The notes under the pieces were generated by a model. It did not search any database. It saw only the letters and a program-made list of their open reading frames with translations, and was not told the DNA's origin. The position numbers and the translations under genes are program-made. Source: Nitrospirota bacterium (GTDB lineage Bacteria; Nitrospirota; Thermodesulfovibrionia; UBA6902). From it: 32,962 nt of DNA. Each line of letters starts with the position of its first letter. Position 1 is the stretch's first letter. Location: positions 1-32,962 of the forward strand of contig JACRQA010000008.1 in assembly GCA_016222915.1 (NCBI GenBank), written 5' to 3'. Shown here one piece after another: positions 1-32,962 of this stretch.

Positions 1-65
1 GCAAGTCTTACTGCTTCCTCCTTGAACTGCTTGTCGTATTTCCTATTCCCTTTTCTCTCTTTCAT
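1..65 (-). CDS. IS3-family transposase OrfA, N-terminal fragment at the window edge
   Basis: The minus strand from the ATG at 65 encodes MKERKGNRKYDKQFKEEAVR followed by Leu and then runs off the window. The segment from KYDKQF to EEAVRL is typical of the N-terminal helix-turn-helix of IS3/IS911 OrfA proteins, which bind the terminal repeats and act with OrfB in transposition. A GGAGGTG ribosome site lies just upstream of the ATG. Only 21 full codons are visible, so whether the gene is intact cannot be judged. Confidence 0.7.
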   Translation of the reverse strand, partial: MKERKGNRKYDKQFKEEAVRL

Positions 66-140
66 CTCACACCTCCAAGGTTCTTAAGGTTTATATTCTA
101 CCTATCCTTTCGGTGTGTCCGCTATTTCGGGGGAACTCCA
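1..140 (-). mobile_element. Terminal part of an IS3-like insertion sequence
   Basis: The minus strand starting at 140 reads TGGAGTTCCCCCGAAATAGC and continues GGACACACC, which looks like an IS3-group terminal inverted repeat beginning with TG. About 75 bases further in is a ribosome site (GGAGGTG) and the start of a transposase ORF at 65. The rest of the element lies outside the window, so its other end and any target duplication cannot be checked. The sequence from 141 onward is host DNA belonging to a methyltransferase gene that has lost its 5' end. The exact boundary at 140 is inferred from the repeat-like sequence. Confidence 0.6.
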
Positions 141-738
141 TAGACCTAATAGGATTATTGAAATTGGTAGTGGATATTCCTCTGCCTGTATGATGGATAC
201 AAGCGATTTATACTTAGACAGTGCCGTAGATTTTACATTTATAGATATAAATTGCCGTACGCTTCGTCGGAACTTAACAACTATGGATTACAAAAATCTG
301 ACGATCATTGATAAACCAGTACAGGAAGTCGATTTAAGCATATTTAAAGAGTTGAAGGCCAACGACATACTTTTTATAGATTCTTCTCATGTTATTAAAA
401 TCGGGAGTGATTTAAATGCTATTTTATTTAGCATATTACCAGTGTTGGAATCCGGAGTGTGCATTCATTTTCATGATATCAGATACCCTTTCCAGTATCC
501 GGAAAGTTTGATAATGCAGGGAATATATTGGAACGAGGCTTATCTGCTGAGAGCTTTTTTACAGTATAATGATTCATTTAAAATCATTTTCTGGCTTAAC
601 TATTTATTAAATAGACGTTTATCTGAAATTACTGGATTATTATCTTTTTTACCACTTGATAGGTGGGCCAAGAGATTCAATAATAACCGACAGGATTTCA
701 CAGAGGCTGGTGGGAGTATTTACATAACTAAAAAATAA
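141..738 (+). pseudogene. Class I SAM-dependent methyltransferase, 5' end lost at the IS junction
   Basis: The frame is open from 115, but the bases before 141 belong to the insertion-sequence end, so the surviving host part starts at about RPNRIIEIGSGYSS. EIGSGYSS is the motif I glycine-rich SAM loop, and the later DILFIDSSHV and HFHDI segments match the Methyltransf_24-type methyltransferases often found with glycan or secondary-metabolite genes. The C-terminus looks complete, ending in IYITKK. The residues that should precede the Rossmann fold are missing, so the gene is probably inactive. There is no credible ribosome site for the GTG at 115. Substrate unknown. Confidence 0.7.
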
Positions 739-896
739 CATAACTGCTGTGAACGAGTGCCACAGGACACTTTTTCAGATAAGTAACGGAGGAGACAGTC
801 AGTAGGTTTTGCAGTATATTTATACTCTTAGAAACCAATTCACTTTGAATAAATATGCACTAATAATATTTCACTGTCCTTAGAAAGGGGATATTT

Positions 897-1034
897 ATGA
901 AGACATCAAAGATAATCACTCTCATTTTCAGCTTATTATGTATTTACTCGTGAGAGCGCAAGAATCTTGCTGAACTCGGTGGAACTGTAAAGGGACTTCG
1001 TAAGATTACCAGAAGACGTATTACGAGTAATTAA
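897..1034 (+). pseudogene. Decayed VapB-type antitoxin remnant
   Basis: After AAAGGGG at 884-890, an ATG at 897 opens a frame reading MKTSKIITLIFSLLCIYS, a TGA at 951, then a second in-frame part ending at TAA 1032-1034. That part contains NLAELGGT and KGLRKITRRR. The LGGT...RRR ending is typical of VapB antitoxins paired with PIN toxins. A neighbouring frame at 946-963 reads TRESAR, the residues expected just before NLAELGG, so a one-base deletion near 963-966 and further damage upstream are likely. The remnant lies directly before a VapC remnant, the normal vapBC order. Assignment is from remembered family patterns. Confidence 0.6.
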
Positions 1035-1036
1035 CA

Positions 1037-1327
1037 ATTATTCTTGTTGACACCTCAACCTGGATATCTCACTTCCGGGACGGGAATTCACATCTTAAGA
1101 AATTATTATTGGATGGGTTGGTAGTTTGTCATCCATTTATCATTGAATGCAAAATCTCATCGTTCTCAATCGTCCGTACCTTCGGAAGAGACTTTAGCAA
1201 TGAAATAATCTCTTCTCTGTTTTTGAGATGTCCGCATGCTAACTCACCGAATGAATTATTTATCTGTTCAGGGTTTACTTTTATGGGTGTTTTATCATAA
1301 AATGTCTTGTTCAAATGCAACTGAGCA
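1037..1327 (+). pseudogene. Decayed VapC-type PIN-domain toxin with an internal inversion
   Basis: Plus-strand codons 1037-1144 read IILVDTSTWISHF, then RDGNSHLKKLLLDGLVV and CHPFII. This is the N-terminal third of a VapC PIN ribonuclease; the D of LVDTS is the first catalytic acid. The next expected residues, GELACGHLKNREE and onward to ENDEILHS, are encoded on the minus strand between 1248 and 1145. After 1249 the plus strand resumes in frame with GFTFMGV, where the family has a Y/F-I-D-V-H segment; the acid is Gly here. A stop follows at 1298. The start codon would be ATT, two bases after the antitoxin stop. The toxin cannot be functional as arranged. Confidence 0.65.
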
Positions 1328-1403
1328 GGGCCCATAGCTCAGCTGGAAGAGCTACCGGCTCATAACCGGTTGGTCCCAGGTTCGAGTCCTGGTGGGCCCA
1401 CCA
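1328..1403 (+). tRNA. tRNA with CAT anticodon (elongator Met or lysidine-type Ile2), CCA encoded
   Basis: A full cloverleaf can be drawn. The acceptor stem is GGGCCCA (1328-1334) with TGGGCCC (1393-1399), discriminator A at 1400 and encoded CCA at 1401-1403. The anticodon stem is ACCGG/CCGGT around the loop CTCATAA, and the T arm is CCAGG-TTCGAGT-CCTGG. The anticodon CAT fits elongator methionine tRNA or isoleucine tRNA whose first anticodon base is modified by TilS; sequence alone does not separate these here. The decayed toxin-antitoxin patch ends immediately upstream. Confidence 0.9.
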
Positions 1404-1487
1404 AGTTAGGTGTTTAAGATTTCAAAAAGAAAATAATTTTATTCATGACTTTCTATCCGATCATAATCACAATCCCCGGAGGCAACA

Positions 1488-2237
1488 TTGAATGAGCAGC
1501 TTAAATTCTTAATTGAACTTCAGAAACTGGATTCCTCTATCATTTCAATGGCGGAGAAAATTGAAATGATCCCACGTAAACTGGACCAGTTTAATTCCCC
1601 CCTCAAGCAGCTAAATGAATTATTCCAAAAAACCAAGACCAAATACAGCGCCCTGATTAAAAAGAAAAAAGACAAGGACCTGCAACTGGATGAAATGCAG
1701 GACAAGATCAACAAGCTTAAATCCAGAAGCGGCGATATCAAGACTAACAAGGAGTACGAAGCTCATCTGAGAGAAATCCAGGGGTTTGAAAAAAATGTAT
1801 CCAAAATGGAAGATGAGCTTATAGCCGTAATGGAAGAGCTGGAGACATTTGAAAAGGAATTAAAAGCTGAAGAGATGAACGTCAAAAAAGCTGAAGAAGA
1901 TTATAAAATGCAGGAAAAAACATTGGGAGGAGAGCAGGAGAAATTAAAGGCCGAACTGGAAACGGAAAAGGCGAAGAGAAAGGATTTTATATCACGTCTG
2001 GATGAAGAGTATTATACACAATATATGAACCTCCTGAAAAGATATGGAGACAACGTAGTAGTTGAAGCAAAAAATGAAATTTGCCTTGGCTGCAATACTA
2101 ATATCCCGCCTCAATTATATAATGACCTTAAGAAGGGTGATGTCCTTTACAATTGTTTTTTTTGTAAAAGATTCCTCTATATTAATCCCCCCGCCGAATC
2201 CGCTAATCAGACCGAAGCTTCAACTGCTGCATATTGA
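1488..2237 (+). CDS. C4-type zinc-ribbon coiled-coil protein
   Basis: This 249-residue protein has a long charged coiled coil (about 1-190) and a C-terminal zinc ribbon with C199-x2-C202 and C223-x2-C226 (CLGC...CFFC). This matches the widespread C4-type zinc-ribbon family (zf-RING_7, DUF164), whose members have been linked to nucleic-acid binding and stress survival; the role here is not shown. The start is TTG at 1488, supported by GGAGG five bases upstream; a nearby ATG at 1492 is out of frame. The stop TGA overlaps the ATG of the RNase H-like gene (TGATG), so the two are translationally coupled. This pairing is common in bacteria. Confidence 0.88.
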   Translation: MNEQLKFLIELQKLDSSIISMAEKIEMIPRKLDQFNSPLKQLNELFQKTKTKYSALIKKKKDKDLQLDEMQDKINKLKSRSGDIKTNKEYEAHLREIQGFEKNVSKMEDELIAVMEELETFEKELKAEEMNVKKAEEDYKMQEKTLGGEQEKLKAELETEKAKRKDFISRLDEEYYTQYMNLLKRYGDNVVVEAKNEICLGCNTNIPPQLYNDLKKGDVLYNCFFCKRFLYINPPAESANQTEASTAAY

Positions 2238-2785
2238 TGCCGGGAAGCCGATACAGTAGGCCGAAAGAGAAAGAGTCACAGCCGGATTTGTTTGAAACTA
2301 TGCCTCTCCCCCCGGCTTCGAAACATACAAAGAGATACGCCATTATGCATTGTGACGGCGCATGCAGTGGAAATCCTGGCAATTCCGGAATCGGTGTGGT
2401 AATCGATCTCGTAGACCGGGACATGCAATATGGGGAGAGCAGGGACACTCACACGATTTCCGAATATATTGGAATTGCTACAAATAATATAGCCGAGTAT
2501 ACGGCATTTATCAAAGGGATCGAGAAGGCGAGATCGCTTGGAGTCGACAGGATAAAGATCTTTCTTGATTCTGAACTTATTGAAAGACAGATAAATGGGA
2601 TATATAAGGTGAAAAATGAAAAGTTAGTTCCACTGTGGACGAGAGCAATGAATTTGTTAAAAGAGTTTGATGAATATAAAGTCGTTCATGTCCGCAGGGA
2701 AAAAAATAAAGAAGCCGACTCCCTCGCAAGACAGGGTGCACTTGCATATAAAAAGGCCCGGAATGACCGGGCCTCTGATGACTAG
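2237..2785 (+). CDS. RNase HI-family (reverse-transcriptase-like fold) protein
   Basis: This 182-residue protein degrades, or is predicted to degrade, RNA in RNA-DNA hybrids. The four acidic catalytic positions are present: D40 in HCDGACSGNPG, E87 in NNIAEYTA, D111 in FLDSELI and D161 in KEADSLARQ. A non-conserved stretch of about 33 residues precedes the fold. The ATG at 2237 overlaps the TGA of the zinc-ribbon gene; a TTG one codon earlier is less likely. The final codons contain a GC-rich hairpin that probably serves as the terminator of the opposing gene. Whether it acts as a classical RnhA or an accessory RNase H is not decided by sequence. Confidence 0.88.
   Translation: MPGSRYSRPKEKESQPDLFETMPLPPASKHTKRYAIMHCDGACSGNPGNSGIGVVIDLVDRDMQYGESRDTHTISEYIGIATNNIAEYTAFIKGIEKARSLGVDRIKIFLDSELIERQINGIYKVKNEKLVPLWTRAMNLLKEFDEYKVVHVRREKNKEADSLARQGALAYKKARNDRASDD
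2748..2773 (-). terminator. Rho-independent terminator of the PEP-CTERM gene, inside the RNase H coding end
   Basis: GGCCCGG (2755-2761) and CCGGGCC (2767-2773) form a perfect 7-bp stem with a 5-base loop. Read on the minus strand, the stem is followed by TTTTTATAT, the expected U-rich tail. It lies about 30 bases past the PEP-CTERM stop. On the plus strand no U tract follows. The hairpin therefore overlaps the last codons of the convergent gene. Confidence 0.7.
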
Positions 2786-2802
2786 CTTTGTGTTGTTTTA
2801 TT

Positions 2803-3597
2803 CTAATTTTTTGTTTTCTTCATTAAACGTCTAAATCCTAAAGCTGCCCCTCCCGCAATAAAAAGAACAGAGCTTATCGGCTCCGGCGCCACAGGGACTG
2901 TGCCTGCCTCTGCTAATTTGAAGCCCTGAATACCATAGGACTTATAATCATCTCCCGGGCCTGCCGCGCCTACATTCTCCGAACGGACTGTGAAGCTCCC
3001 ATCTGCGGCGGAGATTCCTGTCCACCCGATAACATAACCGTTGACAGTATTGTAGCCGGTGTTCATCTGCACAACACCGGGAGTAATTACCGTAACACCC
3101 GAACTGCTGGAATTGGTAAATGTATCAGCGCCTGTGATGCTGAAGCTCGTCCACCTTGAAGTATCGCCATCGCCACCGTAGGCGGAGTTATCGCGGTTAG
3201 CGGTTGTCACAAAGTCATAGTATTTGGCCGGGTCAAGACCGGTGAAGGTCACTTCATAAGACCAGTTGCTGCCACCCGGTGCATATGATGCTATATCACT
3301 CAGGTCTATTATTCCGTTGAAGATATTATATGCGTCAGTACCTGAAGCCGGCATGGAGCCGTTTCCTGTCTGGTAATACGCGCTCAACGCAGTTAAACTT
3401 GCGTTAACAGAGGTGATAGAGCCTGTCGAATAATCCATCAAGAAGCCACTCAATGTCCCCCCAGCAAATCCGTTATAGTAAGTAACATTGGATGCGCTGC
3501 CCGTTGATCCGGCAGTATCGTTGTAGGCCACGAATCCGGCTGAAACCGGCCTTGTAAGAAAGAGCATCGCCATAAAAAATAAACCTAGTATTCTCAT
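2803..3597 (-). CDS. PEP-CTERM sorting-domain exported protein
   Basis: This 264-residue secreted protein starts with a signal peptide (about 1-20, FLTRPVSA before GFVAY) and ends with a PEP-CTERM tail: P238-E239-P240, a hydrophobic stretch (about 241-255) and the basic end RRLMKK. Exosortase (EpsH/XrtA type) recognises such tails and processes the protein at the envelope. The body is Gly/Ser/Thr/Asn-rich with predicted beta structure and no recognised enzyme motif. AGGAG lies at good spacing before the ATG. A sigma-54-like site lies about 105 bases upstream, fitting the known link of PEP-CTERM genes with sigma-54 regulation. No exosortase gene is in the window. Confidence 0.85.
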   Translation of the reverse strand: MRILGLFFMAMLFLTRPVSAGFVAYNDTAGSTGSASNVTYYNGFAGGTLSGFLMDYSTGSITSVNASLTALSAYYQTGNGSMPASGTDAYNIFNGIIDLSDIASYAPGGSNWSYEVTFTGLDPAKYYDFVTTANRDNSAYGGDGDTSRWTSFSITGADTFTNSSSSGVTVITPGVVQMNTGYNTVNGYVIGWTGISAADGSFTVRSENVGAAGPGDDYKSYGIQGFKLAEAGTVPVAPEPISSVLFIAGGAALGFRRLMKKTKN

Positions 3598-4052
3598 TAA
3601 TCTATTCTCCTGTCTACTTATGATTTTGATTTTCAGCTCCCGGCAACTTTACGCAGAATTAGTCTCTCCGTTTTTTGCCATGAAGTTATTTCTGTATATA
3701 ACAAGTTCCATGCCAACTTGAAACTATCTGAATTTATTACACATATCATTTTTCAATGATCATATGTCACATGGACCGGTGTTACAAGTATGTGTCATGG
3801 CACAGACCGCTACGCCTCCGCACTTTCACTCATCATTGACAGGCCGACGCATTCAACATTCCACGAGTTACCTGTTCTTTATCGAGGACCCGAAAAGAAT
3901 GCGAATGAATTCCCCGTATCCGCCCTGCCCTTTTTATTGCCTCAACCCTTTATTTTTGCCGTAGATCCATATATAATTTCTCAGTTGTCCGTATCTTTTC
4001 ATTCACAATATATTTATCGGGGAGACATCCTGTCCGGAAAAGGAGATAAGTC
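3598..4052. other. Divergent intergenic region between PEP-CTERM and TerC genes
   Basis: This 455-base gap holds the sigma-54-like site at 3700-3715 and an imperfect inverted repeat at 3741-3767 (ACATATCATT, spacer, AATGATCATATGT). Open frames at 3764-3964 and 3790-4056 have no ribosome site, no family resemblance and unusual composition, so I do not call them genes. I see no manganese (yybP-ykoY) riboswitch before the TerC gene. Confidence 0.5.
3700..3715 (-). promoter_or_regulatory. Candidate sigma-54 promoter of the PEP-CTERM gene
   Basis: The minus strand reads TGGCATGGAACTTGTT, compared with the sigma-54 pattern TGGCAC-N5-TTGCW. The -24 GG is present and -12 has TTG, but the usual GC is GT. 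Transcription would start about 90 bases before the ATG at 3597. An imperfect dyad at 3741-3767 sits just upstream, where an activator could bind. Confidence 0.4.
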
Positions 4053-4766
4053 ATAGCGGATTCATTAGCATTACTGTCTTTATTAATAGGCCTTGAATTG
4101 GTCCTTGGGGTAGATAATGTGCTGGTGATCGCCATCTTCGTAGGGCGGTTAAAGGAAGCACAGAGAAACAAGGCCAGGCTTTTGGGTTTGAGCCTCGCCT
4201 TGATCGCCAGGATACTGATGCTGGTTGTTATCCTGGCCCTTGCCAACCTGACAAACCCGCTCATCTGGAACCTGTCGGTCAGGGACCTGATTCTGCTGGC
4301 AGGCGGGCTGTTCCTTTTATATAAAGCAGTGCGTGAGATCCACCACACCGTTGAACTTAAAGAAGAGGCGGAAACATCCACAGGAGATATTAAAGGTAAT
4401 TATTCCAATGTCATTCTCCAGATCGTCCTTTTAGATATCGTGTTTTCCATTGATTCCGTAATAACCGCAGTCGGATTAACGGACCAATTATGGATCATCA
4501 TCTCCTCTGTCCTGGTCTCATTTGCCGCCATTCTCACCTTTGCAAAACCTATCGGTGAATATATTCTCCGCCATCCATCGCTCAAAATTCTGGCGCTGTC
4601 ATTTCTGATCACTATCGGAGTGACTATCTTTATGGAAGGAATGCACAAGCATGTTCCCAAGGCCTACATCTATCTGCCGATGGGGTTTGCGTTGATGGTA
4701 GAAATGTTACAAATGAGATATGAACATAAAAAGAAGGCGCTGCACTCTCTAACACGCCGGCAATAA
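4053..4766 (+). CDS. TerC-family integral membrane protein, apparent ATA start
   Basis: This multi-pass membrane protein of the TerC/Alx family is about 237 residues if translation starts at the ATA. Relatives export manganese or act with exported metalloproteins. The hallmark LELVLGVDNVLVIAIF in the first helix and VLLDIVFSIDSVITAVG in the second half hold the paired Asp residues of the family. The first in-frame standard alternative start, TTG at 4098, would cut off most of helix 1. Upstream in frame there is only ATA at 4053, ideally placed 7 bases after AGGAG (4041-4045), then a stop at 4047. ATA is a very rare start codon. A substitution from ATG, or a sequence error, would explain it. 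Confidence 0.8.
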   Translation: MADSLALLSLLIGLELVLGVDNVLVIAIFVGRLKEAQRNKARLLGLSLALIARILMLVVILALANLTNPLIWNLSVRDLILLAGGLFLLYKAVREIHHTVELKEEAETSTGDIKGNYSNVILQIVLLDIVFSIDSVITAVGLTDQLWIIISSVLVSFAAILTFAKPIGEYILRHPSLKILALSFLITIGVTIFMEGMHKHVPKAYIYLPMGFALMVEMLQMRYEHKKKALHSLTRRQ

Positions 4767-5216
4767 TCTCTTCTGAAACACATTCAACGCTTCCTGGAAG
4801 GCTGGTGAGACGGAAGAATTTTCAAATAAAGTATCCCCTTCTCTTTTCGAAACGGTCTTTATATAACGCTTCGAAGGGACCCATATTATAATTCAGCAGG
4901 AGTCTGTTTTTTTTAACTGGTAGCCATGACAGCGACAACGGCTATCAATATGGAAAAGAAAAATATAAAACTCAATACCTTGAGAAACTTCACGTTTTCC
5001 CTCCTTTCTTCTTATGCCAAGAAATAGATTACTCCTGACCAGAGGAATTCTTCACAGAGGTCACTGATTCGGCAAGAGAGCCATGCCGGTTTCTACCGGC
5101 GTGCTGTAATTATGTACCCATTGCGATTATCTTGTCTACTAAAAAAGATTAATGCATACATAAGACGTGTTGATTCCAGGAGCAGAATTGTTTCAGTGAA
5201 AAGGGCTGGTGAGAAA
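4767..5216. other. Intergenic region with one small ORF and a hairpin
   Basis: This 450-base gap contains a 26-codon minus-strand ORF at 4913-4993 and a perfect 6-bp hairpin GCCGGT-TTCT-ACCGGC at 5085-5100, extendable outward with one wobble pair to 9 bp. The hairpin has no U tail on either strand. I see nothing else that can be supported. Confidence 0.4.
4913..4993 (-). CDS. Tiny single-span membrane protein (hypothetical)
   Basis: The minus strand has a strong ribosome site (AAAGGAGGG) followed after about five bases by GTG at 4993. The 26-residue product is MKFLKVLSF, then a hydrophobic run IFFFSILIAVVAVMA, then TS and stop. This is one transmembrane helix with a basic N-terminus, typical of small membrane proteins that act as subunits or regulators. 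It sits alone and I do not recognise a family. The ribosome site and hydrophobic coding pattern support it; its short length keeps confidence moderate. Confidence 0.45.
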   Translation of the reverse strand: MKFLKVLSFIFFFSILIAVVAVMATS

Positions 5217-6365
5217 TTACAACTTAACTACTTCGAGGATATCTCTGAGAGGACTTTGAATATTTTCTGCGTCTTCGGCCGTCACAATAAATATCACACC
5301 TGAGAGATCAAACGGCACATCCAGGTAACGGTCGGTAAAATTCCGGTTTCTAAGGGGAGAGAGGGCCTCCATCAGGACAGATGAAAAGTCACCACTGAAA
5401 TCCCCTGCCGCCGTGTCCAGCCCCTCAAGCATAAAAAGAGGGTCTGCTGCGCCTGCAAGACGGATTTCATCAATTATGCGTCCGGGTCTCGCGTCCTCTG
5501 CCGTCCTGCCGAGCCCGATGACTTCAGACTCCACCTTCATCTCCGACAGCGACATGTTGATGAATTTTCTGTCAAGGGCGATTGCGATCATTTTACCAAG
5601 AGAGATATGTGCCTCCCGCGACGGTCCCTCAAAGCAAAGGACATTCCGCTTTCCGTTTGAATATTTCTGCCGGAGAGCGTCTTTAACGGATGAGAGTAAG
5701 TCGTCGACCCTGACAGGCTTTTCAATGTAATGAAATGCGCCCATCCTGAGGGCCTGCACAGCGGTGTCCACAGTTGCATAACCCGTAATCATGATGACCC
5801 GCGTGCCGGGATATTTGCTGATGGTTTCCTGAATAATAGCGGTCCCGTCAATTTCTCCCATTATCAGGTCGGTAATCACCAGATCAATATCTGACGTCTT
5901 CAACTTATCAATAGCTTCTGCCCCGCTGCGGGCAGTAACAACTGTATAGTCTTCCCTCTCAAGTATGTATGTTAAACTCTCGAGCGCGATCCTTTCATCA
6001 TCCACTACCAGTATCCTGGGCTTCTTATAATCATCTTTAAACATCCCGCTGAGGTGTTCCAGTATCTTCCGCCTGCTGCCTTGATCGTGCACATGCTTAT
6101 TCAATATCGTTTCAACGCCCTGAAGGTCAGGCTTGTTTGCTGCAGACTTTTTCCATGGCAGGCTGGCAAGATAACCGATGTAGCCAAGCGCGGTCAGATG
6201 TTTAGAGTCGCCGGGACTGACAGTCACCAGAGCTTCCATAGCCTCCAGCGCAGTATCGGCTAATTTCTTAACATCAGTCGGCATCCCTGCGGATGCTAGC
6301 ATTTGCTTCAGCTCCTGTATCGACAGGGAGCGAAGTCTTTTATTAAATTCTCCGAAGTCGTCCAA
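5217..6365 (-). CDS. Receiver domain embedded in a truncated, ATPase-dead Lon-like protein
   Basis: In order, this 382-residue protein has a Lon-type linker helix region (about 55-105, GYLASLPW...ILEHL), an intact receiver (about 117-232: D122/D123, phospho-acceptor D166, T194, K216) and a Lon-like AAA+ alpha/beta subdomain (about 240-380). The Walker A loop is GPSREAHIS instead of GPPGTGKTS, so the lysine is lost. Walker B reads FMLEGLD instead of LMLDELD. The protein stops where the AAA+ alpha subdomain would begin, with no protease domain. It lines up almost residue for residue with the receiver-Lon protein at 20746-22758. The TTG start at 6365 has AGGGA upstream. Likely a phospho-regulated pseudoenzyme, perhaps partnering the active paralog (inference). 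Confidence 0.85.
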   Translation of the reverse strand: MDDFGEFNKRLRSLSIQELKQMLASAGMPTDVKKLADTALEAMEALVTVSPGDSKHLTALGYIGYLASLPWKKSAANKPDLQGVETILNKHVHDQGSRRKILEHLSGMFKDDYKKPRILVVDDERIALESLTYILEREDYTVVTARSGAEAIDKLKTSDIDLVITDLIMGEIDGTAIIQETISKYPGTRVIMITGYATVDTAVQALRMGAFHYIEKPVRVDDLLSSVKDALRQKYSNGKRNVLCFEGPSREAHISLGKMIAIALDRKFINMSLSEMKVESEVIGLGRTAEDARPGRIIDEIRLAGAADPLFMLEGLDTAAGDFSGDFSSVLMEALSPLRNRNFTDRYLDVPFDLSGVIFIVTAEDAENIQSPLRDILEVVKL

Positions 6366-6439
6366 ATGTTGTCCCTGTCCGCATTGTATTCATGGTTCAC
6401 TCAACTTTCTTAAATTGCATGTAAGTATAACAGTTTATC

Positions 6440-8149
6440 ATGAAATTAAAAATCTGGCATAAAATGATCATCGGGATTACCATCCCTTCCCTGATCGCCG
6501 TCCTGGGAGGCATTCTTACCTACGGCTATATGACCGATATAAAAAATCGGCAGGGGTCCATGCGTATCGCGGACGGGTTAAAAGAAAACGTTCTCGAAAT
6601 CAGGCGAAATGAAAGAAATTTTCTCAATTACAGAGACGTTGAACATCAACAGGCCCTCCTCAACTCCATCAATACATTAAACCGGTCGCTAAATAATATC
6701 TCTCCCGGTACGTCTGAAAAGATCGCAAGGCGCGGCTTTCCCCTTCTCAGCAAAACGCGGGAACAATACGCAGACCGGACAAATAAGCTGCATGAGAATT
6801 TCCTGATAGAAAAAGAGATCGTCGAGAAAGTAAGAAAGGAAGGCGACAAGCTGGAAACACTTGTAGCGGCGAGGAAACAGGCAAAGGAACTTTCAACAGA
6901 CTTTGTGCTCCGCCTGAGACTGCTGGAAAAAAATTACATGTTTTATCGCGATAAAGAGTCTTATTCATACCTGGACAAGAGCTTGGCGCAGATAAAAAAT
7001 ATTACGCCTTTCTGTTTTGGCTGTACTCCATATATCGACTCTGTCCGCGAACTTTTCACTGTCTATACAACGAGTGATTCCCTGACGGACAGCCTCCAGG
7101 CTGCGGGCGACATGATGGAGAAAATAACAGTGGAAATAGCGGAACATGAAAGACAGAGGATCAGCTCCTTTATAGACCATACACAAAACCTGCTGCTCGC
7201 GGCCCTCATACTGCTTTTCTCATTAGGGCCGTTTTTCGTATACAAGACCGCCTCTTATATAGTGAAACCGATCAACCGTCTTGCCGAAATCACAAGGAAG
7301 ATTTCAGGGGGGGAAATAACCCTGAGGGCGCCGCTCAAAGAGCATGATGAGACCTACTCTCTTGCGGTGTCCTTCAACAGCATGCTTGACAATCTGCAGA
7401 AGACGCAGCAGTCCCTGAAAGAGAGCCTTGCCCTCCTGAATGAAAAGCAGGCCCAGCTTGTGGAATCGGAGAAGCGCGCCTCAATGGGTTTCCTCGTGGC
7501 CGGGGTGGCGCATGAATTGAACAATCCCTTGAATAATATTTCTCTCCGGGCGGAAATAGTCAATAAGGAGATCCGGAAATTTTCTGACGAAAGACTCAGC
7601 AATTACGTACAGGACATAGTCATGCAGAGTGAGCGCGCCCATAACATAATAAACAATTTACTCGACTTCGCGAGGGCCCGTAAATCAGCGGAAATGGAAA
7701 AACAGGACATGGTCCGCATTGTAAATGATTCCCTTAACCTGGTCGCCAGCCAGCTCAAAATCACCAATATAAAACTGGCAAAGGACATCCCGGACAAGAC
7801 CTTCTTTGTCAATGGAAACCGCAGCAAGCTGGAACAGATTCTTATCAGCATCATAACCAATGCCATTCAGGCCATGAAGGATTCCGGCACATTGTCCGTA
7901 GGAGTCGGAACGGATAGCACAAACCGCAATGTGCTTGTAAAAATCAGCGATACCGGAAAGGGAATACCTGAAGGTGATATTAAGAACATCTTCGAACCCT
8001 TCTTCACGACAAAGCCCCCCGGCGAAGGCACCGGCCTCGGCCTGGCGGTCAGCCAGACCCTTGTGACGGAGCATAAAGGTGAAATACTTGTTGATAGCAA
8101 AGTGGGGAGCGGATCGACGTTCACGATCAAATTACCGATGTGCTCTTAA
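6440..8149 (+). CDS. HBM-type sensor histidine kinase with conserved CxxC
   Basis: This 569-residue inner-membrane kinase has TM1 (about 9-31), a periplasmic helical sensor (32-248), TM2 (250-272), HAMP (about 273-325), HisKA with H358 in VAHELNNP, and HATPase (N474, D504-TGKG, GEGTGLGL at 528-534). The sensor carries paired motifs, RRNERNFL near 55 and [13 protein letters not shown] near 160, as in helical bimodular (HBM) sensors. It also has C192-x2-C195 followed by PY. No standalone receiver gene is adjacent. It is divergent from the dead receiver-Lon gene, with about 74 bases between, and a partner role is plausible. No clear ribosome site precedes the ATG. All catalytic boxes are intact, unlike the copy at 23211-24837. 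Confidence 0.9.
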   Translation: MKLKIWHKMIIGITIPSLIAVLGGILTYGYMTDIKNRQGSMRIADGLKENVLEIRRNERNFLNYRDVEHQQALLNSINTLNRSLNNISPGTSEKIARRGFPLLSKTREQYADRTNKLHENFLIEKEIVEKVRKEGDKLETLVAARKQAKELSTDFVLRLRLLEKNYMFYRDKESYSYLDKSLAQIKNITPFCFGCTPYIDSVRELFTVYTTSDSLTDSLQAAGDMMEKITVEIAEHERQRISSFIDHTQNLLLAALILLFSLGPFFVYKTASYIVKPINRLAEITRKISGGEITLRAPLKEHDETYSLAVSFNSMLDNLQKTQQSLKESLALLNEKQAQLVESEKRASMGFLVAGVAHELNNPLNNISLRAEIVNKEIRKFSDERLSNYVQDIVMQSERAHNIINNLLDFARARKSAEMEKQDMVRIVNDSLNLVASQLKITNIKLAKDIPDKTFFVNGNRSKLEQILISIITNAIQAMKDSGTLSVGVGTDSTNRNVLVKISDTGKGIPEGDIKNIFEPFFTTKPPGEGTGLGLAVSQTLVTEHKGEILVDSKVGSGSTFTIKLPMCS

Positions 8150-8208
8150 GGTGTAAGGCCGAACATATCGTTCTTTCCAGTCAAATCTTCATAATCAATA
8201 AAGCCCGT

Positions 8209-8799
8209 TTATTCCCCCCTGGAATTTTTCAGGTGCTCTTCGATGTTCCTGGTAATATCTATCATCAGATCTTTACCCGAAGTCGTGTAATCGGCAGTCC
8301 TGATCTCCGTTATTTCTTTTAAAGAGCGTATGACAGCGTCTATCTTTTTGGCCTCTTCCTCTATGCTGTCGAGAGAGGCTTGCACATTGGCTTCATTCCG
8401 CCTGCTCCTTCTGACCATTCCCCCGATTACTGTATTGGCATTAAGGAGATAATGAGACAGGGTGACCATAAGCCTGTGGAGAGTTTCCAGGGCAGCTTTC
8501 TTCTTCTCATTTTCGAGCTCCGCTTCATACAGGCGTTTTCTCCTGTCGATTATCATTCCTATCAACAGTCCGGTAATACTGCCGAAAAGAGCAAACGAGA
8601 CCGCCATTGGAAACATCGCAGGGTCAAAGGTCGCCTGAATAAGGGTGAAGATGCTCTTCTCATTCATATATAGACGTCCTGTGTTGTCGGGATGGTTATT
8701 CATGAAAAAACTTACAAGCATTGTATATGGATGAAACATAAGGTATCCGACAACGATACCGGTTAATGTGAAGACCATTTGTAAACGGTATCTTCTCAT
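8209..8799 (-). CDS. Two-span membrane protein with a lone kinase-like dimerisation helix
   Basis: This 196-residue protein has TM1 (about 8-30), an external loop, TM2 (about 63-85), a charged coiled coil (88-110) and a helix pair containing H116 in TLSHYLLNANTVIGG. That resembles the phospho-acceptor helix of histidine kinases. There is no ATP-binding domain, because the protein ends about 80 residues after the histidine. It could receive phosphate from another kinase, act as a phosphotransfer or phosphatase partner, or be a degenerate kinase. Convergent with the kinase at 6440-8149; no terminator is visible in the 59 bases between. The family is not recognised with certainty. Confidence 0.65.
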   Translation of the reverse strand: MRRYRLQMVFTLTGIVVGYLMFHPYTMLVSFFMNNHPDNTGRLYMNEKSIFTLIQATFDPAMFPMAVSFALFGSITGLLIGMIIDRRKRLYEAELENEKKKAALETLHRLMVTLSHYLLNANTVIGGMVRRSRRNEANVQASLDSIEEEAKKIDAVIRSLKEITEIRTADYTTSGKDLMIDITRNIEEHLKNSRGE

Positions 8800-8852
8800 A
8801 TCTTCATTATATCAGTTGAAGGTCCCGGTCACCTGGAATGTTTTTGAGTCAC

Positions 8853-9182
8853 TTACATACGCGCTATAGCTTCAGAAGCAGCTCCGCACGAATCAAAATA
8901 ATCAAGAAAGATCGGATACGGCTCATTCGGGCAGAGATCATAAAGCTTCTTCACGAAGTCCATTACATATGGAGCGCTGCGGTGGCGCAGATGTGCCTCA
9001 TTGTCGGCAAAGATTATAAAATGAATGAAACTTGCCGGGTCTTTCTTTAATTGCAGTGAATTGTATAGCAGAGTTCCGGGCTCGTTGTCCCTGACTTTGG
9101 AGATAAGCTCATTAATAACTTTCTTTGCATCTTCAACCTTGTCCTTATGCACTGTAAAAGGAATCATTACATATTCTTTCAT
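8853..9182 (-). CDS. Antibiotic-biosynthesis-monooxygenase (YgiN-like) fold protein
   Basis: This 109-residue protein matches the small ABM family of dimeric alpha-beta barrels that act on quinols or other redox compounds. Visible family features are the first strand MIPFTVHKDK, the turn NEPGTLLY at 33-40, the strand FIHFIIFAD (52-60) and the helix HRSAPYVMDFVKKL near 67-80. GAGGG precedes the ATG. It is the last gene after the acidic protein at 9243-9740 and may be part of that operon, although a palindrome at 9211-9229 lies between. Substrate unknown. Confidence 0.75.
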   Translation of the reverse strand: MKEYVMIPFTVHKDKVEDAKKVINELISKVRDNEPGTLLYNSLQLKKDPASFIHFIIFADNEAHLRHRSAPYVMDFVKKLYDLCPNEPYPIFLDYFDSCGAASEAIARM

Positions 9183-9210
9183 TGTTACCCTCTCTTTATC
9201 TATTTAAAAT

Positions 9211-9229
9211 GGTTCAAACGTCTGAACGG
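9211..9229. repeat. Palindromic element, copy 1 (GTTCAAAC/GTCTGAAC)
   Basis: The inverted repeat at 9212-9227 pairs 7 of 8 bases. Its minus-strand reading, CCGTTCAGACGTTTGAACC, is nearly the same as the perfect palindrome at 19525-19547. It lies 29 bases upstream of the ABM-like gene start. It could be an operator or part of a weak hairpin. Confidence 0.45.
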
Positions 9230-9242
9230 CTAAGCGGTCAAA

Positions 9243-9740
9243 TTAAACATCCGTCTTTTTATTAAGCACATCAACGACCGTCTTCATCAGTAAGAACAGA
9301 TAACCCATGTCCTCTTCTCCCAGAGGGATGGCGTCCTCTTCCTGGTCGGCCTCAAACAGTGTCTCCACAATATACCTGATAACATAAGGCTGAGAAGACA
9401 TCTGCACCCTGGCTATCCTCTCAAAGAATTTTTCGTGTACGCCCCCGAGACTTTCCAGGAGTTTCTCATTATCTTCATAGCATGCAATGATTTCATCGGA
9501 AGATACTTTCCCGATCTTCTTCCCGTATCCGTTCTGAAACATGCGATGTATGACGAAGAACATATATATGGCCAGCTCCTTGATCTCCTGGTCCAGGTCC
9601 TCAGTCATTTCCATAATAAAAGCGAGTATCTCAGGCTGGTCCTTTCCGACTATCTGCGCCTCTTTAAAGGCCTGCTCGTCGGTATAGTCTGCAAATCCCT
9701 CCCATGTTTCATCAACCAATTCTTCTGATAGCGGTCCCAT
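9243..9740 (-). CDS. Acidic helical protein of unknown function
   Basis: This 165-residue soluble protein is rich in Asp and Glu and looks all-helical, with no signal peptide or membrane span. I do not recognise a family. Segments such as LDQEIKELAIYMFFVIHRMF and YVIRYIVETLFEADQEED suggest a helical bundle. It follows the single-domain receiver gene by 16 bases and has AAGGAAAGG before its ATG, so it is in the same operon as kinase and receiver. It may be an output partner of that receiver (inference from order only). Confidence 0.75.
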   Translation of the reverse strand: MGPLSEELVDETWEGFADYTDEQAFKEAQIVGKDQPEILAFIMEMTEDLDQEIKELAIYMFFVIHRMFQNGYGKKIGKVSSDEIIACYEDNEKLLESLGGVHEKFFERIARVQMSSQPYVIRYIVETLFEADQEEDAIPLGEEDMGYLFLLMKTVVDVLNKKTDV

Positions 9741-9756
9741 CTATCTTTCCTTTCCT

Positions 9757-10179
9757 TTATCCCTCTGTTTTCTTTAACCGGTCCTTCAATGCCTCATTCT
9801 CCTTCTTAAGCCTGACCAGCTTCAACGCCTTGTCTATCGTGTAGAGTATCTGCTCTTTGCGGAATGGTTTTGTAATGAAGTCAAAGGCGCCTTTGTGCAT
9901 TATCTCAAGCGCGGATTCAACATTGCCATACGCCGTTATGATGATGATCGGCAGGTCTTCATCTATTCTCTTGATCGCGTCAATAAGCTCCACGCCGTCA
10001 AGTCCCGGCATCTTCAGGTCCGCGATTATGAGGTCGAAGCCGCCCTGTTTTGCAAGGTCAATGGCTTCAAGCGGATTATTGGTAGTCACGGATTCGTATG
10101 AGGTCTTCTCTCTTATTATCATGCTGAGAAGCTTCAGCATGTCAGGTTCATCGTCTACGATCAATAATTTTTCAGGCAT
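9757..10179 (-). CDS. Single-domain response regulator with C-terminal helix
   Basis: This 140-residue receiver has acidic residues D9/D10, phospho-acceptor D54 in IIADLKMPG, T82 and K104 (FITKPF), all intact. A short charged coiled coil (about 118-140) follows instead of an output domain. It lies downstream of the Cache-PAS kinase at 10248-12569, its likely cognate partner. It resembles the degenerate receiver at 28120-28569 along its whole length, including the TSY...TTNNPLEA/ITNNPLEA segment, so the two are paralogs with opposite fates. Confidence 0.9.
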   Translation of the reverse strand: MPEKLLIVDDEPDMLKLLSMIIREKTSYESVTTNNPLEAIDLAKQGGFDLIIADLKMPGLDGVELIDAIKRIDEDLPIIIITAYGNVESALEIMHKGAFDFITKPFRKEQILYTIDKALKLVRLKKENEALKDRLKKTEG

Positions 10180-10247
10180 GTTTTCTCCTTTATTGCTCTG
10201 ACTGAAAGTTCAGAACTTTAATATTTCTTTTTCCCGACCTCTGGACT

Positions 10248-12569
10248 CTAAACACAAACCTTCGGACCGTCTTTTAATGCCGGTAGCGTTATTATAAAAG
10301 TCGTCCCTGTATCGCCGGATTCTTCTTCTGTCCGCGTCTCAAATGTGATCGTCCCGCCGTATTTTGTTATGATCCCGTATGAAACAAACAGCCCCAGCCC
10401 CGTCCCTTCACCGACTTTTTTGGTAGTAAACAGTGGATCGAATATCCTGGTCCTGTGTTCTTTTTTGATCCCGCAACCGGTATCTGATATCCTCACCCCG
10501 ACTTTCTGACCCTCTTCAAAAGATGTGGAAATTGTAAGAATGCCGCCGCCCTTCATGGCGCTTGCCGCATTGCTCATAATATTAAAAAAAACCTGCTGGA
10601 GCTCTCCCGCTCCCCCTTTTACATGAGGTACACCGGGTAACAAATTCTGCTTGAAAGAGATCTTATTCAGCGAGAAAGTATTTTTCATGACAGCGATGAC
10701 AGACTCTATATTTTTATTGATGTCCACCTCTTCCACCTTCCCCTCCGCCACCCTTGTGAAGCTCAGGAGATTTTCAACGACCCTCTTCGCGTTTGTCCCG
10801 TGCTTCTCTATGGTCTTCAGGATATCGTACATTTCGGAATCCCGCGGGACCTTTTCAGACATCAGGTCCGTAAAACCGAGTATTATGGCCAGTGGATTGT
10901 TTATCTCATGCGCCACACCGGCTGCCAGGGTGCCTACCGACGCAAGCTTCTCGGTATGAAACATCTGTTCTTCCATCTTTTTACGATTGGTGATGTCTCT
11001 TGAAATGCCGAGAACTGACGAGATATTTCCTTTCTCATCCTGAAGCCCGCTGAAGTTTGTGCTGAGCCATCGCTCACTGTCGTTTATGCTGACGGAATAA
11101 ACTATCAGTTTGTTTTCTCCCGTGCTGTAAACTTCGTCGATGGCCTTAAATTGCATAAAGGCACTGCTCTCGTTATGACATATCTCTCCGATATTCTGAC
11201 CCACAAGCTCCTCTTTTGTGCTTTTAAACAACCCGCAGCCCGCCTTGTTTATGGATGTTATAACGCTGTTCCGGTCTACAGTGAAGATAATGTCGTTTGC
11301 GTTCTCTATCAACTGCCTGTACTGGTTTTCCGATTTCTTCAGCTCAACGGTCTTTTTCTCGACCTCCTGCTCCAGAGAGTGAGACCACGTAATCATCAGG
11401 GAAATGACGGTCACCCCGCCGAGAAGAAGTATTATTATAAGCAGCGACTGAAGGGAAAATTGCCGGACGTGAATTGAATGGATGGCGTTTTCCACCTCGC
11501 TTATGGGGGCGACGACCGCAATGGACCATAGCCTGTTTTCCGGCTCATTAAGATGGATGGGAGTATAAGCGATCAGCTTTTTCATCTCCCTCTCTTCCCC
11601 CTTATGCCACCCGGATATGTACCAGCTTGTCCCCTCTTTGCCCGCAAGCATCAGGTCCTTCTGTATTGAATTGATCCTTGCAAAAGAGATCGTTGGTTTC
11701 TTTTCCTTTCTTGCCTCGAACGCGTTTTTCCCGACAAAGTCCTTTTCAGGATGATAAAGGAACAGGCCGTTTTCATTCATGACCCATGCATAACCGGTTT
11801 TGCCGGACTTGATGCCCTCTGTTATCTTCTTGATCAACTGATTTGCGTCGATAACAAAAATGAGGACGCCTGAGAACCTGTCTGTCGCAACAGGATTTGC
11901 CTCGTCAACGGAAATCTGCCATACGGGGACCGCCATCTTCATTGCGAGCAATTCCCCTTTTCCGTCCCTCTTTGAATAAACGCTGATCATACTGGCTTCG
12001 CCGAGGAGTATACTGCCCTTATTTTTCACATTACCCGCCCATTTCAGGAATAGAAGATCTTCGGGATTGGTTGCGGCAATGCGGTAGCCTCCGGCATCCA
12101 AATGATGTATCTGCTGTTTCAGGGACTCGATATACCTCATTGTCACATGAGTTTGCTGAAGCATGGATTCAACGTAGCGTATTTCCATCACCCCCTGCTC
12201 CCTCACGCTTGAGAAGGTGATGCCCATCCTCTTTCCCATTGAGACTTTTTCAAAGTATTGAATGGACGGCGACAGCCCGAGCAGTGACAACTCTTTCTTC
12301 AGGAGATCCAGGCTGTTTTCTATCTGACGGGCCGCATGCTGGGCCAGGACAAGCTGCTGCTGGTTGAAGTCATTGGTCACGATCTCTTTTACTTTATTGG
12401 CATACATCCAGCCGAGTATAAGAACAGCCGCCAAAAGCATAGGGGTGAGGACCGCCATTAAAACCTGGACAACACTGAGGTGGAAAAGGCGGTATTTCTC
12501 TACCAGATGGAGTATTAAACTCCTGAGTGACGGATTAGTGATGTTGTCTTTATTAAATAAGTCTGCCAT
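10248..12569 (-). CDS. dCache-PAS sensor histidine kinase
   Basis: The 773-residue kinase has TM1 (about 33-57), a large periplasmic double-Cache-like sensor (about 60-360, including GYAWVMNENGLFLYHP near 259-274), TM2 (375-396) and a PAS domain (about 412-528, ending GISRDITNRK). HisKA follows with H554 in VAHEINNPLA, then HATPase with N667, D696-TGCG and GEGTGLGL near 720-727. All kinase boxes are intact. It lies between the tandem USP gene (12626-13480) upstream and the receiver gene (9757-10179) downstream, all on the same strand. Cache sensors usually bind small organic molecules; the ligand here is unknown. Confidence 0.9.
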   Translation of the reverse strand: MADLFNKDNITNPSLRSLILHLVEKYRLFHLSVVQVLMAVLTPMLLAAVLILGWMYANKVKEIVTNDFNQQQLVLAQHAARQIENSLDLLKKELSLLGLSPSIQYFEKVSMGKRMGITFSSVREQGVMEIRYVESMLQQTHVTMRYIESLKQQIHHLDAGGYRIAATNPEDLLFLKWAGNVKNKGSILLGEASMISVYSKRDGKGELLAMKMAVPVWQISVDEANPVATDRFSGVLIFVIDANQLIKKITEGIKSGKTGYAWVMNENGLFLYHPEKDFVGKNAFEARKEKKPTISFARINSIQKDLMLAGKEGTSWYISGWHKGEEREMKKLIAYTPIHLNEPENRLWSIAVVAPISEVENAIHSIHVRQFSLQSLLIIILLLGGVTVISLMITWSHSLEQEVEKKTVELKKSENQYRQLIENANDIIFTVDRNSVITSINKAGCGLFKSTKEELVGQNIGEICHNESSAFMQFKAIDEVYSTGENKLIVYSVSINDSERWLSTNFSGLQDEKGNISSVLGISRDITNRKKMEEQMFHTEKLASVGTLAAGVAHEINNPLAIILGFTDLMSEKVPRDSEMYDILKTIEKHGTNAKRVVENLLSFTRVAEGKVEEVDINKNIESVIAVMKNTFSLNKISFKQNLLPGVPHVKGGAGELQQVFFNIMSNAASAMKGGGILTISTSFEEGQKVGVRISDTGCGIKKEHRTRIFDPLFTTKKVGEGTGLGLFVSYGIITKYGGTITFETRTEEESGDTGTTFIITLPALKDGPKVCV

Positions 12570-12625
12570 TTATACCCTGGAAAAGACCAGCTATGGAGCG
12601 GTCCATTTAAGAGAAGCTGAATTCG

Positions 12626-13480
12626 CTACCGCACAATTAACACGGGACACGGGGCGTAACCAATGACCTTTTCCGTCACGCTTCCCATGAGTATTTTTCT
12701 TATCCCGGTCCTTCCGTGACTTCCCATCACAATGACATCGGCGTTTCCCTGTTTGGCGAGGTCCGTTATTACCCTGAACGTTTCGCCTTCACGGACAAAT
12801 GTCTCGATATTTATATTTAACGCATCAGCCTTTTCTTTTACGGCCTGAGTAAATCCATTTGCCTCTCTGACCATTCGTTCTACCATTTCCGGGGCCTGAG
12901 CGAGGAACTCGTCGGTAACATCCACTGAACATACGGCCTTAATGTTTCCATTGTAAGATTTTGCCAGGTCCATCGCCTTGTCTGCGGCTGCAACACTGTA
13001 CCTTGATCCGTCGGTAGCGAGGACTATGCTGTTCCATCCGACGGATGAATTCCCAGGGACTACAAGGACATCAATGGAGCTATGCCCGATGATACGCGCG
13101 GCCACGCTTCCGATGAGGGCCTTTTCGAACCTGGTTACGCCGTGCCTGCCCACAACTATCAAATCATATCCCCCGTCCTCGGCAAAATCTATTATGCCCT
13201 GGAAAGGAACGCCTTCTTCAACGCGCGTTCGTATAAAGATGTCCTCCTGACGCGCAAGCTCTTCTATGCCGGAGATTATTTTTTCACCTTCTTCATGAAG
13301 TTTCCTGGCGACCTTTTCTTTTATGCTGAGCACCTCGATCTGGTCCTGATAAAGCGGAATTACCGTTATGGCGGTAATCCAGCTTTTATCGTCCCGGACG
13401 ATCTTGCAGGCCTGGCTGAAGGCATTCCTGCTTGAATCAGATCCATCGACCCCAACAAGGATTTTTCTGTACCGTCCCAT
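12626..13480 (-). CDS. Tandem universal stress protein (two UspA domains)
   Basis: This 284-residue cytoplasmic protein has two UspA folds, about 1-140 and 147-284. Both hold the ATP-type pattern G-x2-G-x9-G-S: GRHGVTRFEKALIGS in the first and GSHGRTGIRKILMGS in the second, and both start with an Asp-containing strand (VGVDGS, LATDGS). USPs bind ATP and support survival under starvation, oxidative or redox stress. It is very similar to the tandem protein at 27256-28110, and both precede a related receiver gene in their operons. It is the probable first gene of the operon that continues with the Cache-PAS kinase. Confidence 0.9.
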   Translation of the reverse strand: MGRYRKILVGVDGSDSSRNAFSQACKIVRDDKSWITAITVIPLYQDQIEVLSIKEKVARKLHEEGEKIISGIEELARQEDIFIRTRVEEGVPFQGIIDFAEDGGYDLIVVGRHGVTRFEKALIGSVAARIIGHSSIDVLVVPGNSSVGWNSIVLATDGSRYSVAAADKAMDLAKSYNGNIKAVCSVDVTDEFLAQAPEMVERMVREANGFTQAVKEKADALNINIETFVREGETFRVITDLAKQGNADVIVMGSHGRTGIRKILMGSVTEKVIGYAPCPVLIVR

Positions 13481-13573
13481 TAAATGACCATAATTGAATT
13501 AATAAAATTGGTATACAGAAGACAAAAGGATTTTAACATTCAAACACCGGACTGTTCAATTACTTTTTAAGCA

Positions 13574-13606
13574 TAAAAAAAGGGCGGGTTTAAAAACCCG
13601 CCCTTT
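13574..13606 (-). terminator. Strong Rho-independent terminator after the TSUP operon
   Basis: GGGCGGGTT (13582-13590) pairs with AACCCGCCC (13595-13603), extended by flanking A/T pairs. On the minus strand the stem is followed by seven or more U residues (the A run at 13574-13581). It begins about 10 bases past the stop of the membrane protein gene at 13617. Confidence 0.9.
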
Positions 13607-13616
13607 CGGAAATGCA

Positions 13617-14330
13617 TTACGCCTCTTTCTTGACCTTCGCCTTCTTCATGCTGAGGCCAAGTCCGTCAAAGATATAGAATATCGCATATCCCCACCACAT
13701 GGTATATGCAACATAAAATATGAGAAGACCGGACATCATGCCTGCATGGTCTACAACCTTATTTGCTTCAATATGATAGAAATTGTATCCCGGCTCTATC
13801 CCTTTCTTGATAACGTCTGAGACGACCTTTGCCTCAGCGATCTGCTTTTCTTTTTTAAGCTCTTTGTCGAACTTGGTCAGGGCGGCCCACCAGTTTTTCA
13901 TGACCGTCTTTTCATCATATCCATAACGGTCTGACACTGCCTTGCCGTCATTTTTGTACATCGCGTCGGCATCCTTCAATGCGCTTGTAAGTATCGCACC
14001 TAGGTCGCCCTGTATCTTCAATTGAGTGTCCTGGGTCTCTACCGTCGCGCCTGCGGTTGTGAATAGCTTTGCGGTATTTTCAACGTCCTCAGCCTTTTCA
14101 AGTTTGACGCTCAGAGACAAGGTCTTGCCATTGACCTTTTCAACCGACTTGGCCACCTTCGGGATGAAGTATGACGAGCCCTTTGAAAGCTTGTTGAACA
14201 TGTCATCCGAAAACACAAGACCGTTCTTGCCGCCGGGAAATACAGGCGAGAAGATCAATACCAGTACTGATAAGAACGATATGGCCAACACGACGCCCAT
14301 ACTGAACATTTTCTTATTTCTTACTATCAT
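13617..14330 (-). CDS. Membrane-anchored protein with large extracytoplasmic domain, TSUP-linked
   Basis: The 237-residue protein has TM1 (about 8-30), an extracytoplasmic region of about 165 residues and a C-terminal TM (about 198-222) rich in aromatics (VAYTMWWGYAIFYIF), ending in a lysine-rich tail. I do not recognise the domain. The ATG at 14330 starts one base after the TSUP stop, and its ribosome site GGAGGTG lies within the end of that gene, so the two are tightly coupled. It may be an accessory subunit or sensor for the exporter. It is the last gene before the terminator at 13574-13606. Confidence 0.75.
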   Translation of the reverse strand: MIVRNKKMFSMGVVLAISFLSVLVLIFSPVFPGGKNGLVFSDDMFNKLSKGSSYFIPKVAKSVEKVNGKTLSLSVKLEKAEDVENTAKLFTTAGATVETQDTQLKIQGDLGAILTSALKDADAMYKNDGKAVSDRYGYDEKTVMKNWWAALTKFDKELKKEKQIAEAKVVSDVIKKGIEPGYNFYHIEANKVVDHAGMMSGLLIFYVAYTMWWGYAIFYIFDGLGLSMKKAKVKKEA

Positions 14331-14331
14331 G

Positions 14332-15499
14332 TTACACCTCCTCCTTTACAAGCACGGGAGCTACACTTTCATCTTCTCCTCTTAGGGTGCCTATATTTAC
14401 AACGAACTTGCCTATGACCCATGCCGCAAAAGCCGCAACAACTACCCAGAATATTACATTGCCGGCTGATTCAATGCCTTTGACAACAGGTTTAGACCAG
14501 TTGATGACTTCAAGATCAACAAGCTTTTTTGGAAGTGTTGCCGCCCTGTTAATAAAGCCTGCTAGAATTGATACTGCATAGAAACCTCTGATGTGAATGC
14601 CTTTAACAACCTTGGTTGTAAGCGCTCCTATCTGAATGCCGATGAGTGAGCCGAGAAGCATCCCAATTGCCAACGTGTAAAAAACATAACCGTAAATCGC
14701 ATACTGGGTTGTTGCGGCGAGACCTGCTGTGAAGATGATCTGGAGAATGTCCGTGCCGACAGTCGTCATTGAAGAAACACCGAATACATAGACGAACATC
14801 GGGAAAGTGATAAACCGGGGGTATTTTTACATTCTGCACTTTAACAGAGAGGTTCGTCATCCCTGCTGAACCGCCGTGGGCATCGCCCGTGTCTTTTGAT
14901 TTTCTTGATTTAAGAAAGTCTGCCAAAGCATAGAATCCCAGGAAGCCCAGAAGCACCGCGTAGATAAGGCTGATAAAAGCCTCGCTCAGGTTCGGGTCAT
15001 AGTCATAGAGACCCTTGTTGATCGCGCCGCCTATGAATGTCCCGCCTGCGGAGCCTACGAGGAATGCTATAGCCAGTTTGACAGACACATTGCCTAGCTT
15101 TTTATGGACCGCTGTTCCCATGATTGCTTTTGCAAAGATATGAAAAAGGTCTGTCCCTACCGCGAGTATCCCTTTTACGCCCGCTGCCATCAAGGCCGGT
15201 GTAATAATGAATCCTCCTCCTGCGCCGATACAACCTGTAATCAGTCCTGCACATAATCCGATAGCAATCGAGATCAAGAAAATATTTGTGGAATAAAATG
15301 CCGGCGCATATGCTGTCTTACTGCCGATCATGTCTCCCGCTTGAAGCGCAGAAACTGCTATAATCGGAAGAAGCATTATGAAAAGTATCCACATCTTCTT
15401 CCTCTGCTTTAAAATACTCATTGAGACTTCATAGTCCCATTTGGCGTGAGCAATTGACGCCATCTTCAGAAACTCGAACACACGTCTTCCCGTTCCCAT
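14332..15499 (-). pseudogene. TSUP (TauE/SafE-like) anion exporter, single-base frameshift
   Basis: The N-terminal frame runs from ATG 15499 (MGTGRRVFEFLK) through the first TSUP half, with GLCAGLITGCIGAGGGFIITP as signature. It goes out of frame at NVKIPP. The next frame continues with FITFPMFVYVFGVSSMTTVGTDILQ to the natural C-terminus at 14332. The shift lies in a run of five G on the plus strand (14817-14821). Removing one base joins both halves into a 388-residue protein, like the intact paralog at 26165-27253. AAGGAGG precedes the ATG. TSUP proteins export sulfite, sulfonates or related anions; the substrate here is unknown. It may be a true inactivation or a sequence error. Confidence 0.85.
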
Positions 15500-15565
15500 T
15501 TTGATTGGTCCTCCTTAATTAAATATTGAATCTTGAATTTTAATTTTGTATTGTTGTTATTTCAT

Positions 15566-16051
15566 TTATGCCGGGAGCGGCGCTTCATTTTTTGAAACAA
15601 CCACCAGCGGACATTTTAATTTCTTCCACGCGTCAGACAGTTTTCTTTCACCCCCTTTACATTCGACCTCTAGTTCAAATTTTGAACCGACAATAACAAA
15701 AAGTATTTCGCTCCTCTTGTACGTATAATCGAGAATCGCCTGTTTGACGCACCCGATTTTCATTACAAGACTGAACCTGAATCCTTCCGTCTTTACTTCA
15801 GATAAAAAGTTGTTCAGATTTACTCTCTCTCTCTCAAAAGGGGTCACGTACAGGACTTCCAGCACCGCATTTGTCCTCTGGCTGACATTCAACGCGTATT
15901 TAAGTGCGCTCCTGTCAAAGAGGCTGTCGGAGATTGCAAGAAGGACCGTCTTCTGACCTTTATGGATCTCTCTTGCCGTTTCGAACTCTCCGGCTTCGGC
16001 AAAGGCGGCCGCCGCCATTGTGTCCCCGATTTTCCTGATGACCTTTTTCAT
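15566..16051 (-). CDS. USP-like protein with N-terminal AFAEAGE segment
   Basis: The 161-residue protein starts with KIGDTMAAAAFAEAGEFETA (8-27), the same segment found in the free small proteins encoded directly upstream. From about 34 it has a USP-like alpha/beta fold (KTVLLAISDSLFDRSALKYAL to CPLVVVSKN), but it lacks the G-x2-G-x9-G-S ATP loop, so it is probably a non-ATP USP type. It lies between the two small genes (upstream) and the TSUP gene (downstream, 66 bases), all in one direction. The fusion suggests the segment and the USP domain work together. Ribosome site weak (AGAGAG). Confidence 0.7.
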   Translation of the reverse strand: MKKVIRKIGDTMAAAAFAEAGEFETAREIHKGQKTVLLAISDSLFDRSALKYALNVSQRTNAVLEVLYVTPFERERVNLNNFLSEVKTEGFRFSLVMKIGCVKQAILDYTYKRSEILFVIVGSKFELEVECKGGERKLSDAWKKLKCPLVVVSKNEAPLPA

Positions 16052-16082
16052 TCAGTCTCTCTGCAATAATAGTTAAAGGTTA

Positions 16083-16250
16083 TTATTTCCCCGGCGCCCT
16101 TAACTGGGTACGAGGTCTTTTGGTGACCTGCTTTCTCTTCTGGTCCCTTTTTTCTTCTCTCATGATTTCTTCGGCAGTCTCATGCTCTCCTGCCTCCGCG
16201 AATGCCGCTGCTGCGTAAACGTCCTCTAATTTCTTCAGAAACTTTTTCAT
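16083..16250 (-). CDS. Small AFAEAGE protein, tandem copy A
   Basis: This 55-residue protein has a basic N-terminus (MKKFLKKLED), the core VYAAAAFAEAGEHETAEEI (11-29) and a charged, basic tail ending QLRAPGK. No membrane span, signal or known domain. The ribosome site AAGGAGG is well placed before the ATG at 16250. It is 14 bases downstream of an almost identical gene (copy B), showing a recent tandem duplication, and 31 bases upstream of the USP-like gene that carries the same core. A third relative is at 25679-25846. Function unknown; the likely structure is a helical hairpin. Confidence 0.75.
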   Translation of the reverse strand: MKKFLKKLEDVYAAAAFAEAGEHETAEEIMREEKRDQKRKQVTKRPRTQLRAPGK

Positions 16251-16264
16251 GGTTCCCTCCTTAC

Positions 16265-16423
16265 CTAAGCCCTTAACTGGGTGCCCGGTCTTTTTGTGAT
16301 CTGTTTTCTGGTCTGGTCCCTTTTCTCTTCCCTTATACTTCCCATAGCAGTCTCATGCTCTCCTGCCTCCGCGAATGCCGCTGCTGCATAAACGTCCTCT
16401 AATTTTTTCAGAAGCTTTTTCAT
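16265..16423 (-). CDS. Small AFAEAGE protein, tandem copy B
   Basis: This 52-residue protein (MKKLLKKLED, VYAAAAFAEAGEHETAMGSI, tail ending GTQLRA) is nearly the same as copy A in its first 26 residues, then differs by a few substitutions and a shorter C-terminus. AAGGAGG precedes the ATG at 16423. As the first gene after a candidate sigma-54 promoter, it probably opens the operon small B, small A, USP-like, TSUP, membrane protein. The first 26 codons differ from copy A only at scattered positions. Confidence 0.75.
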   Translation of the reverse strand: MKKLLKKLEDVYAAAAFAEAGEHETAMGSIREEKRDQTRKQITKRPGTQLRA

Positions 16424-16488
16424 GGTTCCCTCCTTTTTATTGTTAGGTTAAATTTTTTCTTTTAATGATTGGATAATGCATCTTCTAT

Positions 16489-16504
16489 ATCACGATCCGT
16501 GCCA
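16489..16504 (-). promoter_or_regulatory. Candidate sigma-54 promoter of the small-protein/TSUP operon
   Basis: The minus strand reads TGGCACGGATCGTGAT. The -24 block TGGCACG is perfect, but the -12 block has GA where GC is expected. It lies 65 bases upstream of copy B. Support comes from the better site at 31960-31975 before another operon of the same type. Confidence 0.35.
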
Positions 16505-16815
16505 GGATTGATGAATGGTATAACTATCTAATTTAATGACGTTTTACTCGTAAAGCACCTGGCTGAAAAAAGGGAGCGATTGTTGCAGTTTGCAATTAGC
16601 GAATAAACAAGAGGTATACTCACTATCCTGGAATGAACCGGCAACATTATGAAACAAAAAGGAATTTACCCATATTTCCCCTGAGCTGAAACAACTCTGT
16701 TGCATCATAATAGCCAGGGATTGCATAATGCAACAAATATGAGTTATGCTTTCTAAACAGCAAGTTCCTGATACAATGCACCTGCCCCAACTGAATGAAA
16801 GGACATAAATAACCA
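16505..16815. promoter_or_regulatory. Divergent regulatory region with TTGCAT inverted repeats
   Basis: Between the small-protein operon (minus) and the sigma-54 activator (plus) lie TGTTGCAT at 16698-16705 and its inverted match ATGCAACA at 16728-16735, plus the 13-base palindrome TTGCATAATGCAA at 16721-16733. A further TTGCAGTTTGCAA-like pair is near 16583. These could be activator sites serving one or both directions. No gene is seen in this 311-base stretch. Confidence 0.4.
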
Positions 16816-18180
16816 ATGGACGGCACTGCCAAAGTACTTATAGTTGACGATGAAAAGATCACGCTTAAAAACCTGGTGCACGCTATGAAAAAAGAAGGCT
16901 ATGAAGTCGTCGGCACCAATAACAGCGCCAATGCCATTAAATATATTGATGAGCAGGAATTCGATGTCGTGCTGACGGACATACGCATGGACAAGGTAGA
17001 CGGAATGCAGATACTTAAAAAATGCAGGGAGCTTTATCCCGATGCCGCTGTCGTCATGATGACGGGCTACGCAACGATCCAGTCCGCAACAGGCGCGATA
17101 AAACAGGGCGCACATGATTATATAGCCAAGCCTTTCAAACTGGATGAAGTGAGGAAGGTCATAAGAGAGGCAATTGAAAAGGTCAAGCTGAAAAAGGAAA
17201 ACTCTCAACTCAGAGAACAGATCGAGCAATATGAAGGGAAGGTCAAGATCATCACTCAGGATACAAACATGCAGAGGGTCCTTGATACAGCCAGGCAGAT
17301 CGCCCCGACAGACTGTAACGTGCTGATTTCAGGTGAGAGCGGGACCGGCAAGGAACTGTTTGCAAGATACATTCATATCAACAGCAAGCGCGCGGACGGT
17401 CCTTTTTTTGCGGTCAACTGCGGTGCCTTCACAGAGGAGTTGCTGACTAACGAGCTCTTCGGTCATGAAAAGGGGGCCTTCACCGGCGCGAATTCAATGA
17501 AGAACGGACTGATAGAAATGGCGTCAGGAGGCACCTTGCTGCTGGATGAGATAACGGAAATGCCGCCCTCGATGCAGGTGAAGTTATTGAGGGTCATCCA
17601 GGAAAAAGAGGTCCTCCGGCTCGGGGCCACAAAACCGATAAGCGTTGACGTGAGATTCGTGGCCGCTACCAACAGAGATATCCATGACGAAATAAAGACC
17701 GGCAGGTTCAGGCAGGACCTGTATTTCAGGCTGAATGTTGTCTCCCTCCGTGTCCCGCCTCTCTCGGAGAGAAAAGACGACATTCCTCTGCTTGGCTATT
17801 ATTTCCTGAAAAAATACTCAGCGCTTATGAAGAAAAACATCAGGGACATATCCCAGGATGTGATAGCCATCCTGATGAATTACGATTTCCCCGGCAATGT
17901 GAGGGAACTGGAAAACATCATGGAAAGAGGGGTGGCCCTCACAAACAGCGAAAAAATGGAAATTGCCCATTTGCCCGATGACCTTAAGGAATTGAGCATA
18001 AGGACGTTCAGAAAGAAAGAAGGCAAGATACCTTCTCTTGAAGAACAGGAGACGGCTTATATCAACTGGGTATTGAAAGAGGTCGGCGGCAACAGGACGG
18101 TCGCAGCCCAGGTGCTCGGCATCGACAGGGTGTCGCTCTGGAGGAAATTAAAGAAATACGGCTTTGAAGAAAGTCCCTAG
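16816..18180 (+). CDS. NtrC-family sigma-54-dependent response regulator
   Basis: This 454-residue activator has a receiver (1-120; D11/D12, phospho-acceptor D55, T83, K105), a linker coil (about 122-142), a sigma-54 AAA+ domain (about 145-375; Walker A GESGTGKE 173-180, sigma-54 contact loop GAFTGA 220-225, Walker B LLLDE 241-245) and a C-terminal Fis-type helix-turn-helix (about 425-450, GGNRTVAAQVLGIDRVSLWRKL). All key residues are intact. It stands alone, divergent from the small-protein/TSUP operon, and may control that operon's sigma-54-like promoter. Its kinase partner is not adjacent. Confidence 0.93.
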   Translation: MDGTAKVLIVDDEKITLKNLVHAMKKEGYEVVGTNNSANAIKYIDEQEFDVVLTDIRMDKVDGMQILKKCRELYPDAAVVMMTGYATIQSATGAIKQGAHDYIAKPFKLDEVRKVIREAIEKVKLKKENSQLREQIEQYEGKVKIITQDTNMQRVLDTARQIAPTDCNVLISGESGTGKELFARYIHINSKRADGPFFAVNCGAFTEELLTNELFGHEKGAFTGANSMKNGLIEMASGGTLLLDEITEMPPSMQVKLLRVIQEKEVLRLGATKPISVDVRFVAATNRDIHDEIKTGRFRQDLYFRLNVVSLRVPPLSERKDDIPLLGYYFLKKYSALMKKNIRDISQDVIAILMNYDFPGNVRELENIMERGVALTNSEKMEIAHLPDDLKELSIRTFRKKEGKIPSLEEQETAYINWVLKEVGGNRTVAAQVLGIDRVSLWRKLKKYGFEESP

Positions 18181-18186
18181 CTCTCT

Positions 18187-18204
18187 AAAGCCTAAGGCCT
18201 TTTT
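18187..18204 (+). terminator. Weak terminator-like hairpin after the sigma-54 activator
   Basis: AAAGCC-TAA-GGCCTTT forms a 6-bp stem with one bulged base and runs into TTTTT on the plus strand, starting 7 bases after the activator stop. It overlaps the end of the convergent USP gene. Confidence 0.35.
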
Positions 18205-19085
18205 ACGACCAGCACAGCGCATTCGGAAAGTCCGATGACCCTCTCTGTCACGCTTCCCATCAGGAGTTTTGCAAGGCCGGTCCTGCCGTGACTGCCGACT
18301 ATTATAAGATCAGTCCTGTTTTCTTTGGCACTCTCGATGACCGCATCATATGGCCTGCCGGCAAGGATAAATCCACTTACACTGATCCCTTCCTTTTCAG
18401 CCTTTGTCTTTGCGGCTTTGACATTCTTTTCAGCGGCCTTGCTTTCTTCATCCGAAATAAGACCTTTATGCATTTCTGAATGGACTATATCAAACGGGGA
18501 TTCAGTATCGGACGGCACAACGGAAATTATGACCAGGTTGGAACCGCAACGTTTTGCAATCTCAATCGCTTCGGAAACAGCAGCTTCACTGTATCCTGAC
18601 CCGTCGGTGGCGACAAGGATGTTTTTAAATCCTATCCGGGCGGCCCTCGGAACGACGAGTACGCTGCACGGTGAATGCCCGATCACCCTTGCTGTCTCGC
18701 TCCCCATTATCAGTCTCTTGAGGCCTTTTCTCCCGCGCCTGCCCATAATTATCATAGAGGCTTTGTTTTTAGATGCCTCTTCGGTTATGTATTGATAAGC
18801 GTCTTCACCCTGGCGCGCGATAATGTCACAATCAATCCCTTCCTTTGAAGCGCGCTCTTTTACCGATTCGAGTACCGATCTGGTCTGTTTTTCAGCCTTC
18901 TCGACAAGCTGGGGCGCGATGGTCTCATATTCCGGATTTGTCTCAACAACCGAGACGACAAGAAGTTGCGACGAGCACCGCTTTGCAAGGCTGATGGCTT
19001 CCCTGACAGCGCCTTCGCTGAATTCGGAGCCGTCTGTTGACAAGAGGAGTTTTTCAAGTTTTGTCGGACAGAATTGATCGGTCAT
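18192..19085 (-). CDS. Tandem universal stress protein, second subtype
   Basis: This 297-residue protein has two UspA domains (about 10-145 and 152-297). Each carries G-x2-G-x9-G-S: GRRGRKGLKRLIMGS and GSHGRTGLAKLLMGS. It is more distant from the tandem USPs at 12626 and 27256 than those are from each other. The ATG at 19085 comes one base after the stop of the 139-residue membrane gene, with GGAGGA inside that gene's end, so the two are coupled. It is the last gene of a TSUP, small membrane protein, USP operon. Confidence 0.9.
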   Translation of the reverse strand: MTDQFCPTKLEKLLLSTDGSEFSEGAVREAISLAKRCSSQLLVVSVVETNPEYETIAPQLVEKAEKQTRSVLESVKERASKEGIDCDIIARQGEDAYQYITEEASKNKASMIIMGRRGRKGLKRLIMGSETARVIGHSPCSVLVVPRAARIGFKNILVATDGSGYSEAAVSEAIEIAKRCGSNLVIISVVPSDTESPFDIVHSEMHKGLISDEESKAAEKNVKAAKTKAEKEGISVSGFILAGRPYDAVIESAKENRTDLIIVGSHGRTGLAKLLMGSVTERVIGLSECAVLVVKRP

Positions 19086-19086
19086 A

Positions 19087-19506
19087 TTAGTGTCCTCCTA
19101 CTTTAAGGATACCGCTTGCGGCAAGCGCCAGCACCGCCACTTCGAGTATTGCAATTATCACGTATGGCGTATCTTTCTTCCTTAAAAGGATCGGCAATAT
19201 AGCTAGGTAACACACAATAGTCAGTCCGGCAAGCATGGCGATCCCGACAAAATTCATATAGTCCCCTTTGCCTGCCATGGCAACCCATCCCCATCCTGTC
19301 GGAGCGTTCAGCACGTGGATATAATCCTTTGCCTTCATCCCCCAGTAGTTAGGCAGCTCTTCTATAGGAACAAAAGACTGAAATATTCCTGAAACATATA
19401 TGATAAAAGTGAATGTCAGCACTGCTAATCCGAACCACATACCGATGTTTAGAATATTTGCGTATGCAATCTGTTCTTCAGAAGCCTTTACTTTTTCATT
19501 GCTCAT
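19087..19506 (-). CDS. Three-span membrane protein between TSUP and USP (DUF1634-like?)
   Basis: The 139-residue protein has predicted spans at about 19-41, 86-108 and 114-134, with a hydrophilic external loop in between. Its length, the span after YANILNIG and the LPILLRKKDTPYVIIAI segment recall DUF1634, a family often encoded beside TSUP exporters; this is a resemblance, not a firm assignment. AAGGAG precedes the ATG. It lies 56 bases after the TSUP gene, with an 11-bp palindrome in that gap, and overlaps the ribosome site of the USP gene. Confidence 0.7.
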   Translation of the reverse strand: MSNEKVKASEEQIAYANILNIGMWFGLAVLTFTFIIYVSGIFQSFVPIEELPNYWGMKAKDYIHVLNAPTGWGWVAMAGKGDYMNFVGIAMLAGLTIVCYLAILPILLRKKDTPYVIIAILEVAVLALAASGILKVGGH

Positions 19507-19524
19507 TTTCTATTCTCCTTTAAA

Positions 19525-19547
19525 ACCGTTCAAACCGTTTGAACGGT
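19525..19547. repeat. Perfect palindrome ACCGTTCAAAC-C-GTTTGAACGGT (copy 2)
   Basis: Two 11-base arms are perfectly complementary around one central base. It is placed between the TSUP stop (19563) and the ribosome site of the 139-residue membrane gene. A near copy is at 9211-9229. The tiny spacer favours a protein operator, although an RNA hairpin that tunes downstream expression is possible. There is no U tail. Confidence 0.6.
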
Positions 19548-19562
19548 CCGATTATTTAATCC

Positions 19563-20531
19563 TTACTTCCAGATGCCGAGCCCTTTAAGTAATGCCCTCA
19601 AACCTGCAAAGAGCAGAAGTCCGATGACCATCCATTTGATGGCCTTTGGTTTTGTCCTGGCCAATATTTTTACTCCGACCATCGAGCCAAGCATTATTCC
19701 TACTATGGACGGTGCAACGATCATTGGCAGGACTGCTCCTTCATTCAGGTAAATCCATGCCGCGGATGTGTCCGTTATCGAGAGCAGGAACTTGCTTGTC
19801 GCTACAGATACTTTCAAGGGGGCGCCCATCATAAGATTAAGCACCGGCACATTGGCCCAGCCTGCGCCAAGTCCGAACATTCCTGCCATTACCCCTATAA
19901 TAATAAACATAAACAAAGCCTGCGGTGTTTTATGGACCTTCCACTCAACATCTTTTCCGAGTGATTGCTCGGTGTATATTCCGGTAATCGCGAGACTCTG
20001 TGACAGGGCGTCCGCTTTTGGAACATTAGGGAAATCGGATTTTTTGGCAAGGGCCATGATGAGCACAATAAAAAGAATAGTGGCCCCAAGCAAAGTCTGT
20101 ATAACATTTTGAGGTAATGCAAGGCCGATCAATGCCCCGCCTATTGCCGCTGCCGAGGCGATCAAGGCAACAGGCAACGCCAGACGGAGACTTGCAAGAT
20201 TTCTTTTTAACAGGCCGGGGCCTGCGGCAAGTGCGCCTGCAAGCGCCACAAGGAGTCCGGCCCCTCTGACGAAGTCGAGATTGAAGGGGTAGAACCCACC
20301 GATAATCGGAACGAACAATACACCCCCTCCTACTCCTCCGAGCACGGCCACAATACCGAGGACAAAGGTAACAACCAGAAGAGAAAGGGGCCATACCCAC
20401 CACGCAACATTTGAAGCTGCAGCAGCAGGGAGCGCCTCAGACGCTTCAGTCGAAGCAAATACTGTAACTGCCCCGGCAATCAGGACCAGGGAGACAGCCA
20501 GGAAAATTAAGACTCTCGTAGTTTTAGACAT
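19563..20531 (-). CDS. TSUP (TauE/SafE-like) anion exporter
   Basis: This 322-residue protein has an N-terminal signal-like span (about 8-26), a short Ala-rich external stretch and then eight or so spans in two TSUP halves. The first half has GGVGGGVLFVPIIGGF and the second has AGMFGLGAGWANVPVLNLMMGAP, the paired glycine-rich signatures of the family. It is intact and not closely related to the TSUP proteins at 14332 and 26165. GGAAGG precedes the ATG. It leads an operon with the three-span protein and the tandem USP. Its substrate is unknown, though sulfur oxyanions are the usual family cargo. Confidence 0.88.
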   Translation of the reverse strand: MSKTTRVLIFLAVSLVLIAGAVTVFASTEASEALPAAAASNVAWWVWPLSLLVVTFVLGIVAVLGGVGGGVLFVPIIGGFYPFNLDFVRGAGLLVALAGALAAGPGLLKRNLASLRLALPVALIASAAAIGGALIGLALPQNVIQTLLGATILFIVLIMALAKKSDFPNVPKADALSQSLAITGIYTEQSLGKDVEWKVHKTPQALFMFIIIGVMAGMFGLGAGWANVPVLNLMMGAPLKVSVATSKFLLSITDTSAAWIYLNEGAVLPMIVAPSIVGIMLGSMVGVKILARTKPKAIKWMVIGLLLFAGLRALLKGLGIWK

Positions 20532-20745
20532 TTTGTTCGTCCTTCCGTGTATTAAGAATATTTTTTGAAGAGCTTGATTGCTTCACTTTGAATCAATGTT
20601 GTTGTAATTTGAAACATAAATAATATAAGGATTTGACCGGACTAAATCAATATAAATTTTGTTATACTGAGTTAAAAATAATTTATTTATATCAGATAAA
20701 TTGTACAGTAACGCATGATTTTGTTTATCATCATATACAACGAAA
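20532..20745. promoter_or_regulatory. AT-rich divergent promoter region of TSUP and receiver-Lon genes
   Basis: This 214-base AT-rich gap must hold promoters in both directions. TATACT near 20670 and TTGACC near 20634 are promoter-like on the plus strand, but their spacing (24 bases) is wrong for a single sigma-70 site. No sigma-54 pattern was found. There is no clear ribosome site before the receiver-Lon ATG. Confidence 0.3.
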
Positions 20746-22758
20746 ATGAATTTTTTCAGAAAATCCGACGATAAACTTCAGGCAGAGACCATTAATGAAT
20801 TGAGGCAGAAGGTGAGCTCCGCCGGCCTGCCTCATCATGTGCTGGACGTTGCAAATTCCGAAATAGACATGCTCTCAAGGATAAGCCCGACCGTTGCAGA
20901 ATATACAATAGGGCTTTCTTACCTGGATTACTTGACCGGGCTTCCATGGAACAAGAAGACAGAGGACAATCTTGATATTGAAAGGGCGGCAAAAATCCTG
21001 GATGAAAGACATTACGGTTTACAGGAGATCAAACAGAGAATACTGGAGCACCTTGCAGTCAAGATACTTACGTCCCACAAAAAACCGAGTGTGCTGGTAG
21101 TCGATGACGAGAAGATTGTGACCAGGAACCTAGAGCATTCATTGAAAAAAGAGGGGTACGCGGTAATGACCGCAAACAGCGGCGGTGAGGCCTTTGCCAG
21201 GCTTGAGGATTTCGCCTTTGACGTTGTAATAACAGACCTGAAGATGGAGAAGATCAGCGGACTGGATGTGCTTGAAAAGGCAAAGCTGAAATATCCGGAC
21301 ACGCAGGTCATCCTGATTACCGGCTACGCTACAATCGACTCGGCAGTGGATTCCATAAAGAAGGGGGCCTTTCATTACCTTTCAAAGCCGTTCAATCTCG
21401 ACGACGTCCGTTCAGCGGTAAAAAAGGCGCTTGAGAAAAAAGTCTTTGACAGGGCCACAAAGGGTTCGGTGCTTTGCTTCTCAGGACCGCCGGGAACAGG
21501 GAAAACTTCACTGGGAAAGGCCATAGCAGATGCCCTGGGCAGAAAATTCGCGAGGATCTCTTTGGGCGGCATTAAAGATGAAGCGGAAATAAGAGGGCAC
21601 AGAAGGACATACGCCGGCGCAATGCCCGGCCGTATTATCGATGAGATCAACAGGCTTGGGTCTTGCAACCCCGTGCTTATGCTTGACGAGCTGGACAAGA
21701 TGGGGCAGGATTTCAAAGGAGATCCGGCGTCGGCGCTTCTGGAGGCCCTGGATCCGGAGCAAAACAAAAATTTCATAGACCATTATATTGATATACCTTT
21801 TGACCTCTCAAGCGTAATGTTCATTGTGACGGCCAATATCGCAGACAATATTCAGGACGCGCTTAGGGACCGTATGGAGGTCATAGAGTTCTCCGGATAC
21901 ACTGAGGACGAAAAGAGCCATATCGCCCTGCAATATCTCGTTCCCAAACAAACTCATTTAAAAGGCCTTTCGGAATCTCCTCCCGAATTTACGCCGGATG
22001 CTATAACAAAAATCATTCATGAATATACCCGGGAGGCGGGCATCAGGAACCTTGAGAGACAGGTCGCCGCAGTCTGCCGGAAGATCGCCTCGGATTTTGT
22101 CCGTAACAAAGAGTCGGCCATGAACATAAAAATAACGCCCGATATCGTGGACAAATATCTTGGAATGGGCAGGTACCAGCACGAAATAGCTGACGAGGAA
22201 AACAGGACAGGCGTCACCACCGGTCTGGTCTGGACCGAAACCGGAGGTGAGATCATCTTTGTTGAGACCGTAAAAATGAAAGGCAAAGGGGGGCTTATTC
22301 TTACCGGATCTCTCGGAGATGTTATGCGCGAATCGGCTCAGGCCGCCCTGAGTTATATAAGGAGCAATGCCGCGTCGCTCGGCATCGAAGACAATTTCTT
22401 TGAGGCGCAGGACATACATGTGCATGTTCCAGCCGGGGCCATCCCGAAAGACGGTCCTTCAGCCGGGGCCACTATTGCGGTCTCACTGGTATCTCTTTTA
22501 ACGGGAAGACCTGTAAGAAGGGATGTCGCAATATCAGGAGAGCTGACATTGACCGGAAGACTGCTGCCCGTTGGAGGAGTAAAGGAGAAACTGCTGGCAG
22601 CCCGCCGTGCCGGAGTTAAGATAGTGGCCCTGCCTGTGAAAAACAAAGCTGATATTGAAAGTCTCGCGCAGGACGCAAAGAAAGGCATTGATATCAGGTT
22701 TGCCGACAGGATAGATGATTTTATCAGTCTGGCGCTTGAAGCGCCGGGGATTAAATAA
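20746..22758 (+). CDS. Lon protease with an embedded response-regulator receiver domain
   Basis: The 670-residue protein has a Lon linker helix region (about 55-105, YLDYLTGLPW...HYGLQEIKQRILEHLAV). A complete receiver (115-232: D120/D121, phospho-acceptor D164, T192, K214) is inserted where ordinary Lon has only about ten residues before Walker A. The Lon AAA+ module follows (Walker A G247-PPGTGKT, Walker B LMLDE 311-315, sensor-2 GIRNLER), then the S16 protease domain with catalytic S572 (PKDGPSAG) and K613 (GGVKEK). The usual N-terminal substrate-binding domain of about 200 residues is absent. All catalytic residues are present, so this should be an active, phosphorylation-tuned protease. 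A dead paralog is at 5217-6365. Confidence 0.92.
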   Translation: MNFFRKSDDKLQAETINELRQKVSSAGLPHHVLDVANSEIDMLSRISPTVAEYTIGLSYLDYLTGLPWNKKTEDNLDIERAAKILDERHYGLQEIKQRILEHLAVKILTSHKKPSVLVVDDEKIVTRNLEHSLKKEGYAVMTANSGGEAFARLEDFAFDVVITDLKMEKISGLDVLEKAKLKYPDTQVILITGYATIDSAVDSIKKGAFHYLSKPFNLDDVRSAVKKALEKKVFDRATKGSVLCFSGPPGTGKTSLGKAIADALGRKFARISLGGIKDEAEIRGHRRTYAGAMPGRIIDEINRLGSCNPVLMLDELDKMGQDFKGDPASALLEALDPEQNKNFIDHYIDIPFDLSSVMFIVTANIADNIQDALRDRMEVIEFSGYTEDEKSHIALQYLVPKQTHLKGLSESPPEFTPDAITKIIHEYTREAGIRNLERQVAAVCRKIASDFVRNKESAMNIKITPDIVDKYLGMGRYQHEIADEENRTGVTTGLVWTETGGEIIFVETVKMKGKGGLILTGSLGDVMRESAQAALSYIRSNAASLGIEDNFFEAQDIHVHVPAGAIPKDGPSAGATIAVSLVSLLTGRPVRRDVAISGELTLTGRLLPVGGVKEKLLAARRAGVKIVALPVKNKADIESLAQDAKKGIDIRFADRIDDFISLALEAPGIK

Positions 22759-22764
22759 ATATGC

Positions 22765-23145
22765 TCAGGTTGCTTTCAGCCCGGTCTCCGCTTTCTTGAC
22801 TGCTTTATAAAGCTCCTCAAACTTGAACGGCTTTACAAGAAAATCGGAAGCCCCTTTATTCAAGGCTTCGTCTATGGTTTGCTGGTCTCCGAACCCGGTA
22901 ATGATAATGACCCTGGTCCCGGCGTTTTTCTTAACAGCGGCATCCAGGACTTTCATCCCGTCGACATTCCCCATCATAAGGTCCGTGACGATGATGTCAA
23001 AATGTTTTTTCTCCAGCGCCTCAATCGCAGAAACGCCATCAAGAAAGGTCTCAACGGCGTAGCCTTCTTTTTCAAACATGCGTTTCAGCCTTTTCCCCAC
23101 AATAGGCTCATCGTCTATTATCATAAGCTGTAATCCGGCTGTCAT
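22765..23145 (-). CDS. Single-domain response regulator
   Basis: This receiver has no output domain: MTAGLQLMIIDDEP start, phospho-acceptor Asp in IIVTDLMMG, T in IIITGFG and K in FLVKPF, all intact. I chose ATG 23145, where a receiver normally begins, with AGGA close upstream. A longer form from GTG 23211 would add 22 basic residues and overlap the kinase stop by one base (TAGTG), allowing translational coupling. It follows a histidine kinase gene that is now broken, so its original phosphate donor is probably lost. It is convergent with receiver-Lon, six bases apart. Confidence 0.85.
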   Translation of the reverse strand: MTAGLQLMIIDDEPIVGKRLKRMFEKEGYAVETFLDGVSAIEALEKKHFDIIVTDLMMGNVDGMKVLDAAVKKNAGTRVIIITGFGDQQTIDEALNKGASDFLVKPFKFEELYKAVKKAETGLKAT

Positions 23146-23210
23146 TGTCCTGCGGTCTCCCGGTCCTTTTCGCTTAACGGACCGGAAAGTCTCCTTTCTG
23201 ACGGAATTCA

Positions 23211-24837
23211 CTATACAGACGTTATAGATGCACCCTCTGCATATCCAGGCAATGTTATTGTAAAAGTCGTCCCTTCCCCCTGTATGCTCCGGACGGAAAT
23301 ATCTCCGTTATGCTTCATGACAAGACTGTGGGCGACCGACAATCCGAGCCCTGTGCCCTCTCCTGAGGGTTTGGTGGTAAAGAACGGTTCGAAAATGTTC
23401 TTCATATCTTTTTCCGGTATGCCGCACCCGGTGTCGCTTATATCAATGGTAATAGAGTTTGCTTTTGTTACCGCTAACAAAGAAAGGCGCGTTAGGTATG
23501 TCCATTTTCAGATTAATGTTACTGACTCTCAACTGGTTCGCTACAAGACTTGCCGATTCCTCGACCAGGTTGATTATGTCCAGTTTCTCCATTGCAGCGG
23601 TTTTATGTGTGCCGACAAATTCAAGCACATCCGAAACGATATGCTTGGCGCGCTCGCTCTGCGAAAGTATGTCTTGGATATATTCCTTAAGCTCCTCCGG
23701 TGTGAGTTCGTTCATGTCTTCTCTCATTGATTCGGCAGTCAGGGAAATGTTGTTCAGGGGGTTGTTCAACTCATGAGTGATCCCTGAGATAAGGAACCCA
23801 AGAGAGGCGCGTTTCTCGGCCTCTATCTGTTTTTCATGAAGGAGCTCAATGCTTTGTTCCAGGGAATGATGGGTCAACTGCAGTTGATCGAGCATCGTAT
23901 TGAAGGACTGGGCGAGCGAATAGGTTTCGTCATGTTCTTTCAGCGGCGCCCTCTGGTCTAGGTCCCCTTCGGCTATTTTCCTTGTAATATCAGAGAGCCT
24001 CTTGATCGGCGCGACTATGTATGATGCGGTCTTGTACACCAGCAAAGGACCCAGCGTGCAAAGAAGGATAAGAGCTGAAACCAGGAGGGTGTGTGTCCGG
24101 TTAAGGAAAGCGTTTATCCTGCGTCTTTCTTTATCAGCTATGCCATATGTGATTCCCTCAAGTTTGACACCGGTTGCCTGCAAGTCGTTTATCAGGGACT
24201 CGCTGTTATTATAGGCATTCGATAAACTGTAAGCCACTTTTGTATAAGGCATGCATTCATAGCATATAGGGACGATATTCTTCATTGTTAAAATAGCGCT
24301 CTCATATGCATTAAAGGAGCCTTTGTCACGGAAGAGCATGTAATTTTTTTCAAGACGCCTGACGTTAAGGATAAAGTTTGTCGAGAGTTCGCCGCTGCTT
24401 TTTTTCGCCGCTATATATGCTTCCAGCTTCCTTCCTTCTTCCCTGACTTTTTCAACAACGTCGGTTTCCGTCTGAAATTGTCCATATAAGTTATTCATGG
24501 TATCCGAGTATGCCTGAATGGAGTTTCTAAGCTCGGAAAAATTGTTTTCTCCTATTTCAGCGGCGCTCTGAGGAGATATATTGCTGAGATAATTCTTAAG
24601 GAAGGATATCGCGTCCCCGCAGTATTTGAAGTATTCGACGTCTCTGTGGAGGAGAAAGTTTTTTTCATTCCGTCTGATTTCGAGGACATGTTCTTTCATA
24701 TCGTCCGCGATCATAACAAAGCCCTGCCGGTTCTTTACATCCGTAATATATCCATACGCCAGCAGTCCGCCCAGGAGGGCGATCAGGGAAGGTATCGCGA
24801 TGCCTATGATCATCTTATGCCATATTTTAAGCTGCAT
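23211..24837 (-). pseudogene. HBM sensor histidine kinase broken by deletion of the N-box
   Basis: This is a paralog of the kinases at 6440 and 28734: TM1, HBM sensor with C192-x2-C195, TM2, HAMP and HisKA (H355, THELNNP) are intact. The frame then reads FFVSGNKSKL and ends YYH-stop at 23443. The G1, F and G2 boxes (DTGCG, FEPFFTT, GEGTGLGL) continue in another frame to 23211. Aligned to 6440-8149, about 32 residues including the N-box Asn are missing at the junction near 23455-23470. Without the N-box, ATP and magnesium cannot be held, so the gene should be inactive even if frames were joined. Start at ATG 24837 by alignment; a GTG lies one codon before. Confidence 0.85.
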
Positions 24838-25125
24838 CACACAATCACCCGCTCAGACCCGGAGGAGTTTTTATAATGCTTTTGAAATCATGCCGAATTT
24901 TCATTCCGGGGACAAGAGTATTCGGCAACCTGAAGGGCCAGCATAAAAAATTATACATTTTTCAACAGGAAAAAGCATTTTCAATTATATAGTCACTGTT
25001 CATCACTGTTTTAATCTGAAACAGCGTTTTCGTATCTTCGGCTTTAACTTCCCTTTCATTTCAACACATTACACTCCGGCATGCATCTTGGATTAACCAG
25101 GTCAGCTTTTAAAGGAGGAACAACC
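24838..25125. other. Divergent intergenic region, no gene seen
   Basis: This gap of 288 bases separates the broken kinase (minus) from the third TSUP/USP operon (plus). The octamer TCACTGTT occurs twice in close succession near 24992-25010, and a TATAAT-like box on the minus strand covers 24950-24955 without a good -35. No sigma-54 site was found here, unlike upstream of 32006. Confidence 0.3.
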
Positions 25126-25611
25126 ATGAAGGAAAAACTTCTATTCGTGACAAAAGGAGGTGAGGACAGCGAGGATGGATTTTCATATGTGCTTGAGCTC
25201 GCAAAAAGCCTGAACGCCGGGATAGAGATGCTGATGGTGTACGGCAAGCAGGCCATGGAGACATATGAGGATATGATGGCTGCGGTCGCGTTTGCAGAAG
25301 CCGGAGACCATGAGACGGTAAGACACCTCGTTAACAGACAGCAAAAGGAAATCAGGGAAATCGAGGCGAGAAAGATAGAAGCGTTCGCTGAAAAGTGCAG
25401 GGAGCAATCAATCAACTTCTCCTGCAAGGTCGAAAGCGGGGACGCCATATCCGCGGTAAAGGACCTGCTCAGAAGCAAACCGAATATCGAAATGGTGCTT
25501 CTGAGCCCCAATATTTCCGCAAACAAAAAGACCCTCGATTTCAAGAAGATGCTTAAACAGATAACCAGGCCGGTCGTCGCAATATCAAGACTGACCGAAT
25601 CCGAAGGATGA
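25126..25611 (+). CDS. USP-like protein with internal AFAEAGE segment
   Basis: The 161-residue protein has a USP-like alpha/beta fold (KLLFVTKGGEDSEDGFSYVLELAK ... MVLLSP ... RPVVAISRL) with no G-x2-G-x9-G-S ATP loop. Between the second strand and the next helix sits YEDMMAAVAFAEAGDHET (47-64), the same segment found as free proteins at 16083, 16265 and 25679. The ATG at 25126 has AAAGGAGG upstream; an earlier in-frame ATG has none. It is closely similar to the protein at 32006-32485, and both head an operon with a TSUP gene downstream. Confidence 0.8.
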   Translation: MKEKLLFVTKGGEDSEDGFSYVLELAKSLNAGIEMLMVYGKQAMETYEDMMAAVAFAEAGDHETVRHLVNRQQKEIREIEARKIEAFAEKCREQSINFSCKVESGDAISAVKDLLRSKPNIEMVLLSPNISANKKTLDFKKMLKQITRPVVAISRLTESEG

Positions 25612-25678
25612 CAATGAAGACAAAGGGGCCGTCGGCAACTTTTACGAATTTGTCAATTAAAAAAAGGAGGAAGTAAAA

Positions 25679-25846
25679 ATGAAAGGACTATTCAAAAAAC
25701 TGGAGGACATTTATGCAGCCGCTGCATTCGCAGAGGCAGGAGAGGATGATACGGCGAGAGAGATTCTCAGAGAAAGGAAGTCTGTGGACAAACAGATGAG
25801 AAAGAGAACGGACAAGGAGCCGCGAGTAAGGCTCAGGGCGAGTTAG
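25679..25846 (+). CDS. Small AFAEAGE protein, copy C
   Basis: This 55-residue protein (MKGLFKKLED, IYAAAAFAEAGEDDTAREIL, basic tail ending RLRAS) matches the tandem copies at 16083-16423 in size, core and C-terminal basic pattern. AAAGGAGG precedes the ATG at 25679. It lies 67 bases after the USP-like gene and 65 before a small membrane protein gene. Presence in a second TSUP operon, on the other strand and with a diverged DNA sequence, shows it is a maintained gene rather than a chance frame. Confidence 0.75.
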   Translation: MKGLFKKLEDIYAAAAFAEAGEDDTAREILRERKSVDKQMRKRTDKEPRVRLRAS

Positions 25847-25911
25847 TCGGTCATCATTCATCATTAACCAATCATTAGTCAAAAACTTTACAACTTTAAG
25901 GAGGACAGAAA

Positions 25912-26163
25912 ATGGCTGAAAGCAAGGTCAGGAAAAAACCCGTCGGCAAGATGCTGCTGATGGGCGTCATATCAGTGGCGCTTTATGCGCTGCTTTTGTC
26001 AAAGCAGGATGTTATTAACGGGTATATCGGTCAGGGGGGCATGTATGCATTCCTGCCGATAGCGACGGCATTCATATTCTCATTTGTCCACGGGTCATTC
26101 ACAGGCGACTTCTGGACGGTCATGGGCATAGAGGCCGCAAAGAAAAAGAAGGAGGTCAAGTAA
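25912..26163 (+). CDS. Small two-span membrane protein, TSUP-linked
   Basis: This 83-residue protein has a basic N-terminus (KVRKKPVGK), spans at about 12-29 and 43-62, and a lysine-rich tail. I do not recognise its family. AAGGAGG precedes the ATG. Its stop is one base before the TSUP ATG, and the TSUP ribosome site (AAGGAGG) lies inside its last codons, so it is tightly coupled to the exporter. It may be an accessory subunit, as the larger membrane protein at 13617-14330 might be in the other operon. Confidence 0.75.
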   Translation: MAESKVRKKPVGKMLLMGVISVALYALLLSKQDVINGYIGQGGMYAFLPIATAFIFSFVHGSFTGDFWTVMGIEAAKKKKEVK

Positions 26164-26164
26164 G

Positions 26165-27253
26165 ATGCACGATATAGCCAATGCAGCTGCCAATTTTATC
26201 AATCTTGACACAGCGAATATTATCTACCTTTTTCTTGTCGGATTTGTCGGTGGTCTTGTAAGCGGTTTTATAGGGTCCGGCGGGGCATTTGTTCTAACCC
26301 CGGCAATGATGAGTATGGGCGTTCCAGGACTTGTTGCAGTAGCAAGCAACATGTGCCACAAATTCCCCAAGGCGCTTATAGGCGCGCTCAAACGCGCAAA
26401 GTACGGGCAGGTGGACGTGAAACTTGGAATCGTACTCGGCATATCGGCAGAAGCTGGAGTTCTTTACGGAGCGCATATACAGGAGGGTATTAAAAAATCG
26501 TTTGGAGAAGCAGGTTCAAACCTGTATGTCAGCACGGCGTTTGTGATAATTCTTGCCATTGTAGGTGGGTTTGTACTCTTGGATGCATGGAAGACTTACA
26601 AATCCGGCAATTCCAATGCCGAAGAAAAGGTCACAAAACTTGCAAAATGGGTCCAGTCCATCAACATCCCCGGCACGATGGTTTACTTCAAGAGTATAAA
26701 CGCAAAGGTCTCCGTCCTCTTCACCATCCCGCTCGGTTTTGCAACCGGAATGTTGGCCGCAACAATTGCGGTCGGTGGTTTTGTAGGCGTGCCCTCGATG
26801 ATTTACGTGCTCGGAGCGCCGAGCCTGATGGCTTCCGCCACCGAACTGGTTATAGCCTTTGTAATGGGCCTCGGCGGCTCATTTAAATATGCTCTGAGCG
26901 GACTCGTCGACATTCGTCTTGCAATGATAATCCTTGCAGGATCGCTTTTCGGAATTCAGCTCGGCGCTATCGGGACTACATACGTAAAGCCTTTCATGAT
27001 TAAAGTCGTCATGGGGTCCATCATGGTCACGGTCCTGTTCAGCCGCGCCCTCATGGTCCCTGTTTATATGTCGCAGCTCGGCCTGATTACGGAGATTGCC
27101 GCTGACACGACAAAGATGCTGAAGAGCGTAAGCTACGGGATCATGATATTCGCCCTCGCAATGGGCGCCTTTATCGTCCTTAAAGCCATGTGGCAGGGAC
27201 GTCGCGAACAAAGACTTGCAGCGCAAGAGGCGTTAGGACACAGTAAGGTATAA
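26165..27253 (+). CDS. TSUP (TauE/SafE-like) anion exporter, intact paralog
   Basis: The 362-residue inner-membrane protein has two TSUP halves. The first signature is GFVGGLVSGFIGSGGAFVLTP (about 26-46) and the second AATIAVGGFVGVPSMIYVLGAP. The repeat VAVASNMCHKFPKALIGAL resembles VGTDLFHIFAKAIMG in the frameshifted paralog at 14332-15499, so the two are related. AAGGAGG lies inside the preceding gene. It is followed after two bases by the tandem USP gene. The family exports sulfite, sulfoacetate, thiosulfate or similar anions; substrate unknown here. Confidence 0.9.
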   Translation: MHDIANAAANFINLDTANIIYLFLVGFVGGLVSGFIGSGGAFVLTPAMMSMGVPGLVAVASNMCHKFPKALIGALKRAKYGQVDVKLGIVLGISAEAGVLYGAHIQEGIKKSFGEAGSNLYVSTAFVIILAIVGGFVLLDAWKTYKSGNSNAEEKVTKLAKWVQSINIPGTMVYFKSINAKVSVLFTIPLGFATGMLAATIAVGGFVGVPSMIYVLGAPSLMASATELVIAFVMGLGGSFKYALSGLVDIRLAMIILAGSLFGIQLGAIGTTYVKPFMIKVVMGSIMVTVLFSRALMVPVYMSQLGLITEIAADTTKMLKSVSYGIMIFALAMGAFIVLKAMWQGRREQRLAAQEALGHSKV

Positions 27254-27255
27254 CG

Positions 27256-28110
27256 ATGGGAAGCTACAGAAAAATACTCGCAGCCATTGATGGATCAGAG
27301 ACAAGCTTGAATGCCCTTAAACAGGCGTTCAAGCTTGCCTGTACGGAAAAATGCTGGATCACGGTCGTATCTGTTGTCCCGCCGTATGAAGGGGACCTTG
27401 ATCTTACCGCCGTAGGAAATGTGATGAAGACCATGAGAAAGCCCTGTGAAGACGCCCTTTCAGAAGCCAGGAAGCTGGCGGAATCCGAGAGGGCCTCGAT
27501 AAAGACCGTCTGTGAAGAGGGTGAGATATTCGAGAGGATCGTAGATGTCTCAGAGGCGGACAACTGCGACCTGATTGTAATGGGAAGAAGGGGGATGCGG
27601 CCGCTCGGAAGGGCCTTTGTAGGAAGCGTTACGGCGCGCGTCATCGGATACAGCAGCAAAGACATCCTCGTGGTCCATGAAAAGGTCGCAGTCGAATGGA
27701 AGAATATCGTGATCGCTACGGACGGCTCAAAGTACAGCAATACCGCTACCGAAAAAGCAATCGCTTTTGCCAGGTCATACGGCGGGGAGTTGAAGGTCAT
27801 CTCTGTTGTTGATGTCCCGACCGAATACTACGCCGAGGCGCCGAAGGCGGTGGAAGACCTTACCAGGAAGGCAAAGAGTTTTGTAGAAGATGTGAAGAAA
27901 AAGACGGAGACATTCGGGATCAAAGCTTCAACCTTTATCGGCGAAGGAGAGACATACCAGGTCATTACCGACTTTGCGAAAAAGGAAAATGCCGACGTGA
28001 TCATACTGGGCAGCCACGGCAGAACAGGGATCAGGAGGCTTTTGATGGGAAGCGTTACCGAGAAAGTTATCGGTTATGCCCCGTGTCCGGTATTGATCGT
28101 TAAAATTTAG
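27256..28110 (+). CDS. Tandem universal stress protein, paralog of 12626-13480
   Basis: This 284-residue protein has two UspA domains, with G-x2-G-x9-G-S in both (GRRGMRPLGRAFVGS and GSHGRTGIRRLLMGS). It has the same length as the protein at 12626-13480 and shares long stretches such as MGSVTEKVIGYAPCPVLIV. The ATG comes two bases after the TSUP stop. The next gene, 9 bases on, is a degenerate receiver whose closest relative follows the kinase downstream of the other USP. This suggests a duplicated block that lost its kinase gene here. Confidence 0.9.
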   Translation: MGSYRKILAAIDGSETSLNALKQAFKLACTEKCWITVVSVVPPYEGDLDLTAVGNVMKTMRKPCEDALSEARKLAESERASIKTVCEEGEIFERIVDVSEADNCDLIVMGRRGMRPLGRAFVGSVTARVIGYSSKDILVVHEKVAVEWKNIVIATDGSKYSNTATEKAIAFARSYGGELKVISVVDVPTEYYAEAPKAVEDLTRKAKSFVEDVKKKTETFGIKASTFIGEGETYQVITDFAKKENADVIILGSHGRTGIRRLLMGSVTEKVIGYAPCPVLIVKI

Positions 28111-28119
28111 GAGGATGAT

Positions 28120-28569
28120 ATGACAGAGAAAATACTGATCGTAGACAACGACCCGGAGATGTTAAATCTTCTGAGCATACTTGTCAGTGAAAATACATCG
28201 TACAGTCCGGTCATAACGAACAACCCTTTAGAAGCGGTTGAGATCATAAGGGAAGGCGGCATTGATCTCGTTATCACCAGACTCAAGATGCCGGTGCTTG
28301 ACGGAATTCAGGTGCTGCAGGAGGCCAAAAGAGCTGATGAAGATATCCAGGTCATTATTATAAGCAGGTACAGCACATTCGAGACTGCCAGGGAACTGAT
28401 GAATAACGACGGATTCGACCTGATCGAGATACCGTTCAAAAAAGAGCAGATGCTGCTGGCCATTCATAAAGGGATAAACTGGAGGAAGCTGCATAAGGAT
28501 TACCGGAAGTTGAAAGAATGGGTACAGAAAGGTGGAGGCAAAACCTCAACCGTCTACAGCGGGGTTTAA
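28120..28569 (+). CDS. Pseudo-receiver: response regulator lacking the phosphorylation site
   Basis: This 149-residue receiver-fold protein is closely related to the intact regulator at 9757-10179. The phospho-acceptor is R54 (VITRLKMP in place of IIADLKMP), the switch threonine is S82, and the conserved lysine is I104 (LIEIPF in place of FITKPF). The acidic D9/D10 pair is D9/N10 with D11 next to it. The fold is otherwise kept, and AGGAGG precedes the ATG, so it seems maintained. It probably acts without phosphorylation, by mimicry or as a competitor, or is drifting after loss of its kinase. It ends the third TSUP/USP operon. Confidence 0.85.
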   Translation: MTEKILIVDNDPEMLNLLSILVSENTSYSPVITNNPLEAVEIIREGGIDLVITRLKMPVLDGIQVLQEAKRADEDIQVIIISRYSTFETARELMNNDGFDLIEIPFKKEQMLLAIHKGINWRKLHKDYRKLKEWVQKGGGKTSTVYSGV

Positions 28570-28733
28570 TATCTTTCAAGCAGATGTTCGGAGGTATCGA
28601 TACACGCAATAGCTTTATTACATACCCGCTGGTTTTTAAGCGGCCGTCCACCCTTATCAATTACCCGGCCCTCCGTCATATCGACTCCAGGGATAATGCT
28701 TATGCAATATCTTACTTATGACCTTCTCCATAA

Positions 28734-30431
28734 ATGCGCTTAAAAATCTGGCATAAGATGATCATCGGGATATCAATCCCTTCCTTAATCGTCATATTGG
28801 GCGGGCTCCTGGCTTATGAATATCTGAACGACGTTAAAAAAAGACAGGGTTTTGTACAACTGGCTGACAGGCTGACAGAGCAGGTGCTGGAGGTCAGAAG
28901 GAATGAGAAAAACTTCCTTCTTCATAAGGACGCCGTATATTACAAGTTTTTTCAGGAAGCGGCTGACTCTTTCAACAATTCGGTGAACGACATATCCGCT
29001 GAAACCACCGAAGAGATCGGGAAAGAGGATTTTTTGCAGTTCCGCCAGGCCGCTCAAACTTATTCGCGTCTTATATACGACTTATACGTGCATTACCAGA
29101 AGGAGACCGACATAGTTGAAAAAGTCAGGGAAGAAGGCAGAAAGCTGGAGACCTTAGTGGCAACAGGGAGGCATGCTGAGGAGCTTTCAACGAGCTTTAT
29201 TCTTCATTTAAGGCTTTTAGAAAAAAATTATATGCTCTTCCGCGATAAAAGTTCTTTTAATAACCTGGACGCCGCTGTCTTGCAGATAAAAAACCTGGCG
29301 CCTTCCTGTATTGAATGCGCGCCGTATGTAAAAGCCGTCGGCAATCTTTTCGTCGTAAACAAAAAAAGTGATTCGTTGATAAATGAGCTGCAGATCGTAG
29401 GGAGCAATCTTGAAGAGATCGTAAATAAAGTGTCCGAGCGCGAGAGGCAAAAGGTCAATTCATTCGTTGCCCTGACTCAGCATTATCTGCTGATGGCTCT
29501 CGCGATGCTCTGCATATCAGGTCCTTTGATCATATATAAAACGTCCGCATATATCGTGGCCCCCATCATAAGGCTAGCTGAAATCACCAGGAAAATCTCC
29601 GAGGGTGATTTGAAGCTGAGGGCTCCGATCAGGGAACATGATGAGACATACCTGCTTGCCGAATCATTTAACACGATGCTTGATCACTTGCAATTAACTC
29701 ATGAATCGCTGGAAAAAAGTCTTGATCTTTTACGCGAAAAACAGGAGCAGTTGGTTGAAGCAAAGAAACTCGCGTCCATCGGTACGCTTGCCTCCGGAGT
29801 CGCGCACGAACTCAACAACCCTCTTAACAACATCTATACCACCGCGCAGAGGCTCATCAAGAAATCAGGCGAGGAATGTCCGGTATATATCAAGACGGGA
29901 CTAGCCGATATTTTCGGCCAGTCCATGAGGGTCAAAAAGATCGTCGGCGACCTCCTTGAATTTGCGAGGGGGCGTGAACCTCAGTTCAGGGCGGTAAATT
30001 TAAAAGACCTGATAACCGGGGCACATAAACAACTCGCAAATTCCGTTTACGCCGAAACGGTAGGATTTACTTTAAACTCCAGCGCCGGCGACATAATAGT
30101 AAATGCAGACCCGGAACAGTTGGAGCAGGTATTTATCAATCTGTTCAACAATGCGATTGAGGCAATGTCCGGAGAAGGCAGCCTGTCTGTGGAAGCTTTG
30201 CAGAAAAACGATCTTGTCACCATAAAGGTGACCGATACCGGCAAGGGGATGTCCCGCGAAACCATTGAAAAAATATTCGAGCCTTTCTTTACCACAAAGG
30301 ACAAAGGGACAGGTCTCGGTCTTGCAATTGTCTTTAATATAATTCAAAAGCACTACGGACATATAAGCGTGGAGAGTGATGAAGGCAGGGGGACTACTTT
30401 TACGATAACGCTGCCGAAGGAGATAACATAA
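28734..30431 (+). CDS. HBM-type sensor histidine kinase with conserved CxxC
   Basis: This 565-residue kinase has TM1 (about 9-31), an HBM-like periplasmic sensor with [12 protein letters not shown] near 55 and [13 protein letters not shown] near 160, C192-x2-C195-PY (SCIECAPY), TM2 (about 250-272), HAMP, HisKA with H358 (VAHELNNP) and HATPase with N473, D501-TGKG and GTGLGL. The N-terminal half is closely related to the kinases at 6440 and 23211; the catalytic domain is more diverged. It is followed after two bases by a sigma-54 activator, its evident partner. No ribosome site precedes the ATG. Confidence 0.92.
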
Positions 30432-30433
30432 TT

Positions 30434-31765
30434 ATGGCTTTTAAAATACTTGTTGCTGAAGACGAGGAGATAACCCTTAATAATATCCGCGATACATTGG
30501 AAGAAGACGGCTATAACGTCAGCATTGCAAAAGACGGCAGAGAAGCGCTGCAAAAAATCGGGGCCGAGTATTTCGACATTCTCATTACCGACATTAAAAT
30601 GCCTTACACGACCGGCATTGAACTCCTTGAAAATATCAAAGACAAATTCCCTGAGACGGAGGTAATAATTATAACCGGCTTCGGAAGCATCAGCTCCGCA
30701 ATTGAAGCGATGAAAAAGGGCGCGTATGATTATATTACAAAACCCTTTGACCTGGATGAATTAACGCACAGGGTCAGAAAAATTCTTGAACAAAAGGACC
30801 TGAAAAAAGAAAACATCGCTTTAAAAAGCTATCTCGGCATGAACAAGAAGTTCACCATCATTGCAAAAAGCGCCGGCATGAGGAATATCCTCGATACGCT
30901 TGAGAGTATAAAAAATTCGGACTTTAATATGTTCCTGACCGGCGAAACCGGCGTAGGCAAGAGCCTGATTGCAAAGATCATCCACTTTACAGGCAAGAGG
31001 CAGGACAGGCCGTTCCTTTCAATTAATTGCGCGACCCTGACCGAAGACCTCCTTGCCAGCGAATTGTTCGGACATGAAAAAGGGGCCTTCACAGGGGCCG
31101 TTACGGCAAAACAGGGTCTTGTCGAAATAGCCGATACCGGCACTTTGTTTCTCGATGAGATTGCCGAGCTGTCGCCTAATCTCCAGGCAAAGCTTTTAAA
31201 AGTGGTTGAGGAAGGCGAGTTTTACAGGGTCGGCGGGACAAAACCCCGCAAGATAGATGTAAGATTTCTTGCGGCCACAAATCAAAATGTTAAGAAGCTG
31301 ACCTCGGAAGGACGTTTCAGGGAAGACCTTTACTACAGGCTGAATATCATGGACATTTTCATCCCGCCGTTGAGAGAACGCTGGGAAGACGTGGGGCCTT
31401 TGAGCGCATATTTTCTCAGGAAGCACCTCCCGAAGTCCGGCAAAAAGATAGAAGGCTTTACAAAAGAAGCGATTGACATCCTGACGAACTATAGTTTCCC
31501 GGGTAATGTCAGGGAGCTTGAAAATATTATTGAACGCGCAATCATCCTCGAAAAGACCTCTATGATCACGCCTGAAAGTATCCCTCAGAATATCCGTCTC
31601 TTACAGATTGAGACCCTCGATCCTGAGAAGCTCAAGACCGTTGATGAAATAATTAAAGAATATTCGGAGAAGGTCCTTAAAATGGTCAGCGGCAACAGGA
31701 CAAAGGCCTCGGAAGTCCTCGGCATATCCCGGACGAGCCTGTGGAAGATATTGAAAGAGGAGTAA
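30434..31765 (+). CDS. NtrC-family sigma-54 activator paired with the HBM kinase
   Basis: The 443-residue protein has a receiver (1-120; D10, phospho-acceptor D53, T81, K103), an AAA+ domain (about 138-375; Walker A GETGVGKS 170-177, GAFTGA 217-222, Walker B FLDE 239-242) and a C-terminal Fis-type helix-turn-helix (about 415-440, GNRTKASEVLGISRTSLWKIL). The start is two bases after the kinase stop, so the pair is co-transcribed. The sigma-54 promoter at 31960-31975 and two repeat boxes upstream of it lie just downstream of this gene, making that operon its prime candidate target. Confidence 0.93.
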   Translation: MAFKILVAEDEEITLNNIRDTLEEDGYNVSIAKDGREALQKIGAEYFDILITDIKMPYTTGIELLENIKDKFPETEVIIITGFGSISSAIEAMKKGAYDYITKPFDLDELTHRVRKILEQKDLKKENIALKSYLGMNKKFTIIAKSAGMRNILDTLESIKNSDFNMFLTGETGVGKSLIAKIIHFTGKRQDRPFLSINCATLTEDLLASELFGHEKGAFTGAVTAKQGLVEIADTGTLFLDEIAELSPNLQAKLLKVVEEGEFYRVGGTKPRKIDVRFLAATNQNVKKLTSEGRFREDLYYRLNIMDIFIPPLRERWEDVGPLSAYFLRKHLPKSGKKIEGFTKEAIDILTNYSFPGNVRELENIIERAIILEKTSMITPESIPQNIRLLQIETLDPEKLKTVDEIIKEYSEKVLKMVSGNRTKASEVLGISRTSLWKILKEE

Positions 31766-31774
31766 GCGTTAACA

Positions 31775-31910
31775 CCGTTCATATTCTAAACATCGCACAA
31801 ACCCTGCCGGCACTTTCAAACAATCTCTTTTTATATCAGTAAATTATTGTCCGTTTTCACTTCGAAAATCATACTCAACAGATGGTCTTGCGCCGTTCAT
31901 ATTTTTAACA
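31775..31910 (+). promoter_or_regulatory. Paired upstream activator-type boxes (CCGTTCATATT...)
   Basis: CCGTTCATATTCTAAACA at 31775-31792 and CCGTTCATATTTTTAACA at 31893-31910 agree in 16 of 18 bases. Each contains GTT-N9-AAC, a loose dyad. They lie about 50 and 168 bases upstream of the sigma-54 promoter at 31960, the usual range for NtrC-type enhancer sites. The spacing of 118 bases is close to a whole number of helical turns. Confidence 0.55.
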
Positions 31911-31959
31911 CGAATTTCGGCCCCATAATTTTTTCTTTTAAATTCATTGCGTTCTCAAG

Positions 31960-31975
31960 TGGCACGGCTAATGCT
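31960..31975 (+). promoter_or_regulatory. Sigma-54 promoter of the fourth TSUP/USP operon
   Basis: TGGCACGGCTAATGCT matches TGGCAC-N5-TTGCW at all but one defined position, with GG and GC separated by exactly 10 bases. Transcription would start near 31987, just before the AGGAGGT ribosome site at 31994-32000, giving a very short leader. Confidence 0.8.
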
Positions 31976-32005
31976 CTATAGCTGGTGAAATTCAGGAGGT
32001 CAAAA

Positions 32006-32485
32006 ATGGGAAGACAAATATTATTTGTTACTTATCAAAATGAAGATTTTGATGAAGGGCTATCTTATGCAGTTGATCTCGCAAAGGCAATGAATAAGGA
32101 CCTGACCATCTTGATGGTCCACAAAAGGAGTTTCTTGAAACGGTTTGAAGACGTCATGACTGCAGTCACCTTTGCAGGGGCAGGTGAGCATGAGACAGCA
32201 AGGGAAATTTTATCGGGTAAGATCGAAAGTGAATCCATAGAAAAAATCAATATGCTCACTGAAAAGTTTCAAAACTCGGGAGTAGTTACAAGGGTGTATA
32301 CAGTGGGATTGGATGCGGTTTCGGCAGTCAAGGACTTTCTGAAACAGAAAAATTTCGTTGATATGGTATTACTGAGCCCGAGTGTGACCGACAACGGAAA
32401 TATATCTTCAGGTGAATTGCAGAGGCTCGTGAGAACTGCTTCAAAGCCCATTGTGACGATGTCAAGGCAGGTTTATGCTGCTTAA
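32006..32485 (+). CDS. USP-like protein with internal AFAEAGE-type segment
   Basis: This 159-residue protein is a close relative of the one at 25126-25611: a USP-like fold (QILFVTYQNEDFDEGLSYAVDLAKAM ... MVLLSPS ... KPIVTMSRQ) without the ATP loop. FEDVMTAVTFAGAGEHETAREI (47-68) sits at the same position as the AFAEAGE segment there. ATG 32006 is preceded by AGGAGGT at the right distance; the upstream in-frame ATG at 31985 lies at the predicted transcription start and has no ribosome site. It is followed after 31 bases by a TSUP gene. Confidence 0.82.
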   Translation: MGRQILFVTYQNEDFDEGLSYAVDLAKAMNKDLTILMVHKRSFLKRFEDVMTAVTFAGAGEHETAREILSGKIESESIEKINMLTEKFQNSGVVTRVYTVGLDAVSAVKDFLKQKNFVDMVLLSPSVTDNGNISSGELQRLVRTASKPIVTMSRQVYAA

Positions 32486-32516
32486 ATTTATTTTAATTTT
32501 TTAAGGAGACGGTCCG

Positions 32517-32962
32517 ATGAATTTTATGTACCTTTATTTACCGGTTGCACTAACAAGCATTAATATCTTAATTCCCGTGGGACTCGGGCTTGCGGTCGGG
32601 CTGCTGTCCGGACTCTTCGGGGTCGGCGGCGGCTTTCTGATGACCCCGCTCTTGATAATGTTCGGCATCCCGGCGACCGTGGCTGCTGCAACAGACTCAA
32701 ACCAGATAGTCGCGGCGTCAACGTCGGGAACATACGCCCATTGGAAGGTAGGCAACGTGGATTTCAAGATGGGCATGTATCTTTTGATCGGGGGCTTCAT
32801 TGGCGGCCTTTCAGGGGTATATGCGATTAAATTTCTCAAGGCTACAGGCAATGCGGACTTTGTTATAAAGATGACATACGTGCTTATGCTTGGAATAGTC
32901 GGGACCTACATGTTCATTGAAAGCCTGAACAGCATGAGAAAAAATAAAACGGCAGAGGTCAA
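32517..32962 (+). CDS. TSUP (TauE/SafE-like) anion exporter, N-terminal part
   Basis: The first 148 codons run off the window end. The protein begins MNFMYLYLPVALTSIN and has the TSUP signature GLLSGLFGVGGGFLMTPLLI, followed by ATDSNQIVAASTSGTYAHWK and further hydrophobic spans, as in TauE/SafE proteins. AAGGAGAC precedes ATG 32517. It is the second gene after the sigma-54 promoter at 31960. By its signature it is a different TSUP subtype from those at 14332, 19563 and 26165. Confidence 0.85.
   Translation, partial: MNFMYLYLPVALTSINILIPVGLGLAVGLLSGLFGVGGGFLMTPLLIMFGIPATVAAATDSNQIVAASTSGTYAHWKVGNVDFKMGMYLLIGGFIGGLSGVYAIKFLKATGNADFVIKMTYVLMLGIVGTYMFIESLNSMRKNKTAEV

Follow-up and report, generated by a model that had tools for sequence, protein, structure and literature searches.

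CpdR, a lone receiver that carries no pseudo-AAA domain, governs an AAA+ protease under phosphorylation control. RssB, the response-regulator adaptor of ClpXP, consists of a receiver and an output with an enzyme fold that has no active-site residues, and it acts by protein binding (PMC7226468). In Desulfovibrio vulgaris, the Lon-type response regulator DVU3303 works with the kinase DVU3304 and the NtrC-type regulator DVU3305 (PMC3333781). This association also occurs in Thermodesulfovibrio (PMC3333781). Within the DVU3303-3305 system, for which cofitness above 0.9 has been reported (PMC10102598), the sigma-54 NtrC-type regulator controls UspA-type and anion-transporter genes (PMC3333781; PMC10102598). 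The active receiver-Lon is, by virtue of DVU3303, already known. A literature search on receiver-Lon fusions, with most subscription papers outside its scope, returned just Desulfovibrio papers and no catalytically dead form, and a search for pseudoenzyme AAA+ response regulators gave no match.

The stretch of DNA analysed here (the window; 32,962 nucleotides) encodes both an active receiver-Lon and a short, dead relative of it (Table 1). The 382 residues of the dead protein match the first 382 residues of the 670-residue active twin, with 173 of 385 aligned positions identical (45%) and six gaps (BLASTP, E=3e-108), which bears out the original prediction of an almost gap-free alignment over the first 380 residues. 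The two share the domain order Lon three-helix bundle, receiver and AAA core, after which the active twin continues with the lid and the Lon_C protease; a receiver fused to a competent Lon, as in DVU3303, is thus found in the twin and not in the dead protein. The start codon of the dead gene recurs in two relatives (G036 and G034). Another open reading frame of the window, at 10248-12569, was rejected as a counterpart since it has no similarity to the dead protein and is a histidine kinase.

Table 1. Features of the dead receiver-pseudo-Lon locus and its active twin, in window coordinates.
Feature	Position	Strand	Details or evidence
Dead receiver-pseudo-Lon CDS	5217..6365	-	382 aa, TTG start
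Lon-type 3-helix bundle, residues 1-113, ahead of the AAA module	6027..6365	-	Twin alignment; all-helical model; 4ypn match
Receiver domain, residues 116-232, inserted between helical bundle and AAA	5670..6020	-	Pfam PF00072 Response_reg 4.7e-28; catalytic residues intact
Phospho-acceptor Asp166 codon	5868..5870	-	Invariant in alignment; 10/10 dead forms
Pseudo-AAA alpha/beta domain, residues 240-382, without lid or protease	5220..5648	-	phmmer 1e-31 to solved Lon chains
Degenerate Walker A GPSREAHIS (active twin: GPPGTGKTS)	5601..5627	-	Sequence comparison
Degenerate Walker B MLEGLD (active twin: MLDELD)	5415..5432	-	Sequence comparison
Intergenic region between divergent dead gene and kinase	6366..6439	.	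Relatives ~100 bp longer
Membrane histidine kinase (HAMP, HisKA, HATPase_c), divergent partner of the dead form	6440..8149	+	Pfam; clade; co-occurrence; specificity covariation
Active receiver-Lon twin, 670 aa, all ATPase and protease residues present	20746..22758	+	Alignment, motif check

That the dead protein has lost the Walker A lysine, carries EG in place of the Walker B DE and stops before the protease had been noted from the sequence of the window, and all of this was confirmed. Three losses go beyond that description, namely the sensor-1 asparagine (TAED versus TANI in the active twin), the arginine finger (PLRDILE versus ALRDRME) and the pore-loop tyrosine (GRTAEDARPG versus RRTYAGAMPG); the arginine finger and the pore loop we take to lie at these positions from what is known of E. 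coli Lon. Neither Pfam nor a motif check found an S16 protease domain with its Ser-Lys dyad in the dead protein, whose open reading frame ends before the lid. Of the hallmarks of LonA, the Lon-type AAA alpha/beta fold is present and the Walker A GxxxxGKT and Walker B DE are missing. The receiver is intact, as was claimed: D122, D123, D166, T194 and K216 are all present, and the set expected of a response regulator (DD, D, T/S and K) occurs in all ten dead forms known to us. The NCBIfam RssB model matches the dead protein solely in the receiver part (residues 117-234), and no homology to the PP2C-fold output domain of RssB was found; the dead form would work like RssB without being a member of that family.

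An AlphaFold2 model built from eight sequences has a mean pLDDT of 78 (~78-92 in the AAA part) and a pTM of 0.42, and because the latter is low the arrangement of the domains is uncertain. The top solved match of this model in Foldseek is the LonA fragment 4ypn, which comprises a three-helix bundle and an AAA alpha/beta domain, the two pieces of Lon that the dead protein keeps. However, 4ypn is a crystallisation construct of an active protease, whereas the dead protein is natural, has a receiver inserted between both pieces and has a dead ATP site.

Relatives were sought in Thermodesulfovibrionia and Nitrospirota assemblies and in whole genomes. Ten short dead forms were collected, from the genome of the window (G000) and from G033, G034, G036, G020, G003, G010, G011 and G021, the last of which has two. 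Catalytic ATPase motifs are degenerate in every one of them and intact in all sampled active receiver-Lons, one of which, G038, breaks off ahead of the protease. Counted with their upstream extension, the frames of the dead forms measure 375-394 codons, and all stop directly after the AAA core. Among the matches listed for 230 class genomes and 396 phylum genomes, every short form came from the family of the window; one listing ended below the housekeeping-Lon scores and the other search used a strict threshold, so dead forms of great divergence may have escaped. The active receiver-Lon has a wider range, across the class and into one further family of the phylum. In a tree of 55 proteins the ten dead forms lie, on long branches, on one side of one branch (84/77 support), which lends moderate support to a single origin and indicates that the dead gene is an old lineage and not a recent copy of the active gene beside it. 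Within the genus the dead gene has a dS of 0.57-1.29, resembling its kinase (0.69-1.09) and neighbouring genes, and the active copies are at or near dS saturation between the same genomes.

Two further genes of this kind deserve mention. The second short form of G021 (L087:356-1522, minus strand) keeps the GK of Walker A, is divergent from a different kinase and has its place in the tree beside the active forms, which points to a possible separate loss. At L037:10001-10825, a gap of 34 N interrupts a dead-like gene behind its receiver, and a GatA-like frame follows on; this looks like a scaffolding fault, and owing to the gap the gene is not counted among the ten.

If the dead form were a simple decaying duplicate, it might be absent from close relatives or show uniformly relaxed substitution over its receiver and AAA parts. 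The presence of dead forms in relatives favours a retained function. The one departure is a congener, G035, in which we found neither the dead form nor its kinase; the genes that flank the pair in the window sit on separate G035 contigs, and the pair is not beside them. The substitution rates also favour a retained function. In the genus, omega is 0.05-0.10 for the dead receiver (strong constraint) and 0.16-0.26 for the pseudo-AAA domain (moderate constraint), and the N-terminal part of the dead form is relatively fast (0.2 or more). The bootstrap upper limits for the pseudo-AAA domain, 0.28-0.40 in the three pairs tested, indicate that constraint persists there, at a looser level than in the receiver or in the neighbouring genes, for which omega is 0.05-0.10. 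Relative to dS it evolves about three times faster than those neighbours, and its role may therefore be a loose one.

The pattern of conservation is reversed between the two forms. Over six genus pairs, dead receivers are 86-93% identical and active ones 61-77%, whereas the AAA parts are 66-75% identical between dead forms and 84-92% between active forms (Fisher p of 1.7e-4 to 1.7e-11 for each pair, the pairs not being independent). Together with the intact receivers in 10/10 dead forms and the intact ATPase sites in 0/10, this reversal upholds the view that selection kept signalling and not catalysis.

A spacer of 74 bp separates the start of the kinase gene from the dead gene on the opposite strand. 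Orthologues of the kinase divergently adjoin a dead form in nine cases (the window, G033, G034, G036, G003, G010, G011, G020 and L037) and form one clade with 99/99 support; the orthologue of G021 is on another contig and falls in the same clade (100/98 with G021 added). Full-length matches at an identity of at least 60% occur in exactly those 10 of 37 family genomes that have the main dead lineage, a count that takes in G009, where the dead gene is cut by the N gap. A constant neighbour of the dead forms other than the kinase was sought and none was found, the neighbours differing between genera. Near individual dead forms we observed a KefB-type antiporter in G021 and G003 (L086 and L082), molybdopterin-oxidoreductase-type genes in G011 and citrate synthase in G020, all of them named by reading the sequences and not by a Pfam scan. 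Beside the kinase in the window, 8209-8799 (minus strand) encodes a membrane protein with a possible histidine-bearing helix and, by Pfam, no kinase ATPase domain, which could be a phosphotransfer protein.

The positions that set specificity between kinases and receivers have been established in published two-component studies. Here, position His+12 of the kinase was compared with the sixth residue after the second Asp of the receiver's acidic pair. The kinase has Arg at His+12 in the window, G033, G034, G036, G003, G020 and G021, where the dead receiver has Glu or Asp; in G010 and G011 a kinase Thr or Ala is paired with a receiver Lys, and in L037/G009 a kinase Val with a receiver Ser. The readable paralogous kinases near active receiver-Lons have Thr, Ala or Ile at His+12, and most active receivers carry Lys or Arg at the compared position. 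This covariation, with residues that differ in the active twin, speaks for an insulated pair of dedicated partners and against the suggestion, made in the original prediction, that the dead form competes for the kinase of its twin. Judged by genome association and covariation, the divergent gene would be the cognate kinase of the dead form. At the level of sequence comparison, the locus reveals a conserved response regulator with a dead ATPase, which co-evolves with a kinase of its own.

In relatives, the region between the two genes contains a conserved element, TTTACT-N17-TATACT, with an extended -10, that faces the dead gene. We considered a binding site for a regulator, but the element is more readily understood as an extended -10 promoter of the dead gene itself. 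The window keeps just the -10 half (~6421-6434), as ~100 bp kept in three congeners are missing from 6366-6439; this loss in a shared promoter region could mean weakened expression in the window, or an assembly fault. Set against its intact orthologue in G035, the kinase nearest the active receiver-Lon (23443-24840, minus strand) is also 98 bp short in the ATP-binding part; the reading frame shifts as a result, and the protein is truncated. That two losses of similar size, ~100 bp, lie in one contig (6366-6439 and ~23480) suggests that they may be an assembly artefact. More widely, window positions 12626-32485 hold a large stress-type cluster of repeated universal stress proteins, TauE-type transporters, paralogous kinases and NtrC-type regulators, which looks like an expanded DVU3298-3305 system.

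Several explanations of the dead protein have to be weighed. Lost ATPase motifs, a fast N-terminal part and a shortened promoter in the window are what a duplicate on its way to a pseudogene would display; however, the split from the active form is ancient, the open frames have near constant length across several genera, and both the receiver and the pseudo-AAA domain are under purifying selection. On these grounds we reject a recent duplicate in decay and, as the kinase has also been kept in step with the dead form, consider decay of any kind, already disfavoured, highly improbable. The receiver, the best conserved part, might instead drain phosphate from the kinases of the stress cluster, several paralogues of which are encoded in the window, with the remainder of the protein as ballast. 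This we think improbable given that the dead form has its own kinase with a co-varying interface, that omega for the pseudo-AAA domain is not near 1, and that the end point of the protein is conserved across several genera.

It had also been suggested that the dead form joins or poisons the active hexamer. As a regulatory or poisoning subunit it would enter the hexamer of the receiver-Lon or of the housekeeping Lon and block or gate it according to its phosphorylation state. The three-helix bundle and AAA core that it keeps are parts of the Lon assembly, and the dead gene lies on the same contig as the active twin, ~10-18 kb away, in the window, G036 and G034. Yet with the lid, the protease and the arginine finger, most of the hexamer contacts generally known from Lon structures are gone, and the specificity residues of the dead and active receivers differ. 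Moreover, counting Lon_C domains detected no receiver-Lon in three draft genomes that have the dead form, G003 (92% complete), G011 (99%) and G021 (88%). Drafts can suggest such an absence without proving it, though G011 is close to complete, and a function that needs the receiver-Lon is unlikely to be the general one. In G020, a contig-end fragment with an NtrC-type gene downstream is probably a receiver-Lon. Neither poisoning of the active hexamer nor competition for its kinase thus holds as a general function, and in genomes with both forms, or with the housekeeping Lon as target, we regard a subunit role as unlikely.

Given that the protease and ATPase residues are lost, and that the receiver and its own kinase have long been kept together across several related genera, we believe that the dead protein most likely acts by binding proteins and not by cutting them. 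Our preferred reading, at a probability of roughly 0.6, is that it is an RssB-like response regulator that makes up a two-component system with its own kinase and has the pseudo-AAA domain as a protein-binding output, and we infer that it signals via phosphorylation-dependent binding. The kinase would phosphorylate Asp166, which would rearrange the three-helix bundle relative to the pseudo-AAA domain; in this way its hold on a partner protein would be switched, in the manner of RssB and its inactive phosphatase domain. Candidates for that partner are, in the first place, the housekeeping Lon or, where present, the receiver-Lon, in which case the dead form would be an adaptor or anti-adaptor of a Lon protease. 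The fuller version of this proposal, that the phosphorylation-gated pseudo-AAA domain docks on the housekeeping Lon (or receiver-Lon) and redirects or blocks it, with Lon controlled in trans, is offered tentatively and has, in our estimate, a small chance of being right.

Should a Lon protease be the target, the dead form would provide an uncommon case of Lon being controlled in trans by a two-component system. The dead form is a natural case of an ATP-dependent protease turned into a non-catalytic signalling protein, in which the genome often still holds the active ancestor type as well, and in which the specificity of the kinase partner changed along with the protein. It also supplies clean pairs of sequences with which to follow changes in kinase specificity once a gene has been duplicated.

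How does this locus compare with the described systems? The active twin, with its NtrC-type, Usp and TauE neighbours, resembles the DVU3303-3305 system. In contrast to DVU3303, which is a Lon-type protease, the dead form has no ATPase site, lid or protease and has its own divergent kinase. With CpdR-type adaptors it would share the role of a phosphorylation-controlled receiver protein governing an AAA+ protease, its protease partner being a candidate, but unlike them it carries a pseudo-AAA domain. RssB would be the nearest functional model, as the dead form likewise combines a receiver with an inactive enzyme fold as output. In RssB, however, that output is a PP2C-like pseudo-phosphatase, whereas the dead form has a Lon-derived pseudo-AAA domain and a Lon helical bundle before the receiver. 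The dead form is a parallel to RssB that arose from another enzyme, and this suggests that new response regulators have repeatedly come about by way of outputs derived from dead enzymes.
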